The notes under the pieces are model-generated. The model was not told where the DNA came from and ran no database searches. It saw only the letters and a program-made list of their open reading frames with translations. Positions 1 through 64,000 of a DNA stretch of 64,000 nt are shown piece after piece (the first letter of the stretch is position 1; each line of letters begins with the position of its first letter). Source of the stretch: Tistrella mobilis KA081020-065 (GTDB lineage Bacteria > Pseudomonadota > Alphaproteobacteria > Tistrellales > Tistrellaceae); the NCBI RefSeq assembly GCF_000264455.2, contig NC_017956.1, positions 2,401,501 to 2,465,500 on the forward strand. Reading direction: 5' to 3'. Both the position numbers and the translations under genes were made by a program.

Positions 1-253
1 GCAGGTCCGAACGCAGGCCGATGCCCGAGAAGAACAGCAGGAGCAGGAAATCGCGGGCATCCAGCGCGAACCCGATCCGGTGCCCGGTCGTGAAGAAGAC
101 GAAGGCGACCACCGCCGCACAGAGAAAGCCGCCGGCCACCGGTTCAGGAATGGCATAGCGCGCGAGCAGCGGCACCTTCATGGTCAGGATCTTGCCGGTC
201 ACCAGCAACAGGATGGCGATGGTGAAGGACAGGAAGCTGTCCACTTCGGTCAT
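1..253 (-). CDS. Sodium/glutamate symporter, GltS-like (N-terminal part)
   Basis: The 84 visible residues run off the left edge of the window. They contain a hydrophobic first helix, the segment YAIPEPVAGG near residue 36, and then FSGIGLRSDL. The IPEPVAGG segment after the first helix is characteristic of GltS-family Na+/glutamate transporters of the inner membrane. The ATG overlaps the stop codon of the upstream ABC permease (ATGA), so the two are probably translationally coupled, an unusual partner for an exporter operon. The family is fairly sure; the substrate is not. Confidence 0.75.
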   Translation of the reverse strand, partial: MTEVDSFLSFTIAILLLVTGKILTMKVPLLARYAIPEPVAGGFLCAAVVAFVFFTTGHRIGFALDARDFLLLLFFSGIGLRSDL

Positions 254-1362
254 TGCAGCGATCTCCTGAACCGGCCGAGAGAGAAGACGAACAGGGCCGA
301 GCCGATGGCAGCCAGTGCCAGGAATTGCGGCCAGACCGTCCCCGGCCCGGCTCCGCGGAACAGGATCGACTGAGCCAGTATGACGAAATGAGTGTTCGGC
401 GCCGCCAGCATCACCGTCTGCACGAATTCCGGCATGCTCTCCCGCGGCGTGTTGCCGCCCGAAAGGATCTGGAGCGGCAGCAGCACCAGCATCAGCAGCA
501 GGCCGAATTGCGGCATCGATCCGGCAAGGGTGGCAAGAAAGATGCCGAGCGCGGTGGTGGCGAAGAGATGCAGGGCGGCACCGGCCATGAACAGCGGCAG
601 CGACCCTTCGATCGGCACGCCCAGCAGCCCCTGGACAACGAAGACCAGCGCCACGGCCGAGGCCGCCAGCACGACGAGGCCCATCGACCAGACCTTGCCG
701 ATCATGATCTCGGCCGGCGTCACCGGCATCACCAGCAGATGCTCGATCGTGCCGTGCTCCCGCTCGCGGATCAGGGCAGTGCCGGTCAGTACGATCGACA
801 GCATGGTGATGTTGTCGATCACGCTCATGATCGAGCCGAACCAGCTCTTGTTGAGTTCGGGATTGAAGCGGGCCCTGAGCGCCAGATCGACCGGCGGTGT
901 GGCCGATGCGCGATAGCGCTGGAGGAATTCGGTGATCTCGGCAGTCAGGATGCTCTGGATATAGCCGGCACCGTTGAAGGCCTGGGTCATCCGGGTCGCA
1001 TCGACGTTCAGCTGAATCTCGGGCGAACGTCCCGCCAGCAGATCGGCCTGAAAATCCGGCGGCAGGTCGATCGCGAAGGTGTCGAGCCCGGCATCCATCC
1101 GCCGGTCCATCTCCTCGGGCGTGATGTGCTCGGGCGATGCGAAATACGGCGGTTGGAAGGCGCTGGCGATGCGTGTCGACAGCGGCGAGACATCTTCGTC
1201 GACGATCGCGATCGGTGCCCGGTTCAGGGTTTCGGGCAGGGCAGTGGCCGAACTGTAGATCGCGAGCGTGAACGCATAGACGATCAGCGCCAGCAGCATC
1301 GGATCGCGCAGCAGACCGCGCAGCTCCTTGACCCCCAGATGGAAGATGGTCGAGAGATGCAT
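250..1362 (-). CDS. ABC-2 type transporter permease (YhhJ/YbhR-like)
   Basis: This 370-residue membrane protein has one N-terminal transmembrane helix, a large extracytoplasmic domain (about residues 45-170) and five or six C-terminal helices. That is the ABC-2 permease layout of the YhhJ/YbhS/YbhR group. The stretch REREHGTIEHLLVMP before the helical bundle is typical of the family. It lies 7 bp after the fused ATPase/permease gene and is the third gene of an exporter operon. It probably pairs with the permease half of that protein. The substrate is unknown. Confidence 0.88.
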   Translation of the reverse strand: MHLSTIFHLGVKELRGLLRDPMLLALIVYAFTLAIYSSATALPETLNRAPIAIVDEDVSPLSTRIASAFQPPYFASPEHITPEEMDRRMDAGLDTFAIDLPPDFQADLLAGRSPEIQLNVDATRMTQAFNGAGYIQSILTAEITEFLQRYRASATPPVDLALRARFNPELNKSWFGSIMSVIDNITMLSIVLTGTALIREREHGTIEHLLVMPVTPAEIMIGKVWSMGLVVLAASAVALVFVVQGLLGVPIEGSLPLFMAGAALHLFATTALGIFLATLAGSMPQFGLLLMLVLLPLQILSGGNTPRESMPEFVQTVMLAAPNTHFVILAQSILFRGAGPGTVWPQFLALAAIGSALFVFSLGRFRRSLQ

Positions 1363-1369
1363 GGGGAAC

Positions 1370-4099
1370 CTACCTCGCCTGCTTTTTCAGCAGCATGGCC
1401 GATACCACGGTCAGCACCGGGATCGCGATCAGGAGCGGCAGGAACGAGGCCTGCAGATCCTGGAAGTCCAGCGCCTTGGAGAAAGTGCCACGCGCGATCA
1501 GGATGAAATGAGTGGTCGGATAAATTTGTCCGATCGCTGCTCCCATACCTTCCAGCGACGATACCGGATCGGTCAGCCCCGAGAACTGCACCGCCGGCAG
1601 GATGGTCAGCACCGTCGTACCGAAGATCGCCGCGATCTGGCTGCGCATGAAGGTCGAGATCAGCAGGCCGATACCAGTGGCAGCCGTGACATAAAGCAGC
1701 GCCGCCGCCGCCAGCGTCAGGAAACTGCCGGTCAGCGGCACGCCGAAGACGAAGACCGCCAGTGCCGTCAGCAGCAGGAAGTTCAGCATGGCGAGAGCCA
1801 CATAAGGCAGCTGCTTGCCGAGCAGGAATTCAAAGCGGGTAACCGGGGTCACGTACATGTTGACGATCGACCCCAGCTCCTTTTCCCGCACCACACTCAA
1901 GGCCATCAGCATGGCCGGGATCAGGATCAGCAGCAGCGGGATCACCGCCGGCACCATCGCAACCAGGCTCGCCACATCGGGGTTGTAGCGATAGCGGGTC
2001 TGGATGGTGAAGACGTCAGCCGCGGCAGTGCCGGCCTCGGCGGCGCGGGTCGCCAGCCAATGTGCATGCATGCCCTGGACATAGCCGCGGATGGTCTCGG
2101 CCCGCTGTGGCATGGCGCCATCGAACCAGGCACCGACCTCGACCGGCCGCCCGCGGGCGACGTCACGACCGAACCCCGGCGGAATCTCGATCGCGAGCAC
2201 GATTTCACCGGCGCGCATACGCCGGTCCAGATCGGCATAGCCGGTGATCGGCGGCCGTTCGATAAAATAGCGGGAGCCGGCGATGTCCCGGACATAGCTG
2301 CGGCTGGTCGTGGTCTGATCGCGATCGAGCACCGCAAATGTCAGATCCTCGACATCCATGTTGATCCCGTAGCCGATGATGAACATCAGCAGCACGCTGC
2401 CCAGCAGGGCGAGCGTCGCCCGGATCGGATCCCGGCGCAGTTCCAGACTCTCACGGCGGGTGTAGCTGAGCATCCGCCGGGGATCGAAGAACCGACGCTG
2501 GCGGGGCACCACCGCCGTGGTCGCCGCAGGGCCGGCATCGGAGACGACCGGCGCCGCGGCATCGCCGCCCCCCGCCCCTGCCGATTCGAGCACGGCGACG
2601 AAGGCCTCTTCGAGCGTCGCCGCCCCTTGAGCCCGCCGGATCTCGTCCGGCCGGTCGCTGACCAGCACCCGGCCGGCATGCATCAGCGAGATCCGGTCGC
2701 AACGCTCCGCTTCGTTCATGAAATGGGTGGAGATGAAGATCGTCACCCCGTCACGCCGCGACAGCTCGGCCAGGATCTGCCACAACACGTCGCGCGCCAC
2801 GGGATCGACACCCGAGGTCGGCTCGTCCAGGATCAGGATGTCGGGCCCGTGGATCATCGCCACCGCCAGGGACAGGCGCTGGCGAATGCCCAGCGGCAGC
2901 GCCGCGGGCAGGGTATCCATCACCGTGTCCAGATCGAACCGCCCGGCCATGGCCCTGACCCGCCCGGGGATCTCCGCTTCCGGCAGGCGGAACAGACGGG
3001 CATGCAGCTCCAGATTCTGGCGCACCGTCAGTTCGGAATAGAGCGAGAAAGCCTGCGACATGTAGCCGACCCGGCGGCGGATCTCGATGTCGCGCGGATC
3101 GACCTCTTCGCCGAACAGACGCGCACGCCCCTCGCTCGCCGGTAGCAGGCCGGTCAGCATTTTCATGGTCGTGGTCTTGCCGCACCCGTTGGAGCCGAGA
3201 AAACCGAAGATCTCTCCACGCGGGATCTGGAAGCTGACATGGTCGACCGCGGTGAAATCGCCGAAGCGCATCGTCAGCCCCTCGGCCTCGATCGCCATCC
3301 CGCCATCCGCTGCCGCATCGCGAGGCGGGATCACCACGCGCTGGTGACCGTGCCGCGCCTCTTCGGGCAGCAGCGCGATGAAGGCATCGTCCAGGGTCGG
3401 CGCCCCGGTCCGGGCCAGAAGCTCAACCGGCGTTCCGGTGGCGAGCGCCCGTCCGTCATCCATCGCCACCAGGTGGTCGAAGCGGGCCGCCTCTTCCATA
3501 TAGGCGGTGGCGACGATGACGCTCATCCCCGGCCGGTCGGCGCGGATGCGGTCGATGAGATCCCAGAACTGCCGCCGCGACAGCGGATCCACGCCCGTGG
3601 TCGGCTCGTCCAGAATCAGCAGGTCGGGATCGTGGATCAAGGCGCAGCAAAGACCCAGCTTCTGCTTCATGCCGCCCGAAAGCTTGCCGGCCGGCCGTTT
3701 AGCGAAAGGGGCAAGCCCGGTACTCGTCAGCAGATCCCCGATCCGCCGCGCCCGTTCGGCCCGATCATGGCCAAACAGCCGGCCGAAGAAATCGACATTC
3801 TCGAACACGCTGAGCGTGGCGTAGAGATTGCTGCCAAGACCCTGTGGCATATAGGCGATGCGCGGGCAGGTCTCGCGACGATGGCGCGCATCCGCCATGT
3901 CGCCGCCCAGCACCTCGACCCGCCCGGCCTGAACCGCCCGCGCGCCCGAGACGAGCGACAGCAGGCTGGACTTGCCGACCCCGTCGGGGCCGATCAGCCC
4001 GATCATGCGGCCCGCCGGCAAGTCGAGCGTCACCGCGTCGAGCGCCCGTGTCTTGCCATAGGTCAGCGAAACCCGATCCAGCCGGACAACCGCCGTCAT
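1370..4099 (-). CDS. RbbA-type ABC transporter: two ATPase domains fused to an ABC-2 permease
   Basis: This is a 909-residue fusion. The first ATPase (about residues 5-240) has Walker [10 protein letters not shown], signature LSGGMKQKL and Walker [14 protein letters not shown]. The second (about 270-500) has GSNGCGKTT and [13 protein letters not shown]. Its signature region reads [10 protein letters not shown], which departs from LSGGQ. An ABC-2 permease with an extracytoplasmic domain follows from about residue 545. This architecture matches YhiH/RbbA. The gene sits between an HlyD-type adaptor gene (2 bp away) and a second permease gene, so the complex is most likely a drug or metabolite exporter. 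A ribosome-associated role, known for E. coli RbbA, is not shown here. Confidence 0.9.
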
Positions 4100-4101
4100 G
4101 G

Positions 4102-5169
4102 TCAGTGCACCAGCGTGCCATCGAGCGTCGACGGCCAGGCGACGTCGGGGGCGAGTCGGACATAGGCCATGCCGGGCAGACCGGTCTTGACCTGGCGGAT
4201 GTATTTCTGGAGCAGATCCGGTGCGATGCGGGCCCTGACCCGGAACATCAGCTTTTCGCGTTCGACCGCAGTCTCGACGGTCTTGGGCGTGAACTGGGCA
4301 ACGTCGGAGACGAAGGAAATCTCGGCCGGAATCACATATTGCGGCGCCGCGTCCAGCACCAGCCGCACCTCGGTGCCCAGCGCCACCCGGCCCGCCTCAG
4401 CGGTGGGCAGGAAGAAGGTCATATAGACATCGCCCAGATCGACCATGTTCAGCACGGCGCCGCCGGCAGCGAGCACCTCGCCCGGCTGAGCGACACGGAA
4501 CTGGATGCGCCCGTCGCGTGGTGCCTTCAATTCGGCATCGGCGAGATCGGCGCGGATCCGCTGAAGGGTCGCCGCCGCAGCCTCGACCCCGGCCTCGGCG
4601 TCGATCACGCCCGAGGCGGCCGAGCCGATCGCAGCTTCCGCGGCCGCAAGCTGCGCACGTGACGCCGCAACCGCAGCGACCGCGCCCTGAAGCCGCGCGC
4701 GGTCGTCGTCGAGGATCTGGTCGGAAACGCTGCCACGGCGCGACAGCATCTCGGTCCGGCCAAGGCGCTTGGCGGCCGCATCACGTTCGGCTTCGCGCTG
4801 GGCGATCACCGCCCCGGCAGCGGTCTTCTCCGCCTCGCGCTGCGTGACCAGGCTGCGGGCGGTCTCGACACCGATCCGTGCCCTGCGGAGCTGGGCCTCA
4901 GCCTCCGCCTGCTGTGCCTCCAGCTGATCGGTATCCATGCGCGCCAGCACCTGGCCGGCGGTGACGAAATCCCCCTCGCGGACCAGGACATCCCGGACCC
5001 GGCCCGCGATCCGTGCCGCAAGGTCGATCTCCACCGCTTCGATCCGGCCATTGCCGGCAGCGATGCCGTCGGGCAGTCCGTCGGGCCGAAGCCCGGTCCA
5101 GGCATACCAGCCGGCGGCAGCGACAACAGCCATAACCAAAACGGGTATGATATGAGATCGTTTGATCAT
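4102..5169 (-). CDS. HlyD/EmrA-family periplasmic adaptor of an ABC exporter
   Basis: This 355-residue membrane fusion protein has an N-terminal signal anchor ([18 protein letters not shown]), a biotinyl-lipoyl-like half ([18 protein letters not shown]), a long Ala/Arg/Glu-rich coiled-coil hairpin (about residues 85-200) and a C-terminal barrel region. I chose the ATG at 5169 because GAGG lies upstream and the hydrophobic anchor follows directly; a GTG at 5214 is an alternative. It is the first gene of the exporter operon and would link the inner-membrane ABC complex to an outer-membrane channel. It diverges from the TetR gene that probably controls it. Confidence 0.88.
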
Positions 5170-5325
5170 GAAAGTTGCAGCCTCTATCGACAGAGATGAA
5201 ATTGGTTGCGACACCCCCTTCTCAGGTCGGCCTCGCCATCGGCGAGAACCGGAATATCTTCGGAGAAGGCAGTACCGATCAGGGACGATCCTGGCGGCAA
5301 CACCGGCCAGGCACCTTGACCTGAA

Positions 5326-5339
5326 TCAACAACCGTTGA
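5326..5339. promoter_or_regulatory. Candidate TetR operator between the exporter operon and its regulator
   Basis: TCAAC-AACC-GTTGA is a small inverted repeat with 5-bp arms and a 4-bp spacer. It overlaps a -35-like TTGACA at 5336-5341, in the gap between the adaptor gene and tetR. The position fits autoregulation by the divergent TetR protein. The arms are short, so this is tentative. Confidence 0.3.
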
Positions 5340-5397
5340 CACGGCACAGGATAGGATCCGTGCTGCAGCGCCACAATCGAAATAATGGAGACACCCG

Positions 5398-6006
5398 ATG
5401 TCGGAAAACGCTCAGCGATCATCCGCAGCCACGCGTCAGCGCATCCTGCGGGCCGCGATGATCCGCTTTGCCCGGCATCCTTACGAAGAGACCAAGCTGC
5501 GCGACATCGCAACCGATGCCGAGATCGACGTCGCCATGGTCCATCGCGCTTTCGGATCGAAGGAGCAGTTGTTCATCGAGGTGGTCCGCGCGGCCGTGCA
5601 GGCCCGAACCACGATCGAGGAGCAGACCGATCCCCCGGAGCAGGCCTTCGCCCGCGAGATTTTCGACCCGCTGCTGGACCGGACATTCGGGCTGGTGGAC
5701 CCGATGGACATCATGGTCCAGTCCCTGTCCAGCGCCCAGGCGGCGCCGATCCTGCGCGACTTCATTCTGGAAGATGTGATCGATCCGATCGCGGCGCGCA
5801 CCGCGGATGTGCAGCGCGACGCAGGCAGGCCGCCGCTGACATCGGAGGCGATCAATGAACGCGCAGCCCTTGCCGCCGCCTGCATGACGGGCATCGTGCT
5901 GTTTCGCCAGGTGCTGAAGATCGATCTGGTGGGTGATGACCGGCGCGCGCGGCTGGAACCGCTGATCCGCGCCGTGTTGAGTGCGGCACTTCATCCGGCC
6001 CCGTGA
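5398..6006 (+). CDS. TetR/AcrR family transcriptional regulator
   Basis: The protein is 202 residues. Its N-terminal helix-turn-helix (about residues 14-60) contains RILRAAMIRFARHPYEETKL, DIATDAEIDVAMVHRAFGSK and EQLF, the classical TetR DNA-binding layout; the rest is the helical ligand-binding domain. It is divergent from the ABC exporter operon with about 230 bp between the starts, so repression of that operon and inducer-dependent release is the likely role. The ligand cannot be read from the sequence. Confidence 0.9.
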   Translation: MSENAQRSSAATRQRILRAAMIRFARHPYEETKLRDIATDAEIDVAMVHRAFGSKEQLFIEVVRAAVQARTTIEEQTDPPEQAFAREIFDPLLDRTFGLVDPMDIMVQSLSSAQAAPILRDFILEDVIDPIAARTADVQRDAGRPPLTSEAINERAALAAACMTGIVLFRQVLKIDLVGDDRRARLEPLIRAVLSAALHPAP

Positions 6007-6115
6007 TCGGCAGATGCGGTGGGACGGCGCGCCGTCGTATGCTGGCCGGATCGGAAGACGCGCCCGACCGGCGGGAGAGACCCGGCCGGGCGACATACAG
6101 GGAGTGCCAGCCACC

Positions 6116-6421
6116 ATGACCGACGCCACCCCCCCCGCCCGCCCCCAGGCCGTGCCCACCCTTCAGGTCGATGACGACCGGGTGCGGGTAACGCTGTGGA
6201 GCTTCGCCCCCGGCGCCGAGACGGGGTCTCACTGCCATGATCTGGATTATGTGGTCGTGCCGCTGGCCAATGGCCGGCTGCGCATCGAAGGCCCCGACGG
6301 CGCCGCCCGGACGGTGGAGCGGTCTTTCGGCGCGTCCTATACCGGCACGGCCGGCACCGATCACAATGTGATCAATGACGGCGACGAGCCCTTCGCCTTC
6401 GTCGAGATCGAGCTGCGCTGA
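6116..6421 (+). CDS. Small cupin-domain protein
   Basis: This 101-residue single-domain cupin has the first cupin motif G(X)5HXH-like segment PGAETGSHCHDLDYVVVPL, a turn with GRLRIEGPDG, and a second motif region around GTDHNVINDGDEPFAFVEIEL. Metal ligands would be the His residues of SHCHD and TDHN. The ATG at 6116 has GGAG 11 bp upstream; extending the frame upstream gives only arginine-rich non-conserved sequence. It follows tetR by about 110 bp. The function is unknown; metal-dependent binding or a small dioxygenase-like role are possible. Confidence 0.75.
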   Translation: MTDATPPARPQAVPTLQVDDDRVRVTLWSFAPGAETGSHCHDLDYVVVPLANGRLRIEGPDGAARTVERSFGASYTGTAGTDHNVINDGDEPFAFVEIELR

Positions 6422-6438
6422 TCCAAGGGCCGCCGGGC

Positions 6439-7338
6439 TCAGTCGCCGAGACCGAGCCCGGCCCGGATCTCTGCAGGCGTGGCGGGCAGGCCGCCCGCCG
6501 CCTCGACCATCTGCACCATTCGTGCGACCAGACCGGCATTGCCCGTTTCGGTGCCGAACGGCGCATCCTCCAGCCCGGTTCGGACATGGCCGCCGGCCGC
6601 CACCGCATGCGGCAGCAGATCCTCCAGATCCACACACAGCCCGGCGATCATCCAGGGGGCAGCCGGGGCAGCCTCTCCGAGCAGAGCCAGATGTGCCTCA
6701 AGCCCATAGCGGCGGGGTGGGAACCCCCAGGCGAAGGCATCGGAGAACATGAACCGGTAGAGCGGCGTGGCAAGGCCGGGCGTCTGCCCGGCCAGCAGGG
6801 CACCGGCCCGGGTGAAGCCCGGTTCATAGATCGCGTAGCTCGGCACCAGGCGATGGGTTGCGGCAAGCGCCAGCCCGTGGCGGATCTCGGCTTCGGTGTT
6901 GGTGTAGACGAAGCTTGCCAACGCCGCCGGTCCGTCGCGGCGATCGATGAAGCACACCGTGCCCGGATCGATGACCGCCATCTCGATGAGGCCGCGGGAT
7001 GCCAGGAAGTCGATATGGGCGAAACGCGCGGCCGGGCCGGCGGCCTGACCCGTGAGCGCCGCACCGGCAAGCGGAATGGTGGGATAGACCAGGGCATCGG
7101 TGGTGGCGCGGATACCCTCGATGATCCGGGCATAGGTGGCACCATCATCATTCTGCCGGCCTGTCTCGGGATCATAGGCATGGACATGGATGATGCCCGC
7201 CCCCGCCCGGGCGGCCGCAATGCCATCGGCAATGATCTCCGCCTCCGTCACCGGAATACCCGGCTGACGGTCGCGGCCCCAGGGACCGTTCAATGCGGCC
7301 TCGATCCAGACCGGCCGCCTGCTGCTGGTATTCATCAT
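6439..7338 (-). CDS. BKACE family beta-keto acid cleavage enzyme (DUF849)
   Basis: This 299-residue TIM-barrel protein carries the family start WIEAALNGPWGR, the zinc-binding GAGIIHVHAYDPETGR (HVH) and later VDLEDLLPHAVAAGG and GHVRTGLEDAPF. The BKACE family condenses a beta-keto acid with acetyl-CoA to give acetoacetate plus a CoA ester; Kce in lysine fermentation is the reference member. The substrate here cannot be predicted without the active-site subtype. It is convergent with the cupin gene and has no obvious pathway partner, so it may act alone in amino-acid or carnitine-type catabolism. Confidence 0.85.
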   Translation of the reverse strand: MMNTSSRRPVWIEAALNGPWGRDRQPGIPVTEAEIIADGIAAARAGAGIIHVHAYDPETGRQNDDGATYARIIEGIRATTDALVYPTIPLAGAALTGQAAGPAARFAHIDFLASRGLIEMAVIDPGTVCFIDRRDGPAALASFVYTNTEAEIRHGLALAATHRLVPSYAIYEPGFTRAGALLAGQTPGLATPLYRFMFSDAFAWGFPPRRYGLEAHLALLGEAAPAAPWMIAGLCVDLEDLLPHAVAAGGHVRTGLEDAPFGTETGNAGLVARMVQMVEAAGGLPATPAEIRAGLGLGD

Positions 7339-7615
7339 TGCACTCCCGTCCCGTTCAGTCGCCGACCAAGGGTATCATCGGTTTCGCGATCATCAGCCAC
7401 ACGATCCCCGGACAGTGCGGGGCCGCCGGTAAAGCCGACCCGAGGTGTCGGCGTCCACGACGGGCACATGTACGCGATATCGCCCTCACCGCAGCAGCAA
7501 AGGCATAGCGGCAGCGGCCGACCGTCGGTCCCACCGGAACCCGGCCGTGCCGAGCCGGGTTGTGGCCGAAGCGGGTTGTGCTGGCCCGTCCTTCCGGAAC
7601 CAGACGGAGTTGATC

Positions 7616-8653
7616 ATGCGCGAGACCACGACACGGCATCCGCAGGCAGGCGACCGGGACCAGACGGCCCCGGTGGTGGTCATCACCGGCGGATCATCGG
7701 GGATCGGGCGCTGCACCGCGCTGCTGTTCGCCCGGCGCGGCTGGCGGGTGGGGTTGATCGCCCGCAGCGCCGACGGCCTTGCCGATGCGCGCGACGACAT
7801 CCTGCGCGAGGGCGGCGAGGCGGTGGCCGCCGTAGCCGATGTTTCCGACGCCCGCGGCCTGGATGCCGCCGCCTCGGCGATCGAGGACCGCTACGGCCGG
7901 ATCGATGCCTGGATCAACAATGCCGGGGTCGGGTTCTACGCGCCCTTCGAAGACGTGGCGGAAGAGGAATTCCGGCGGGTGACCGAGGTGGATTATCTGG
8001 GGGTGGTCAACGGCACCCGCACCGCCCTCGCCCGCATGCGCCCCCGCAACCAGGGCGTGATCGTCAATATCGGCTCTGTGGTGGCCCTGCGCCCGATGCC
8101 GCTGCTCGCCCCCTATGCCGCCGCGAAATCCGCCGTCGCCGCCTTCACCGAGGCGGTGCGGACCGAGCTGATCCACGACCGCAGCCGGATCCATCTGGCG
8201 CTGGTGCATCCGCCCGCCACCGACACCCCCTTCTTCGCCCATGCCGGGGCCCGCCTGGCCGAGGGCGTCCCCCGCCCGACACCGCCGGTCTACCCGCCCG
8301 AGACGGTGGCAGAGGCGATCTGGGAGGCGGTCACCCGGCGCAGGCGGACCGCCTGGGTCGGCCGCGCCACCCGCGGGCTCGGCCTTGTGAACCGGCTGAT
8401 GCCGGGGCTTGCCGACCAGCTGACCGGGCGGTTCGGCCGGGCGGCGCAAGTGACCCGCAACCGGCGGGCCGCTGACCGCCGCGATCCGGCGGTGTTCGGC
8501 CCCGGCCGGCACAGCCATGCCGTCCATGGCGGCTGGGCGGAGAGCGCCGGCAATGGACGGCAGATGCGCATGGCGGCGCTGGCTGCGGGCGGGCTGGTTC
8601 TGGGCCTCTGGCTGGCGGGGCGCCACCGGCGCAGCCGTCCGGCCCGCGCGTGA
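7616..8653 (+). CDS. Short-chain dehydrogenase/reductase with C-terminal membrane segment
   Basis: The protein is 345 residues. It has the Rossmann nucleotide motif TGGSSGIG, the NNAG motif, a Ser in NIGSV, and the catalytic YAAAK. After the classical SDR core (about 250 residues) comes an arginine-rich tail and a hydrophobic stretch (MAALAAGGLVLGLWLAG) near the C-terminus, so the enzyme is probably membrane-attached. The ATG at 7616 is chosen because the SDR fold starts about 20 residues later; the upstream extension is non-conserved. A small membrane protein gene follows within 20 bp. The substrate is unknown. Confidence 0.85.
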   Translation: MRETTTRHPQAGDRDQTAPVVVITGGSSGIGRCTALLFARRGWRVGLIARSADGLADARDDILREGGEAVAAVADVSDARGLDAAASAIEDRYGRIDAWINNAGVGFYAPFEDVAEEEFRRVTEVDYLGVVNGTRTALARMRPRNQGVIVNIGSVVALRPMPLLAPYAAAKSAVAAFTEAVRTELIHDRSRIHLALVHPPATDTPFFAHAGARLAEGVPRPTPPVYPPETVAEAIWEAVTRRRRTAWVGRATRGLGLVNRLMPGLADQLTGRFGRAAQVTRNRRAADRRDPAVFGPGRHSHAVHGGWAESAGNGRQMRMAALAAGGLVLGLWLAGRHRRSRPARA

Positions 8654-8671
8654 CGGAGGGAGGAGGATCCG

Positions 8672-9169
8672 ATGTCAGCCCCCCGTCTCGACACCACCCT
8701 GCTCGGTGCAATCGCCGGCGTGATGGCAACGGTGGCGATGACCGCCGCGATGCGCCGCATGCGGCCGCTGTTGCCTGAAGAGGACCGCTACCCCCTGCCC
8801 CCGCGTGAGATCGTCGACAGAACCACAGACCGCACCGAGGACGAGCAGGCCCGGCGCCGCCATACCCTGCTCGCCCATTTCGCTTTCGGCGCCGCGTCGG
8901 GCGCGGTCTTCGCCCTGCTGCGCCCGCGGGGCGGGCTGGCGGCGGGGGCCGGCTATGGCGTCGCCGTCTGGGCGGCCAGCTATCTGGGCTGGATCCCGGC
9001 CGCCCGGATCCTGAAACCGGCAACCCGCCACCCCTGGCGCCGCAATCTGCTGATGATCGCGGCACATCTGGTCTGGGGCGCCAGCCTCGCCAAGGGGCTT
9101 GAGGATCTGGACCGGGCGGAAGGTGAGCTGTTCGAGGGCGCCCCCCGGCCTCACCCCGACCGCAGATGA
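8672..9169 (+). CDS. Small integral membrane protein (DUF1440-like)
   Basis: This 165-residue protein begins with a hydrophobic helix (LLGAIAGVMATVAMTAAM), then a charged loop PLPPREIVDR, then two or three further hydrophobic segments around residues 70-130. The layout resembles DUF1440/YagU-type membrane proteins. It lies 18 bp behind the SDR gene with GGAGG before the ATG, so the two form an operon. The function is unknown. Confidence 0.6.
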   Translation: MSAPRLDTTLLGAIAGVMATVAMTAAMRRMRPLLPEEDRYPLPPREIVDRTTDRTEDEQARRRHTLLAHFAFGAASGAVFALLRPRGGLAAGAGYGVAVWAASYLGWIPAARILKPATRHPWRRNLLMIAAHLVWGASLAKGLEDLDRAEGELFEGAPRPHPDRR

Positions 9170-9180
9170 CGGGTCCGGGA

Positions 9181-9930
9181 TCAGGCCCGGGTGGCGAGCC
9201 GGATCATCTCATCCAGGTCGCTGCCGTCACCAAAACCGAAAGCATCACCCGGCGCGCCGGTCCCAGGTACGGCATCAGCGCCGGCAACCTCCGGCGGTGG
9301 CGTCCCCGCGGATACCGGCGCCTGCGGCACGGCGCCGGCATCCGCCGAAGCCGTATCACCCACGCCCTCGGTCGCCTGATCCTTGACGGCCGCGTCGATC
9401 CGCTCCCGGATCTTCGTCTCGATCTTTGCCCGGTCCTCGGGCGACATCGCCGCCAGGTCTTCCTCGGTCAGTCCTTCATCGGCCAGGAACATCTGACGGT
9501 AGCGTTCGGCCGGGGTCATGGACATGAAATCCATGAAAGCCCGTTCGGCCGCCGACCAGCCGCTGTCGTCATCCGACGCAGTCACGCTTCCCGAGGACGC
9601 ACCGGCTGAAGAGGAACCGGCTGAAGAGGAACCGGCAGCTTCCGTGGCTTCATCCGCCGAAGTTGCCACCTTGTCTTCGGCCTGGCCGATCATCTGGGCG
9701 TCGAACAGCGTCTGACTGGTCGCACTCGCCCCGCCTGCAGCCGGCGCCGCCAATCCTGCCGAAGACATGCGGCCGGCAGAAGATGCCGCCCCGGCAGATT
9801 CTGCCGGGGGCACCGCCAGGGCGGCAAGTTGTGCCGCCGGTCCGGTCAGGCGGGTGAGCTGTTCAGCTCTGCCGACCTGGCTGAAATACTGGGCGGGAAA
9901 GCCGCCCGCACCGCGTGCCTGTACATCCAT
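9181..9930 (-). CDS. Hypothetical Ala/Ser-rich acidic protein
   Basis: I recognise no family. This 249-residue protein is low-complexity and rich in Ala, Ser and Gly in its first half, including a tandem SSSAG-SSSAG repeat that corresponds to a direct DNA repeat near 9605-9636. A more ordered stretch (WSAAERAFMDFMSMTPAERY, then EEDLAAMSPEDRAKIETKI) lies around residues 120-180. It has no signal peptide or membrane segment. The composition suggests a disordered linker flanking a small helical domain. It is convergent with the membrane protein gene. Confidence 0.6.
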   Translation of the reverse strand: MDVQARGAGGFPAQYFSQVGRAEQLTRLTGPAAQLAALAVPPAESAGAASSAGRMSSAGLAAPAAGGASATSQTLFDAQMIGQAEDKVATSADEATEAAGSSSAGSSSAGASSGSVTASDDDSGWSAAERAFMDFMSMTPAERYRQMFLADEGLTEEDLAAMSPEDRAKIETKIRERIDAAVKDQATEGVGDTASADAGAVPQAPVSAGTPPPEVAGADAVPGTGAPGDAFGFGDGSDLDEMIRLATRA

Positions 9931-10001
9931 GGTGTTACGTCCCCGGCATTACGAAGCCTGTCGGGGACGAATGTTGCAATATGCATGCCGAAAAGAGGGA
10001 G

Positions 10002-10087
10002 TGGTGCGGACGGCGGGGGTCGAACCCGCACTCCTTCACGGAAGCGGATTTTAAGTCCGCTGCGTCTACCGGTTTCGCCACGTCCGC
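10002..10087 (-). tRNA. tRNA-Leu (anticodon TAA)
   Basis: On the minus strand the acceptor arms GCGGACG and CGTCCGC pair over 7 bp. The anticodon stem GCGGA/TCCGC holds the loop CTTAAAA (anticodon TAA), a short variable arm follows, and the T-loop is GGTTCGACCCC. Discriminator A and an encoded CCA complete the 3' end. The long variable region and the anticodon agree with tRNA-Leu. No integration signature is seen next to it. Confidence 0.95.
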
Positions 10088-10179
10088 GCGCGAGGGTAGG
10101 CACATTGTAACCCGTGCGCTGCGAACGCACCAATACCGGGAACGGCTTTCACTGTCCAGTACCTCCGGGTGCCATCTCG

Positions 10180-10983
10180 TTACCCTTCCCGGAAGAGGAT
10201 GGGAACGGCCATCTCGCCCAGCACCTTGGAAAGATCGGCCTCGGCGGCATCGAGTTCGGCATCGTCGGTGCCGCGCAGCACCAGGCTGACCGAGGGCTTG
10301 CCGCCGCGGAAGGCGGGGTAGGAGCCGATTTCGACGGTCGGATGGCGGTCCTGAACCTCGCCCAGGCGCTGGGCGATCTCGCCTTCGGCACCGTCGACCA
10401 CCAGGGTGACGGCGCGGGTGACCGCCCCGCCTTCAAGCGTGGGCACGACATTGTCCATCATCGCGGCCGCAATCTGCGGCACGCCAGCCAGCACGTGGAC
10501 CTTGCCGATCCGGAAGCCGGGGGCGATCGAGACCGGATTGTCGATCAGCGTCGCGCCCTCGGCCGTGTTGGCCATACGCAGCCGCGCCTCGGTCAGCTTG
10601 TCGGGCGGGTAATAGGCCTGAAGCCGGCGCTCGGCCTCAGGATGGCGGATCAGCCGCACGCCCATGGCCTTGGAAACCGCCTCGGCGGTGATGTCGTCAT
10701 GGGTGGGGCCGATGCCGCCGGTGGTGAAGACGTAATCGGCCTTGGCCTCCAGCGCGTGGATGGCGTCGACGATCTCGGCCTCGACATCGGGCACCACCCG
10801 CACCTCGATCACCCGGATGCCGGCCGGGGCGAGTTTGGTCGCGATCATCCGCACATTCACGTCCTGGGTCCGGCCCGACAGGATCTCGTTGCCGATGACC
10901 AGCACCGCGGCGGTGCGGGAGCCGCCCCCTGTGGCGGGGCTCGTGTCGGCGGCAATGGACGGGGTGGGGGTGGTCTCGGTCAT
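10180..10983 (-). CDS. Competence/damage-inducible CinA-like, MoaB/MogA-fold protein
   Basis: This 267-residue protein has the molybdopterin-binding fold signature: VLVIGNEILSGRTQDVNV near the N-terminus and TTGGIGPTHDDITAEAV near residue 90. It matches the N-terminal CinA domain (COG1058) without the amidase domain. Homologues act on nucleotides or bind molybdopterin; the activity here is unknown. The ATG overlaps the stop of the epimerase gene (ATGA), so the two are co-translated. The N-terminal 25 residues are variable. Confidence 0.85.
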   Translation of the reverse strand: MTETTPTPSIAADTSPATGGGSRTAAVLVIGNEILSGRTQDVNVRMIATKLAPAGIRVIEVRVVPDVEAEIVDAIHALEAKADYVFTTGGIGPTHDDITAEAVSKAMGVRLIRHPEAERRLQAYYPPDKLTEARLRMANTAEGATLIDNPVSIAPGFRIGKVHVLAGVPQIAAAMMDNVVPTLEGGAVTRAVTLVVDGAEGEIAQRLGEVQDRHPTVEIGSYPAFRGGKPSVSLVLRGTDDAELDAAEADLSKVLGEMAVPILFREG

Positions 10984-12032
10984 CGGACGGGTCCCGTGCT
11001 TGAAGATGGCGCGTCGATCTCGCCGGCCTGGATCAACCAGTCGATGGTCTCGCGCAGGATGCTGTCGAGCGGCGGCGGCGCATATCCCAGGTCGCGCTTC
11101 GCCCGGTCGCTGTCGATCGCGACCATGTGGCAGGTGATCCGCGCCGCATCGGGCGTGATGGCCGGGCGCAGGCCGGTCAGCCGCGAGACCAGGCCGAGCG
11201 TCTGCGCCACCGCCATCAGCAGCCGGGGCGGCGCCACCCGGTCGGTCAGCCGCCGGCCCATAATGTCGCCCGCCCGGCGGATCAGCTCCTGAAAGCTCGC
11301 CTCGGGCCCGCCCAGAAGATAGTTCTCGCCGATCATCGCACGATCTGCGGCGGCAATCACGGCATCGGCGACCGCGGCGGCGCCTGCAAAACTGCCGCCG
11401 CCGGGCGGGATCGCCGGCAGCCGGCCGCGGGCGGCCAGCCGGATCAGCCCGGCCCAGTTGTGCCGGTCCCAGGCGCCCAGCATATGGCCCGGGTTCAGGA
11501 TCACCGCATCCACGCCGCGGGCGATCGCATCCTGCACCGCCTCTTCCGCAGCCGCCTTGCTCGCCACGTAACCCACGGGATGATCGGCCCCGACCTTGGG
11601 GCAATGCTCGTCGACCCGCCGGCGATCGAAGCCATAGACCGAGGCCGAGGAGACATGAACCAGCCGGCGGACGCGGGTCAGCAGCACCGCCTCGGCCACC
11701 GCCGCGGTGCCCGCCACATTGGTCTGCCATTGCCGGGCCCTGTCGCGCGGGTCGGTGGAGGTGTCGGCCGCAAGATGCAGATAGACATCGGTATCATCGG
11801 GCGTCTGCGCCGCCATGGCATGGGCGTCGGTCAGCGGCGCCTCGATCAGCTGCACGCCCCGGGCGTTCAGCCAGCCGCGCGCCTCTGCCGGGGTTTCGGG
11901 GCGGATGAAGGCGGTGACCGCCCAGCCGGGATCCTGCGTCAGCCGCGCGACCACGTGCCGGCCGAGCATGCCGCCCGCCCCGGTCACCACGGCGCGCCGC
12001 GGCATCTGTGTTCCCGAACCGCGCCTGTTCAT
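10980..12032 (-). CDS. NAD-dependent epimerase/dehydratase (extended SDR)
   Basis: The 350-residue protein begins with a Rossmann motif VVTGAGGMLGRHV, then HLAADTSTDPRD, the Ser in VHVSSASVYG and the catalytic YVASK. The length and motif order are those of extended SDRs acting on NDP-sugars, flavonols or hydroxysteroids. The ATG at 12032 was chosen because GGGGACGAG lies just upstream; a second ATG lies 27 bases downstream. It overlaps the MoaB-like gene. The substrate is unknown. Confidence 0.85.
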   Translation of the reverse strand: MNRRGSGTQMPRRAVVTGAGGMLGRHVVARLTQDPGWAVTAFIRPETPAEARGWLNARGVQLIEAPLTDAHAMAAQTPDDTDVYLHLAADTSTDPRDRARQWQTNVAGTAAVAEAVLLTRVRRLVHVSSASVYGFDRRRVDEHCPKVGADHPVGYVASKAAAEEAVQDAIARGVDAVILNPGHMLGAWDRHNWAGLIRLAARGRLPAIPPGGGSFAGAAAVADAVIAAADRAMIGENYLLGGPEASFQELIRRAGDIMGRRLTDRVAPPRLLMAVAQTLGLVSRLTGLRPAITPDAARITCHMVAIDSDRAKRDLGYAPPPLDSILRETIDWLIQAGEIDAPSSSTGPVR

Positions 12033-12166
12033 GCTCGTCCCCGTCACACATCCGACCGATTGATGGCGTTCGGTCGCGATTATGACCGCGGTCGCCGCAG
12101 GCTTCCAGTCCGCAGGCCATCGGGCGACCGCTTGCGCCATGGCAGGCCCGCGCCTAGTCTGACGCC

Positions 12167-12958
12167 ATGACCGACACCCTGCCCCGGCCGATGGCGGCCC
12201 TTTCCGATACCGACCATCCCGGCCTCGTCTTCACGCCGCCGCTGGAACCTGCGCGTCTCGTGCGGCGCTACAAGCGTTTTTTGGCCGATATCGTCTTTGA
12301 GGACGGTACGGAGACCACCACCCATGTCGCCAACCCCGGCAGCATGGCCGGCCTTGCCGAGCCCGGCTCCCGGATCTGGCTGCAGCGCTCGGCCGATCCG
12401 AAGCGTAAGCTGCCGTTGTCCTGGGTGCTGGTCGAGGTGGCAGGCGGCGCCCATGTGGTCGTCGACACCGGCCGCGCCAACGGGCTGGTTGCGGATGTGA
12501 TCCGCGCCGGGCTGGTTCCGGGCCTCGGCGGCGCCGGCACGACGCTCCGCCGCGAGGTGCGCTATGGCCAGGCCTCACGCGTCGACCTTGTGGTCGACCC
12601 GGCCCCGGGGGCGGGCGGCCTGCCGGTCTATGTCGAGGTCAAATCGGTCACCCTGTCACGCAGGCCGGGGCTGGGGGAGTTTCCCGACGCCCGCACCGCC
12701 CGCGGCGCCCGCCATCTGGCGGAACTGGCGGCGCTGGCAGAGAGCGGCGCCGCCCGGGCCATACTGATCTATGCGGTGATGCGCGGTGATGCGGCGCGCG
12801 TCGACGTCGCGGCCGATATCGACCCGGCCTATGCCGCGGCGCTGGATGCCGCCCGCGCGGCCGGGGTCGGGGTTCTGGCACTCGGCTTCGAGGCAACGCC
12901 CCGGGGCATCGGCTTCACGGGGCTGCTGCCGGTCGCCGGTTCTGCAAGCGGCAGATGA
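12167..12958 (+). CDS. sfsA: SfsA family DNA/RNA nuclease-like protein
   Basis: This 263-residue protein shows the SfsA pattern: LVRRYKRFLADIVFEDG, then THVANPGSMAGL, VDTGRANGLV and the nuclease-like VYVEVKSVTLSR in the second half. SfsA proteins combine an OB-fold with a restriction-enzyme-like domain; E. coli SfsA was found through maltose-gene expression, and nuclease activity is predicted. It lies directly upstream of map and radC on the same strand. Confidence 0.9.
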   Translation: MTDTLPRPMAALSDTDHPGLVFTPPLEPARLVRRYKRFLADIVFEDGTETTTHVANPGSMAGLAEPGSRIWLQRSADPKRKLPLSWVLVEVAGGAHVVVDTGRANGLVADVIRAGLVPGLGGAGTTLRREVRYGQASRVDLVVDPAPGAGGLPVYVEVKSVTLSRRPGLGEFPDARTARGARHLAELAALAESGAARAILIYAVMRGDAARVDVAADIDPAYAAALDAARAAGVGVLALGFEATPRGIGFTGLLPVAGSASGR

Positions 12959-13108
12959 CCGACGTCACGAAAACGCGCATGTCCCGCGATTGCCGGATGG
13001 CCGCTGGTGTAATATCTATGCAGTCAAAGAAGCCATCGCGCAGAACACCCGGTCGCGCAGAACACCCGGTTCGGTCCGGCGGATGACGCCGGGGGAAAGC
13101 AGGAAACG

Positions 13109-13903
13109 ATGATCAAGATCCACGCGCCCGAGGATTTCGAGGGCATGCGCAAGGCGGGCCGTCTGGCCGCCGACGTCCTCGACTTCATCACTCCACATGT
13201 ACAACCGGGAGTGACAACCGAACGCCTCGACCAGTTGTGCCACGACTTCATCCTCGATCATGGTGCCATCCCGGCGCCGTTGAACTACCGGGGCTTCCCC
13301 AAGTCGATCTGCACCTCGGTCAACCACGTGGTCTGCCACGGCATCCCGACCGATCAGAAGGCGCTGGTCGAAGGCGACATCGTCAACATCGACATCACCG
13401 TCATCCTGGATGGCTGGTTCGGCGATACCAGCCGGATGTTCCCGGTCGGCAAGATCTCCCGCAAGGCCGAGCGGCTGATCGAGATCACTTACGACTCGAT
13501 GATGCTGGGCATCGCGGCGGTGAAGCCGGGCGCCACCTTCGGCGATATCGGCCATGCCATCCAGAGCTTCGTGGAAAAGCAGAAATGCTCCGTGGTGCGG
13601 GATTTCTGCGGCCACGGCATCGGCCGGGTCTTCCACGACCAGCCCAACGTGCTGCATTACGGCCGTCGCGGCGAAGGCGAAGAGCTGAAGCCGGGCATGT
13701 TCTTCACCATCGAGCCCATGGTCAATCTGGGCCGGCCCGACGTGAAGATCCTGTCGGACGGCTGGACCGCCGTCACCCGCGACCGCCAGCTCTCGGCCCA
13801 GTTCGAGCATACGGTGGCGGTGACGGAGACCGGCTACGAGATCTTTACCGGCTCTCCCCTCGGCCTCGACCGGCCGCCCTATCGCACCGACATCGCCGCC
13901 TGA
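13109..13903 (+). CDS. map: Type I methionine aminopeptidase
   Basis: The 264-residue protein removes N-terminal methionine from new proteins in the cytosol. All five metal ligands of the pita-bread fold are visible: the two Asp in NIDITVILDGWFGDTSRMF, His in CGHGIGRVFHD, Glu in FTIEPMVNLG and Glu in SAQFEHTVAV. The length is standard for bacterial type I enzymes. It stands between sfsA and radC. Confidence 0.95.
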   Translation: MIKIHAPEDFEGMRKAGRLAADVLDFITPHVQPGVTTERLDQLCHDFILDHGAIPAPLNYRGFPKSICTSVNHVVCHGIPTDQKALVEGDIVNIDITVILDGWFGDTSRMFPVGKISRKAERLIEITYDSMMLGIAAVKPGATFGDIGHAIQSFVEKQKCSVVRDFCGHGIGRVFHDQPNVLHYGRRGEGEELKPGMFFTIEPMVNLGRPDVKILSDGWTAVTRDRQLSAQFEHTVAVTETGYEIFTGSPLGLDRPPYRTDIAA

Positions 13904-13934
13904 CCACGGCACCCGCAGGGGATCCACGATCGCG

Positions 13935-14774
13935 ATGACCGACCGGCGCCGCCCCGACCCGAACCAGACCACCGCGGCGCCGGTGACCGGTTTCGCCCGC
14001 GCCGCCGATATGATCGCGCGTGCAGCGGCGCGGCCTGCCGAAGAGGCACCACAGGCAGTGTCGGCCGCACCGCAGCCGCCGGTTCTGGACGTGGAATCCA
14101 TGCCCTGGTGGCAGGAGGCGGGCCCGGTGCGGACATCGGCGACGGGCCTTGATGAAGCCTCGGGCCGCGTCGCCCGGCCGGCGCTGCCCGAGGCGCCCGA
14201 AAGCGGAACGGCGAAGCCCCATTACCACGGCCATCGCCAGCGCCTGCGCGACCGGCTGCTGGAGCGGGGCGCCGATGCGCTGGCCGATTATGAACTGCTG
14301 GAACTGCTGATCGCCGCCGCCATTCCACGCGGCGACGTGAAGCCGATCGCCAAGCGCCTGCTTCAGACCTTCGGCAGCCTGGGCGACGTGCTGCATGCCG
14401 AGCCGGCCCGGCTGAAGGCCGTAGACGGCGTCGGCCCGGCGGTGCTGGCGCAGATCAAGCTGGCCGAGGGGCTGAAGATCCGCTCCATGCGCGAAGAGGT
14501 CATCAACCGGCCGCTGTTCGCGTCATGGCAGGCGCTGATGGACTATCTGATGGCCGATCTGGGCCATCTGAGGGTGGAGCAGTTCCGCGTGCTGTTCCTG
14601 GACCGCAAGAACCGGCTGATCGCCGACGAGATCCAGCAGCAGGGCACCGTCGACCATACGCCGGTCTATGCGCGGGAGGTGATGAAGCGGGCGCTGGAAC
14701 ACGCCGCCTCGTCGCTGATTCTGGTCCACAACCACCCCACTTGGCCTCTGAAACTCACGTTCGATCACGCTTAA
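13935..14774 (+). pseudogene. radC: radC, 3' end displaced by ICE insertion
   Basis: The 279-residue frame encodes the helix-hairpin-helix part (YELLELLIAAAIPRGDVKPI, AVDGVGPAVLAQIKLAEGLK) and most of the JAB/MPN domain, up to LILVHNHP. An intact RadC continues with a Ser/Gly-rich segment and the Asp that complete the JAMM motif (HxHx7SxxD). Here HNHP is followed by TWPLKLTFDHA and a stop, which is foreign sequence. Divergence begins at about 14738, just before the element's integrase gene. The missing end should be at the right end of the element. The truncated protein is unlikely to bind metal normally. Confidence 0.85.
14727..14738 (+). other. Left junction of the element within radC (candidate att core)
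   Basis: The 12 bases encoding HNHP of the JAMM motif are the last that match RadC; the next codons do not. A highly conserved coding motif is a sensible attachment site for an integrase. The exact core cannot be defined without the right end. Confidence 0.6.
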
Positions 14775-14810
14775 GCACTTATAGGCACAGGCATTTTCTG
14801 TCTTGCGCAC

Positions 14811-14840
14811 TGGGGGCGGCTCGGGGCATATTGGGGGCGG
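14811..14840. repeat. Direct repeat TGGGGGCGG x2, candidate integrase arm sites
   Basis: TGGGGGCGG occurs at 14811-14819 and 14832-14840, 21 bp apart (two helical turns), between the radC junction and the integrase start. Repeated short motifs near an att core are often arm-type sites for integrase or excisionase; that role is inferred from position only. Confidence 0.35.
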
Positions 14841-14954
14841 TTTCGAGGGGATCGAGAGAGCAAAATACCCCGTTTGCCGCTCCCTCTTACCCGTCGACCG
14901 ATCCCAGCTCGCACCCGTGCGGTGATCCGGCTGGAGAGCCGATAGGAGATCCGA

Positions 14955-16208
14955 GTGCCGAGCCTTACTGATGGCGAGATCAGGCAAGCGTTGAAGCGGG
15001 TCGAGCTCACCGGGAAGCAGGAGAACCTCATCGACGGCGAGGGTCGAGGTACGGGCCGGCTCGTGCTCGCTCTGAAGCCGATGCCCACTCGTGTGACGGC
15101 CGATTGGATGGCGCAGCAATGGCGCGACGGCCGCCGGTTCAAGCGAAAGATCGGCTCCTATCCGTCGACATCGCTGGCTCAGGCTCGCGAGCTGTTCAAG
15201 CGGGATTTCGCCGATGCGATCCAGAAGGGCCGCAGCATCAAGATCGCCGGCGACACCCGGCCGGGGACGGTGGCGGACTTGTTTGAGGGCTACGTGAAGG
15301 CCCTCAAGGCGGCCGGGAAGCCGTCCTGGAAGGAGACGGAGAAGGGCCTGAACAAGGTGGCCGACACGCTCGGGCGGAACCGCCCGGCGCGCGAGATCGA
15401 GCCCGAGGAGATCGTGGAGGTCATCCGACCGATCTACGACCGCGGCTCACGCGCCATGGCCGACCACGTCCGGTCCTACATCCACGCGGCCTATAGCTGG
15501 GGCATGAAGTCAGAGCACGACTACCGCAGCGCCACACCGCGGCGCTTCCGACTCGTGTACAACCCCGCGTCGGGCATCCCGACCGAGCCCAAGGTGCAGG
15601 GCACGCGATGGCTCGACGAGGACGAGTTCGTTCGGCTCTATCGCTGGCTCGAGTGCCCCGACGTGCCGGTCCACCCGTCCTATCCTCGCGCTGTTCAGCT
15701 GATCATGCTGACGGGCCAGCGCGTGGAGGAGATCGCCCGCCTCCATGTCGACCAGTGGGACGCGGCTGAGCGCATCATCGACTGGTCGAAGACTAAGAAC
15801 CTGCAGCCGCACGCCGTGCCTGTCCCCTCGATCGCGGCGGAGCTGATCGAGTCCATCAAGCCGAACGCGCACGGTTGGTTCTTTCCGTCGGCGAAAGACC
15901 CGTCGAAGCCCGTCAGTCACGGCACGCTCTACAGCTTCGTGTGGCGGCAGCGGGATCGAGGGGTTATCCCGTTCGCGACGAACCGGGACCTGCGCCGGAC
16001 TTGGAAGACGCTTGCCGGGAAGGCTGGCGTACCGAAGGAGATCCGGGATCGCATTCAGAACCACGCGCTGCAGGACGTGAGCTCCAAGAACTACGACCGT
16101 TGGAACTACATGCCCGAGAAGCGCGCCGGCATGAGGCGGTGGGACAAATTCGTGCGGGCTCTACTCGCCAAGAAGGCTGCTCGGAAATCCGACAGGAAAG
16201 CGGCGTGA
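14955..16208 (+). CDS. Tyrosine site-specific integrase of the ICE
   Basis: This 417-residue integrase has an N-terminal arm-binding region of the DUF4102 type (RFKRKIGSYPSTSLAQAREL), a core-binding SAM-like domain (about 100-190) and a catalytic domain. Visible catalytic residues are Arg in LTGQRVEEIARLH, Lys in SKTKNLQPHAVPV, the Arg box NRDLRRTWKTL (the usual His before DLRRT is Arg here), His in NHALQDV and a nearby Tyr in KNYDRW. The start is GTG at 14955 with AGGAG six bases upstream. It is adjacent to the radC junction and is presumably the enzyme that inserts the element there. Confidence 0.9.
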   Translation: MPSLTDGEIRQALKRVELTGKQENLIDGEGRGTGRLVLALKPMPTRVTADWMAQQWRDGRRFKRKIGSYPSTSLAQARELFKRDFADAIQKGRSIKIAGDTRPGTVADLFEGYVKALKAAGKPSWKETEKGLNKVADTLGRNRPAREIEPEEIVEVIRPIYDRGSRAMADHVRSYIHAAYSWGMKSEHDYRSATPRRFRLVYNPASGIPTEPKVQGTRWLDEDEFVRLYRWLECPDVPVHPSYPRAVQLIMLTGQRVEEIARLHVDQWDAAERIIDWSKTKNLQPHAVPVPSIAAELIESIKPNAHGWFFPSAKDPSKPVSHGTLYSFVWRQRDRGVIPFATNRDLRRTWKTLAGKAGVPKEIRDRIQNHALQDVSSKNYDRWNYMPEKRAGMRRWDKFVRALLAKKAARKSDRKAA

Positions 16209-16627
16209 TCGATCGCATTTGGCTGCACTGGCTGGGCGCAGGTTTTCTACTCGCGATTGCGACGCCGGCTTCTGCCGATCCCTGCGAGGGCGAGCTGCCC
16301 TCCCGCGCGGGTCAGGTTTTCGCCGGCGTCGTCCGTTATGTCGGTGATGGCGATAGTCTGTGCATCGGAAGCAACACGAATCCCGGGGAATGGATCGAGG
16401 TCCGTCTCGCGGATTTCGACGCGCCGGAGCTGCAGGCGTCAGGCGGAGAGTTGGCGAAATTCGCCTTGGCGCGGGTCGCGCTGCATCGCCCCGTGACCTG
16501 CACTGCAGAGCGCGGCCGGAGTGGACGCGTCGTCGTTTTCGATCGGGTGATCGCCCGTTGTCGCATCGGCGGGGCGAGCATAGGCGACATGCTCCGTGTC
16601 GTCCGTGCTCGCGAGGGAGGTAGGTGA
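16205..16627 (+). CDS. Secreted SNase/thermonuclease-like protein
   Basis: This 140-residue protein begins at GTG 16205, overlapping the integrase stop (GTGA). It has a signal peptide (LGAGFLLAIATPASADP, cleavage probably after ASA) and then a short SNase-like domain: VRYVGDGDSLCIG, IEVRLADFDAPEL and a GRVVVFDRVIARC strand. The DGD and the RLADFDAPE motif correspond to the calcium-binding and core regions of staphylococcal-nuclease homologues. It would act in the periplasm. The mature part is short, so full activity is not certain. Confidence 0.75.
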   Translation: MIDRIWLHWLGAGFLLAIATPASADPCEGELPSRAGQVFAGVVRYVGDGDSLCIGSNTNPGEWIEVRLADFDAPELQASGGELAKFALARVALHRPVTCTAERGRSGRVVVFDRVIARCRIGGASIGDMLRVVRAREGGR

Positions 16628-16693
16628 CGCTATGCGCCAACGCCGGGGTCCTACGGACATTCAGCAAGGCTCATCAGAGAGGTGTGGAGTCCT

Positions 16694-16715
16694 GATAACC
16701 CAGGGGTGGGTTATC
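16694..16715. terminator. Perfect 9-bp hairpin after the integrase-nuclease unit
   Basis: GATAACCCA and TGGGTTATC form a perfect 9-bp stem around a GGGG loop, 67 bp after the nuclease stop. There is no T-run, so it may be a terminator lacking the U-tract or an operator for the downstream HTH gene. Confidence 0.4.
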
Positions 16716-16897
16716 GCGCCACCTCAGGTTAGGCCCGAAGCTGCCACTGAAACATCGCATACCGTGTCACCGTGAAGCCGTAACGAGCGTAAAGAGCCCT
16801 ACTTGGGTAGGTCGACAGATTGCCATACCCACGTGGGCCCGATCCATTGAAGGGCGACCGGCCGGTTCGTAGGTTCGTGGCGAAAGGACCAAGCTCT

Positions 16898-17392
16898 ATG
16901 ACCGATTCCGCACCCGCGACTGTCGTCGAGTTTCCGAAAAAACCTGGCAAGACGATCTCGTCCCACGAGCGCATCTGGGGCAAGCCCGTGCTCACCCACG
17001 GCTACACCGCCCTCCCCTCGATCCTGATCCAGGCCCAGAGTCGGCTCGGCATCACGCCGCTCCAGTTCAACATTCTGGCGCAGCTCCTCGACTACTGGCG
17101 CGACCCGGCCCGCGCGCCGTTCCCATCCAAGGCGGACCTTGCCAACCGAATCGGCTGCAAGCCGAAGACGATCCAGACCAACATCCGAGCGCTCGAAAAG
17201 GCGGGCTTGGTGACGCGCGAGATGCGGCGGACCGCGGCCGGCGATTGGAATTCCAACGTCTACCACCTGACCGGCCTCGTCGAACGGGTGCAGAAGCTGG
17301 AGCCGGAGTTCGCCGAGGCAAAGGCGAAGAAGCGGGAGGCGCGCGAGGCTCAAAAGCGGGCCGAGACGCCGAAGCACCGGCGGGGCGCGTGA
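16898..17392 (+). CDS. Winged helix-turn-helix protein (HTH_36-like)
   Basis: This 164-residue basic protein has a helix-turn-helix between about residues 45 and 110: GITPLQFNILAQLLDYWRD, KADLANRIGCKPKTIQTNIRALEKAGLV. That is the HTH_36 pattern seen in plasmid and phage replication or regulatory proteins. The C-terminus is a charged helix (EFAEAKAKKREAREAQKRAE) likely to be a coiled coil. The ATG at 16898 is preceded by AAAGGACC. It lies in the control region between integrase and cargo; a regulatory role is likely, unproven. Confidence 0.7.
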   Translation: MTDSAPATVVEFPKKPGKTISSHERIWGKPVLTHGYTALPSILIQAQSRLGITPLQFNILAQLLDYWRDPARAPFPSKADLANRIGCKPKTIQTNIRALEKAGLVTREMRRTAAGDWNSNVYHLTGLVERVQKLEPEFAEAKAKKREAREAQKRAETPKHRRGA

Positions 17393-17505
17393 GCCTAGAA
17401 ACGATTTACCCCGGGCGCATGCCGAAGGCAGAGGCGGTCCCGGGGTGTCCGTAGGTATAGATAGATGAAACCCCACCCGTTGGCAAGGGTTCGCCGGAGG
17501 CGGTC

Positions 17506-18177
17506 GTGACCGCGGTCGCCAAGATGGAGGCGGCGCTGTCGCTTGAGCGCTTCGCTCGCTATGTAGCCTGGGCCGGCGGCGATCGGACGGCCGCGCTGGA
17601 GCTCTATGCCCTAAACACCCGGCTCTCGGAGGCGCTTTACACGCCGCTCCAGGTGCTGGAACTCGCGCTCCGCAACCGCATCCATACCGTCATGGCGGCA
17701 GCCCACGGGGAGCGCTGGTTCGAGACGGAGGGGCTGCTCCAGGCGCCGCACCAGCGCGAGCAGGTCGAAGTAGCGCTCGCCGATCTCGCCAGGGAGGGTA
17801 AAGAGCCCCTGCCCGGCCGGGTGGTGGCCGCGCTCACCTTCAGCTTCTGGACCGCCATGGTCAGTCCCGCCTACGAGGACTTGTGGCGCTCTACCCTGAA
17901 CGCGATCGCGATGAAGGCTGCCGGTCGGCGGCTCAGCCGCAAGCAGCTCTCCCGGCCGTTGACGCCGATCAGGATCTTGCGCAACCGCATCGCCCATCAT
18001 GAACCGATCCTGCATTGGGATCTGCGCAAGCACCACCGGTCGATGCGGGAAGTGACGGGATGGCTTTCTCCGGCCGCGGCAGCCTGGTGCGGCACGGTAG
18101 ACCGTTTCCCTTCCGTCTTCCCACCACAGGGTTACGATCTTGCCCGCCCCACTCTCTCGGATACTGAGGACGAGTGA
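17506..18177 (+). CDS. Abi-family (AbiD/AbiF-like) HEPN protein
   Basis: This 223-residue protein matches the Abi_2 pattern: LERFARYVAWAGGD, LYALNTRLSEALYTPLQVLE, ALRNRIH, and the RxxxxH-type motif ILRNRIAHHEPI near residue 165. Abi proteins abort phage infection and HEPN motifs usually mark RNases. The start is GTG 17506 with GGAGG five bases upstream. It stands just before the Mokosh-like genes on the same strand with 110 bp between, so it belongs to the same defence island but probably forms a separate unit. Confidence 0.8.
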   Translation: MTAVAKMEAALSLERFARYVAWAGGDRTAALELYALNTRLSEALYTPLQVLELALRNRIHTVMAAAHGERWFETEGLLQAPHQREQVEVALADLAREGKEPLPGRVVAALTFSFWTAMVSPAYEDLWRSTLNAIAMKAAGRRLSRKQLSRPLTPIRILRNRIAHHEPILHWDLRKHHRSMREVTGWLSPAAAAWCGTVDRFPSVFPPQGYDLARPTLSDTEDE

Positions 18178-18287
18178 GATGATGAAATCTTGTGTGCAAA
18201 ACGCTCGCGCCGATCGTGCGGGCTCACACGAGGTGGTGATCTAGCTTTTTTTCTCCCTTTAGTTCGGATTTGGGCGAGTTGTTCCTC

Positions 18288-21200
18288 ATGGTCAGCGCAA
18301 AGAGGCCGAAACGCAGCAGATCGAGCCTGGAAGAGCGCTTCGTCTTCGTAGGCGACGCCGTGGCGGCCGGCGACCGCGAGGCCCTGCGTTCGGCGATGTT
18401 CGAGGTCGAGGATCGAATCACCGGCCTCGAACGAACGCTCAAGCTCTGGCGCAAAACGGGCACGGCGGTCGATGACGACCTTCGCCAGCTCTGGCATCAC
18501 GAGATGCGCCAGGTGCAACGGGTCATGGCATATGCGGGCGCTCGGGACGTTATTGTCGACGTACTCGAGTTCGTGGAGGACGACGAGAACTTCGGTGTCG
18601 TCCTCGAACGCGTTGGCCAGCCTCTTGTCGAGCGCCGGCGCCGCGCGCCGCGGCCGCACTGGCTACGCAACCTCGGCGCGCCTAGACCCCGCACCCTGTT
18701 CTGGCGGAACCTGAAGCGGGTGGTGACCGCGCTCGGCATCGTCCATGCCCAAGGCCTCGTGCACGGCCGACTGACCGCGGACGCGATCATGACCGAGGGG
18801 GCGGATGAGCCCGACTTTCAGCTCGGGGGCTTCGAGTGGAGCCTATGGCTCAGCGCTGATGTCGCCGAGCACTCTCACGCCAGAGTGACTCCCGCCACCG
18901 CCGTCAACCGCGCGGAAAGCTACTCCTTCGCCGAGGACTGGCGCGCTCTCGGGCTTCTCGCTGCTGAGTGCCTCGACTCGGAAGTCAGGGCGTCCGGTGA
19001 CATCGTGCCCCGAGCCGGCCTTGAGGTGCCGATCATGCTGCAGGTGCCGGAACGCGTTCTCCTAAAGCGCCTTGTCGCTCCCGGACGCATGGACCACCTG
19101 GAGGCTGGCTCGATCGGGCGCGCCATCGACGATCTGATCGTCACCGTGGGGCGCTCCGCGACCGCGCGCGCCGGCGCCTTTGTCCTGACCTTCGACGCCG
19201 CAGCGAGGCTCGGCGAAGCCATCTACGACGCTTCCCAAGGCGAGATCGCGGGCGACGAGTACCGTCGGCAGCTCGATTGGGTCCAGGCGGACCTCGATGC
19301 GGGAGCCACGCTGCTGGTGCCGCAAGCATTCGATCCCGGCAGGTCTCAGCTCCGGCTCGTGACCGACAACATGGTCTACCGCCTTAGAGCCTTCCGGGAC
19401 GGCGGCGTCGCGCTATGGGATATCGCGGTGGCCCAAGGCGCCGAGGTCAGGGGCAGCAGGTTCAGCCTCGGCGATGCCGAGGAGCATGCGCTGACGCAAG
19501 GCGTTATCGTCACCGCGAACGCGCGCGAAGCGCAGGAGACTAGGGGACGGCTGGGACCGGACGCCCTCGACTGGAGCGGGTTCGCCGCGCAAGCGCGCGA
19601 AGTCGAAGTCCCGAGCGAGACCGCCGCCATAAGACGTGCGCTCATGCTGGTGCAGGTCGTCGAAGCCGTCGTTAAGGCGCTTGAGGTTTATCCGATTGAG
19701 GTGCTGGAAAGTGGGCGCGCCGGAGGGCGCCGCTTCGTGGTGCTTCGGGCCGAGCCAAATAACGAGCGAGACGGCGTCGCCAAGAAAGTTGGCCTCCTCG
19801 AGAGTGCCAACGCGCTCAGGCGTTTGTTCGAGGAGGAGCATCAAGACGCCGAGGCGAAGTGGCGCATCAGCCAAGCGTCTAGCCTGGGCGCGACACGGGC
19901 GGGCGACGTTGTGGCGAGCTTCGTCGATGTCGTCGAGCACCGTGGGCGGCGGGCCTACCGGTTCGAGATCGACGAGGAGCTCCCAGACGGTGATCGCTTC
20001 TTCCTGCGCACTGAGCGCGACACCGGGACCGAGCAAGTCATCGGCCGACGGCTGCGCAACATCAAGGCCCTCGACACGCGAGTGGACCTCGCCGAAATGC
20101 TCGCCGACCCATGGCGCGTTCGTCGGTCCAGCCGTGAGACCTTGAGCGAGGAGGATCGCAAGGACCCCGCTTTCTTGGACCTCGACGTGCCAAAGCAAGA
20201 AGCGCTCGCCGGCCTTTGGGCGACGCTCCCCGCATACTTCGTTGTCGGCCCGCCGGGTGTCGGCAAGACGAAGTTAGCGACCGAGGTGGTTCGCCGTCGC
20301 TTTGTTGCCGATCGCTCCACCCGAATGCTCGTGAGCGCGCAGGGTCACGATGCACTCGACAACCTCCAGCAAAAGATCAAGGAGAGCTTGGCGGAGGCAG
20401 CGCTCACCGACGTCCTCGTCGTGCGCTCGACCACCAACGATCAGCGGCCGACGAGCGACGAGGAGGTTCATCGCGCCGGGCTCGACTATCTCGAACGACT
20501 GTCGCGCAGCACTCTCGCGGCGGACGCGCCCTCACCGATCCGCGCGCGAGTGACGGCTTTGAAGGAGGCCGCCGGCCGGCTCGAGACGGCAAAGGAAACG
20601 GTGGATCGCGATCACCGCGCCGGTCTGGGGGCTGTCTCCCATCTTGTTCTCGACGCCGCCAACATCGTCATCTCGACGGCGAACTCCCCCGATGTCGAGC
20701 GCCTCGTCGAGGCGCGCGAGCAGTTCGACTGGGTCCTAATTGAGGAGGCCGCAAAGGCGATCGGACCGGAGCTGGTCGGCCCCCTAATGCTTTCGGGTCG
20801 TCGCCTTCTGATCGGCGACCACCACCAGCTGCCGCCGTTCGAGGCCGATCGGCTCGTGAAAATCTTAAGCGATCATAGTCTCGTCGAGCGAGCGTTGAGC
20901 ATCGCCGAGCAGATGATCGGACCGCTCCTCCGGGACGGCGAGCTCGATGAGCTTGAGGAGATCAGGGGCGACGCCGATACATTGCGCGAGACGTCAAGCG
21001 CAGCCCTTCGGCTGCTCGAGCCTTTCCGGACGGTAGTCGACGACGACGAGCGGCGCGCTCTCACCAACCCCGCCCACCGCCCCGTCGCCGCTACCCTGAC
21101 CGAGCAACGCCGGATGGACCCGGCGATTGCCGAGATCGTCTCCAAGGCCTTCTACAATCGCCGTCTCACCACAGAGGAAAAGCGCGCCAAGGCTGCCGAA

Positions 21201-21863
21201 AGGGAGCCGCCGCCGATGGTGCACCACGGCGCGCTACCTGCCTCCCCCGTCGTGGTCGTCGACTTCCCGCACGTCAGCGCGACCGGTCGAGTGGAAGCTT
21301 TCGAGCAGGCGCGGCCGCGGTGGCACAACCCACGTGAGGTGGACGCCGTCGTGGACGTCCTCCGGCTGTTGCGGGCTCGCGACCCCGAGGACCCGCCCAG
21401 CCTTGCAATCCTGTCGCCGTACAAGGCGCAGGTCGAGAAGCTCCACCATCGCGTGGCATCGGCTCGCGGCCGCGAACTCAAGCATCTCGACGAGTTCAGG
21501 GCGGTGCGCAGCAACGGCGCTTTCGTGGGGACGGTCGATTCCTTCCAGGGCAGCGAGGCCGACGTGGTCGTCCTTTCGCTCGTTCGGAACAACGCGATGA
21601 CAGGCGGGCGGGCGCTCGGCTTTCTTCGGGATCGGCGCCGCATGAACGTAGCACTCAGCCGCGCGAAGTCGCAGCTGATCATCGTCGGGAGCCTGGCCTT
21701 TATGCGCGAGGCGGTCCGAGGCGTGAACCCGGACGCCGAGTCTCACGACCTGTCGTTCCTGACAGAGATGGTAGACGCGATAGAGGATTTGGCGCGCCGG
21801 AAGCGAGGCGATCTGCCTTTGGCGTCGTTGGTCGCCCCGGCGGAGCTGAGGGCTCGCCGGTGA
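18288..21863 (+). CDS. MkoA-like: kinase-fold domain fused to SF1 helicase (Mokosh type I)
   Basis: The protein is about 1191 residues. The N-terminal third resembles a Ser/Thr kinase: HAQGLVHGRLTADAIM takes the place of HRDLKPEN and QLGGFEWS the place of the DFG strand, so the catalytic Asp, Asn and DFG Asp are absent (pseudokinase). The C-terminal half is a UPF1-like superfamily 1 helicase: Walker A GPPGVGKTK near residue 653, Walker B VLIEEAAKA near 815, GDHHQLPPF, LTEQRRMDP, TVDSFQGSEAD near 1085 and RRRMNVALSRAK. Kinase plus helicase with a PLD nuclease next to it is the type I Mokosh anti-phage arrangement. ATG 18288 has GGGCGAG upstream; TTG 18270 is an alternative start. Confidence 0.82.
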   Translation: MVSAKRPKRSRSSLEERFVFVGDAVAAGDREALRSAMFEVEDRITGLERTLKLWRKTGTAVDDDLRQLWHHEMRQVQRVMAYAGARDVIVDVLEFVEDDENFGVVLERVGQPLVERRRRAPRPHWLRNLGAPRPRTLFWRNLKRVVTALGIVHAQGLVHGRLTADAIMTEGADEPDFQLGGFEWSLWLSADVAEHSHARVTPATAVNRAESYSFAEDWRALGLLAAECLDSEVRASGDIVPRAGLEVPIMLQVPERVLLKRLVAPGRMDHLEAGSIGRAIDDLIVTVGRSATARAGAFVLTFDAAARLGEAIYDASQGEIAGDEYRRQLDWVQADLDAGATLLVPQAFDPGRSQLRLVTDNMVYRLRAFRDGGVALWDIAVAQGAEVRGSRFSLGDAEEHALTQGVIVTANAREAQETRGRLGPDALDWSGFAAQAREVEVPSETAAIRRALMLVQVVEAVVKALEVYPIEVLESGRAGGRRFVVLRAEPNNERDGVAKKVGLLESANALRRLFEEEHQDAEAKWRISQASSLGATRAGDVVASFVDVVEHRGRRAYRFEIDEELPDGDRFFLRTERDTGTEQVIGRRLRNIKALDTRVDLAEMLADPWRVRRSSRETLSEEDRKDPAFLDLDVPKQEALAGLWATLPAYFVVGPPGVGKTKLATEVVRRRFVADRSTRMLVSAQGHDALDNLQQKIKESLAEAALTDVLVVRSTTNDQRPTSDEEVHRAGLDYLERLSRSTLAADAPSPIRARVTALKEAAGRLETAKETVDRDHRAGLGAVSHLVLDAANIVISTANSPDVERLVEAREQFDWVLIEEAAKAIGPELVGPLMLSGRRLLIGDHHQLPPFEADRLVKILSDHSLVERALSIAEQMIGPLLRDGELDELEEIRGDADTLRETSSAALRLLEPFRTVVDDDERRALTNPAHRPVAATLTEQRRMDPAIAEIVSKAFYNRRLTTEEKRAKAAEREPPPMVHHGALPASPVVVVDFPHVSATGRVEAFEQARPRWHNPREVDAVVDVLRLLRARDPEDPPSLAILSPYKAQVEKLHHRVASARGRELKHLDEFRAVRSNGAFVGTVDSFQGSEADVVVLSLVRNNAMTGGRALGFLRDRRRMNVALSRAKSQLIIVGSLAFMREAVRGVNPDAESHDLSFLTEMVDAIEDLARRKRGDLPLASLVAPAELRARR

Positions 21864-23650
21864 GCGTCCTCATCGCTATCCCGGTGTTCCGTGTGGCTTG
21901 CAAGGTCGGAATCGACCGCGGCCGCGCGTGGAGCGTCATCGATGAGCTGGTGCTCTGGGCGATCACCCGCCAATCGAAGTCGATCGCGGCGCTCGCGGCC
22001 GCGGCGGACCTGCCGCCCCAAATCATCGTCGCCTCAATCGCACGGCTGATGCGCTTCCGCCTCGTGGAGGTCACGGTCGGAGAAGGAACCGTCGCGTTTC
22101 GCGCCAGCCCCTTCGGCTTCAAGTCCGTGAGCAGCGGCAACCCGCTTCCCTTCTATCCAAAGCGGATTTCGCGGCGAGTCAGCTTTGTCATCGAGTGGGC
22201 GACGGGCGATTTCTTTCCCACCCGCCAGATCCGGCTGATGACCCCGTACAGGCTCGAGGAGGCGCGTCGCGCGGGGACAGAGGTGCGGGTCGTCTCGGTC
22301 GAGGGCGGTGGGCCGTCGATGTCGCACGACGCCAACCTCAACCGTCTGTCGGACATCGCTGCGCGGGGTTGGGACGAGCAGGTCGCCTTGGTGGACGGCC
22401 GAACGGCCATCATGCGCGACGACGAGTTCATGGTTCTACGAGTCATCGACGGGATCCCCCAGGGCCTTCCGGAAACGGCAGGTCCGAGTCTCAGGGGGCT
22501 CGTCGCCGAGGCGGCCGCCCTGCCCCGCGGAACAACGGAGGTACCCGTCACCTATGCGGGTCCAAAGGAGATTTTCGATCCGCAACCTGTCGTGCACAGA
22601 TGCAATTTCGACGACGCGAATCTCATCATCGGCGGGTCGGCCCAGGGTCGATGCCTGGAGCGCCTGCTGGCGGACGCTCATCGACGCGTGGTTATTCACT
22701 CGACCTTTCTGGATGCCGCGCGGTTCTCCGTCCTGTCCGGCCCGATCAAGGCCGCGTGCGCCCGCGGCGTTAGCTTTGACCTGTTGTGGGGGGCCGAGAA
22801 GGACGAGGAGACGGAGCGGCGGAACGCAGCGCAGGCCTCCCAGATCGCTCGCGTTGTTGGTGAAGATCGAGACCTGCGCGGGCGCTTCAAGGTCCATATG
22901 CGCTCGACCGGGTCACACGCGAAGCTGATACTGCTCGATACGGCAGAGGACGGCTGGATCGCGGGTGTGGGCTCCTGCAACTGGCTGTCGTCGCCCTTCC
23001 AAGCCGTCGAGTTGACGGTCCTCCTTCGCGATCAGCGTGCGGTGGCAGACGTCGCCGTAGCGCTGCAGAATATGGTTGGACGGCGAGGGCTCGCCGACAC
23101 GATCGCTACGGAGATGTACATTACGGCTCGCGACCTACGCCGGGTCCCGTCGCCGGGAGGAAGTGCGGAAGTCTCGCTCGTGGTGGGAGACGCCCATGAT
23201 CAGTTGATCAGGGCCGCGAGCGGTGCCGCGAGCGAACGGTTCGTGGTCGGCAGCAACCTACTCGGCTCCACGGCGCGCCCTGGGGCACTCATGCAGGGCG
23301 AAGTCGCCGCCGGCCGCGAGGGCGTCCGAGCCACGGTTGTCTACACCAAGCCGACCGGACCGCTGAAGAACAGGCACGCTCGCGTCCTCGCTGAGGAGGC
23401 TCGGTCGAACGGCCTCGCGCTCGTCAGGACGAGAAAGATCCCCCTGCATGGCAAGTTCGTGGCCTGGGACAAAGACGATCTCGTCGTCACCAGCCTAAAC
23501 TGGGCGTCGGCCGCTGCCGACCCCGATTTCCCGTGGGGCGACATCGGCGTCCACGTCCGAGCGCGGGGCTTAGCTACCGAAGCGCTCCGTAAGCTGGAAG
23601 CGATCTTCCCGGAGATGACTGTCGATCCTTTGGCGGCGGAATCGGCATAG
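21860..23650 (+). CDS. MkoB-like phospholipase D-family nuclease (Mokosh type I)
   Basis: The protein is 596 residues. A winged-helix-like N-terminus (SIAALAAAADLPPQIIVASI) is followed by a PLD domain with two HKD motifs: SHAKLILLD near residue 351 and LHGKFVAWDKDD near 529, the latter followed by VVTSLNW. Members of this family use two His residues for phosphodiester cleavage. The GTG start overlaps the helicase gene stop (GTGA), so both proteins are made in a coupled ratio. In Mokosh the PLD protein is the probable effector nuclease. Activity is inferred from the intact motifs. Confidence 0.82.
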   Translation: MSVLIAIPVFRVACKVGIDRGRAWSVIDELVLWAITRQSKSIAALAAAADLPPQIIVASIARLMRFRLVEVTVGEGTVAFRASPFGFKSVSSGNPLPFYPKRISRRVSFVIEWATGDFFPTRQIRLMTPYRLEEARRAGTEVRVVSVEGGGPSMSHDANLNRLSDIAARGWDEQVALVDGRTAIMRDDEFMVLRVIDGIPQGLPETAGPSLRGLVAEAAALPRGTTEVPVTYAGPKEIFDPQPVVHRCNFDDANLIIGGSAQGRCLERLLADAHRRVVIHSTFLDAARFSVLSGPIKAACARGVSFDLLWGAEKDEETERRNAAQASQIARVVGEDRDLRGRFKVHMRSTGSHAKLILLDTAEDGWIAGVGSCNWLSSPFQAVELTVLLRDQRAVADVAVALQNMVGRRGLADTIATEMYITARDLRRVPSPGGSAEVSLVVGDAHDQLIRAASGAASERFVVGSNLLGSTARPGALMQGEVAAGREGVRATVVYTKPTGPLKNRHARVLAEEARSNGLALVRTRKIPLHGKFVAWDKDDLVVTSLNWASAAADPDFPWGDIGVHVRARGLATEALRKLEAIFPEMTVDPLAAESA

Positions 23651-23782
23651 CCGACTGCCGTACTTGGCTCGCATACGGCGGGATCATGCCCCCGCTGCAG
23701 CCAGCGAAAGCCGCCAGAACGGCGTGGCCGCGCCATCGGCCCGAGTAGGATGCGAGCTCGCCCGACCTCCGCAGACACTTGC

Positions 23783-24481
23783 CTACAGGCCGAGCTGATG
23801 TTTGCCGGCGGCCAAATTGGGCGCGTAATCGAGATTGAGGGCGGAGAACTCGGAGGCGATATCCGCATTTAGGGTCGTCCCCGTCGCGCCGGCGTAATCC
23901 TTCGTGTTCGAGGACGCGAAGACGATCTTGGACGCGAGGGCCGCCGCGCGAAGCTGCGCTACCGTGTCGAGATAAGTCTCGATCACCACGCAGTCCTTCA
24001 TCGAATCCTTGCCCTTTTTGGCCGGCGTCCGAGCCTGATTCAGGCGTAGAAAGGCCCGCGAGGCGATATCCGACCCCTGCTGCGCTGGCGTCGCCGCGGC
24101 GATCCAACGATTCGCGACTGTCCGCGCGCGCATCACATGATCGTCGAGGTGATCCAAGTTGGCATGCCCGGAGCTCCCGTAAGCAGCAGCGACGGCGTCA
24201 ATCCGGCGGACTTGCGCCTTCAACCGGCTGAGCGCTTGGATCGCTTCCTCCTCGACGGTCGTTACGTTCTCCCTGAACTCGAACGCGACCTGGTCGGCTA
24301 TCAACAGCACCAGATCGGTTCCGCCTTCGGCCGCGGCCAGGAGGGCCAGAGCGGCCTGACGCTCATGCGCCCGGACGGCATCTCGGGTCGGGTCGCGCAT
24401 GAGATCGAGCGCCGTGCAGGTGTCGAAGCATAGAACAGGCGCGCCGAGCGCCGAAATGCGCGCGATGGCGGTGCCGGCCAT
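23783..24481 (-). CDS. PIN-domain-like nuclease (possibly DUF4935)
   Basis: This 232-residue protein has the acidic pattern of a PIN fold: Asp20 in VLCFDTCTALD, Glu68 in ADQVAFEFREN, Asp163 in SMKDCVVIETY and Asp195 in FASSNTKDYAG. PIN domains cut RNA with Mg2+ held by such residues. The gene is preceded by an unknown gene with 4 bp between them, on the strand opposite to the Mokosh-like genes. The pair may be a toxin-antitoxin or defence module. The fold is assigned with moderate certainty, the role is inferred. Confidence 0.65.
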   Translation of the reverse strand: MAGTAIARISALGAPVLCFDTCTALDLMRDPTRDAVRAHERQAALALLAAAEGGTDLVLLIADQVAFEFRENVTTVEEEAIQALSRLKAQVRRIDAVAAAYGSSGHANLDHLDDHVMRARTVANRWIAAATPAQQGSDIASRAFLRLNQARTPAKKGKDSMKDCVVIETYLDTVAQLRAAALASKIVFASSNTKDYAGATGTTLNADIASEFSALNLDYAPNLAAGKHQLGL

Positions 24482-24485
24482 CAGG

Positions 24486-25148
24486 CTACGTCCGAGTGCG
24501 GTCGTATTCGTTGAGAAGCGCGAGGCCGAACTCGTACTCGATCGCCAGATCGTGCGCCTTGTCGTCAGGCCAACCTTCCACTTCCGTCAACCACCGTACG
24601 AGACGGTCGGTGTCGAATGAGCCAGCATCTCGATGGGCTTGGAGCAGGAACGCGAACCAGCGCTTCCGGTCCGAAGGGTGCGATGATCCGGTGGACTTGT
24701 TGGCCGTCGCGGAGAACCGGCGCAGGGCGTCAGCGGCGGCCGCCGGTAGCCAGTCGTTTAACCCTTGCTGGGCCGAGGTCGTCTGAATTTCGAAGCGGGC
24801 TGCGGTCGCGGCGGGTCTGGCAACGCGAGCGATGAAGTCCTGAAGAGCCGCGTTGTAGCGCTGGTGACCCAACTCGCCGACATCGCGAGGCACGATATTG
24901 GTGACCTCGTAAGCGTCGTCACGGGACCAGAGGACGAGGCAGACCGCATCGACGCCATCGCCAGGTTCTCGCACGAACGCAATGAGATCGGCGCCCGCGC
25001 CCGCATGGGCGGCCATGTCGTTCTCTCGCTTCTGGTCATGGCTCCAGGGGGGCGTCGCATGCTTCACGAGAGCGTCACGGACACTTGAGCGAAGGTCACC
25101 CGTAGAGCGGAGAACAAGGTCCTGAAAAACTGACAGGTTAGCTTCCAC
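24486..25148 (-). CDS. Unknown protein, partner of the PIN-like gene
   Basis: I do not recognise the 220-residue protein. It has an alpha/beta N-terminal half (ADLIAFVREPGDGVDAVCLV, VTNIVPRDVGELGHQRYN) and a helical C-terminal half with SDRKRWFAFLLQAHRDAG and LTEVEGWPDDKAHDLAIEYE. There is no signal peptide or membrane segment. The stop is 4 bp before the start of the PIN-like gene, so the two are an operon. Candidate roles are an antitoxin, a sensor or an immunity partner; none is demonstrated. Confidence 0.65.
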   Translation of the reverse strand: MEANLSVFQDLVLRSTGDLRSSVRDALVKHATPPWSHDQKRENDMAAHAGAGADLIAFVREPGDGVDAVCLVLWSRDDAYEVTNIVPRDVGELGHQRYNAALQDFIARVARPAATAARFEIQTTSAQQGLNDWLPAAAADALRRFSATANKSTGSSHPSDRKRWFAFLLQAHRDAGSFDTDRLVRWLTEVEGWPDDKAHDLAIEYEFGLALLNEYDRTRT

Positions 25149-25775
25149 AGCACTGTCTCCGGCTTTAGCCCGCGCTCAATGAGTTCGGCTCGTACCAATC
25201 TCCATATGGCAGCCCTAGCCGATCGGCATGATTGCGGCCGTGATTCCCCGAACCGAGTGCGAGAACCTACACGGCGGCAGGATTAGCGCACATAGTCTAT
25301 CCCATGGGTTTCCGCGAGTTGCGGCCGCAAAGTTGACATGGGAGGTGCCGGGGCCGTCAGCTTTCGCGAGAAACGAGGACCTACTGGGAGGCGTTGTGCT
25401 GCAGCCGATGAGCGACATGCCATCGGGGTGGGGCTGCGGCACTGAGTTCGAATCCTTCCGGCGCGCCTCCTACGCCATGAAGCGATCGTCTACGCTCAGG
25501 CGCGCCGCCTTACTCGAGATCATCCTGTCGCCCTACGCCGAAACGGCGCCCCATCGTCGACGAAGATGCGAACTTCGTTCTCGCTGCAGCGCTATGAAAT
25601 AGCTGCCGGTCTTCCCACTGCCTTCGCGTTTGCACGCCAGCCTACTCTAGCTTGCTCCTACGCCGAAAGTGCTGGGACTTGAGGGTCGGACGAAACCAAC
25701 CCGACCCTGCCCGCGCTGGCCCGCTCACCTGCTTAATGCGGTGCGCACGCTCATCGAAGTATTTGGTGCCTTGGC
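25149..25775. other. 627-bp region without a convincing gene
   Basis: Only short frames occur here; the longest (25228-25602, plus) has no recognisable motif and odd composition. A T-loop-like GTTCGAATCC lies near 25446 but no cloverleaf forms around it. The region separates the defence island from the redox cargo and may contain the promoter of the PIN operon. It could be a scar of an earlier insertion. Confidence 0.5.
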
Positions 25776-26525
25776 TCAATGGGCACGGAGCAACATCCAT
25801 GCCGCCATGGCCACCATCATGACGTTTTCGGTGAGCGAGACGAAGCCCAGCGGAACCTTGCTGCTGCCGCCGACGCAGGCACATTTGAGCTGCCGCTTGT
25901 CCACGTAGACCGCCTTGAAGACGGACACGGCGCCGACCGTCCCGATGAAGGCCGCGACGGGGATGGAGAGCCACATCAACGCGCCTGCGACCATCAGCAC
26001 GCCCGCTATCAGCTCCGCGAACGGGTAGATGTAGGAATACGGCACCCAGCGGCGAGCCAGGAGGTCATAGTTCAGGAACATGTTCGAGAAGCTCTCGACG
26101 TCCTGGAGCTTCAGCATGGCGAGGATACACATGCTGAAGGAGATGAACCACTCCGCGGCTCGCACCGTCAGCAACTCGCCGTCCGCGGCCCAGCCCGTCG
26201 CAAGCGCCATAAGCGCGGCCACGCCGAAGACGGCCATCACGGGCCGATAGCTCACGGCGTTCGGATCGGGTACGTCCATCTTGAAGAGGCGGCGCAGGTC
26301 GTCATAGCCGCCGACCCTCTTGCCGCCGATGAAGGTCTGGGGCGTGGTCTCGACTCCGTGCTCGGCCTTGAAGGCGTCGGCCTCGGCGCGCGACCGGAGC
26401 CAGCGGTCATCGACGTCGAACCCCTTGTTCTTCAGGAGATGACGGGCCTTGAGGCCGAACGGGCAGATGTGCTCCGGCGTCACCATTCGGAAGAGCGTTG
26501 CCTTTCTGGCCTCGGCAGTTGTCAT
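25776..26525 (-). CDS. Glutaredoxin fused to MauE/DoxX-like membrane protein
   Basis: This 249-residue fusion has a glutaredoxin domain in residues 1-80 (TPEHICPFGLKARHLLKNKG, then ETTPQTFIGGKRVGGYDDL). Its redox motif is CPFG, so there is a single Cys at the active site. Four transmembrane helices follow (about 95-245) with ELIAGVLMVAGALMWL, resembling MauE/DoxX. Such fusions are thought to deliver reducing power across the inner membrane. ATG 26525 has GGGAGG upstream. A MerR gene lies divergent, and a MerR-type promoter is upstream of this gene. Confidence 0.8.
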   Translation of the reverse strand: MTTAEARKATLFRMVTPEHICPFGLKARHLLKNKGFDVDDRWLRSRAEADAFKAEHGVETTPQTFIGGKRVGGYDDLRRLFKMDVPDPNAVSYRPVMAVFGVAALMALATGWAADGELLTVRAAEWFISFSMCILAMLKLQDVESFSNMFLNYDLLARRWVPYSYIYPFAELIAGVLMVAGALMWLSIPVAAFIGTVGAVSVFKAVYVDKRQLKCACVGGSSKVPLGFVSLTENVMMVAMAAWMLLRAH

Positions 26526-26578
26526 GCTCAATGATCCTCCCGCGATGATGAGCGGCAGCGACTCCGACTGCCTCGGTT

Positions 26579-26609
26579 TCTCTGAGGTTTGCCACGGTTG
26601 TAAGGTCAA
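26579..26609 (-). promoter_or_regulatory. Candidate MerR-type promoter of the glutaredoxin fusion gene
   Basis: On the minus strand, TTGACC at 26609-26604 is followed by ACAACCGTGGCAAACC and a weak -10-like TCAGAG. The 18-19 bp spacing and the partial dyad ACCTT...AAACCT resemble promoters that MerR-family activators untwist. It is about 55-85 bp upstream of the start codon. The -10 is poor, as expected for a MerR target. Confidence 0.4.
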
Positions 26610-26856
26610 GCCCGGAGCGACGCGCCTTCGGCCCAGCCACGACGGAAGCACCTAGCCCGACGCAGGTTTCCGCAAGGACGTGTACAGCCGAGCACAATCC
26701 TGACCGCACACGCCGAGCACGCAGGGATAACTGCGACGTCTCAAATCGTCGGCGTAGCCGCGGGAGTGACCGCCAGCATGTGTTCAAGAGGCTCCAGACC
26801 GTCGCGGCCAGAGCGACACTCAGCCTCCCAGGCGGTTCCCCGGCCGGGAGGCTGAG

Positions 26857-27339
26857 GTGAACATCAGTGATGCAGCGAAGCGGAGCGGACTGTCCGCCAA
26901 GATGATCCGCTACTACGAAAGCGTGGGTCTGCTCGGCGGTGTCGGCCGAAGCGAAGCGGGATACAGAGATTTCGACGCGAGCGACGTCGCTCTGCTCTCC
27001 TTCATTCGCTGGGCGCGCGAGCTAAACCTGCCCGTCGCGAGGATCGTTCAGATCCTCAGAGCGATGGCCCATGGCGAAGACGCCGGGCCGGTGCTACGGG
27101 CGCACGCCGAAGAGATCACCCGGCTCGTCAGCGATCTCGAGGACAAGCGGACGACGGTTCTGGAACTCGCAACTGGCGGGTCATTTCCTCTCACCTCGGG
27201 ACATCTGGACGTGATCCGCTGGCGGGCCCGGAGAGCGCGCCAGCGGCTCGCATGGCTCGAGCCGAATGCCTCGGCACAGGCGCCGCGCGGACTCGAAGAC
27301 GGAAACGGCTTTCGCACGCTGCGAGCGTCCCTGCCCTGA
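26857..27339 (+). CDS. MerR family transcriptional regulator (CueR-like)
   Basis: This 160-residue protein begins with the MerR winged helix: ISDAAKRSGLSAKMIRYYES, GLLGG, RDFDASDVALLSFIRWARE. A dimerisation helix follows, with HAEEITRLVSDLEDKRTTVL. The C-terminal segment lacks the Cys residues that bind metal in CueR or ZntR, so the signal may be redox or organic. The start is GTG 26857. It is divergent from the glutaredoxin-MauE gene, its probable target. Confidence 0.85.
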   Translation: MNISDAAKRSGLSAKMIRYYESVGLLGGVGRSEAGYRDFDASDVALLSFIRWARELNLPVARIVQILRAMAHGEDAGPVLRAHAEEITRLVSDLEDKRTTVLELATGGSFPLTSGHLDVIRWRARRARQRLAWLEPNASAQAPRGLEDGNGFRTLRASLP

Positions 27340-27408
27340 AGAGCGCCCCCGACTCCCCCAAGGCAGGCCAGGCGCTCGAGATGCCGCGCCAGCCTGCCGG
27401 AGACTCGT

Positions 27409-27963
27409 ATGGACCGACACTACGCCATCCCACTGGCTGACCGGCGCGTTGCAGCGGCTGGTGTGGCGAAAGTGCTCGCGTCGACCGCGGTGGTTTGGAT
27501 GAAGACGCAGGGCTTCAGCTGGAACATCGAAGGCCGTGAGAGTATCGCCCTCGGCGGGTTGCTGAGCGCCCAGGCGAATGAGCTTCGGCGCTCCTTCGTC
27601 CCTTTGTCGGCGCGCATCCGCGCGCTCGGGCTCTTCGCGCCCGCCGGGTTCGCTGACCTGATTGCGCTGTCGCCCATCGCCGAAGAGCGGGGCGTTCCGG
27701 TCGCGCGAGAGATGGCGCGGTGTCTGGAGGCCGACCACGCAACGGTGACGGGGCTCATCCGTTGCATCCGCCCCGCGCTGGAGGACATCGAGGATAACGC
27801 GACCTGCCTCGTGCTCGACCGGCGACTCTACGCGCACGAACGCGCCGCCGCCGCGCTCGCCGCCATTCGCCGCGAGTGCCCCCTGCAGGGAATGCTTGCC
27901 GCATCCGTGCGGGAGGCGCTGGTCTTAGTCGAGCCGAGCGAGGGAAGCGACGTCGCCCCCTGA
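27409..27963 (+). CDS. Dps/ferritin-like protein with altered ferroxidase site
   Basis: This 184-residue helical protein resembles Dps: VLASTAVVWMKTQGFSWNIEGRE corresponds to the helix that usually reads THNYHWNVxG, and AQANELRRSF and LSARIRALG match the next helix. Dps proteins form a 12-subunit shell that oxidises iron and protects DNA. The usual His before Trp is Ser here, and other ferroxidase residues look weak, so iron oxidation may be lost. It lies 70 bp behind the MerR gene and fits the redox theme of this cargo. Confidence 0.65.
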   Translation: MDRHYAIPLADRRVAAAGVAKVLASTAVVWMKTQGFSWNIEGRESIALGGLLSAQANELRRSFVPLSARIRALGLFAPAGFADLIALSPIAEERGVPVAREMARCLEADHATVTGLIRCIRPALEDIEDNATCLVLDRRLYAHERAAAALAAIRRECPLQGMLAASVREALVLVEPSEGSDVAP

Positions 27964-27969
27964 TGCCGC

Positions 27970-28875
27970 TCAAAGCCGGGCTTGGCGTCGGTATTCCGTC
28001 GGCGTGACGCCGGCCAGCCGCCGGAACACGGCCGCAAAATGCTGCGATGAGGCGAAGCCGCAGGCGTGCGCGATCGTCGTCACCGGCTCGTCCGTGCCTG
28101 CCAGCATCTGCTTCGCTCGTTCCACCCTCAGAGTCATCAGGTAGCGATGCGGCGGCTCGCCGACGGTGGCCTTGAAGGCGCGCGCGAAGTGATACGGCGA
28201 CAAGCCTACCGTCGCCGCGAGTTCGCAGAGCCCGACGTCGGAGGCGAGATTGTCCGCGAGAAAGGCGGTCGCGCGCTTGGCCTGCCATGGCGCAAGAACG
28301 GTCGAGGCGTTTCGACTCGCCCGATCACGCAGACGGAGCAGAGCGCCCGCGAGCTGAAGCAGGGCGCCATCGGCATACAGGGCCGCATGGGAAAATTCGG
28401 ATTTCGCTTCGGTCCAAAGCCGGCCGATGAGCCGGGCGACCTCGCAATCTTGATTGTAACGGGTGTGGAGGGGGCCGAAATCGCCGTCCTGCGGCAGCCC
28501 GCTTTCAGTTCCCGCTAGGGCAAGCAAACTGCGATAGGGAATCGCGATCGCGGTGAGACCGTGCCTGCCGTCCATAAGGATCGTGGTTGCGACGGCCGGC
28601 GCGACGACGATGAACTGCCCTTGAAGCTGAGTGCCGCTGAACCGTCCCGCGCCCAGATCCATTGAGGCGCGAACCGGCGCCGTCGTGAGCCGGGTGACGA
28701 CAAGCTCGGGCACGGGGGCATCAGACCAGTCGCCTGCTTGCTGGGTGGCGGCGACGAGGGTCGCTCCAACGCGCCCGACTCGTCGCAGGTCGGAGACGGC
28801 ATGACCGTAAACATCGCGATAGAACGCTCCAAAGCTGTCGTAGGACCGATCAGCGAACCGGGGTGCAGGGGTCAT
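27970..28875 (-). CDS. AraC family transcriptional regulator
   Basis: The protein is 301 residues. An N-terminal ligand domain (about 1-190) is followed by the two AraC helix-turn-helices: LASDVGLCELAATVGLSPYH, FARAFKATVGEPPHRYLM, then IAHACGFASSQHFAAVFRRL and VTPTEYRR. The ATG at 28875 overlaps the TetR stop (ATGA), so both regulators are co-translated. The ligand is unknown. It reads toward the Dps-like gene. Confidence 0.88.
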   Translation of the reverse strand: MTPAPRFADRSYDSFGAFYRDVYGHAVSDLRRVGRVGATLVAATQQAGDWSDAPVPELVVTRLTTAPVRASMDLGAGRFSGTQLQGQFIVVAPAVATTILMDGRHGLTAIAIPYRSLLALAGTESGLPQDGDFGPLHTRYNQDCEVARLIGRLWTEAKSEFSHAALYADGALLQLAGALLRLRDRASRNASTVLAPWQAKRATAFLADNLASDVGLCELAATVGLSPYHFARAFKATVGEPPHRYLMTLRVERAKQMLAGTDEPVTTIAHACGFASSQHFAAVFRRLAGVTPTEYRRQARL

Positions 28876-29462
28876 GAGGCGCTCCCGAAAGGCCCAGCAT
28901 CGGACGACGGGTCCAGTCGTTCGCGCAGCCTCGCGACGATCTGCTGAAACAGGTCGGGGCGGTCGAGGGCGCGGGTGAGAACAATGGCGCCTTGAATCCC
29001 GACGACGGCCTCTTGGGCCAGCGCCCGAGCGTCGTTTCCGGACCACCCTGCTCTCACCAAAGCGAGCGACAGCGCGTCGAGCCAGCGCTCGAAGTAGCTC
29101 TTGACGGAGTCGCCGAACCGCTCGCGGACTTCGCCCAGTGCGAGCGCGCCGACCAGGCACACCCGATCGCCGGAGCGGAAATAGGTCTCAACGGCGTCGA
29201 ACATCGCCGCGACCGTCTCGCGCGGCCGCGCATCCTCGCGCAGCGGCGCGAACACGTGGCCCTCGAACCAGCCATCAATCTCGGCGAGCACCGCCCGGGC
29301 CATCTCTTCCTTGCCGCCCGGGAAGAAGTGATAGAGGCTGCCTTTGCCGAGTCCTGTCGCCTTCCCGATGATGGAGAGGCTCGCCCCCTCGTAGCCGTGC
29401 TCACGGAAGACCTCGGCCAGAGCCGGCAGGGCGTCAGTTCGCTCCGCAACCGTCCTTGGCAT
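28872..29462 (-). CDS. TetR family transcriptional regulator
   Basis: The 196-residue protein has a TetR helix-turn-helix at residues 8-55 (ALAEVFREHGYEGASLSIIG, ATGLGKGSLYHFFPGGKEEM) and a C-terminal helical domain typical of the TetR_C group that handles lipophilic ligands. It starts the two-gene operon tetR-araC. An operator-like TACCGAACGGTA lies 222 bp upstream and may be its binding site. Confidence 0.85.
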   Translation of the reverse strand: MPRTVAERTDALPALAEVFREHGYEGASLSIIGKATGLGKGSLYHFFPGGKEEMARAVLAEIDGWFEGHVFAPLREDARPRETVAAMFDAVETYFRSGDRVCLVGALALGEVRERFGDSVKSYFERWLDALSLALVRAGWSGNDARALAQEAVVGIQGAIVLTRALDRPDLFQQIVARLRERLDPSSDAGPFGSAS

Positions 29463-29972
29463 CGCCTACCACCTCGTCTTGCCGCGAGCGCAAGGTGCGT
29501 CGGCCAAGCCCATTGCTGGGCTGGTATCGAAGGTGGATAGGCGGCGGACTGGGCGTCCGCAGGTGAGTGCGCCCCACGCGTTGAGATCTCGCCGCGTCGT
29601 GAGCAGCATTGTCAGCAGCCTCCGCCGTTCAGTCGGTGGGTGGCGGGGATCTCTCGAGGATCTGTACCGCCCATTCCGATCTTTACCGAACGGTACAGGA
29701 CAGTGCGTCCGGATTCAAGCTCGTCAGGCCGGCGTTCATTTTGGCAAGGCCGTATACAGCGGCGCACGAACGTGACCGCACCCGCAACATCATGCGTGGC
29801 AGTGATGTGACGCCAGTCCTCAGCGGTCGTTTGATCAGAACGCACTTCGCGATGCTGCTTCACGCCGTACAGCCCGCTGACGCAGATGGAGGCGAGGCGC
29901 AAGATGAAGATGCCGAACATGGGCCCCGCCGACACCTCCGGATGGCGTGTCGGGCGCCTGAATCTGGCCTGC
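29463..29972. other. 510-bp region between TetR and HxlR genes
   Basis: No gene is supported here. A minus-strand frame reading FGIFILRLASICVSGLYGVK near 29890 looks like a fragment of a membrane protein, but no start or family can be assigned, so it may be a decayed remnant. The palindromes at 29662-29698 are the only clear structure. Confidence 0.5.
29662..29698. promoter_or_regulatory. Paired operator-like palindromes (CTGTACCG / TACCGAACGGTA)
   Basis: CTGTACCG at 29662-29669 is mirrored by CGGTACAG at 29691-29698, and within the second half TACCG-AA-CGGTA (29684-29695) is a perfect palindrome. Paired TACCG half-sites are the type of site bound by many TetR repressors. The nearest such regulator is the TetR gene ending its upstream region at 29462. 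Confidence 0.45.
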
Positions 29973-30347
29973 TCAGATAGCGGACTTGCTTCCCCGGTTG
30001 CGCTCGACCGCGTCAAGCTCCTCCACATGGTCGGCGGCCCACCGGCACAACATCGCGACCGGCTCGTGGAGCCGCCGCCCGAGCTCGGTCAGCGTGTACT
30101 CGGTCTTGGGCGGCACGACCTGGAATACCTCCCGGTGGACGAGGCCGTCGCGCTCGAGGCCGCGCAGCACCTGGATCAGCATCTTCTTCGACAAACCGGG
30201 GATCCGCCGCTGCATCTCGCCGAAGCGGCGCGTCCCGCCCGCGAGGCAGTAGAGGACGATCGGCGTCCATTTGTCGGCGATGAGGTTCAGCACGCGCCGC
30301 GCCGGATAGCGCTCGTCCAGCACCTCGCCGGGGCCGTCGTCAGTCAT
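29973..30347 (-). CDS. HxlR family transcriptional regulator
   Basis: This 124-residue winged-helix protein matches HxlR: VLNLIADKWTPIVLYCLAGG, RRFGEMQRRIPGLSKKMLIQ, LRGLERDGLVHREVF and PPKTEYTLTELGRRL. HxlR proteins respond to aldehydes, quinones or thiol stress. The classical conserved N-terminal Cys is missing, so a different signal is possible. It is divergent from the DsbA-like operon and probably controls it. Confidence 0.9.
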   Translation of the reverse strand: MTDDGPGEVLDERYPARRVLNLIADKWTPIVLYCLAGGTRRFGEMQRRIPGLSKKMLIQVLRGLERDGLVHREVFQVVPPKTEYTLTELGRRLHEPVAMLCRWAADHVEELDAVERNRGSKSAI

Positions 30348-30374
30348 GGTGCCACTCCGGGCCTAGCGCCTCAG

Positions 30375-30410
30375 GTTACCTTTGGGTGACTACTAGCATG
30401 ATCGTTACCT
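30375..30410. promoter_or_regulatory. GTTACCT direct repeats in the HxlR/DsbA intergenic region
   Basis: GTTACCT occurs at 30375-30381 and 30404-30410, 29 bp apart, in the 115-bp gap between the divergent genes. Repeated half-sites here are good candidates for HxlR binding. No strong sigma-70 promoter is obvious. Confidence 0.35.
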
Positions 30411-30462
30411 GGAACATAGCTTGGGGCAACGTGCTCCAAGTCTCACGGCACAGGAGGCCCGA

Positions 30463-31251
30463 ATGACGTCAATGGCTGATGCCGGCGTTTGCAGCGAGGG
30501 CTGCACCACCGAGACAAGGCGCGCCTCGTCCGAGACGGGGCTGCCCGGTCCGCGGCTCGAGCTGAGCGTGGTTTCCGACACGATCTGTCCCTGGTGCTAT
30601 GTCGGCAAGCGGCGAATCGAGCGGGCGATCGAGGCGCTCGCGGCCGAAGGCCTTGGAATCTCGCTGCGCTGGCTGCCCTTCGAGCTCAATCCAGAAATGC
30701 CGACGGCCGGCATGGACCGGCGGACCTATCGCGCGGCGAAGTTCGGGAGCTGGGAGCGCAGCCAGGCGCTCGACGCACAGGTCGCCGCCGAGGGCGCGCG
30801 CGAGGGCATCGCGTTCCGGCACGACCGCATCACCCGTACCCCCAACACGCGCGCTTCGCACCGGCTGATCTGGCTCGCCGGCGAGGTGGGTGGCTCCGCC
30901 CTTCAGAACCGTGTCGTCGAGGCGCTCTTCGCGGCCTATTTCCACGAGGGCCGCGACATCGGGGACAAGGTCGTGCTCGCGGATATCGGCACGAGCGCCG
31001 GCCTGGATGAGGCCCGCGTGCTGGCGCTTCTCGATGGCGACGACGGGCTTGCCGACGTTATCGGGCACGAAATGGCGGCGCGGTCGCTCGGCGTCAGCGG
31101 CGTGCCGACGGTGATGGTCGGGGATCTCGTGTTGTTCTCAGGGGCGCAGCGCACCCCGCTCGTCGTGCGCGCCCTGCGCGAGCTGGCGACGGCGCCGCAG
31201 ACACCAGCCGTCGCGCCCGGTGCTGAGGATCGGGCCGATGCGCGGCCATGA
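30463..31251 (+). CDS. DsbA/FrnE-family thiol oxidoreductase
   Basis: This 262-residue protein has a thioredoxin fold with CPWC in VVSDTICPWCYVGKRRIERA and the later cis-Pro region LGVSGVPTVMVGDLVLFSGAQ. FrnE-type proteins act in the cytoplasm; there is no signal peptide here. ATG 30463 has AGGAGG five bases upstream. It is the first gene of an operon with a FAD monooxygenase and a thioredoxin-reductase-like enzyme, opposite hxlR, so it probably handles quinone- or thiol-reactive compounds. Confidence 0.88.
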   Translation: MTSMADAGVCSEGCTTETRRASSETGLPGPRLELSVVSDTICPWCYVGKRRIERAIEALAAEGLGISLRWLPFELNPEMPTAGMDRRTYRAAKFGSWERSQALDAQVAAEGAREGIAFRHDRITRTPNTRASHRLIWLAGEVGGSALQNRVVEALFAAYFHEGRDIGDKVVLADIGTSAGLDEARVLALLDGDDGLADVIGHEMAARSLGVSGVPTVMVGDLVLFSGAQRTPLVVRALRELATAPQTPAVAPGAEDRADARP

Positions 31252-32383
31252 AGCCGACGGCCTGCGGGTCGCCATCGCCGGCGGCTCGATCGGCGGCCTG
31301 GCGGCTGCGACCGCGCTCCGCTCGGTCGGGAGCGCCGTCGAGGTTTACGAGCGCACTCCGCATCAGATGACGAGCCGGGGCGCCGGCATTGTCGTGCAAC
31401 CCTCGCTGACGGCGTTGCTCAGCCAGGTCGGCGCGCCGGCGCTGCCGATGACCCGTTGCACCCACCGTCAATATCTGTCGCCGGACGGCGGGTCGGGCGC
31501 GCTGAGCGCCATGCCTCAGCGCTTCACCTCCTGGGAGGCGATTTACCGGACGCTGGTCGCGGCGTTTCCCGACGAACACTGCCATCGCGGCGTCGAGGTC
31601 ACGGGCTTCGACCAGGAGCCGAACGGCGGGCCGGTAACGGTGCGGCTCGGCGACGGCCGGAACGCGGAGGCCGATCTTCTGGTCTGCGCCGACGGATGGC
31701 GCTCGGCGGCACGCGGCCGCCTCCTGCCGCAGGTCGCTCCGCACTATGCCGGCTACATCGCCTGGCGTGGAACCCTCGACGAAAGCGACGCCCCGGCCGA
31801 TCTCGTCGACTTCTTCGACGACAGCTTCACGTTCTCGGACGCCCGCGCCGGCGGGCATGCGCTCTGCTACTTCATCCCCGGCGCCGAGGCGCGGACGCAG
31901 CCCGGCGAGCGGCGGCTGAACTGGGTCTGGTACGTGCATGTCGATGAGGGCCCCGAGCTCGACGAGATCCTGACCGACGACGCCGGCGAGCGCCGGGCTG
32001 GGTCCGTGCCGCAGGGGCGGGTCGCCCCGGCGGTGGCGGCGCGCATGCGCGAGGCGGCTGTCGGAGAGCTGCACCCGCGCTTCGCCAAGCTGATCGCCGC
32101 GACGCCGGAGCCGTTCGTCCAGGTAATCCTGGACTTGGCCGTGCCGCGGATGCTGTTCGGGCGCGTGTGCCTCGTCGGCGACGCCGCCTTCATCGTTCGC
32201 CCGCACACCGCCGGGGCGACCGCTAAGGCCGCTGACGACGCGCGGGCGCTCGCGCTGGCAGCGCAGGCCTGGCGGGCGGATTTCGACACCGAACTCGTGC
32301 GCTGGGAGGCGGATCGCCTCGCTGGCGGCCAAGCGATGTCGCACTACGGCCTCGCGCTTGGCCGCCGGGTGGCGTGGGCCTGA
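31238..32383 (+). CDS. FAD-dependent aromatic monooxygenase
   Basis: This 381-residue flavoprotein has GxGxxG-like RVAIAGGSIGGLAAATAL, the DG motif LLVCADGWRSA and the GD motif CLVGDAAFIVRPHTAGA. The NWVWY segment near residue 220 is shared with 2,6-dihydroxypyridine hydroxylase-type enzymes. It would insert oxygen into an aromatic or heteroaromatic ring with NAD(P)H. ATG 31238 has GAGG nine bases upstream and overlaps the DsbA-like gene by 14 bp; GTG 31220 is an alternative. The substrate is unknown. Confidence 0.82.
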   Translation: MRGHEADGLRVAIAGGSIGGLAAATALRSVGSAVEVYERTPHQMTSRGAGIVVQPSLTALLSQVGAPALPMTRCTHRQYLSPDGGSGALSAMPQRFTSWEAIYRTLVAAFPDEHCHRGVEVTGFDQEPNGGPVTVRLGDGRNAEADLLVCADGWRSAARGRLLPQVAPHYAGYIAWRGTLDESDAPADLVDFFDDSFTFSDARAGGHALCYFIPGAEARTQPGERRLNWVWYVHVDEGPELDEILTDDAGERRAGSVPQGRVAPAVAARMREAAVGELHPRFAKLIAATPEPFVQVILDLAVPRMLFGRVCLVGDAAFIVRPHTAGATAKAADDARALALAAQAWRADFDTELVRWEADRLAGGQAMSHYGLALGRRVAWA

Positions 32384-32395
32384 CGGGAGACGAGC

Positions 32396-33691
32396 ATGGC
32401 AACAATCACAGCGGATGCACCTCAGCGGCCGGGTGAAGAGGCGGCGACGAAGGTGCGCCTCTTCGGTCGCGCGGACAGCGCCGAGGCGTACGTGGTCCGC
32501 GACTTCCTGATGCGCAGCGTTGTCGGCTTCGAGTGGATTGAGCTTGCCTCCGACGAAGACTGCCGGCGCGAGCTGGGTCTGCCTGAGCTCGCCAATGTTC
32601 GCCTGCCGGTGGTCGAGCTGCCGGATGGCGCCCGCCTGTTCGCTCCGACGGTCCGCGAGATCGCGGACCGCCTCGGATGGGTGACGCAGCCGCGCCTGCG
32701 CGAGTACGACCTCTCCATCTACGGCGCCGGACCCGCCGGGCTGTCGGCGGCCGTCTATGCGGCCTCCGAAGGGTTGCGCGTCGTCCTGATCGAGCGCCAC
32801 GCGGTCGGCGGCCAGGCAGGATCGAGCTCGCTCATCGAGAACTACATGGGCTTCCCGCGCGGGATCAGCGGCGCCGATCTGGCCGAGCGCGCCCGCCAGC
32901 AGGCGGTGAAGTTCGGCTGCGAGCTCCTCATGATGCGCGAGGGCATCAAGGCGGAGTTCAAGAACAAACGCATCTATGTCGACATGGCCGACGGCTCGAA
33001 GATGGTGGCCCGCGCGAACATCTGCGCGACGGGCGTCGAGTGGCGGCGTCTCGGCCTGCCGGACGAGAGCCGGTTCCTCGGCGCCGGCCTCTACTACGGC
33101 GCCGGCGCGAGCGAGGCGCCGATGTGCCGCAACAAGCACGTCTACGTGGTGGGCGGCGGCAACTCGGCGGGTCAGGCGGTGATGCACCTTGCCGAACATG
33201 CCGCGCAGGTCACCATGCTGGTGCGCGGCCCCGACCTGGCGTCCTCGCTGTCGGCCTACCTCATCGAGCGTATCCGGGAAGCGGCCAACGTCGATGTCCG
33301 GTTCAACGTCGAGGTTGCAGGCCTCGAAGGCGACACCGTGCTGCGCCGGGTCGAGCTCAAGGACATGGGCACCGATGAGAGCGCATGGGTCGACACCAAG
33401 CGGCTCTTCGTGTGCATCGGCGGGGTGCCGCATACCGAATGGGCGAAGGACACCGCCATCATCCGGGACCGCCAGGGCTTCCTCGTGACCGGTCCCGACC
33501 TTCTCCGCGAGGTGCGGCCGCCTGAGCAGTGGCCGCTCGAGCGGGCGCCCTTCTTCCTCGAGACGAGCGTGCCGGGCTCGTTCGCGGCAGGCGACGTGCG
33601 GCACAACTCCGTCAAGCGGGTTGCCTCGGCGGTGGGTGAAGGCGCGATGGCCGTCACCTTCGCCCACCGCTTCCTGGCGGAAACAGCATAG
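32396..33691 (+). CDS. Thioredoxin reductase-like flavoprotein with N-terminal extra domain
   Basis: This 431-residue protein has an N-terminal glutaredoxin/thioredoxin-like domain without a CxxC (about 1-100), then a TrxR-type core: FAD motif LSIYGAGPAGLSAAVYAASEG, GGQAGSSSLIENYMGFP, NAD(P) motif VYVVGGGNSAGQAVMHLAE and FAAGDVRHNSVKRVASAVGEG. The redox position reads APMCRN, with one Cys rather than CxxC, so ordinary thioredoxin reduction is unlikely. It is third in the DsbA/monooxygenase operon and may supply electrons to a partner. Confidence 0.8.
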   Translation: MATITADAPQRPGEEAATKVRLFGRADSAEAYVVRDFLMRSVVGFEWIELASDEDCRRELGLPELANVRLPVVELPDGARLFAPTVREIADRLGWVTQPRLREYDLSIYGAGPAGLSAAVYAASEGLRVVLIERHAVGGQAGSSSLIENYMGFPRGISGADLAERARQQAVKFGCELLMMREGIKAEFKNKRIYVDMADGSKMVARANICATGVEWRRLGLPDESRFLGAGLYYGAGASEAPMCRNKHVYVVGGGNSAGQAVMHLAEHAAQVTMLVRGPDLASSLSAYLIERIREAANVDVRFNVEVAGLEGDTVLRRVELKDMGTDESAWVDTKRLFVCIGGVPHTEWAKDTAIIRDRQGFLVTGPDLLREVRPPEQWPLERAPFFLETSVPGSFAAGDVRHNSVKRVASAVGEGAMAVTFAHRFLAETA

Positions 33692-33711
33692 AGGCTGACG
33701 GGAGGCGATCC

Positions 33712-34665
33712 GTGGAACTCCGCCAGCTTCGCTACTTCATAGCGGTGGCGGACGCAGGCAGCTTCAGCGGTGCGGCCGCGGCACTCGGGGTCATCCAGCC
33801 GACAGTGAGCCAACAGGTTCAGAAGCTCGAGGATCGTCTTCATACCAACTTGTTCGAGCGCCATGCCCGAGGCGTGCGCCTCACCCATGCGGGCCAGGAG
33901 CTCCTTCGTTCAGCACGCCGGATCATGTTCGAAGTAGACCGCGCGCTCACAAGCATCAGCCGAATTGCACGGACCGAGGCTGGGAAGCTGCCGCTCGGCT
34001 TCTACACATCCCTAAGCTCGGGTCCCCTGCGCGAGGCTCTGGCCGCCTTGAGGGCTGAGGCGCCGGACATCACAATCGAGTTGTACGAAGGCAATCCTCC
34101 AGACCTGCTGTCGGCCTTGCGCGAGCACCGAATCGATCTCGCCGTCACGGTGCTCGGAGTTACGTCCCCCGAATTTCAGACACTGCACCTATGGGATGAG
34201 AGGCTAATAGCCGCCCTCCCAGAGGACCACGCGCTGGCCGCGGAAGAAACGGTAACGTGGCGCGAGCTGGCCGACACTCGGCTCGTCGTCCGGACGTGGG
34301 AGACGGGCGCCGTGCTCTACACGTTTCTGGCTGGGCGAATCGCCCGGGACAGCTACCTGCCTGCCGATCAGCATTTTGTGTCGCGAGAGGTCCTGCTCGG
34401 CCTTGTCGGCCTCGGCTTCGGGATGACAGTGCTGGGCGAGACGGCCACCGGTGCGCGTTATCCAGGCGTGGCCTTTCGTCCAATCGCGGAGACGGATGCC
34501 TTTGTGCCCGTTACGGCAGCTTGGCTCGCCGATAACGACAACCCTGTGCGCGGACGTCTGGTTGCGATGCTGCGCGACCGTCTGAAGGACCACTGCTTCG
34601 GATCGGCCAAGCGTCTACTCGCTTGGTTCACTCCGATCTCCACGATGCTGCTGGGTGCGATTTGA
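33712..34665 (+). CDS. LysR family transcriptional regulator
   Basis: The 317-residue protein has the LysR N-terminus MELRQLRYFIAVADAGSFSG, LGVIQPTVSQQVQKLED and LFERHARGVRLTHAGQELL, then the periplasmic-binding-like effector domain. The start is GTG 33712 with GGAGG six bases upstream, 20 bp after the flavoprotein gene, so it may be co-transcribed. The last 51 bases overlap the convergent DUF2274 gene at the cargo/backbone boundary. Confidence 0.88.
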   Translation: MELRQLRYFIAVADAGSFSGAAAALGVIQPTVSQQVQKLEDRLHTNLFERHARGVRLTHAGQELLRSARRIMFEVDRALTSISRIARTEAGKLPLGFYTSLSSGPLREALAALRAEAPDITIELYEGNPPDLLSALREHRIDLAVTVLGVTSPEFQTLHLWDERLIAALPEDHALAAEETVTWRELADTRLVVRTWETGAVLYTFLAGRIARDSYLPADQHFVSREVLLGLVGLGFGMTVLGETATGARYPGVAFRPIAETDAFVPVTAAWLADNDNPVRGRLVAMLRDRLKDHCFGSAKRLLAWFTPISTMLLGAI

Positions 34666-34902
34666 CAACGGTGTGGTCGATCGAGCGTCTTGGCTCCGCC
34701 GCATGCGGGCGAATACCCTGTCGGTCGCCATGAACCGCGCCAGCATCGGCGCGACGAGCTTCGCCGGCTCGGCCGCCTGGCCGGTCTCGCGCTGCAGGAT
34801 CTCGGCATAGGCGACGAGGTCGCGGTGGACCTGCGCCGGCAGCTCGACCGTGAGCCGCACCGGCTTCTCCTCGACCAGCGGCCCGAGCTTCAGCTTTGTC
34901 AT
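34615..34902 (-). CDS. DUF2274 protein of the trb operon
   Basis: The 95-residue protein begins KLKLGPLVEEKPVRLTVELP and continues QVHRDLVAYAEILQRETGQ. This is the DUF2274 pattern found behind trbI in many ICEs. It is a small soluble, possibly RHH-like, protein. It lies 3 bp after trbI. Its 3' end overlaps LysR from the other strand, and the last 25 residues look non-conserved, so its tail may have been changed when the cargo joined here. Confidence 0.78.
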   Translation of the reverse strand: MTKLKLGPLVEEKPVRLTVELPAQVHRDLVAYAEILQRETGQAAEPAKLVAPMLARFMATDRVFARMRRSQDARSTTPLSNRTQQHRGDRSEPSE

Positions 34903-34905
34903 CGG

Positions 34906-36096
34906 TCAGCCCCTGTAGGGTTCGAGCACGAGGTCTCGGGTGACGATCACCCGCACGGGGAAGCCGGGCCGGATTGTGAGCGTCGGCTGCACGTTCACCT
35001 GCCGGCGCACGAGCTGGTCGCCGGCGCGGCCGACCGTGTCCTGGCCGCTTTCGCGGATGGCGCGGGCGATCTCGTCCTCGCCGTCCTGGCCGAGTTCGGT
35101 CGCGACCCCGAGCAAGGTTGCGAGGCCAGCGGCCATGAACAGCCGGCCCCAGTGGTAGTTCACGCCGTCCTCGAGCCCGGCATAGCCGGAATTGTCGGCG
35201 CCCGGCTGGCGCTCCAGCACGATCGAGCGGCCGTTCGGGAGCAGCAGCCGGTTCCAGACGAGCAGCACGCGTGACTGGCCGAAGCTGACCTGGGCATCGT
35301 ACTGACCGACGAGCCGCGAGCCCTGCGGAATGAGCAGATAGCGGCCGCTCGGGCTGTCGTAGACGTTCTCCGTCACCTGCGCGACCACCTGGCCCGGCAG
35401 GTCGGAGCGCAAGCCGGTGACCATCGCCGCCGGGATGACATTGCCGGCCTGGAGGACGTAAGGGCTCGCCGGCGCGCGGACGCGGTCCGGGCTGACCGTG
35501 CGGCGGTCGACGGCGGCGTTGAGGAAGGCGAGCTTCCGGTCCTGACCGTTTTGCACGAACGCCTCGTCCGTGGTGCGGCGCTCTGCGGTCTGCGTCCCAT
35601 CCCCGCCGGCGCTGCCGATCTGAGCGGAGGGCTGGGTCGCACCTTCCGTTTGCGCGAACAGCCGGCTCACGCGCGCCGCCTCCATTTCCTGCAGCCGCCG
35701 CTGCTCGGCCGGATCGACCTGCGGCACCGGCGGTGCGGCCGCAGGCGGCACCGGCACGGGCTGGCCCCGGTTCTGGGCCGAGACGATCGGACGGCCGAGA
35801 TCGCCGGGCAGCGGCGGGCCGAGCTGCGGCACGTCCCTCGGCAACCCCGCATAGTCACGCGGCAAGGTCGCGAGACCATCGGCCGTGGGCTTGCGGTCGG
35901 TGTTGTAGAGCTCGGCCGGCGCGTCGCCGTCGCGCGTCTGGAGCGCAAAGAGCAGCGCGCCGCCGATGCCCAGGCCAGCCGCCGCACCCAGTGCCGTCAG
36001 CACCTTGCGCGACAGCCGCGTCACCCGCGGCGGCTCAGGCCGCAGCCGCAGCTCCTGGGCTATCTCCTTCTCCCCGTTCGGGCGTTCCTCAGTCAC
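34906..36096 (-). CDS. trbI: Conjugal transfer protein TrbI (VirB10-like)
   Basis: This 396-residue protein has a short cytoplasmic part, one transmembrane helix (LGAAAGLGIGGALLFALQ near 35-52), a proline-rich periplasmic linker and the VirB10-type C-terminus with GSRLVGQYDAQVSFGQSRVL and DGVNYHWGRLFMAAGLATLL. It spans both membranes as the energy-sensing scaffold of the mating channel. Its start overlaps the trbG stop by 4 bp. Confidence 0.93.
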   Translation of the reverse strand: MTEERPNGEKEIAQELRLRPEPPRVTRLSRKVLTALGAAAGLGIGGALLFALQTRDGDAPAELYNTDRKPTADGLATLPRDYAGLPRDVPQLGPPLPGDLGRPIVSAQNRGQPVPVPPAAAPPVPQVDPAEQRRLQEMEAARVSRLFAQTEGATQPSAQIGSAGGDGTQTAERRTTDEAFVQNGQDRKLAFLNAAVDRRTVSPDRVRAPASPYVLQAGNVIPAAMVTGLRSDLPGQVVAQVTENVYDSPSGRYLLIPQGSRLVGQYDAQVSFGQSRVLLVWNRLLLPNGRSIVLERQPGADNSGYAGLEDGVNYHWGRLFMAAGLATLLGVATELGQDGEDEIARAIRESGQDTVGRAGDQLVRRQVNVQPTLTIRPGFPVRVIVTRDLVLEPYRG

Positions 36097-37073
36097 GACG
36101 TCGGCCTCCCGTCCGTTCGCACGATACGCACCACCTGCTGGCTCTTCCCCGATCCGAGCCGCAGCTCCGCGGCCGCGAACAGCCGGTCGACGATCAGGTA
36201 GTTCCGGTAGGCGCGATAGTTGACCACCTCGGACTTGCCGTCGGCGCCGATCACGAACAGCGGCGGCATCTCGCCCTGGACGATGCCGGGCGCGAACTCG
36301 ATGTAGACCTTGCGCCCGTCATCGAAGACGCGCTGTGGCCGCCAAGGAGGAGGATCGCCCTGGATCTCGATCGCATAGCGGAAGCGCACGTTCGCCGGAT
36401 CGGGTGGTGCCGGCGTGGTCGGCACGGCGGTTCGGGGACGCGTTGGGTCCTGCGGATAGAACCAGGCCACCGAGGGCATGTGCGTGCGCTCGCGCGCAAG
36501 CAGCTCGAGATGGTAGGTGCGCCGGTCGGTGTTGATGACGAGGTTGGTGTCGATGTCGGGCCGGGTCGGCTTCACGAGCACATGGACGCGCCAGGTCTCG
36601 CCCGAGCCGCTCGTGGTGTCGCCGATGATCCAGCGCGCCGTGTCGCCGGCCGCGATGGGCCCCGTGCCGGTGAGTTGCTCCCCGTACTCGAGCGCGATGT
36701 CGGTCACTCGTCCAGGCGAGGCGTAAATCCGGTAGAGCGCGCCGGGGCTGTAGCTGTAGACCTGGACGGCGTTGAAGTAGCCCTCGCGGCGAGGCTCGAT
36801 GCGAGCGGCGCGGTTCGCCACGGCGACCCGCTCCAAGGGGTCGCTCGCCTCACTGCCGCCGGCCGGACCGCCGCGGGACGGCGTGACCGCGGGCGGGCGG
36901 TGCAGCGGCCGGGGTCCTGTGTCCTGCACGGTCGCCGCAACGGGCGTGGGCAGCGGCGGCACGCTGGCGTCGTAGTCGATGGCCGGCGGCTTGAAGGTCT
37001 GGCAACCGCCAAGCGCAAAACCGGAAAGCAGGAGAGCCGCCGTGCCGGCTCGACGGATGTGCGGCGGGGTCAT
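36093..37073 (-). CDS. trbG: Conjugal transfer protein TrbG (VirB9-like)
   Basis: This 326-residue outer-membrane component has a lipoprotein-type signal ending in FALGGC, then the VirB9 fold: VQVYSYSPGALYRIYASPGR, TARWIIGDTTSGSGETWRVH and the C-terminal VFDDGRKVYIEFAPGI. It forms the core complex with TrbI. It overlaps trbF and trbI by 4 bp each. Confidence 0.92.
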   Translation of the reverse strand: MTPPHIRRAGTAALLLSGFALGGCQTFKPPAIDYDASVPPLPTPVAATVQDTGPRPLHRPPAVTPSRGGPAGGSEASDPLERVAVANRAARIEPRREGYFNAVQVYSYSPGALYRIYASPGRVTDIALEYGEQLTGTGPIAAGDTARWIIGDTTSGSGETWRVHVLVKPTRPDIDTNLVINTDRRTYHLELLARERTHMPSVAWFYPQDPTRPRTAVPTTPAPPDPANVRFRYAIEIQGDPPPWRPQRVFDDGRKVYIEFAPGIVQGEMPPLFVIGADGKSEVVNYRAYRNYLIVDRLFAAAELRLGSGKSQQVVRIVRTDGRPTS

Positions 37074-37753
37074 TGGCCGAGCTCCCGGGACCAGTTGAGG
37101 GCATGGACGTAGACGCCGAGGGGGTTCTTGCGCAGGCGCTCGGCGTCGCGCGGGGTCTGAAGCACCACGGTCAGAATCGCGGTCCAGCGCTCGGTCGCCG
37201 CGAGCTGTCCCTCCTGGTAGCGGCGTTCAACCCAGGCGACGCGGAAGCTGTTCTCGGACGCGCGGATGACGCTGGAGATCTCGACCGCGACCTGCTCGCG
37301 GCCGACCCTTGCGAAAGGGTCGTTCGCTCGTGCGAAGTCGTTGAGCGCCGCCGCGCCGCGGTCGGTCGTGAAGTCGTAGGCCTTGAGCCAGTTCTGGCGG
37401 AGCACGATCGGGTCCGCCGGGATAGAGCGGACGTTCTCGATGAAGCGGGCGAGGTGCCAGGCGATCTGCGGGTCGGTCGGGCGGTAGTCCGCGACCGCCG
37501 GCTCGACGGCTTGGGCTTGGCCCAGCCGATCGACCTGCACGACCCATGGCGTGACGGTGCCGCGGGCGGATTGGAAGACCAGCGCGGCCGAGAAGCCGGC
37601 GACAAGCGCCAGCTCGCCCAAGGCCATGAGCCGCCAGTTCCGCGCCTGCACGCGGGCCGAGCCGATGCGCTCGTCCCAGGCTTGCGCGGCGCGCTGATAC
37701 GGGGTCTCGGGTTCCGGCGTCTTGCCGTAGCGGACGCTCGCTCGCTTGAACAT
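37070..37753 (-). CDS. trbF: Conjugal transfer protein TrbF (VirB8-like)
   Basis: This 227-residue protein has the VirB8 layout: N-terminal cytoplasmic part with ETPYQRAAQAWDERIGSARV, a transmembrane helix (LGELALVAGFSAALVFQ) and a periplasmic NTF2-like domain with WVVQVDRLGQ and PTDPQIAWHLARFIENVRS. The ATG at 37753 starts the conserved MFKRASVRYG. It lies 2 bp behind trbL. Confidence 0.92.
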   Translation of the reverse strand: MFKRASVRYGKTPEPETPYQRAAQAWDERIGSARVQARNWRLMALGELALVAGFSAALVFQSARGTVTPWVVQVDRLGQAQAVEPAVADYRPTDPQIAWHLARFIENVRSIPADPIVLRQNWLKAYDFTTDRGAAALNDFARANDPFARVGREQVAVEISSVIRASENSFRVAWVERRYQEGQLAATERWTAILTVVLQTPRDAERLRKNPLGVYVHALNWSRELGQ

Positions 37754-37755
37754 CC

Positions 37756-39054
37756 TCACTCCTTCTCGGACAGGCTGATGGAGGTGCCGCTGCCGCCTGC
37801 GTCGCCAGACTTGACGGCATGGGCGACGGCGGTCGCCCCGTGGCTCATGGATTGCTGGCGCCGCATGCGCTGCGCCCAGGCCGGCGGGCCGTCGGGCGAG
37901 CCGGAGGCGCTCGCCGTGGCGGCCGACGCGGGCGGGCCGCCGGCATAGGACGCGCCCGCCTGGCCCCCGGCGACGTAGCTCTCGCGCATCGAGGCGGCGG
38001 CGCGGCGCAGCGGGCTCGATGCCGCCATGGCGCCGGCCTTGGCGACGCCTCCCGTCCCGGCCGCCACGCCACCGAGGCCGCTCTGACCGCCGGATCCCGC
38101 TCGATACGCGCCGACCGCGCCGCCGGCCACGGACGCGCCGCCACGGGCCGCACCCGCGAGCGCTCCGGCGCCGAGCCGGGCAGCGGCGGCGCCACCGACA
38201 AGCGCACCACCTGCGGCGAGACCGGTGCCCACCGCGGCACCCGCGCCGAGCTGTGGCCCGCCGGAGATCAGGCCGTTGGCGATACCGGGTCCGAAGATGC
38301 CAAGGCCGAGGAGCGACAAGGCTGCCAGCACCACGGCCATGGCGTCCTCGATCGTCGGCTGGGCGCCACCGAAGCCGGCGGTGAACTCGCCGAACAGCGT
38401 CGAGCCGATGCCGACGATGACGGCGAGGACGAGCACCTTGACGCCAGAGGCCACGACGTTGCCGAGCACGCGCTCGGCCAGGAAGGCGGTCTTGCCGAAC
38501 AGCCCGAACGGGATAAGCACGAAGCCGGCGAGCGTGGTTAGCTTGAATTCGATCAGGGTGATGAAGAGCTGGATCGCCAGGATGAAGAAGGAGAGCAGGA
38601 CGATCGCCCAGGCGAACAAGAGGACGACGATCTGGATGAAGTTCTCGAAGAAGCTGATGTAGCCCATGAGCCCGGAGATCGACTCCAGGATCGGCCGGCC
38701 GGCGTCGATCCCGACCTGGGCGACGCGGCCGGGCTGGAGCAGTTCGGCCGAGCTGACCGAGCCGCCGGAGGCCTGAAGTCCGAGGCCGGCGAAGCTCTCG
38801 AAGACGATGCGGGCGAGGTTGTTCCAGTTGCCGATGATGTAGGCGAAGACGCCGACGAAGATCGTCTTCTTGATAAGCCGCGCGAGGATGTCGTCGTCCG
38901 CGCCCCAGGCCCAGAACAGGGCCGCCAGCGTCACGTCGATGACGATCAAGGTGGTAGCGAGGAACGCCACCTCGCCACCGAGCAGGCCGAAGCCGGAATC
39001 GATGTAACGGGTGAAGACCTCGAGGAAGCGGTCGATGACGCCGGTGCCGCCCAT
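37756..39054 (-). CDS. trbL: Conjugal transfer protein TrbL (VirB6-like)
   Basis: This 432-residue polytopic protein has about six transmembrane helices between residues 20 and 250 (for example LLFAWAIVLLSFFILAIQLF) and a Gly/Ala-rich C-terminal third that is probably disordered. VIDRFLEVFTRYIDSGFGLL at the start is typical. TrbL forms the inner-membrane channel. It lies 3 bp after trbK and 2 bp before trbF. Confidence 0.92.
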   Translation of the reverse strand: MGGTGVIDRFLEVFTRYIDSGFGLLGGEVAFLATTLIVIDVTLAALFWAWGADDDILARLIKKTIFVGVFAYIIGNWNNLARIVFESFAGLGLQASGGSVSSAELLQPGRVAQVGIDAGRPILESISGLMGYISFFENFIQIVVLLFAWAIVLLSFFILAIQLFITLIEFKLTTLAGFVLIPFGLFGKTAFLAERVLGNVVASGVKVLVLAVIVGIGSTLFGEFTAGFGGAQPTIEDAMAVVLAALSLLGLGIFGPGIANGLISGGPQLGAGAAVGTGLAAGGALVGGAAAARLGAGALAGAARGGASVAGGAVGAYRAGSGGQSGLGGVAAGTGGVAKAGAMAASSPLRRAAASMRESYVAGGQAGASYAGGPPASAATASASGSPDGPPAWAQRMRRQQSMSHGATAVAHAVKSGDAGGSGTSISLSEKE

Positions 39055-39057
39055 GGC

Positions 39058-39450
39058 TTACTCGTCCTTCGGCCGGTCGGCCGAAGGCCGGGATTGGTCG
39101 GGCGACGCGGCGGCGCCGTTCTGGAGACGGGACTGGTCCTTGGGCCACGTGGGAGTGCTCGGGAACATCTCGACAGGCTTACCCGGTGCCGCTGGCTTCC
39201 CAGGCGTGAGGAAGCGCTGGCGGTTCTCGGCCCAAACGCGCTTGCACAGCCAGTCGTCTTGGGCCGCGCGGCCGAGCTCGGCGCAGCGGAGGAGGTCCGC
39301 AGCCAAAGGGTCGTCCGGCCGGGGATGCACGCGGACCTCCTTCTCCTCCCCGGCCGGACCGCCGCCGAGCCGCACCGCCGCCACCGCAGCGGCGACGACG
39401 ACGAGGGCCACGGCGGCGACGCGGGCGAGCGTCTGGGGGCTTAGACGCAT
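39058..39450 (-). CDS. trbK: TrbK-like entry-exclusion protein
   Basis: This 130-residue protein has an N-terminal transmembrane or signal helix (ARVAAVALVVVAAAVAAVRL) and then a short domain with two Cys: DLLRCAELGRAAQDDWLCKR. These match the alternative TrbK family of ICEs (TrbK-alt), which blocks redundant transfer in RP4-like systems. The proline-rich tail is variable. It lies between trbJ (9 bp) and trbL (3 bp). Confidence 0.78.
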   Translation of the reverse strand: MRLSPQTLARVAAVALVVVAAAVAAVRLGGGPAGEEKEVRVHPRPDDPLAADLLRCAELGRAAQDDWLCKRVWAENRQRFLTPGKPAAPGKPVEMFPSTPTWPKDQSRLQNGAAASPDQSRPSADRPKDE

Positions 39451-39459
39451 CGCCCGATC

Positions 39460-40224
39460 TCAGTTGCCGTGGAACATCCGCACGGCGGTCGGCTGGTAGC
39501 CGGCGCCGGGCGCGAGAAAGCGGCGGAGCTGTTCCCTCGCTTGCTCCTGAGAGGCCGCCAGACGCGCCTGCTCCAGCGCCTGCGCCCTGCCCTGGGCGGC
39601 CATCAGCGCCGTCAGGTCGCCGAGTTGCTGCGTCTGGAGCGCGACGAGCTGGTTGCCGGCCTGCGTCGCCTGAAGCGCGCCGGTCGCACCCTGGCTGGCG
39701 GAGACCAGCGCCGAGAGCTGCGCGCGCGCGGTGTCGAGGTTGCCGACCACGGTCGCCTGGGTCTTCAACGCATCCTCGAAGCCGGCGACCGAAGTCCGCC
39801 AGCGCTCGCGCGCGCCGTTCACGAGCTCGGCGTCGGTGGCGGAGCCGAACCCGCCCTTGCCGTAGCTCTGCTGGAACTGCTGCTCGATGTTCTGGACGTC
39901 GTAGGCGATGCGCTGCGCCTGGCCGAGAAGCTGCTGGGTCCGCTGCACGGACTGCTGAAGCTGCTGCAGGGAGGAGTATGGCAGGCTCGCGAGGTTGCGC
40001 GCCTGGTTCAAGATCATCTGCGCTTCGTTCTGGAGCGAGGTGATCTGGTTGTTGATCTGCTGCAAGGCGCGCGCGGCCTGGATGACGTTCTGCGCGTAAT
40101 TCGACGGATCGAACACGGTGATGGCGTGCGCCGGCGGCGCGCTCGTCATCGAGCTGGCGAACGGCAGGGCGAAGGTGACGCCGGCGACGAGCGCCGCGCG
40201 CAGGAGTTTAGGCTTGGTCTTCAT
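39460..40224 (-). CDS. trbJ: Conjugal transfer protein TrbJ (VirB5-like)
   Basis: This 254-residue secreted protein has a signal peptide (FALPFASSMTSAPPAHA) and a long helical domain with ITVFDPSNYAQNVIQAARAL and coiled-coil-like Gln-rich stretches (LQQLQQSVQRTQQLL). TrbJ is the minor pilus-tip component. The ATG overlaps the trbE stop by 4 bp. Confidence 0.92.
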   Translation of the reverse strand: MKTKPKLLRAALVAGVTFALPFASSMTSAPPAHAITVFDPSNYAQNVIQAARALQQINNQITSLQNEAQMILNQARNLASLPYSSLQQLQQSVQRTQQLLGQAQRIAYDVQNIEQQFQQSYGKGGFGSATDAELVNGARERWRTSVAGFEDALKTQATVVGNLDTARAQLSALVSASQGATGALQATQAGNQLVALQTQQLGDLTALMAAQGRAQALEQARLAASQEQAREQLRRFLAPGAGYQPTAVRMFHGN

Positions 40225-42659
40225 CGTGCATGCTCCTTGGCTGCGGTGGGGAGGAGGTCGGCGACCCAGGCGAGGCCCTTGTGGGCGAGCCAGGCCGCGG
40301 CGAACCCGTCGCGGCCGCTCTCGCTGAGCACCCGCGCGATGGCGGCCTGGTCGGTCTTCGACGAGGCGGCGCAGAAGGCGAGCGCCACGTCGGATAGGCC
40401 GAGCTCGAAGAGCCGGTTGCCGCGTCGGGACTGGCAGTAGTAGTCGCGCTTCGGGGTCGCCCTTGCGATGATCTCCACCTGCCGGGCGTTGAGGCCGAAG
40501 CGGTCGTAGATGGCGGCGATCTGTGGTTCGACCGCGCGCTCGTTGGGCAGGAAGATCCGCGTCGGGCAGCTCTCCACGATCGCCGGCGCTATGGCGCTGC
40601 GATCGACGTCCGAGAGCGATTGAGTGGCGAAGACGACGGCGGCGTTCTTCTTCCTGAGCGTCTTCAGCCACTCCCGGAGCTGGCCGCCGAAGGTCGGGTC
40701 GTCGAGCGCGAGCCAACCCTCGTCGACAATGATCAGCGTCGGGCGGCCATCGAGCCGCCCCTCGACACGGTGGAAGAGGTAGGCGAGGACGGCGGGGGCC
40801 GCGCCGGTGCCGATCAGCCCTTCGGTCTCGAAGGCCTGCACGTCGGCCTCGCCCAGCCGCTCGGCCTCGGCATCGAGCAGCCGGCCCCACGGTCCGCCGA
40901 CGCAATAGGGCTGGAGCGCCCGTTTCAGGTCATTGGACTGCAGCAGGACCGACAAGCCGGTGAGGGTGCGCTCCTCGACCGGGGCTGACGACAGCGACAC
41001 CAGCGCCGACCAGAGGTGCTCCTTGACCTCTGGCGTGACGGTCACGCCCTCACGGCCGAGCACCCCCGCGAGCCAGCCCGCCGCCCATCCACGCTCGTCG
41101 GAAGAGTGGATCTGGCTGAGGGGCTGCAAGGCGACCGGCTCGGAGGCGTCATCGGAGAGCGCACCGCCGAGGTCGTGCCAATCGCCGCCCATGGCGAGCG
41201 CGGCCGCGCGGATGCTGCCCCCGAAGTCGAAGGCGAACACCTGCGCGCCCGCGTAGCGCCGGAACTGCAGCGCCATCAGCGCGAGCAGCACGCTCTTGCC
41301 GGCGCCGGTCGGGCCGATCACCAGCGTGTGGCCGACATCGCCGACGTGGAGCGAGAAGCGGAACGGCGTCGACCCTTCCGTCTTGGCGAAGAACAGCGGC
41401 GGGCCGCTCAGATGCTCATTCCGTTCCCGCCCCGCCCACACCGCCGAGAGCGGGATCATGTGGGCGAGGTTGAGCGTCGAGATCGGCGGCTGGCGGACAT
41501 TGGCGTAGAGGTGGCCCGGCAGGCTCCCGAGCCAGGCCTCGATGGCATTGACGCCCTCGCGGATCACCGTGAAGTCGCGGCCCTGGACCACCTTCTCGAC
41601 GAGGCGCAGCTTCTCGTCCGCGGTGCGGGCGTCCTCGTCCCAGACGGTGACCGTGGCGGTGACGTAGACCGCGCCGACGAGGTCGGAGCCGAGTTCCTGC
41701 AGCGCCTCGTCGGCGTCGAGCGCCTTGTTGGCGGCGTCGGTGTCGAGCAGCGTCGAGGCCTCGTTGGTCATCACCTCCTTGAGGATCGCGCCGACCGACT
41801 TTCTCTTGGCGAACCACTGCCGGCGTATGCGGGTCAGCACCTTCGTCGCGTCCGTCTTGTCGAGACAGATGGCGCGGGTCGACCAGCGGTACGAAAAGGC
41901 GAGCCGGTTCAGGTCGTCGAGGATCCCCGGGAAGGTCGCGGTCGGGAAACCGACGACCGAGAGCGTGCGCAGGTGATGACCGCCGAGCCGCGGTTCCAAG
42001 CCTCCGGCGAGCGGCTCGTCGGCGAGGAGCGCATCGAGGTGCATCGGCGTCTCCGGAACGCGCACCCGCTGGCGCTTGGTCGAGACGCAGGCGTGCAGGT
42101 AGGTGAGCGTCTCGGCGTCGGTGAGCCAGCGCGCCTCGGGCACGAAGCCCTCAATCAGGTCGAGCACGCGGTCGGTGCGGTCGACGAAGCCCGTCAGGTG
42201 CTCGCGCCAGTCGAGATGCGAGCCTTGGCTCCGACCCTCGTAAAGCCAGCCTTCGGCGCGCGCCGCGTCCTCGGCCGGCGGTAGCCAGACGAAGGTGATG
42301 AAGTAGGAACTCTCGAAGTGGGCGCCGGCTTCCTCGAACTGCGCCTTGCGCTCGGCATCGACCAGCGCCGACACTGCATCGGGGAAGCGGCTGTCGGGAT
42401 AGCGGTCGGCCGGATGGCGCTGCGCCTCGACGAATACCGCCCATCCGGAGCCGAGCCGCCGCAGCGCATTGTTGAGTCGGGCCGAGGCCCCGACCAGCTC
42501 GGACGCTGTCGCCGAGTCCAAATCCGGACCACGAAACCGCGCCGTGCGCTGGAAGCTCCCGTCCTTGTTGAGGACAACGCCGTCCTCGACCAGCGCCCCC
42601 CAGGGCAGGAAGTCGGGGAGCGCCTGCGGCCGCTTGCGGTACTCGGCGAGATTCAGCAT
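40221..42659 (-). CDS. trbE: Conjugal transfer ATPase TrbE (VirB4-like)
   Basis: This 812-residue ATPase has the N-terminal CagE/TrbE domain (LAEYRKRPQALPDFLPW, GVVLNKDGSFQRTARFRGPD) and a C-terminal RecA-like ATPase with Walker A LVIGPTGAGKSVLLALM near residue 440 and Walker B LIIVDEGWLALDD near 640. VirB4 proteins power pilus assembly at the inner membrane. It lies 4 bp after trbD. Confidence 0.95.
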   Translation of the reverse strand: MLNLAEYRKRPQALPDFLPWGALVEDGVVLNKDGSFQRTARFRGPDLDSATASELVGASARLNNALRRLGSGWAVFVEAQRHPADRYPDSRFPDAVSALVDAERKAQFEEAGAHFESSYFITFVWLPPAEDAARAEGWLYEGRSQGSHLDWREHLTGFVDRTDRVLDLIEGFVPEARWLTDAETLTYLHACVSTKRQRVRVPETPMHLDALLADEPLAGGLEPRLGGHHLRTLSVVGFPTATFPGILDDLNRLAFSYRWSTRAICLDKTDATKVLTRIRRQWFAKRKSVGAILKEVMTNEASTLLDTDAANKALDADEALQELGSDLVGAVYVTATVTVWDEDARTADEKLRLVEKVVQGRDFTVIREGVNAIEAWLGSLPGHLYANVRQPPISTLNLAHMIPLSAVWAGRERNEHLSGPPLFFAKTEGSTPFRFSLHVGDVGHTLVIGPTGAGKSVLLALMALQFRRYAGAQVFAFDFGGSIRAAALAMGGDWHDLGGALSDDASEPVALQPLSQIHSSDERGWAAGWLAGVLGREGVTVTPEVKEHLWSALVSLSSAPVEERTLTGLSVLLQSNDLKRALQPYCVGGPWGRLLDAEAERLGEADVQAFETEGLIGTGAAPAVLAYLFHRVEGRLDGRPTLIIVDEGWLALDDPTFGGQLREWLKTLRKKNAAVVFATQSLSDVDRSAIAPAIVESCPTRIFLPNERAVEPQIAAIYDRFGLNARQVEIIARATPKRDYYCQSRRGNRLFELGLSDVALAFCAASSKTDQAAIARVLSESGRDGFAAAWLAHKGLAWVADLLPTAAKEHAR

Positions 42660-42663
42660 GGCC

Positions 42664-42936
42664 TCAGACCCCGAGATGCGCGGGGTAGCGCAGGTGCCGG
42701 CGCACGACGTCGACGAACTGCGCGTCGCGCTTGGCCGCCCACACCGCCGCCACGTGCCCGATCAGCCAGATGACGATCCCGGCGATCCACAGCCGCAGGC
42801 CCAGGCCGATCGCGGCGGCGAGCGTGCCGTTAGCGATCGCGACCGCCCGCGGCGCGCCGGCGAGCAGGATCGGCTCAGTCAGCGCCCGATGGACGGGCGC
42901 TGTGAAGCCGGGCACGGGATCGGCGGCGGCCTGCAT
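42664..42936 (-). CDS. trbD: Conjugal transfer protein TrbD (VirB3-like)
   Basis: This 90-residue protein has two adjoining hydrophobic helices (AIANGTLAAAIGLGLRLWIA, GIVIWLIGHVAAVWAAK) and the VirB3 features VHRALTEPILLAGAPR and VVRRHLRYPAHL. It probably anchors the TrbE ATPase. The ATG at 42936 overlaps the trbC stop by one base (TGATG). Confidence 0.92.
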   Translation of the reverse strand: MQAAADPVPGFTAPVHRALTEPILLAGAPRAVAIANGTLAAAIGLGLRLWIAGIVIWLIGHVAAVWAAKRDAQFVDVVRRHLRYPAHLGV

Positions 42937-43256
42937 CAGACGAGCGCCCCGCCGCCGAAGGAGAAGAACGACAGGAAGAAGGACGAGGCCGCGAACGCGA
43001 TCGACAGGCCGAAGACGATCTGCACCAGCCGCCGGAAGCCGCCGCTGGTATCGCCGAAGGCGAGCGTCAGGCCGGTCACGATGATGATGATCACCGCGAT
43101 GATCTTGGCCACGGGGCCTTCGATCGATTCCAGGATCGATTGGAGCGGCGCTTCCCAGGGCATGTTCGATCCGGCGGCGTAGGCCGGCGCGGACAACGCG
43201 GCGACCGCCAGGAACGAGGCGGCGCCGAGCAGGCGATGACGAAGACGGGGAGTCAT
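42936..43256 (-). CDS. trbC: Conjugal pilin TrbC (VirB2-like)
   Basis: The 106-residue prepilin has a signal peptide (LGAASFLAVAALSAPAYA) and two hydrophobic helices (VAKIIAVIIIIVTGLTLAFG, RLVQIVFGLSIAFAASSFFL). TrbC is processed and cyclised in RP4; the TraF peptidase gene of this element could do this. It overlaps trbB by 4 bp. Confidence 0.92.
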   Translation of the reverse strand: MTPRLRHRLLGAASFLAVAALSAPAYAAGSNMPWEAPLQSILESIEGPVAKIIAVIIIIVTGLTLAFGDTSGGFRRLVQIVFGLSIAFAASSFFLSFFSFGGGALV

Positions 43257-44221
43257 GCAAGGTCTCCTGCGGGGGTGAGGTCGTAGTCGCCGGCCGAGGT
43301 CAGCCCTTCGACCAGCGTGAGTTCTGAGAGGCGGCGATCGGCGCCGCGGCCCGAGAGCACGGCGATGACGTCGATGGTCTCGGCAACCAGCGCGCGCGGG
43401 ACGGTGACGACGGCTTCCTGGATGAGCTGCTCGAGGCGGCGCAGCGCGCCGAGGGCGGAGCCGGCGTGAATCGTCCCGATGCCGCCGGGATGGCCGGTGC
43501 CCCAGGCCTTAAGGAGGTCGAGCGCCTCACTCCCGCGCACCTCGCCGATCGGGATGCGGTCTGGGCGCAGGCGGAGCGATGAGCGCACGAGATCGGCGAG
43601 CGAGCAGACGCCGTCCTTGGTGCGCAAGCTGACGAGGTTCGGCGCGGCGCATTGCAGCTCGCGCGTGTCCTCGATCAGGACCACCCGGTCGGATGTCTTG
43701 GCGACTTCCGCCAGGAGCGCGTTGGTGAGCGTGGTCTTGCCGGTGGACGTGCCGCCGGCGACCAGGATGTTCTTGCGCGCGCCCACCGCCTTGCGCAGCA
43801 CCTCGGCCTGCCCGGCGGACATGATGTCGGCGTCGACGTAGTTGCCGAGCGTGAACACCGCGACCGCAGGCTTGCGGATCGCGAAGGTCGGCGCCTGAAC
43901 GACGGGCGGCAGCAGGCCCTCGAAGCGCTCGCCCGTCTCGGGCAGTTCGGCCGAGACGCGCGGGCTGCCTGGATGAACCTCCGCGCCGACATGGTGAGCG
44001 ACGAGCCGCACGATGCGCTCGCCGTCGGCGGCCGAGAGCCGCTCGCCGGTGTCGGCGAGGCCGGCCGTAAGCCGGTCGACCCAGAGCCGGCCGTCGGGGT
44101 TGAGCATCACCTCGACAACAGCGGGCTCCTCGAGCCAGGTGGCGATCGACGGCCCGAGCGCGGTGCGCAGCATCCTGGCGCCGCGTGCGCTGGCTTCAGC
44201 ACGGATGATTTGTGCGGACAC
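43253..44221 (-). CDS. trbB: Conjugal transfer ATPase TrbB (VirB11-like)
   Basis: The 322-residue protein is a hexameric traffic ATPase. It has Walker A VAGGTSTGKTTLTNAL near residue 155, an Asp box VLIEDTRELQC, Walker B-type DRIPIGEVRGSEALDLL and the His box GHPGGIGTIHAGSALG. It starts the trb run; 184 bp separate it from the HEPN-like gene and probably hold a promoter. Confidence 0.95.
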   Translation of the reverse strand: MSAQIIRAEASARGARMLRTALGPSIATWLEEPAVVEVMLNPDGRLWVDRLTAGLADTGERLSAADGERIVRLVAHHVGAEVHPGSPRVSAELPETGERFEGLLPPVVQAPTFAIRKPAVAVFTLGNYVDADIMSAGQAEVLRKAVGARKNILVAGGTSTGKTTLTNALLAEVAKTSDRVVLIEDTRELQCAAPNLVSLRTKDGVCSLADLVRSSLRLRPDRIPIGEVRGSEALDLLKAWGTGHPGGIGTIHAGSALGALRRLEQLIQEAVVTVPRALVAETIDVIAVLSGRGADRRLSELTLVEGLTSAGDYDLTPAGDLA

Positions 44222-44405
44222 GTGCGCCCCCGTAACTTGTGGCCGCTCGGATCGCGGCTCTTCGGAACGGGGACGATTAAGAAGACGCGGATCTCACGCC
44301 GGGCAACAGGGAAATGGAGGCGTAGTGCCGTAGCGTAGAAAGGCAGGCCGGGTGCGAAGCCGACAGTCTCGGAAAAAGTCGTGTGGAGCCGCCCACGCTT
44401 TCGCG

Positions 44406-44849
44406 TCAGGGAATCGGTCGCGAAGCTGCCGGCGAGGCCATGTGAGCTCGGACAGATTCGATGTGCGCTCGTGACATGGAGATAAGGGACGAGACGTCGT
44501 CGGGGGAGAAAGCCGTTGCGAGGGCGTGTAAGCCATGCGTCTCGTAAGAATGGCTGAGGTGTCGTGCTGCAGCCGCAAGTCCCGGCACGGCTCTGAAGCC
44601 GGCCCGGTCCGCGGCGGCGAGAGCCTTGGTTAGACTGTGGCGGATCTCGACGCGGTTGCGTTCATCGCTTCCGTCATGGTGCAGGACGACGGCCTTCAGC
44701 GACAATTCCAGGGCGCAGCAAGTCAGGTGCAGCACGGGCTCCGTCATGTCCGCACCCGTACGGCCGCCCGCGCTGGCGGCGCCGCTCAGGAATTCCTCGG
44801 CGCGCTCCAGGAAGACCGCTGAAAGCGAACGGTCGTCTTCCTGATCCAT
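44406..44849 (-). CDS. HEPN-like hypothetical protein in the transfer region
   Basis: This 147-residue helical protein shows FLERAEEFLSGAASAGG, LHLTCCALELSLKAVVLH and RNRVEIRHSLTKALAAADRA. The arrangement resembles HEPN/AbiV-like domains, with RNRVEIRH able to serve as an RxnH motif. No family is certain. It lies 14 bp after the CopG gene and before trbB, so it belongs to the transfer operon, where such a gene is uncommon. Possible roles are defence or an RNase. Confidence 0.55.
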   Translation of the reverse strand: MDQEDDRSLSAVFLERAEEFLSGAASAGGRTGADMTEPVLHLTCCALELSLKAVVLHHDGSDERNRVEIRHSLTKALAAADRAGFRAVPGLAAAARHLSHSYETHGLHALATAFSPDDVSSLISMSRAHIESVRAHMASPAASRPIP

Positions 44850-44863
44850 AGGCTGAGTTCAGC

Positions 44864-45292
44864 TTATCCAGCGGGAAGCGTCGGGTCGCCCTCGACCTCT
44901 GTAGAGACCTCGCGGCGGAATGGCGAACCCTTCGCCAACCGACGCCCGAGCGCCTCGAGAAAGGCCTCGTAGCGCTCGCCGCCCTTGGCGCGTGCCGCTT
45001 CCTGGTGCGGCTCCGGCAAGCTCGGCATGACGGTCAGCCAGTGGCGCACGAACAGCGCCAGCGTCTCGATCGTGATGGTTTGATCGCGCTCGAGCCGCTC
45101 GACGGCGCGCGAAAGCCTGTCCAGGCGCGCCGCGATGGCGGCCTCCTGCCGTTCCGTCTCGTCCGGCGTCACAAAAGAGGCGATCGCCGCCTCGGCGACG
45201 AGCGACAGGGAGCGGTCGCGACGCTCGGCATAGGCGGCGAGCGCCCGCATGATCTCCGGCTCGAGATAAACTGACAGACGGTGTTTGCGCAT
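44864..45292 (-). CDS. CopG/RHH family protein downstream of TraG
   Basis: The 142-residue protein has an N-terminal ribbon-helix-helix (HRLSVYLEPEIMRALAAYAE, RRDRSLSLVAEAAIASF) and a helical C-terminus (ARLDRLSRAVERLERDQTIT). In many ICEs a CopG-family gene follows traG and may assist DNA processing. It is 9 bp behind traG. Confidence 0.8.
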   Translation of the reverse strand: MRKHRLSVYLEPEIMRALAAYAERRDRSLSLVAEAAIASFVTPDETERQEAAIAARLDRLSRAVERLERDQTITIETLALFVRHWLTVMPSLPEPHQEAARAKGGERYEAFLEALGRRLAKGSPFRREVSTEVEGDPTLPAG

Positions 45293-45301
45293 GCCCGGCT
45301 C

Positions 45302-47302
45302 CTACAGCTCGATGCCGTCACCGGGGTCGAGCGCAGCCTGTCGCGCCACGGCGCGGAAGCGGCGCTGCAACGTTCGAGCCCTGACCGCCTCGTCGTCGGG
45401 TTCGTCCTCGCCGTCCTTGTCGAATGCGAACTCGCGGCGCACCTCGGCATCCTCTGGCGCGAGCGCCACCTGCTCCGGCAGGTTTGGTTCGCGCCGCAGG
45501 CCCGCATTGGGCTCCGCCTGATCTTCGTCGCCCGCCCGCTCGGCCGCGAGCGCCTGCGGGGGCGCCGCGATCGGGGGTGCGGCGCTCCAATCGTCGCGCC
45601 CGGGTGGCGGATCTCCTGTGAGGTCGGCGGGTGTCGGCGGGCGCAGGATGCGGCGCTGCAGCTGCGGATCCTCGAAGTAGCGGGCCTTCTTGGCGCGGAT
45701 CGGCGGACAGCCGGAGACGAGCACCAGTTCGTCCGTCGGCGGCAACTGCATGACCTCGCCGGGGGTGAGCAATGGTCGCGAGGTCTCCTGGCGGCTGACC
45801 ATCAGGTGGCCGAGCCAGGGCGACAGCCGGTGGCCGGCGTAGTTCTTCATCGCCCGCATCTCGGTCGCGGTGCCGAGCGCGTCAGACACACGCTTGGCGG
45901 TGCGCTCGTCGTTGGTGCTGAAAGCGACCCGAACATGGCAGTTGTCGAGGATCGCATTGTTCGGACCGTAGGCTTTCTCGATCTGGTTTAGCGACTGGGC
46001 GATCAAGAAGCTCTTCAGGCCGTAGCCCGCCATGAACGCGAGCGCGCTTTCGAAGAAGTCGAGCCGTCCCAGCGCCGGAAACTCGTCGAGCATGAGCAGC
46101 AGCCGGTGCCGGCGGCGCTTGCCCTCCAGCTCTTCCGTGAGACGGCGGCCGATCTGGTTCAACACCAGGCGGACCAGCGGCTTGGTCCGCGAGATGTCGC
46201 TCGGCGGCACGACCAGGTAGAGCGTGACCGGGCGATCGTCCTCGACGAGGTCCGCGATGCGCCAGTCGCAGCGCCGCGTCACCTGCGCCACCACCGGGTC
46301 CCGATAGAGGCCCAGGAACGACATGGCGGTCGAGAGCACGCCAGACCGCTCGTTCTCGGACTTGTTCAGGAGCTCGCGCGCGGCGCTGGCGACCACCGGA
46401 TGCGGACTGTCTCCAAGGTGCGGCGTCGCCATCATGATCTTGAGCGTCGACTCGATCGGGCGTTTGGGATCGGAGAGGAAAGTGGCGACGCCGGCGAGCG
46501 TCTTGTCTTTCTCGGCGTAGAGGACGTGGAGGATGGCGCCGACAAGCAGCGCGTGGCTTGTCTTCTCCCAGTGGTTCCGGCGCTCGATACTCCCCTCCGG
46601 GTCGACGAGGATGTCGGCGATGTTCTGGACGTCGCGGACCTCGCAGTCGCCGCGGCGGACCTCGATCAGCGGGTTGTAGGCCGCGCTTGCTGCGTTGGTC
46701 GGGTCAAACAGGAGCACGCGCCCGAACCGCGCGCGCCAGCCAGCCGTGAGGCCCCAGTTCTCGCCCTTGATGTCGTGGACGATGGCGGAGCCCGGCCAGG
46801 TCAACAGCGTCGGTACGACCAAGCCCACGCCCTTACCGCTCCGGGTCGGGGCGAAGCAGAGCACATGCTCCGGGCCATCGTGGCGAAGATAGTCGCGGCC
46901 GAGCCGACCGAGCACGGCGCCGTCGGGGCCGAGGAGGCCCGCCGCGCGGACCTCGCGCTCGTTGGCCCAGCGCGCCGAACCGTAGGTTGTTACGTCCTTT
47001 GCTTCGCGCGCCCGCCACACCGACATGGCGATCGCTACCGCGATCGTGACGAAGCCGCCCGACCCAGCGATGATCGCCCCCTCGACAAAGATGTCCGGCG
47101 CGTAGGCGTCGTACCAATACCACCACAGGAAAAATGACGGCGGGTGATAGACGGGCCAGCCGCCAAGCTCGAACCAGGGCGGCCCGAGCTGCGGCTGGAA
47201 GCCCAACCGCCAGGCCGTCCACTGCGTCGCGCCCCAGACAAAGGCCAGCGCGATCAGGCTGACGGTGATGACCTGGCCCCAAAGGATCTTGGTGGCGTAC
47301 AC
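45302..47302 (-). CDS. traG: Type IV coupling protein TraG/VirD4
   Basis: This 666-residue ATPase links the relaxosome to the mating channel. It has two N-terminal transmembrane helices (VITVSLIALAFVWGATQW, IFVEGAIIAGSGGFVTIAVA), Walker A CFAPTRSGKGVGLVVPTLL near residue 150 and Walker B LLLMLDEFPALGRLDFFE near 400. The acidic C-terminal tail is typical. It is followed by CopG and preceded by the relaxase. Confidence 0.95.
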   Translation of the reverse strand: MYATKILWGQVITVSLIALAFVWGATQWTAWRLGFQPQLGPPWFELGGWPVYHPPSFFLWWYWYDAYAPDIFVEGAIIAGSGGFVTIAVAIAMSVWRAREAKDVTTYGSARWANEREVRAAGLLGPDGAVLGRLGRDYLRHDGPEHVLCFAPTRSGKGVGLVVPTLLTWPGSAIVHDIKGENWGLTAGWRARFGRVLLFDPTNAASAAYNPLIEVRRGDCEVRDVQNIADILVDPEGSIERRNHWEKTSHALLVGAILHVLYAEKDKTLAGVATFLSDPKRPIESTLKIMMATPHLGDSPHPVVASAARELLNKSENERSGVLSTAMSFLGLYRDPVVAQVTRRCDWRIADLVEDDRPVTLYLVVPPSDISRTKPLVRLVLNQIGRRLTEELEGKRRRHRLLLMLDEFPALGRLDFFESALAFMAGYGLKSFLIAQSLNQIEKAYGPNNAILDNCHVRVAFSTNDERTAKRVSDALGTATEMRAMKNYAGHRLSPWLGHLMVSRQETSRPLLTPGEVMQLPPTDELVLVSGCPPIRAKKARYFEDPQLQRRILRPPTPADLTGDPPPGRDDWSAAPPIAAPPQALAAERAGDEDQAEPNAGLRREPNLPEQVALAPEDAEVRREFAFDKDGEDEPDDEAVRARTLQRRFRAVARQAALDPGDGIEL

Positions 47303-47422
47303 AGCCGCTCCCCAGCTAACGATGATCTCGGAGCAGACAGAGTTCGTGCGGCGGACCGCGCAAGACCCTTCGAGGGGGCGTCGCGCGAACGGCTAGGCAA
47401 TCGCGCAGATGCCGCCCCGGCC

Positions 47423-49162
47423 TCATCCGATCCCCAGCCCCCGCTTCCGGCCGAAGCTCCAGTCGACGCCTCCGCCCGACAGCGCCACGCCCGCGACCTG
47501 CTGGCCGAGTCGCTTCTCCAGTGGATCGCTCCACGGTACGAGCTGAAAACCCATGCCGTCGTCGAGCATCGCGAAGCGACCAGAGGCAAGGGCCACGCGC
47601 CGGCGCACCACGCCCGCGACATGCTCGCCCTCGCCCGCGGGCTGATGGGTAAGGCCGGTCTCGGCCGCGATCCGCGCCGCCGCCCCGTCGAGCTCGCGCC
47701 GCCGAAGCGTCGAGAGCAGGTCGCGCGCGAACACCACCTGCCGGCCCTGCCGCCGCGCCAAGCCCTCGGTCGCGAGATGATCGGCCCGCCGTTGCAGCGC
47801 CTCCTCCACTTCCCGGCCGAAGCCGCTGTCGGCCCGCGCCGCCGGCGCGCGGCCTACGAGCTGGCGGTCGAGCCAGGTCGCCCCCTCCGCTGTCACCTGC
47901 GCCTCCAAGCTGAAGTCCGATCGCACGGCCACCAGCAGCCGGGGGCGCTTACCCTCGGCTGCTTCGGTCCAGCGCGCCTCGACCACGGCGCCGACCGGCG
48001 CATCGCTCGCCGCGTCCAAGTCGGGCAGACGGATGTGGTGCGCGCGCCCGTCCACGCCGTCGATCACAACGAACGCCGAGCCGGCGAGTTCGTCATCGAG
48101 CCCACGCGCTGAGAGCCGACCGAGCACGGGCGCCCCCGCCGCGGCGCCGTCGAGTACGAAGGTGGCGGGGCTGCGCTCGAAGCCCTGATCCCCCATCTCT
48201 CGGTGCAGGCGCGCGATAATGTCGCCGCGAAGCTGCAGCTCGCGCAAGCTCGCTTCGGCGGTGTCGGGGAGCTGCCACTGTGCGGGGCCGAGCGGCTCGG
48301 CGATCCCGAGCGCCTCCAGCTTCCGCATCCGTCCCACCTTGAGCCCGTGCATCTCGTTGGGCCGTTCGCCGAACCGGGGCCGAAGGTCGACGACGCCGTT
48401 CACCGTCTCGCGCGCGAGCTGGCGGTCGAGCCCGGTCCAGCGCTCCGCCTCCACCTCGCGCTCCTGGCCGCGCCGGATCTCCTGCTCAGTGCGCGGCCCC
48501 AGCTCGAGCGCTGCCCGCTCGGACGCGCGGGCGCGTAGGCCCTGGCCGATATAGTCGCGCGAGATAACGAGGTTCTGGCCGTCCTCGGCCCGTCCTCGCA
48601 CGAGTACATGGACGTGCGGGTGCTCGGTGTTCCAGTGATCGACCGCGATCCAGTCGAGCTTTGTCCCGAGGTCGCGCTCGGCGGTCGCCATCAGATCGCG
48701 CGTGTAGGCCCGAAGGTCCGCGAGCTCACCGGCGTCCTCCGGCGAGACGATGAAGCGGAAGTGGTGCCGGTCCTCCTCGCACCGCCCGGCGAACGCCTTG
48801 TGATCGGCGTCGTCGCTGGCGGCATCGAACATCCGGCCGGGCGAGCCATCGCGGGTGACGCCGTCGCGCCGGAGATAGTTGAGGTGCGCGGTGAGCGGCG
48901 CGCGCTTGGCGCCATGCCGCACCACCCGCGCCTTCACGGTCACCAGCCGAGCGTGGCGGCCAAGCCCGCTGCCCGCCCGCAGGCTGGCCGCCCGGCCGCG
49001 TCCGAACGCGCTGCGGCCGGCGCCTGAGCGCGAGCCCCGTTGCCTAACGCCGCCCGCCTTCTCGGCCGCGGCCAGCGCTTGCGTGATGAACGGCTTGGTG
49101 CGCGGCGCCCGCGTCGAGCGGATGCGCCCGGGGCGGATGCGCAGATCGTCGTCGCGGCTCAT
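47423..49162 (-). CDS. VirD2/TraI-type relaxase (DUF3363)
   Basis: This 579-residue relaxase nicks oriT. The N-terminal domain contains AHLNYLRRDGVTRDG, HHFRFIVSPEDAGELADLRA and the metal-binding His cluster VDHWNTEHPHVHVLVRG; the C-terminal DUF3363 region (about 280-579) is characteristic of ICE relaxases. The start is ATG 49162, preceding the conserved MSRDDDLRIRPGRIRS. A candidate oriT lies just upstream. Confidence 0.92.
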   Translation of the reverse strand: MSRDDDLRIRPGRIRSTRAPRTKPFITQALAAAEKAGGVRQRGSRSGAGRSAFGRGRAASLRAGSGLGRHARLVTVKARVVRHGAKRAPLTAHLNYLRRDGVTRDGSPGRMFDAASDDADHKAFAGRCEEDRHHFRFIVSPEDAGELADLRAYTRDLMATAERDLGTKLDWIAVDHWNTEHPHVHVLVRGRAEDGQNLVISRDYIGQGLRARASERAALELGPRTEQEIRRGQEREVEAERWTGLDRQLARETVNGVVDLRPRFGERPNEMHGLKVGRMRKLEALGIAEPLGPAQWQLPDTAEASLRELQLRGDIIARLHREMGDQGFERSPATFVLDGAAAGAPVLGRLSARGLDDELAGSAFVVIDGVDGRAHHIRLPDLDAASDAPVGAVVEARWTEAAEGKRPRLLVAVRSDFSLEAQVTAEGATWLDRQLVGRAPAARADSGFGREVEEALQRRADHLATEGLARRQGRQVVFARDLLSTLRRRELDGAAARIAAETGLTHQPAGEGEHVAGVVRRRVALASGRFAMLDDGMGFQLVPWSDPLEKRLGQQVAGVALSGGGVDWSFGRKRGLGIG

Positions 49163-49275
49163 GGTGCGATCCGGCGCGAGGTGCGGAATTGCGAGAATTT
49201 CCAGGCGTTGCGGCGTTTGCACAGGCTGCGGGCTCCCGGCGCACATCGTGCCAAGTGCTTGTTTTGCCGTGCCTC

Positions 49276-49336
49276 GACCCCCGACCGACCGCCGCGCACA
49301 TCGCGGCCTTTATCTTGCCATCGGTCGGTCGGGGTC
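49276..49336. other. Candidate origin of transfer (oriT)
   Basis: GACCCC-C-GACCGACCG (49276-49291) pairs with CGGTCGGTCGGGGTC (49322-49336) as a 15-bp stem with one bulged base. The loop holds a nested CCGCG-CACAT-CGCGG hairpin and the motif TATCTTGCCA at 49311-49320. This differs by one base from the TATCCTG^C nick of RP4 and of Ti T-borders. It lies 114 bp upstream of the relaxase gene. Confidence 0.6.
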
Positions 49337-49365
49337 TCCCTCCCAGCCTGCCTCCCTGCCCAGCG

Positions 49366-49393
49366 TGCGATGGACTGCGACAGAATGCGATGG
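49366..49393. repeat. TGCGATGG direct repeat beside the oriT candidate
   Basis: TGCGATGG occurs at 49366-49373 and 49386-49393, 20 bp apart (two helical turns), next to the oriT inverted repeat and before the end of the lytic transglycosylase gene. Such repeats often bind relaxosome accessory proteins. Confidence 0.35.
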
Positions 49394-49406
49394 GTGCTTG
49401 AGCGGC

Positions 49407-50318
49407 TCATGGATGCGGCTCCGGCTGAGATCGCGGCACGAACAGGCCGCCGGAGGGGGATGCAGGCTGCAGTTCATTGGCGCTGGCGGTGCGCTCCGTC
49501 TGCACGGCGGTGGCGGATGGATTGGCTGCCGGATTGCGCGCCGACGGCGCTCCGAGCGACGCAGACCTGGCTGTCAGCGTGGCCATGAACTGTGCTTCCT
49601 CAGCGGTGAGCGCGCCGCCCGGAACGGCGGCCGTTTGCACCGCCGACGGACCCAGGCTGCCCGCGCGGCTAACGAAGATCGGCGCAGCGAGCGGGTTCGT
49701 GACGCGAGCGACTGGCGCGCCGGCCGACATCGGAAATACCGCGCCGCCGATGACCGGAGCGATCATGGCGACGTAGTTCTGCGTCTCCCACGGCAGCGGT
49801 CGGCCTCGTGTCAGATAGTCGTCGTAGCGCCCGGGACCGGCATTGTAGGCGGCGAGCATGCCTTCGACCGTGCCGTAGCGGTCGTGCATCTCCCGCAGAT
49901 ACGCAGCGCCTGCCAGGATGCTCTCGCGCGGATCGTAGGCGTTCGCACCGAAGCCGTATCGGGCACGCAACTCGGCCCAGGTCTGCGGCATGACCTGCAT
50001 CAGGCCCATCGCGCCCTTGTGCGACGTGGCGCTGGGATCCCCGGCGCTCTCGACGCGCATGACGGCGCGAATCCAGCTCTCCGGCACGCCGAAGCGGTGC
50101 GACGCCTCGGCCACGAAGGCGGCGTAGGAATTGCCCGGCACGGCCCTGACCGGCGGAGGCGACTCGACAACAGGAGCGCCGGGCGAGACGGTGGACGATA
50201 GCGGCGAGTAGGCGACAGGATTGATCGGCTCGGCACTCGACGGGGCGAGGCCGACCAACAGCATCAGCGCGGCGGAGGCGACGGCCGCGAACAGCGGCGA
50301 GAGCAAGGGCGAGCGCAT
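49407..50318 (-). CDS. Lytic transglycosylase of the conjugation system
   Basis: This 303-residue SLT-type muramidase has an N-terminal signal helix (LFAAVASAALMLLVGLAP) and a catalytic domain with ESWIRAVMRVESAGDPS (catalytic Glu), GLMQVMPQTWAELRARYG and MLAAYNAGPGRYDDYL. It opens peptidoglycan for the channel (VirB1/TrbN role). The tail after residue 190 is low-complexity. The ATG is 2 bp behind traF. Confidence 0.9.
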   Translation of the reverse strand: MRSPLLSPLFAAVASAALMLLVGLAPSSAEPINPVAYSPLSSTVSPGAPVVESPPPVRAVPGNSYAAFVAEASHRFGVPESWIRAVMRVESAGDPSATSHKGAMGLMQVMPQTWAELRARYGFGANAYDPRESILAGAAYLREMHDRYGTVEGMLAAYNAGPGRYDDYLTRGRPLPWETQNYVAMIAPVIGGAVFPMSAGAPVARVTNPLAAPIFVSRAGSLGPSAVQTAAVPGGALTAEEAQFMATLTARSASLGAPSARNPAANPSATAVQTERTASANELQPASPSGGLFVPRSQPEPHP

Positions 50319-50320
50319 CC

Positions 50321-50839
50321 TCAGCGCTCCTCGTCCGTCCACACGGGGACGGCGCGACCAATAAGGGAAGAGGTCAGCAGCGCCCCGAAATACCGGCCAT
50401 CAAGCGAGTCCGGTTCGTTCCAGTTGAGGAGGAACACCTCGCCGTCGCGGAGCTGGCGGCAGCCGCTCCAGGACGGCAGCACGCGGCCCAGTCGGTCGCG
50501 TTCGCGCGCCTGTGTCCAGACCACGCCGTCGATGCTGACGGCGGCACCGTCGCGGCAGATCGTCTGACCTGGAAGGGCGGCGATCCGTTTCAGAAGCGGC
50601 GCGCCGTAGCCGAGGTAGCCGCCGTCGGCGAGAAAGGCGGCAAGCGGCTCCGGCGGCTTCACCACGACAAGCTCGGTGAGCTTGGGCTGCCCGAGTGGCT
50701 GCACCGCGTAGAGCCCCACCGGCACGCTGGCCGAGGCGTTCCAGACGAGCTTTGGTGGCGGCTCGATGAAGGCCGTGAGCGCCACGACGGACGCCGCGAT
50801 ATACGTCGTGACGAGGACCTTCCATTTGAACTCGCTCAT
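50321..50839 (-). CDS. traF: TraF-like S26 signal peptidase
   Basis: The 172-residue membrane peptidase has a transmembrane helix (VLVTTYIAASVVALTAFI), the catalytic Ser in NASASVPVGLYAV and Lys in LLKRIAALPGQTI. TraF of RP4 cyclises the TrbC pilin. It overlaps the DUF2840 gene by 4 bp. Confidence 0.9.
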   Translation of the reverse strand: MSEFKWKVLVTTYIAASVVALTAFIEPPPKLVWNASASVPVGLYAVQPLGQPKLTELVVVKPPEPLAAFLADGGYLGYGAPLLKRIAALPGQTICRDGAAVSIDGVVWTQARERDRLGRVLPSWSGCRQLRDGEVFLLNWNEPDSLDGRYFGALLTSSLIGRAVPVWTDEER

Positions 50840-51300
50840 GCCGTCATCTCCCGTCTGAGCAGCCAGGCGCGATGCCGATCGCGCGCGTAAGGGCGCGGCT
50901 CTTGGCCGGCGCTGATGCGGTTGTGGACATGCCGCCAATGGTCCGGGCACGCGTCCTCGGGCGGCAGCCCAAGCGCGTCGACGGCGTCGACCGCGGCGAG
51001 CACGGATTGAACCTTCGGCCAGCCCGAGATGCGCAGCAGGACCTCGCCGCCGGGCGTCACGCCAGGGACGGTCGAGCATGGCTCGCCGGGGCCGCAGGCG
51101 CGCAGGATGTCGACGCGGGAGACGAGCGTGCCGTAGTCGTTGGACGCCCAGCGGGCGAAGGCGAAGACGCTGCCCGGCGCGAAGGCGACGACGCGCCGGC
51201 GGCGGTCCAGGATTTGTTCGTGCGCGATCCGGCCGAACCGGATCCAGCGCTCGATCTTCCCCTCGATCCAGAGGAGCTCGACGTGCGTGAGGCCGCTCAT
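50836..51300 (-). CDS. DUF2840 protein
   Basis: This 154-residue protein matches DUF2840: VELLWIEGKIERWIRFGRIA, RRVVAFAPGSVFAFARWASN, YGTLVSRVDILRA. It is found between the ParA/RHH genes and traF in many ICEs; the function is unknown. It overlaps the RHH gene and traF by 4 bp each. Confidence 0.82.
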   Translation of the reverse strand: MSGLTHVELLWIEGKIERWIRFGRIAHEQILDRRRRVVAFAPGSVFAFARWASNDYGTLVSRVDILRACGPGEPCSTVPGVTPGGEVLLRISGWPKVQSVLAAVDAVDALGLPPEDACPDHWRHVHNRISAGQEPRPYARDRHRAWLLRREMTA

Positions 51301-51542
51301 CGCGCGCTGCCGGCGTCGTCGGGGAACTCGCGCTCGAGCAGCGCGCGCAGCATGTCGGAGACGGTCTGGCCGCGCCGGAACGCGGTCACCTTGATGCGCC
51401 CGCGCAGCTCCGGCGTGACGTCGATCGTGAGCCGCGCGGTGTAGGCTTCGACCGCGGTGACCGGCTTGTCCGGCGCGCGAACCCAGGCATCCGGCGAGGA
51501 CGGCCGGGAGGCGAAGGAGCGCTTGGCGTCGCGGCCGCTCAT
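51297..51542 (-). CDS. Ribbon-helix-helix partition-like protein
   Basis: This 81-residue protein has a C-terminal RHH: AYTARLTIDVTPELRGRIKV, then RRGQTVSDMLRALLERE. The N-terminal 30 residues are basic and unstructured. Placed directly behind parA with a 4-bp overlap, it may be the DNA-binding partner of ParA (as ParG or omega are). Confidence 0.78.
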   Translation of the reverse strand: MSGRDAKRSFASRPSSPDAWVRAPDKPVTAVEAYTARLTIDVTPELRGRIKVTAFRRGQTVSDMLRALLEREFPDDAGSAR

Positions 51543-52177
51543 GACGCCAGCCCGTCGATTTCGGCCGCCACGGCGGCGATCTCCTGCGCCGCGATCAGCC
51601 CGGCCGGCACCTCGTGGACGAGCCGTCCGGTGCGCGCGGTGTCTGCAAACGCGATGCGTTGGCCGACACGACTGCCAAGCACCGGCGGGTCATGGTCGGC
51701 CAGCGCCTCGGCCGTCTCGCGGGCGATCACCGTGCGCGCAGCGCAGCGGTTGAGCAGCATGCGAGCGCGCAGCTCGGGGCGGAACACCCGCGCCTCGTCG
51801 AGCAACCGAAGCATCTCGGCCGAGGCCCAGCCGTCAAACGGCGACGGCTGCACCGGCACGAGGATCAGGTCGGCGGCGAGCAGCGCCGAGCGCGCGATGC
51901 CGGTGACGCGCGGGGGCCCGTCGATGACGACCCGATCGTAGCCGGCGGCGATCTCCGGCAGCTCGCGGTGCAGCGTCTCGCGGGCGAGGCCGAGCACGCC
52001 GAAGGGCCGCGGCAGGCCCTCGCGGGAGCGCTGCTCGGACCAGTCGAGCGCCGAGCCTTGCGGATCGGCGTCGACGACGAGCACCCGCTTTCCCTTGTCG
52101 GCCCAAGCACCGGCGAGATGCAGCGCAAGCGTCGTCTTCCCGACGCCGCCCTTCTGGTTGAGGAGCGCGACAATCAC
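51539..52177 (-). CDS. parA: ParA family partition ATPase
   Basis: The 212-residue P-loop protein has the deviant Walker A ALLNQKGGVGKTTLALHLAG, VVDADPQGSALDWSE and VVIDGPPRVTGIARSALLAA. This is a short ParA without an N-terminal HTH. It would keep the replicating form of the element. It overlaps repA by 4 bp. Confidence 0.92.
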   Translation of the reverse strand: MIVALLNQKGGVGKTTLALHLAGAWADKGKRVLVVDADPQGSALDWSEQRSREGLPRPFGVLGLARETLHRELPEIAAGYDRVVIDGPPRVTGIARSALLAADLILVPVQPSPFDGWASAEMLRLLDEARVFRPELRARMLLNRCAARTVIARETAEALADHDPPVLGSRVGQRIAFADTARTGRLVHEVPAGLIAAQEIAAVAAEIDGLAS

Positions 52178-53247
52178 GGGGCGCCTCCCGTGCCGGCGCG
52201 GCGTTTTCCACCGTTGTGGTCGGCCCCAACAACAAAGTTAGATTCTGAGTTAGGGAAGTTAGAGTCCGGCCGATCGGCGCGAAGCTCTAGTGAAAGCTGG
52301 GATCCCGGCGAGTCCGCGTGCGCCCGAAGTCCCGATAGGGATGCGCCCGAAGTCCCGATATCCGTGCGCCCGAAATCCCGATATGCGATCTCGCTCGTCC
52401 CCAGCTTATCCACAGCCGCGGCGAGCGGCATCGGACGCATGGCGATCAGCGCCCGGCCGGTCTCATCGTGCTCGAGGGCGAGCGCATAGCCGGGGAGCGG
52501 CTGGCGGGCGACGATGCGGCGCAGATCGAGCGCGAAATCGGAGAACCGCGCCTGGCTGGCGCTCTTGGCGTGCAGGTGTTTGAGGTCGAAGCGCCAGCCC
52601 TCCGGCTGGCGGCCGGCGTGCTTCCTGGCAACGCGGTAGAGCCAGCGCTCGATACCGCCGGTGAGCCGGAAGTAGGCCGGATCGATGGTGAGGACGAGCC
52701 GCCGGTCGAGGACGCCCTGGTAGAACCAGTCGGGGAGCACGAACTCCATGCCCTCGCACCGGCCCGGGGCGGTCGTCAGCTCCTCCCACTCGTTGATCCA
52801 GGAGAACTGCTGGCGGCGCCACTGCTCGCCGTGGCGGATCGTGGTGCGGATGACGGTGGATTGGAGCCGCGTCAGCGCACCTTTGAGGAGCTGGTACTCC
52901 CGGTTGCCGGTCGCGCGGCCGATCGCCGTGAGGAGCTGGTAGGGCGTGAAGCGGAAGAAGCGCGAGGTGGGCAGGCCGCGATCGAGCGCCTCGACGATGT
53001 GGGAGCCGGCCCAGATCAGGATGTCGGCGTCCCAGATGGTGGCGAGCCCGTGCTCGGGGACGGCATAGACCTGGACCTCCGTTCCGGATGCTTTGTAGAG
53101 GATGGGCTTCACGCGCTTGGCCTTGGCGAGGGAGAAGAAGGGCCGCTCCATGAGGTCGCGCTGGTCGCGCGGCGGCACGTCGCCGGCGAGCGCCTCGAAC
53201 GGGTCGAGCGTCGCCCGCTCGCTTGCGTGGAAGCGGCTGCGCGGCAT
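52174..53247 (-). CDS. repA: Replication initiator protein RepA (RPA family)
   Basis: This 357-residue initiator has the RPA pattern: LMERPFFSLAKAKRVKPILY, VYAVPEHGLATIWDADILIW and FFRFTPYQLLTAIGRATGN, then a winged-helix region with YFRLTGGIERWLYRVARKHA. The last 80 residues are variable, and their DNA carries iterons, a DnaA box and an AT-richer block. It heads the maintenance operon with parA. Confidence 0.9.
   Translation of the reverse strand: MPRSRFHASERATLDPFEALAGDVPPRDQRDLMERPFFSLAKAKRVKPILYKASGTEVQVYAVPEHGLATIWDADILIWAGSHIVEALDRGLPTSRFFRFTPYQLLTAIGRATGNREYQLLKGALTRLQSTVIRTTIRHGEQWRRQQFSWINEWEELTTAPGRCEGMEFVLPDWFYQGVLDRRLVLTIDPAYFRLTGGIERWLYRVARKHAGRQPEGWRFDLKHLHAKSASQARFSDFALDLRRIVARQPLPGYALALEHDETGRALIAMRPMPLAAAVDKLGTSEIAYRDFGRTDIGTSGASLSGLRAHADSPGSQLSLELRADRPDSNFPNSESNFVVGADHNGGKRRAGTGGAP
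52237..52263. repeat. GTTAG repeats in an AT-richer block at the end of repA
   Basis: GTTAGA, GTTAGG and GTTAGA start at 52237, 52249 and 52258 in a short stretch with clearly lower GC than its surroundings. This could be the duplex-unwinding element of the candidate origin. It also encodes SNFPNSESNF of RepA. Confidence 0.4.
52320..52383. repeat. Three iterons with 23-bp period inside repA
   Basis: The 18-bp sequence GCGCCCGAAGTCCCGATA occurs at 52320-52337 and 52343-52360 exactly, and at 52366-52383 with one change. The 23-bp period (two helical turns, not a multiple of 3) means the repeat is kept for its DNA, not its protein. Iterons like these bind RepA at replication origins. Confidence 0.8.
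52406..52414 (+). promoter_or_regulatory. Perfect DnaA box TTATCCACA beside the iterons
   Basis: TTATCCACA matches the high-affinity DnaA box exactly and starts 22 bp after the last iteron. With the iterons and the AT-richer block it forms the standard set of a small RepA-type origin. Confidence 0.75.
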
Positions 53248-53262
53248 CGGAGCAGCGGGCGG

Positions 53263-53550
53263 TCAGCGGCGGGCGGCGTGGCCGGCGTAGGCCGGCGACA
53301 CGGCGGCGTGCCGCTTGGCCGGGCGCACCTCGCCGATGCCGGGATCGGAGGTGGAGCACTTGGCTCCCTGGTCGGCCCAGGCCTGCAGGTCGGTGATCGC
53401 GTAGACGACGCGGCCGCCGATCTTGCGGTAAGTGGGGCCGGTGCCGTAGGTGCGGTGCTTCTCCAACGTGCGGCCACTGAGGCCGAGGAAGCGCGCCGCT
53501 TCAGGCGTCCTGAGATAGCGCGGCGGGAGACCGGCGAGCGGATCGGGCAT
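53263..53550 (-). CDS. AlpA/excisionase-like HTH protein
   Basis: This 95-residue protein has an HTH_17 domain: RYLRTPEAARFLGLSGRTLE, KHRTYGTGPTYRKIGGRVV and YAITDLQAWADQ. Such proteins are excisionases or repA regulators in ICEs. It starts 13 bp upstream of the repA start region and may control its operon. The C-terminal tail is variable. Confidence 0.82.
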   Translation of the reverse strand: MPDPLAGLPPRYLRTPEAARFLGLSGRTLEKHRTYGTGPTYRKIGGRVVYAITDLQAWADQGAKCSTSDPGIGEVRPAKRHAAVSPAYAGHAARR

Positions 53551-53656
53551 GAGCTAACCTCCGTGTGCTCGAAGGCGACGCATGGGGTAGCGCGTCGCAT
53601 CGAGGCGCACGGTCGGGCACGCCAGGGCCGTTGCTCAGGGTCGAAGTTAGGAGGGC

Positions 53657-54530
53657 CTAGGAGCGACCCTGCCGCCGCTTCAGCGGGCGCAGCAGGTCGC
53701 GGTAGCCGCCGGCAATCAGCTTCTCGGCGTCGCGCAGCAGCCGGCGCACCCAGCTCCGCGCGTCGCTCTCGGCCCAGTCGGCGCCGGGCTCGACTCCGAG
53801 CATGATGCGCGCGATCTCGCGCCGGCTCATGCCGGCTCGCTGGAGGTCGAGCGCCCAGAGCATCAGGCCAAGGCGCAACGGATCATGGCGCGGCCAGGCC
53901 AGCGGCGCTGGTGGCCGGCGAGAAACCGGCGGGTCGGCGGCCAGTCGCCAGAACCGCAGCGCCGCTTCCGTCCGCTCCTGCCCGTATCCGTCCGGATGGA
54001 CGTAGAAGCCCAGCACCGTCCCGAGCGGCGGGACCGTGCTGCGCCGGGGCAGCCAGAGGCGCAAGGAGCCGGCGGGCGCGCCGGTCGTGACGATGTGGAC
54101 GCCGTCCTCGGCGATGAGCAGATGCTTGCGGCCGGGCCAGCGCCAGGGATCGAAGACAATGCGGGGCGCGTCAGTCCAGGGCGGCGGCGGCGGGATCAGG
54201 CAGACGACGTCGACGAGCCAGTCGGGTCGCCAGAAGATCGCTTCGACCTCGTCAGCCCGGAGCGCAGGGTCCGGGGCGAAAGGTCAACCCCCATCGCCCC
54301 AGCGGGTCGCGCGGCGCCGACCAGGGCAGCCGACTGGACGAGATCGTCGACTTGGGCGGGGAGCGGCGAGTCGCGTCGGTCGGCGACGCAGACGCAGCTG
54401 CGAGCGGACCGGCAACCTCGTCGCGGAACTTGGGATTGCGGCGCAGGAACTCCCAGGCGAGGCCCTGGCCGTCAAGGTCGAGCGAGTAGCGGTAAGCGGC
54501 CGGAAGCCGCCAAGCCTCTTGGGCTCTCAT
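53657..54530 (-). pseudogene. DUF6499/DUF2285 regulator split by a one-base insertion
   Basis: The N-terminal part (WRLPAAYRYSLDLDGQGLAW, EFLRRNPKFRDEV) is a DUF6499 domain. The frame reaches GRWGLTF and then breaks. The next frame begins mid-sequence with APDPALRADEVEAIFWRP and runs through LRLWLPRRS to the DUF2285 domain (RREIARIMLGVEPGADWAES). One extra base in the AAA run at 54279-54281 (TTT in the coding strand) explains the shift, and a stop follows immediately upstream in the second frame. Intact relatives are single proteins of about 290 residues. It is either a mutation or a sequencing error. Confidence 0.75.
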
Positions 54531-54715
54531 TGGCATCTCCCATTCGTGTGCGCGCAAGGCGCGCAGTCATCCCAAGAGGTTGAAGGAATGGGAAGATTCT
54601 ACCAGACCGGGCTTGGCCATACGGCCAATGGTTAATCCGGGGATGCGCAAAACCGCAGTGCCGTATCGGCGGCTTTACGGAGAACCGCTATGCCGGCGAA
54701 GCCCAACTCCCGCCG

Positions 54716-55000
54716 TCAGTGGAGTCGAGCCTCTCGCAGCAGGTCGGCGTAGCCGCTCTCTGTCATCCACCTGGCGCGCGTCAGGTGCGTGTCGTAGGCG
54801 CGGCGCGCGCGAGCCGGCTCGCGTGCGGGATCGATGCGGAGCACGAGCTGGCACGCCTCCTCCCAAGTCGCGGTCGGGTCTTCCAGCGAGTCGAGCAGGC
54901 GCATGTAGGTGACGACGTGCAGCCGGTCGTAGTCGGTCAGCGCAGAAACGGTCGGCGCTTCATCTTGAATATCGGGTTCCAATTCGGCCTTGATCCGCAT
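54716..55000 (-). CDS. DUF2285-like small protein
   Basis: This 94-residue protein (ALTDYDRLHVVTYMRLLDSL, CQLVLRIDPAREPARARRAY, TESGYADLLREA) resembles the C-terminal DUF2285 domain of ICE regulators and repeats the final YADLLR motif of the neighbouring gene. The ATG at 55000 has GGAGGGACG upstream. It is probably a regulatory DNA-binding protein. Confidence 0.72.
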   Translation of the reverse strand: MRIKAELEPDIQDEAPTVSALTDYDRLHVVTYMRLLDSLEDPTATWEEACQLVLRIDPAREPARARRAYDTHLTRARWMTESGYADLLREARLH

Positions 55001-55236
55001 CGTCCCTCCTTTCCGAGCCGGCCTCGGCCGCTCATTCATTGGAGACAGATCTTTCACGAGGGCCGGCAGCGGCCCGCATACGCCGGTGACGAAAGATTCA
55101 CCAAAACAACTCTCGGCATTCAACCTGATCTTCCTGACGGCACTGCGACGCAAGGAGCATCAGCGGTGAGCGCGGGACAGACCTTATGAACTATAGGTAA
55201 TAAACTCAATCGGCGCCGCTGGCCAAGGCTGACCGC

Positions 55237-55494
55237 ATGGACATGCGGCGGTTGGTCGGGCGGAACGTCAGGAGGGCAAGGCAGGCGAAGGGGCTCACCC
55301 AGGAGCAGCTCGCCGAGGGCGCCGGATTCTCTCAGAAGTATGTGAGCGATCTGGAGCGAGGGCTCGAGAACCCGACCGTCATCACCCTGTTCGAGCTCGC
55401 GCAGCGCCTCGATACGACGCCGGTCGCGCTGATCACGCCGGACGAGGAAGCGATCCGGGAAACCGGGAAGGCGAACGGTCTTCGGACCAAATAG
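55237..55494 (+). CDS. XRE-family transcriptional regulator
   Basis: The 85-residue protein is one helix-turn-helix: RRLVGRNVRRARQAKGLTQE, QLAEGAGFSQKYVSDLERGL and NPTVITLFELAQRLDTTP. It diverges from the DUF2285 gene, as master regulators of ICE transfer commonly do. Confidence 0.9.
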   Translation: MDMRRLVGRNVRRARQAKGLTQEQLAEGAGFSQKYVSDLERGLENPTVITLFELAQRLDTTPVALITPDEEAIRETGKANGLRTK

Positions 55495-55528
55495 CGAGGT
55501 TGCGGCTGCTCCGCATGCAGCGCTACGG

Positions 55529-55543
55529 TGTTATAGTGTAACA
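55529..55543. promoter_or_regulatory. TGTTA-N5-TAACA palindrome before the methyltransferase
   Basis: TGTTATAGTGTAACA is an inverted repeat with 5-bp arms around a TATAGT that could serve as a -10 box. It ends 15 bp before the GTG start. The upstream XRE protein is a candidate to bind it. Confidence 0.35.
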
Positions 55544-55557
55544 TCCGGAGATCAGGC

Positions 55558-56391
55558 GTGAGCGACTCGGCGGCTGCCATCATCCACGATTCGGATACTT
55601 GGGACGCGACGGCCGCAGACTATGAGGCGCTGGCCGAGCCGTTCACGCGGCAGTACGCCGAGAAAGCGCTGGAGCTGGCTGGCGGCGTGGGTCCCGGCGA
55701 GCGCGTGCTCGACGTGGCGGCCGGCACCGGCGCGCTGACGCTCGCGGCGGCCCGCGCCGGGGCGCGGGTGCTCGCGACCGACTTCTCGCCCGGCATGGTC
55801 GCACGGCTCGGGGAGCGGCTGCGGAGCGAGGGCTTCGATCGCGCCGGCTGCGAGGCGCGGGTGATGGACGGTCAGGCGCTTGAGCTGCCGGACGGCGGCT
55901 TCGACGCGGCGTTCTCGATGTTCGGCGTCATGCTGTTCCCTGACCACCGCAAGGGACTTGCCGAGCTCGCCCGGGTGCTGCGGCCCGGAGGGCGAGCGGC
56001 CGTGGCCGTCTGGACCCGTAAGGAAGGCGCGGGTCCGGCGCTCGTGCTGGTGGACGCGTTCCGGTCGGCGTTTCCGGACCGCGAGGCGCCGTCATTCCCG
56101 GCGCCCGGGATGAGGCGGCTTATGCACGCCGACGCGCTGGCGGAAGACATGCGCGAGGCGGGCCTGCGCGAGGTGACGGTCACGACCGTCACTGGGGCGT
56201 GGACCGCGCCCTCGGCCGAATGGGTGGCGGACAACGTCGACCGGCTCTACCGTCAGTTCCCGCTTTATGCCGCGCTCGGCGAAGGCGAGCGCCGGCAGGT
56301 GCGCGAGGCGATCCGCGAGCGCCTCGGCCGCACGAGCGCAGGCGAGGTGCGGATCGAGTCCGACGCCCATGTGGGCGTTGGCCACCGCTGA
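55558..56391 (+). CDS. Class I SAM-dependent methyltransferase
   Basis: This 277-residue protein has the SAM motif VLDVAAGTGALTLAAARAGA, then VLATDFSPGMVARLGERL and FDAAFSMFGVMLFPDHRKGL, as in UbiE/Coq5-like small-molecule methyltransferases. The start is GTG 55558 with GGAG seven bases upstream. It follows the XRE gene on the same strand. The substrate is unknown. Confidence 0.85.
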   Translation: MSDSAAAIIHDSDTWDATAADYEALAEPFTRQYAEKALELAGGVGPGERVLDVAAGTGALTLAAARAGARVLATDFSPGMVARLGERLRSEGFDRAGCEARVMDGQALELPDGGFDAAFSMFGVMLFPDHRKGLAELARVLRPGGRAAVAVWTRKEGAGPALVLVDAFRSAFPDREAPSFPAPGMRRLMHADALAEDMREAGLREVTVTTVTGAWTAPSAEWVADNVDRLYRQFPLYAALGEGERRQVREAIRERLGRTSAGEVRIESDAHVGVGHR

Positions 56392-56422
56392 CTCTCTCTG
56401 CAAGCGACCATCAAGCGCGCGA

Positions 56423-56451
56423 ACGCCCCGCCCGGGTATCGGGCGGGGCGT
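56423..56451. terminator. Perfect 12-bp hairpin between convergent genes
   Basis: ACGCCCCGCCCG and CGGGCGGGGCGT form a perfect 12-bp GC-rich stem around a GGTAT loop. It lies between the ends of the methyltransferase and DUF736 genes, so it is probably a bidirectional terminator. The core occurs again in reverse at about 57387-57418. Confidence 0.7.
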
Positions 56452-56465
56452 CCTGGCCCTCCGGC

Positions 56466-56789
56466 TCAGTCGCCGCGGCGGCCGTTCGGGCGGGACCAGA
56501 TGAGGCTGTGGCTCTTGCCGTCCTCGTCCTCGAAGAGGTTGGCGTAGATGGGGGCGGTGAAGCTCGGGTCGTCGAGCTTGAGGCCGAGGTAGTCGCGGCC
56601 CTCGTTCGAGCGCTTCTCCCAGGCGGCCCCGATCTCGGCGCGGCCGACGAAGACCCGGTGCGAGGGGGCGTTCTCGTTGGTCCGGTTCTGTTCGGGGACG
56701 ATGCGGACGTTCTTGGCCTGAACCGAGAGGGTGACGATCTCGCCGGTGAACTCGTTGCCGGACTTCTTGAAGGTGCCGATGGTCGCCAT
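56466..56789 (-). CDS. DUF736 protein
   Basis: This 107-residue protein starts MATIGTFKKSGNEFTGEIVT and has VFVGRAEIGAAWEKRSNEGR and YLGLKLDDPSFTAPIYANL, the complete DUF736 pattern. DUF736 proteins are near-universal on alphaproteobacterial plasmids and ICEs; a single-strand-binding or defence-related role has been suggested but is not established. Confidence 0.9.
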   Translation of the reverse strand: MATIGTFKKSGNEFTGEIVTLSVQAKNVRIVPEQNRTNENAPSHRVFVGRAEIGAAWEKRSNEGRDYLGLKLDDPSFTAPIYANLFEDEDGKSHSLIWSRPNGRRGD

Positions 56790-56912
56790 GGTAGTCTCCT
56801 GTTTCGCTGTCTCGAGCCCGCGCCCATCGCGGCCTCGATGGCGGTCGCCCGGCCGGGGGCGGTCGACGACGCAGCCTTCAGGCCCGCAGCAGAGCGGAGG
56901 ACGGCGGCAGAG

Positions 56913-56962
56913 CGACTTTCTTGCCTCGCGAGGAATGAGCGAAGCTCAGGGGAAGAAAGTCG
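56913..56962. repeat. Large hairpin with two nested hairpins
   Basis: CGACTTTCTT (56913-56922) pairs with AAGAAAGTCG (56953-56962) over 10 bp. Inside the loop are CCTCGCGAGG (56924-56933) and GAGC-GAA-GCTC (56937-56947). The set could fold into a cloverleaf in single-stranded DNA or RNA. Confidence 0.6.
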
Positions 56963-57386
56963 AGCGGCCGCCGTTGCGGCTCAGGCGACCGAGGCAAAGC
57001 CGGCCCTCGGCCAGACCAGGCCATTGAAGAGGCGGCGTGGGACGCGGCACCTGAACAGCGCTTCCACAGGAGACGTGGCGGGCATTGGCTCCTTGCCTCA
57101 AGAGGTCGCAGACGATCGTAGCGTGATCGGCGGCTCCGGCGTGCAGACCGGCGGGTGCATTCCCTGCAACTCTGGACTGGACGGAACGCCTCCGACGCGG
57201 TCCGCTCGCGGAACTGCTGCCGAGTCGCCGCGCCTGCATCAAGCGCTACGAGGGCAGGAGCTTCTCTGAGACCAAGCGCTCCCAAACGTCACCTCACCCC
57301 TATGCCGATCGCGAGCCGAAGCGGACCGATCAAGCCGTCCGGTCCTGCCACGGCAGGTCAGCGGCACCCGAAGGTGGCCGATGCTC

Positions 57387-57418
57387 CGCCCGATACCCGG
57401 GCGGGTCGCTCGCGCGCG
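57387..57418. repeat. Inverted second copy of the 56.42-kb GC-rich hairpin
   Basis: CCGCCCGATACCCGGGCGGG repeats the reverse complement of the hairpin core near 56430-56450, and the similarity continues through TCGCGCGC. The two copies, about 1 kb apart, face each other across DUF736 and the gene-free region. Confidence 0.6.
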
Positions 57419-57466
57419 GGCCGCCGGGTCAGCAGTGGCGATACCGGGCACGGCCCTTTGCGTCCC

Positions 57467-60400
57467 TCAGCGGAAATCCCGTGAGCGCACCTGAATGGCA
57501 GCCGGCGCCGTGGGATCGGGGATACAGACGTCGCGCGGCTTCATCGTCGGAAGCTTGGGCGAGCGTGGGTCCGGGCCTGCTCCGCCGCCCCGGATCTCGT
57601 CGCCGCGGCCGTGCGGAACCGCCAGCCCGTCGTCGCCGGCTCCGATCATCCTCAGCATGTCGGTGAAGTCGTAAAGCTGCTCGGCGATGACGTGGATGAC
57701 CTCGCCGTCCTTCTGCACGCGGCCGGTGCAGCCGATCATCTCGGCCGAGCGCACTAGGCGCTCCTCGCGCTCGAAGAGCTTCGGCCAGACGATAAGCTGG
57801 GCGTAGGCCGTCTCGTCCTTCAACGTCACGAACACGACGCCTTTGGCGCTGCCCGGCATCTGCCGGAAGCGCACGATCCCGGCGACGGTGACGCGCCGCC
57901 CGTCGCGGGCGCGCTTCAGCGCGGCCGCGGGCAGGATGTTCATGGCGTCGAGCTCCGGGCGCAGGAAGGCGACCGGATGCTGGCGCAGGGTGAGGCCGAG
58001 ATTGCGGTAGTCCTCGACCACCTCCTCGCCGGCGGTGAGCGGCACGAGCGTCACCGCCGCCTCTTCGATCTCCGGGCGGATGAGCCCGTCGCGGAGGTCG
58101 GCCACCGCGAACAGCGGCAGCGGCTCGCCCTTCAGGCCCTTCGCGGCCCAGGCCGTCTGGCGACGATCGAGGTCGAAGGACTGAAAAGCGTCGGCGTCGG
58201 CCAGCCGTTTCATAGCGGCGGCCGACACGCCGGAGCGCAGCCACACCTCCTCCACGCTCGCGAACGGTGCGGGCCCGCGCGCGGCGACGATGCGGGCCGC
58301 ATCGGCATCGCGCAGGCCCTTCACGAGCCGCATCCCTAACCGGACGGCGAAGCCGCCGGTGCTGCTCGGGCACGGCTCCAGCGTGCAGTCCCAGCGCGAA
58401 TGGTTGGCGTCGACCGGGCGCACCTCGACGCCGTGCCGGCGCGCATCGTCCACGAGGTCGTCGACCGAGTAGAAGCCCATCGGCTGGGCGTTGATGATCG
58501 AGGCCAGGAAGGCGTCCGGGTGATGGTGCTTTGCCCAGCTCGACGCATAGGCGATGATCGCGAAGGAGGCGCTGTGAGACTCGGGGAAGCCGTAGCTCCC
58601 GAAGCCCTTGATCATGTTGAACATGCCTTGGGCGAAGTCGCGCGGGTAGTTGTTGGCGACCATGCCTTCCACGAAGTCGGCCTCGAAATGGCTGACCCCG
58701 CCCGTGTATTTGAAGGTGGCCATGCTGCGCCGGAGCTCGTCCGCCTTCGAGGCGGAGAAGCCGGCGCATCGGATGCTGAGCGCCATCGCGTGTTCTTGAA
58801 ACAAGGGCACGCCGTGCGTCCGGCCGAGCACCTCTTCGAGCTCGGGCGTGAGGAAGGTGTAGGTCTCGATCCCGAGCCGGCGCCGGATGAACGGATGCAC
58901 CATCTGGCCCTGGATGGGGCCGGGCCGGATCAGCGCGATCGAGATGACAATGTCATACCATTCGCGCGGGCGCAGCTTCGGGAGCATGGCCTGTTGGGCT
59001 CTCGATTCGATCTGAAAGACGCCGATCGTCTCGGCCCGGCAGATCATGTCGTAGACGGCCGCGTCCTCGGCCGGGACGGTGGCGAGATCGTAGTCGAGGC
59101 CCTTGTGGCTGCGTAGCAGCTCGAAGAAGCGGTGCATGCAGCCGAGCATCCCGAGCCCCAGGATGTCGACCTTCATCATCCTCAAGGCGTCGATGTCGTC
59201 CTTGTCCCATTCGATGACGGCGCGCTTCTCCATGCGCGCCGGCTCGATCGGGACGATCTCGTCCAGGCGATCCTCGGTGAGCACGAAGCCGCCCGGATGC
59301 TGCGAGAGGTGCCGGGGCACGCCCATCAGGTGACGGTGGAGCCGCAGCGCCAGCTTCACCCGGTAGTCACCGAGGTTCAGGTTGACCTCGCGGGCGTGCT
59401 TCTCGGTCACGCCCTCGCTCGACCAGGACCAGACGAGCCGGGTGAGCTGGAGGATGACGTCGCGCGGGAAGCCCAGCGCCTTGCCGACGTCGGCCATGGC
59501 GCCGCGCGAGCGGTAGCGGACGACGGTGGAGGTGAGCGCAGCCCGGTCGCGCCCGTAGCGCTCGTAGATCCATTGGATGACTTCCTCGCGGCGATCGCTG
59601 TCGAAATCGACGTCGATGTCCGGCGGCTCGGCCCTGTTGCGGCTGACGAAGCGCTCGAAGAGGACATTGTTTCTCGCTGGGTCGATCGACGTGATGCGGA
59701 GGCAGAAGCACACCGCGCTGTTGGCCGCGCTCCCCCGGCCCTGGCACAGGATGTCCTGGCTTCGTGCGAAGGCGACGATGGAGCGCACCGTGAGGAAGTA
59801 AGGCGCGTAAGCGAGCTCCTCGATCAGCGCGAGCTCGTGGCGGATCTGCTTTGCGACCTTCTCGGCCACGCCGTCGGGATAGCGCTCGGCCGCGCCCTCC
59901 CAGGTGAGCTTCTCGAGCGCCTGCTGCGGCGTGAGGCCGGGGATCAACGCCTCCGTCGGGTACTGGTACTTGATCTCGGCGAGCGAGAAGCGGCAGCGGT
60001 CCACAACCTCCAACGTCCGCGCGACGGCCTCGGGATGCTCCTTGAAGAGCCGCGCCATCTCCGCCGGGCTTTTCAGGAAGCGGTCGGCGTGGCGCTCGCG
60101 CCTGTAGCCGAGCGCGTCGACCGTGCATTTCTCGCGCACGGCCGTGACCACGTCCTGCAGGATGCGGCGCTCCTCGGCGTGGAACAGCACGTCGTTCGTC
60201 ACGATCGTCGGCACGCGCGCTCGCGCCGCGAGGCCGGCGAGCGCGTGGAGCCGCAGCGCCTCGTCCGGCCGGAACCGCGGCGTGAGCGCCAGATACGCCC
60301 GGTTCCCGAATGCCGCCCGCAGCCGCGAGAGGTTCGCGGCCAGCTCGTCGCCGGGCTCGCCGGCCAGCAGCACGGCGAGGAGCCCCGCCCCGTGCTCCGC

Positions 60401-60733
60401 CACGTCCGCCCACGCCAGCCGGCACTTGCCCTTCCCGGCCCGGCCCTTGCCCAGCGTCAGCAGCCGGCAGAGCCGGCCATAGGCCGCGCGATCGGTGGGA
60501 TAGACGAGGAGCGACGTGCCGCCGGCGAGGTCGAGGCGGCAGCCGACGACGAGCCGGACGCCGGTGGTCTTGGCCGCCTCATGGCAGCGGACGATGCCGG
60601 CGAGGCTGTTGCGGTCAGCGACGCCGAGCGCCGGCAGGCCGAGCAAGGCGGCGGTCGCGAACAGTTCCTCGGGACTCGAGGCCCCGCGCAGGAAGCTGTA
60701 GTGCGTCGTCACCTGGAGCTCGGCATAGGCCAT
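57467..60733 (-). CDS. dnaE2: Error-prone DNA polymerase DnaE2 (ImuC)
   Basis: This 1088-residue C-family polymerase starts at ATG 60733 with AYAELQVTTHYSFLRGASSP (PHP domain). It has FARSQDILCQGRGSAANSA, the catalytic PDIDVDFDSDRREEVIQWIY, and RHLSQHPGGFVLTED, and ends with an OB-fold region (VTVAGIVRFRQMPGSAKGV). DnaE2 extends past lesions and causes SOS mutagenesis. It overlaps imuB by one or two codon bases (TGATG). Confidence 0.95.
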   Translation of the reverse strand: MAYAELQVTTHYSFLRGASSPEELFATAALLGLPALGVADRNSLAGIVRCHEAAKTTGVRLVVGCRLDLAGGTSLLVYPTDRAAYGRLCRLLTLGKGRAGKGKCRLAWADVAEHGAGLLAVLLAGEPGDELAANLSRLRAAFGNRAYLALTPRFRPDEALRLHALAGLAARARVPTIVTNDVLFHAEERRILQDVVTAVREKCTVDALGYRRERHADRFLKSPAEMARLFKEHPEAVARTLEVVDRCRFSLAEIKYQYPTEALIPGLTPQQALEKLTWEGAAERYPDGVAEKVAKQIRHELALIEELAYAPYFLTVRSIVAFARSQDILCQGRGSAANSAVCFCLRITSIDPARNNVLFERFVSRNRAEPPDIDVDFDSDRREEVIQWIYERYGRDRAALTSTVVRYRSRGAMADVGKALGFPRDVILQLTRLVWSWSSEGVTEKHAREVNLNLGDYRVKLALRLHRHLMGVPRHLSQHPGGFVLTEDRLDEIVPIEPARMEKRAVIEWDKDDIDALRMMKVDILGLGMLGCMHRFFELLRSHKGLDYDLATVPAEDAAVYDMICRAETIGVFQIESRAQQAMLPKLRPREWYDIVISIALIRPGPIQGQMVHPFIRRRLGIETYTFLTPELEEVLGRTHGVPLFQEHAMALSIRCAGFSASKADELRRSMATFKYTGGVSHFEADFVEGMVANNYPRDFAQGMFNMIKGFGSYGFPESHSASFAIIAYASSWAKHHHPDAFLASIINAQPMGFYSVDDLVDDARRHGVEVRPVDANHSRWDCTLEPCPSSTGGFAVRLGMRLVKGLRDADAARIVAARGPAPFASVEEVWLRSGVSAAAMKRLADADAFQSFDLDRRQTAWAAKGLKGEPLPLFAVADLRDGLIRPEIEEAAVTLVPLTAGEEVVEDYRNLGLTLRQHPVAFLRPELDAMNILPAAALKRARDGRRVTVAGIVRFRQMPGSAKGVVFVTLKDETAYAQLIVWPKLFEREERLVRSAEMIGCTGRVQKDGEVIHVIAEQLYDFTDMLRMIGAGDDGLAVPHGRGDEIRGGGAGPDPRSPKLPTMKPRDVCIPDPTAPAAIQVRSRDFR

Positions 60734-62244
60734 CAGCCAAACACCCCGTGGATGAACCAGCGCACGCCGGCGTTGCTGCGCCCGTCGCGGAATAGCCAGA
60801 AGCGGCCGCCCTCCTCGTCCTCGATCCGGTAGTAGTCGCGGGTGCCGCGGATCTCGGAAGGCTGCCGCCACCATTCGAGATGGATGCGCTCCGGGCCGTC
60901 GGCGCGCCGGACGCGATAGGCGCGGCCGCGCCAGACGAAGCGGGCCGGCGGATCGTCCGGCAGGAGCGCCACCGTTTGCACGGGCTCGGGCGCGAACAGC
61001 CAGAACGGGCGCGGCAGGGCCGGCCAGGCGGTGTCGGCCGCGACGCTCAGCGGATCGATGCGGCGCACCGTCCGCTCGGGCAGGTCGCTTTCGACGGGGG
61101 CCGCGCCATAGACCCGCGCGACTTGCGGCAGGTTGGCGAGCCGGTCGACCAGCTCGGCGAGGTCGCCGCTCAGGCCGGCACCCTCGCCCAGTTCGGCCAG
61201 GGCGGACTGGCGCGCCCCGAGCGGCTCGGTCAGCGAGGCGACCAGCATCATGGCCTCCACGCCCCAGCCGGGGTCCACCTCCTCCAGCCGGTCGGTGAAG
61301 AGCCGCGCGAGGTGGCGCGGGTCGCGCGAGGGCCGCGCCGTCCCAACCCGCAGCGCGAGCGTGACGCGATCGACGCGCTCGAACAGGAGGTCGAGCGAAC
61401 GCGCGCCGTAGCCGCGCCGTTCGAGGTCGGTGCACAGGTCCCCCGCGAGGCGCTCGGCCGCCCCGGCAAGCGCCTCGGCGCTGCCGATCGGCTCGGCAAA
61501 GGCGCACCGGCGGCGCGGGGCCTCTTCCGGGAACAGCGGCGTGATCGCCTCGAAGGCGCCCCCGAGCGCCTGATCGAGGCGGCGGCCGAGCTCGGGGCCG
61601 AAGCGCAAGGTGAGCGGCGCGCGCGGCTCGCCGTAAAGCTGGCCCACGCGCTTGAAGCCGAAGCGATGGAGATCGCCGGCCACCTCAGGCTCCAGCCGTA
61701 GCGCGGCGACGGGCAGACGCGCCAGCGTCTCGGCCGTCCGGCCCGGCGCGACCACGCTGACGGGCTCACCGCCGAAGCGCGCGACGGCATGCGCCGCGCC
61801 CGGCGTGTCGGCGATGGCCGCGCGCACGGTGATTCCGGCCCGCTCCAGCGTACCGGTGATTCGCGCCAGCATGGGCTCCTCGCCCCCGAAGAGATTCGCG
61901 CAGCCGGTCGCATCGATGAGGATGCCGTCCGGCGGGTCGGGCGCGGCGATCGGCGACCAGCGCCGGGCGGCCCACATGGCGAGCTGGCGCAAGCCGGCGG
62001 CGTCCGCGTCCGGATCGGCGTCGGCGACCTCCAGCCCGGCGACGAGCGCGTTAGCGTGGGCGATCGACATGCCCGGACGGAGCCCGGCGGAACGCGCGGC
62101 AGCGCAGGCGCCCGCGACCACCCGGCGCGCGCCGTCCCGCGCGGCGGTGACGAACGGCCTACCGGGCGGCAGCGCGGTGCCGTTCGTCCGCCGAAGCCGA
62201 TCGGTCGGCCACGTCGGAAGGAACAGCGAGACGACCCTGCACAT
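60733..62244 (-). CDS. imuB: ImuB, inactive Y-family polymerase-like protein
   Basis: This 503-residue protein has the Y-family layout (GMSIAHANALV, DGILIDATGCANLFGGEEPM) but its start, RVVSLFLPTWPTDRL, lacks the first catalytic Asp of active polymerases, as known for ImuB. It acts as a hub between DnaE2 and the beta clamp. It overlaps imuA by 86 bp and dnaE2 by one base group. Confidence 0.92.
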   Translation of the reverse strand: MCRVVSLFLPTWPTDRLRRTNGTALPPGRPFVTAARDGARRVVAGACAAARSAGLRPGMSIAHANALVAGLEVADADPDADAAGLRQLAMWAARRWSPIAAPDPPDGILIDATGCANLFGGEEPMLARITGTLERAGITVRAAIADTPGAAHAVARFGGEPVSVVAPGRTAETLARLPVAALRLEPEVAGDLHRFGFKRVGQLYGEPRAPLTLRFGPELGRRLDQALGGAFEAITPLFPEEAPRRRCAFAEPIGSAEALAGAAERLAGDLCTDLERRGYGARSLDLLFERVDRVTLALRVGTARPSRDPRHLARLFTDRLEEVDPGWGVEAMMLVASLTEPLGARQSALAELGEGAGLSGDLAELVDRLANLPQVARVYGAAPVESDLPERTVRRIDPLSVAADTAWPALPRPFWLFAPEPVQTVALLPDDPPARFVWRGRAYRVRRADGPERIHLEWWRQPSEIRGTRDYYRIEDEEGGRFWLFRDGRSNAGVRWFIHGVFG

Positions 62245-62911
62245 CGCAGCCCTCCATGATCCAGTCGGCGGCCTCCCCGCCGCGGCAGCGGGTGAGCTCG
62301 ACCCGCCAGCGCGGCCGGCCGACTCCGGCGACCGGCAGCGGCGTCGAGGGCAGCGCCGTCAGCCGCCAGCGGCTCGCCGCAGCCGTCGGGTCGGTGACGG
62401 CCGCCCCGGCCCAGCGCCTGAGCGCCAGCGCGACGACGCCGGAAGCCTCGGCGGCGAGTTGCAGGCGGCGCGCCTCGGTCAAGGAAAGCTTGCGGACCTC
62501 GCCGACGACGCCGGCGAGGCCGCGGTGGCGCAGGCCCTCCTCCATGACGAGGAGCACGCTTGAGTCACCCCCGTGCGTCTCGGCGAACAGGAGGCGCTCG
62601 GGCTTCAGGCCGACCGCCGACAGCGCCGGCGCGAACAGGTCGCGGCGGCTGAGACACCACAGCACCGGCCCGTTGAGGCGTGCCAGGATGCCGCCGACGA
62701 ACAGGCCGGCGGCGGCGGCGTGCGTCAGCTCGGGTCCGGACGGGCCGACCTCGTGAAGGGCGCCGAGCGCCAGGCCGCCGTCCGGCAAGCGCCCGTCGAT
62801 GGCGGGCGCCCCGAACGGCAGGACGGCGCGGCGGGTCCGCCCCGAACGCTCGACGCGCGCGATCTGCGCGCGCAAGTCGTCCAGAACGCGGGTGTGCCGC
62901 GGATGCGCCAT
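62159..62911 (-). CDS. imuA: ImuA, SOS mutasome RecA-like protein
   Basis: The 250-residue protein has PFGAPAIDGRLPDGGLALGA and LHEVGPSGPELTHAAAAGLF, then GPVLWCLSRRDLFAPAL, as in ImuA proteins, which resemble RecA/SulA. It is the first gene of the imuA-imuB-dnaE2 operon, with a LexA box 30 bp upstream. The C-terminal 30 residues overlap imuB. Confidence 0.92.
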   Translation of the reverse strand: MAHPRHTRVLDDLRAQIARVERSGRTRRAVLPFGAPAIDGRLPDGGLALGALHEVGPSGPELTHAAAAGLFVGGILARLNGPVLWCLSRRDLFAPALSAVGLKPERLLFAETHGGDSSVLLVMEEGLRHRGLAGVVGEVRKLSLTEARRLQLAAEASGVVALALRRWAGAAVTDPTAAASRWRLTALPSTPLPVAGVGRPRWRVELTRCRGGEAADWIMEGCDVQGRLAVPSDVADRSASADERHRAAAR

Positions 62912-62940
62912 GGTCCTCCAACGGCTGCGAGCCGATCCAT

Positions 62941-62955
62941 GTTCCTGTTATGTTC
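62941..62955. promoter_or_regulatory. LexA SOS box (GTTC-N7-GTTC) upstream of imuA
   Basis: GTTC CTGTTAT GTTC exactly fits the alphaproteobacterial LexA box. It starts 30 bp upstream of the imuA start codon. A third GTTC lies at 62960-62963. Confidence 0.85.
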
Positions 62956-63188
62956 TATTGTTCGCCGCAGAGTCAATCCGCCGCACCGGGAAGCTGCGGA
63001 TTAGCTAAGGGTGGCAAGTTGGGATTGCGGGGAAGCCACTCGGTGTCTCGGGAGGTGCAATTCACCCTGCGCGAGAGGCACCCCGACCTGACCGGATGGG
63101 TACTGCCGAGTTCATTACTCAGGTGAATGCAACCGCTTGGGCGGAGCGGTATTGGTCCGGCGACAAGCAATTGACGATCGCTGATACA

Positions 63189-63422
63189 ATGCCCCGCTTT
63201 TACTTCGACGTTCGCGACCGTCGCAGCAGCACGATCGATGATGATGGAGTCGATATGCCGGATGCCGAGGCGGCCTGCGCGCAAGCCGCCGTCGCCGCGG
63301 CTGAAATGCTCAAGAGCCTGGTTCCCTGCGACGCGACGGAGTTGTTCGTGGCGGTGCGCGACGAGCGTGGCCAAAGGGTGGGTGAGGTCACGGCCGAGGT
63401 GCGCGTCACCCAGCACGCTTAG
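63189..63422 (+). CDS. DUF6894-like small protein
   Basis: This 77-residue protein begins PRFYFDVRDRRSSTIDDDGV and has LPDAEAAxxxA-like MPDAEAACAQAA and a final VRDERGQRVGEV strand, as in the DUF6894 family common in Rhizobiales. ATG 63189 fits the family start. The function is unknown. It is divergent from imuA. Confidence 0.75.
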   Translation: MPRFYFDVRDRRSSTIDDDGVDMPDAEAACAQAAVAAAEMLKSLVPCDATELFVAVRDERGQRVGEVTAEVRVTQHA

Positions 63423-63462
63423 GGATCAAGGCCGGCGCTGCGCCCGGTCGCGGCGCCGCAGA

Positions 63463-63951
63463 TTACTCGGCTGGAGCGGGCAGCCGCAGCGGCTCCGGAG
63501 GGGGTTGCGGCGGAACTCCGCCAGGCGCTGAGCGCGCCTGTACTGAGAGGTCCGTGAACAGGGTCAGACGCGCCGCCGCGGTGAACCCGACTATCGCCGC
63601 TCCGATTACGGCGAACACCTGCCGCCACGTCTCGGACGGGATGCCGATGGCCGAGAGGCCGAGGATGGCGTGATAGCCGGCAACGGCCGCCGGTGCGGCG
63701 AAGGCCACCGCGAGCGCCAGGCGCACGACGGGCGAGCGGATGGTGCTGAAAAGGATTTGGCCGCCAACGAGCGTGGCGACACCCGCGATGAGGCCGACCG
63801 CTAAGGAGCCGAGGACGCCGGCGCCTGTGCCGTAGGCCCACATGCCGGCGGTCACGGCGGCGAAGAACGGCAGCGCGTAGACGGCGAGCGTGAACAGCAG
63901 CCAGCAGATGAAGCCGAGGCCCAGGATGGTCAGCACGACGGCGAGAAACAT
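63463..63951 (-). CDS. Small membrane protein of unknown function
   Basis: This 162-residue protein has about four hydrophobic helices (VVLTILGLGFICWLLFTLAV, GVLGSLAVGLIAGVATLVG and two more) and a proline-rich tail. ATG 63951 has GGAGG six bases upstream, better than the ATG at 63963 or a GTG at 63993. I recognise no family. It is convergent with the DUF6894 gene. Confidence 0.65.
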   Translation of the reverse strand: MFLAVVLTILGLGFICWLLFTLAVYALPFFAAVTAGMWAYGTGAGVLGSLAVGLIAGVATLVGGQILFSTIRSPVVRLALAVAFAAPAAVAGYHAILGLSAIGIPSETWRQVFAVIGAAIVGFTAAARLTLFTDLSVQARSAPGGVPPQPPPEPLRLPAPAE

Positions 63952-64000
63952 GGCGTCCTCCATGACGAATGGATCATCGGACGCGCTTCCCACCTCCTCC

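Follow-up and report, generated by a model that had tools for sequence, protein, structure and literature searches.

Gene content of the element

A replication initiator gene, repA, lies on the minus strand at positions 52174–53247 of the Tistrella mobilis DNA analyzed here, a stretch of 64,000 nucleotides that is called the window below. Its product is 357 amino acids long, and residues 27–256 match the Pfam family RPA (PF10134; E = 2.8e-83). This is the only Pfam family found in RepA, and no RepA_N initiator domain was detected in the protein. The stop of repA is part of a GTGA sequence, which is an overlap with the start of parA (51539–52177, minus strand), a gene for a ParA-type ATPase. 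On the same strand, parA is followed by a gene for a ribbon-helix-helix-like protein (51297–51542) that may be the partner of ParA; its matches to RHH_10 and ParD both fall below the Pfam cut-offs. The HTH_17 protein encoded directly upstream of repA (53263–53550, minus strand) is probably a recombination directionality factor (rdfS), since its neighborhood matches that described for rdfS. The interval between rdfS and traF of Mesorhizobium ICEs contains DUF2840 and a putative Rep_3 initiator (PMC8627217).

The genes of a conjugative element are also present. These encode a relaxase-like protein (DUF3363; 47423–49246, minus strand), a T4SS/trb cluster with the traG coupling protein (TrbI, CagX, VirB8, TrbE-like, T2SSE, and T4SS-DNA_transf; 34906–47302, minus strand), and a tyrosine integrase (14955–16208, plus strand). 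The left end is an 11-bp direct repeat, CACAACCACCC, at 14727–14737, whose second copy is at G000:C1:2503418–2503428. Homology to the empty sites of G001 (same species) and G002 (same genus) stops at window position 14737, and the continuation of the G001 empty site resumes at G000:C1:2503418. Because of this continuation and the presence of CACAACCACCC at both ends, the length of the element is estimated to be ∼87.2 kb. The target appears to be a radC-like gene, since HNHPSGDP can be read from the sequence adjacent to the junction.

The window holds the left 49 kb of the element, including the integrase, cargo, trb/traG, the relaxase, the repA operon, and a dnaE2/imuB cassette. The core cluster repA–parA–DUF2840–peptidase–relaxase–traG–trb is present, and the order from repA to the peptidase is the same in annotated relatives. 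As in the window, Tn4371-type ICEs have the order HTH, repA, parA, parB-like, DUF2840, S26 peptidase (Ryan et al. 2009, PMC2789088). The attB of Tn4371 is described as 8 bp (PMC2789088), whereas the repeat of this element is 11 bp and lies in a radC-like gene. Judged from its sequence, this ∼87-kb element is classed as an ICE with a core of the Tn4371 type. Apparent cargo includes dnaE2 and imuB-like error-prone repair genes (57467–62244), and genes near the integrase for an Abi-like protein, a 1197-amino-acid helicase, and a PLD-domain protein (17506–23650) look like defense cargo.

A candidate origin within the 3′ end of repA

From codon 278 of repA to its stop, the gene carries, in the direction of its transcription, a DnaA box, three iterons, and a set of CTAAC repeats. 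The perfect DnaA box, TTATCCACA, is located at 52406–52414 on the plus strand, begins at about codon 278, and is conserved in relatives. The iterons are on the minus strand with a period of 23 bp: iteron 1, TATCGGGATTTCGGGCGCA, at 52365–52383 (codon frame 0); iteron 2, TATCGGGACTTCGGGCGCA, at 52342–52360 (frame 2); and iteron 3, with the same sequence as iteron 2, at 52319–52337 (frame 1). The AT-rich CTAAC (GTTAG) repeats at 52237–52262 (minus strand) are a candidate DNA unwinding element. Their copies, at 52237–52241, 52249–52253, and 52258–52262, are spaced 9 and 12 nt apart and sit in a dip of the GC content to 54% (52200–52299), the surroundings being mostly at 65–77%.

A preliminary description of this DNA had proposed a replication origin buried in the coding end of repA, and all of its pieces are found where it had put them, within the last 80 codons of the 357. 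Its iteron period was also correct, but the repeats are 19–21 bp long rather than 18 bp. The iteron array has a TRF score of 101, the highest of the 47 TRF rows in the window. A scan for further iteron-like sites above 16 bits in the window returned none, and a single weak match of 15.3 bits occurs at 55542. No sigma-70-like promoter was found in 51400–54300, and the same scan gave one terminator-like site, no more than in shuffled sequences. Rfam models do not match anywhere in 49000–57000.

Among the features expected of an origin, the sequence thus displays direct repeats about two helical turns apart beside a rep gene, a DnaA box, and AT-rich repeats. A tandem winged-helix initiator is present by structure prediction. 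In the AlphaFold model of RepA, residues 33–277 (52417–53151, minus strand) are predicted to form a tandem winged-helix initiator fold like that of RctB and RepE. The tail encoded by the origin, codons 278–357 (52177–52416, minus strand), is predicted to be disordered, with pLDDT values below 50 at residues 277–356. The model was built from a 38-sequence alignment; the best of five models has a mean pLDDT of 60, and the other four range from 47 to 53. Structural comparison of residues 33–277 (VIA-align) gave a Z score of 14.2 with RctB (5ubf; 233 aligned residues, rmsd 5.0) and 9.6 with RepE (8ac8; 191 aligned residues, rmsd 5.6). A sequence-profile search of the PDB with RepA returned only chance-level matches to ribosomal proteins (best E = 0.056). 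RepA is therefore predicted, from its modeled fold, to be an initiator of the RepE/RctB type whose folded part ends near residue 277, where the DnaA box starts.

Conservation of the module in close relatives

A scan of GTDB genomes was used to collect relatives of repA. The best 80 matches listed have RepA proteins that are 62%–73% identical over the best segment, and these matches, the window, and L004 make up a set of 82 loci. Seven more loci complete a main clade of 89 listed loci with 61%–73% RepA identity. These 89 are not all independent, and 51 are left below 95% identity among those with 24+23 spacing. One locus, L117, was excluded from the main clade; it has a 154-residue RepA match, no iterons, and a self-similarity score of 31 in the test described below.

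Iterons lost from close relatives that keep the protein tail had been named in advance as evidence against an origin. This pattern was not seen: in every one of the 82 loci (the best 80 listed, the window, and L004), a PWM scan located iterons toward the end of the repA frame. Three copies are present in 77 and two copies in 5, one of which is cut by a contig end. Since the PWM was trained on these same loci, an independent test of three-copy self-similarity was also applied. Scores of at least 40 of 51 were obtained for 106 of 129 loci, including 83 of the 89 in the main clade, and the best score among all shuffles (20 per locus) was 37. The window scores 49, and the best of 20 shuffles of that stretch scores 31. 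The main-clade loci below 40 are L009 and the two-copy loci L072, L078, L079, L082, and L086. Because of these scores, their anchors are considered unreliable; they are included in the counts, mostly as misses. The same genome also carries a second RPA initiator gene (G000:C2:156222–156929, L002), which lacks an iteron module of the window type, with a self-similarity score of 33 versus 34 for its best shuffle.

The other parts of the module are likewise conserved. Within 80 nt of iteron 1, an exact DnaA box is present in 45 of the 89 main-clade loci and a box with one mismatch in another 32, compared to 0 and 0.6 in shuffled sequences. TAAC words are separated by a multiple of three nucleotides in 168 of 215 cases in the main clade and in 21 of 23 in a second group with an embedded module (see below), compared to 10 of 20 in elements that carry the module outside the gene. 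Four of the two-copy loci (L072, L079, L082, and L086) lack iteron 3 and the adjacent QLxLW codons and keep the CTAAC-type repeats. Overall, the 3′ ends of repA in relatives support the proposal of an origin module that is located in the coding end of the gene and conserved as DNA.

In the main-clade loci, 12 extra iteron matches that score above 15 bits were found at distances of more than 120 nt from the anchor. These include the match at 55542 in the window and two that are the own iterons of L072. Of the other far matches, one is in L031 and the rest, in seven loci, occur at 3.3–4.9 kb, counted from the beginning of the RepA match. A second iteron set upstream of repA was considered and rejected, as the far matches do not lie upstream of the gene. 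In L033, L040, L052, L055, L061, and L083, single iteron-like words (17–22 bits) occur 3.3–4.9 kb downstream on either strand. Another locus, L020, comes from a record titled Brenneria salicis, a gammaproteobacterium, and has an element of alphaproteobacterial type, which reflects either transfer or contamination.

Evidence for selection at the DNA level

The preliminary description had argued that the repeats must be selected as DNA on the grounds that their period is not a multiple of three. This conclusion stands on comparative evidence, whereas the period argument is weak by itself because 71 of the 82 listed loci have a spacing of 24+23, and 24 is a multiple of three. The remaining three-copy spacings are 33+23 (3 loci), 23+23 (2 loci), and 23+24 (1 locus).

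Protein-coding sequence is expected to vary most at third codon positions, and the RPA block of repA does so. For 51 nonredundant loci, the mean column entropies at codon positions 1/2/3 are 0.36/0.25/1.10 in the RPA block and 0.63/0.74/0.71 in the iterons. Substitutions counted in 38 pairs of relatives follow the same pattern, with values of 0.085/0.053/0.274 for the RPA block and 0.111/0.114/0.144 for the iterons. In these pairs the values are 0.100/0.109/0.179 for the QLxLW block, 0.089/0.097/0.120 for the unwinding repeats, and 0.188/0.207/0.250 for the stretch after them. Outside the QLxLW-type motif, the RepA tail is under little constraint at the protein level.

The reading frames of the iterons differ between copies and between loci. 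Among the 82 listed loci, the codon frames are (2,2,1) in 74 and (2,2) in the five with two copies; the deviating cases are the window (0,2,1), L085 (2,1,0), and L004 (2,1,1). In the window and in L085, the three copies occupy all three frames, such that one DNA word is translated as YRDFGRT, IGTSGA, and LSGLRA within the RepA tail of the window. The absence of a third-position signal in the iterons and the reading of copies in three frames indicate, as far as sequence comparison can, that the iteron module is selected at the DNA level. Chance and a protein repeat are ruled out as explanations by the shuffles, the codon-position pattern, and the frame changes.

The iteron word varies between elements. 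Within an element, the copies agree at columns 6, 9, 13, and 14 in 92%–100% of cases and at columns 8 and 12 in 51%–71% (59 loci). When independent pairs of loci are compared, joint changes of copies are seen in 3 of 3 cases at column 6, 3–4 of 4 at column 14, and 0–3 of 5 at column 8. At column 13, the change is joint with copy 1 in 2 of 4 cases and with copy 3 in 3–4 of 4. With 3–4 independent pairs at columns 6, 13, and 14, these data are suggestive, not strong, evidence for concerted change of the iteron copies.

A tail motif that resembles clamp-binding sequences

Between iteron 3 and the unwinding repeats, 73 of the 89 main-clade tails carry the motif QLxLW (46 QLTLW, 21 QLSLW, 5 QLNLW, and 1 QLMLW). 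The window is not among them and has QLSLEL at codons 317–322 (52282–52299, minus strand), which resembles the six-residue form of a clamp-binding motif. A looser pattern fits 80 of the 89 tails, including that of the window. The nine tails that do not fit, one of which is cut by a contig end, are those of L007, L017 (HLSLW), L020 (QLTLC), L063, L072, L078, L079, L082, and L086. The nearest relative of the window, L007, is thus without even the relaxed motif. The QLxLW codons vary as expected for protein code, with values of 0.30/0.34/0.84 at the three codon positions (46 loci), and a pattern wider than QLxLW fits 0.13% of shuffled tails.

Known clamp-binding motifs follow QL(S/D)LF, and a six-residue variant also exists (PMC11139829). 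Tryptophan at position 5 weakened the binding of the Escherichia coli Pol III alpha motif (PMC11139829), and QLPLWG is the motif of mycobacterial ImuB (PMC10421592). In RK2, replisome assembly requires the clamp-binding motif of the initiator TrfA (PMC4980987). By analogy, we infer that QLxLW may be a sliding-clamp-binding motif. The second embedded group, taken with L094, and the split elements were checked with 11 tails and 11 tail frames, respectively, and none of either set fits even the looser pattern. Near the C terminus, 19 of the 89 RepA proteins, including those of L023, L026, L037, and L039, have QPSLP[LF]-like words (18 QPSLP[LF] and one QQSLQL), and these could be a second clamp motif.

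Sister elements keep the module in an open frame

The description of the origin as buried in its initiator gene holds for the window. A sister group of elements has the module beyond the gene, yet still in an open frame. In this split type, RepA ends at 280–300 amino acids, and the module, with 24+23 spacing, follows the repA stop. Such elements include those of the Tn4371 type on beta- and gammaproteobacterial plasmids, those of a Bradyrhizobium type, and some other alphaproteobacterial elements. The second embedded group consists of L087, L101, L103, L105, L116, L124, L125, L127, L130, and L131. A quickly built RPA-domain tree (87 rows, 76 labeled) requires two changes between the fused and split arrangements, with the key branch lacking strong support. 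L009, L072, L079, L082, and L086, whose anchors are unreliable, appear as “out” in this tree.

Stops were counted over a stretch of 181 nt that begins at the iterons, and the repA frame has none there in 86 of the 89 main-clade loci. The three exceptions are two-copy loci in which the counted stretch meets or passes the end of the gene itself. The frame is also open in 10 of 10 other loci (nine of the second group and L094; L101 is outside this count), and the other frames of the same 181 nt contain on average 2–4 stops. The gap from the repA stop to the following gene was checked in 11 split elements; in each of them two frames contain 1–10 stops and the third is stop-free. When anchored on the iterons (by CGTGC in L104, L128, L138, and L139), this is the frame of the fused genes in 13 of 13 cases. 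The next gene is not annotated in L102 and L104, and L137, whose RepA accession is that of L091, was left out.

In 10 of 11 split elements, the last bases of the open frame form a 4-base ATGA overlap with the gene that follows (parA or DUF2840), and in 10 of 11 the length of the gap equals 1 mod 3. The phase is broken in L139, which is one base off from its near copy L128. Possible starts for the frame fall in the DnaA-box-like stretch; they are at −4, overlapping the repA stop, in 7 of 13 elements, at +14 in 5 of 13, and at +11/+26 in L092. The last of these is pKAZ5, in which the split-off origin frame (L092 3361–3624) is annotated as a hypothetical protein. A programmed frameshift that would join RepA with the tail frame was also considered and rejected, as inspection by eye showed no consistent slippery site and in-frame starts at −4 or about +14 look simpler.

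The probability that a shuffled gap is open in this frame is 0.008–0.087 for each element. The product of 3e-13 ignores kinship and is not a p-value, and the gaps are not all independent because three pairs are >75% alike. As controls, 260 nt after repA were examined in four other RPA replicons. Two of these have stops in all three frames, L108 (70% GC) has no stop in any frame, and L093 has none in one frame. The latter, a Novosphingobium plasmid that encodes a 427-amino-acid RPA protein, also carries repeats of 22 bp and CTAAC-like words past the end of repA (after 3721), in what looks like a more distant version of the DnaA box–iteron–TAAC arrangement.

In the main clade, 87 of 89 repA stops have the form NTGA (85 ATGA and 2 GTGA); one is CTAA and one is cut by a contig end. 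NTGA is the pattern of a start/stop overlap, and the next gene is annotated in only some of these loci. We read the NTGA stops and open frames as possible signs of selection to keep ribosomes running through the origin. The location of the split module in the only stop-free frame, which ends in a 4-base overlap, likewise suggests that the origin is kept readable. In the split group, the stretch after the unwinding repeats has values of 0.301/0.283/0.275 (five loci, in nonindependent pairs), and this absence of a codon-position signal suggests that the frame rather than the peptide is kept. In the window, the putative origin is a readable one fused to repA.

Function of the module

The region at 52237–52414 is probably an overprinted oriV, in which the origin of the ∼87-kb ICE and the 3′ coding end of repA use the same DNA, and we infer that the excised element could replicate autonomously. 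RepA would be produced together with the excision factor and ParA and would bind the three iterons as monomers, while host DnaA would bind its box. The CTAAC repeats would melt, and helicase and polymerase would be loaded, in most close relatives with the help of the putative clamp-binding motif QLxLW, whose codons separate iteron 3 from the melting repeats. Theta replication would follow in the excised circle and make its loss less likely. The open frame into the start of the next gene would let ribosomes cross the origin, and repA and the downstream genes would stay translationally coupled.

Other functions can be imagined for such repeats. They lie just upstream of parA, which is followed by the ribbon-helix-helix-like gene, and direct repeats upstream of parA are usual for centromeres of ribbon-helix-helix systems. 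The module might then be a partition site or operator bound by the partner of ParA, with no origin present. However, it persists in L087, L091, L122, L125, L128, L138, and L139, where DUF2840 follows repA and parA is not annotated, which makes a partition site less likely, and the DnaA box and AT-rich repeats are conserved together with the iterons. We consider this explanation improbable. Somewhat less improbable, although still unlikely, is that the iterons are RepA sites for copy control, incompatibility, or autoregulation only, with initiation elsewhere, such as by rolling circle replication from oriT. The Rep proteins of iteron plasmids inhibit as well as initiate (PMC6312765), and ICEs are known to use their relaxase to drive replication at oriT (PMC4489591). 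Against this, the window has no further iteron-like site above 16 bits, and the iterons are accompanied by a DnaA box and AT-rich repeats, which are features of origins.

The module could also be a relic of a plasmid ancestor that is kept and no longer used. The window copy is integrated in a chromosome-sized contig, and of eight plasmid records checked that carry a repA of the window type, seven have another initiator (RepC in five, Rep_3 in one, and a second RPA in one; in the record with the second RPA, the gene matched by Rep_3 is this second RPA itself). The eighth record, typed IncP and rep_cluster_1115, was searched for RepC and Rep_3, and neither was found. No plasmid that clearly depends on window-type RepA alone was seen among these eight records. 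A relic is nevertheless hard to reconcile with the strong DNA-level conservation, which holds among RepA proteins of 61%–73% identity and extends over the deep divide between these elements and the Tn4371 type, and of the explanations considered we give it the least credence.

Under the preferred reading of the module as an oriV, a broader proposal is possible, if short of probable: the whole origin would be obligatorily an open frame. It would act in cis as an origin and also encode the clamp-recruiting tail of the initiator or, in the split lineage, a small separate frame that joins repA with the gene that follows through 4-base overlaps. Ribosomes moving through the origin would then contribute to the joint expression of the excision, replication, and partition genes.

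Relation to known replicons

Tn4371-type ICEs have a homologous module of DnaA box, three iterons, and TAAC repeats with the 24+23 spacing of the window family. In those elements it is downstream of a 280–300-amino-acid RepA as a separate open frame, whereas in the window it is fused into RepA. The replicons RK2 (TrfA), F (RepE), and pPS10 resemble the window in combining a tandem winged-helix initiator, iterons, a DnaA box, and a repeated AT-rich unwinding element. To our knowledge, the origins of these three plasmids lie outside the initiator coding sequence, and no clamp motif is encoded by the origin. The origin of pVS1 is noncoding and located downstream of repA, and its iterons are presumably similar in sequence to those of the window type.

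The RepA of pVS1 is named as a relative of Tn4371 RepA (PMC2789088). In Ryan et al. (2009, PMC2789088), repA is said only to have a possible role in replication, and the word “iteron” is absent. The clamp-binding motif of RK2 TrfA (PMC4980987) is a likeness to the tail motif of the window family. Origins inside initiator genes are described for the Staphylococcus plasmids pSK41 (a RepA_N rep) and pT181, where the residues encoded by the origin are dispensable and, in pSK41, form a linker (PMC5703833). These are Gram-positive plasmids with other initiator families, and the pSK41 origin is in the middle of the gene. An RPA-domain initiator (RPA/Rep_3) with iterons, an AT-rich stretch, and a DnaA box forms a working mini-replicon in pUT1/pPDL2 of Sphingobium, with the origin upstream of repA rather than in its 3′ end (PMC3516476). 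This kind of arrangement is therefore already known, since origins within rep genes (PMC5703833) and replication of an RPA iteron replicon (PMC3516476) have both been described. In the open-access papers searched, an overprinted, readable ICE origin with a putative clamp motif was not found, nor was a paper that joins Tn4371 with the term iteron; a description in subscription papers is possible.

If the interpretation is correct, a widespread class of proteobacterial ICEs carries a plasmid-type oriV that is hidden by annotation inside repA, and the line between ICEs and plasmids would therefore be thinner than assumed. Element stability, copy number, and incompatibility would be testable with a 300-bp fragment. 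The locus would also be a clean natural case of overprinting, in which the same 19 bp are read in three frames of one gene and a protein motif lies between DNA signals. These findings suggest that integrated elements of the window type can copy themselves like plasmids.
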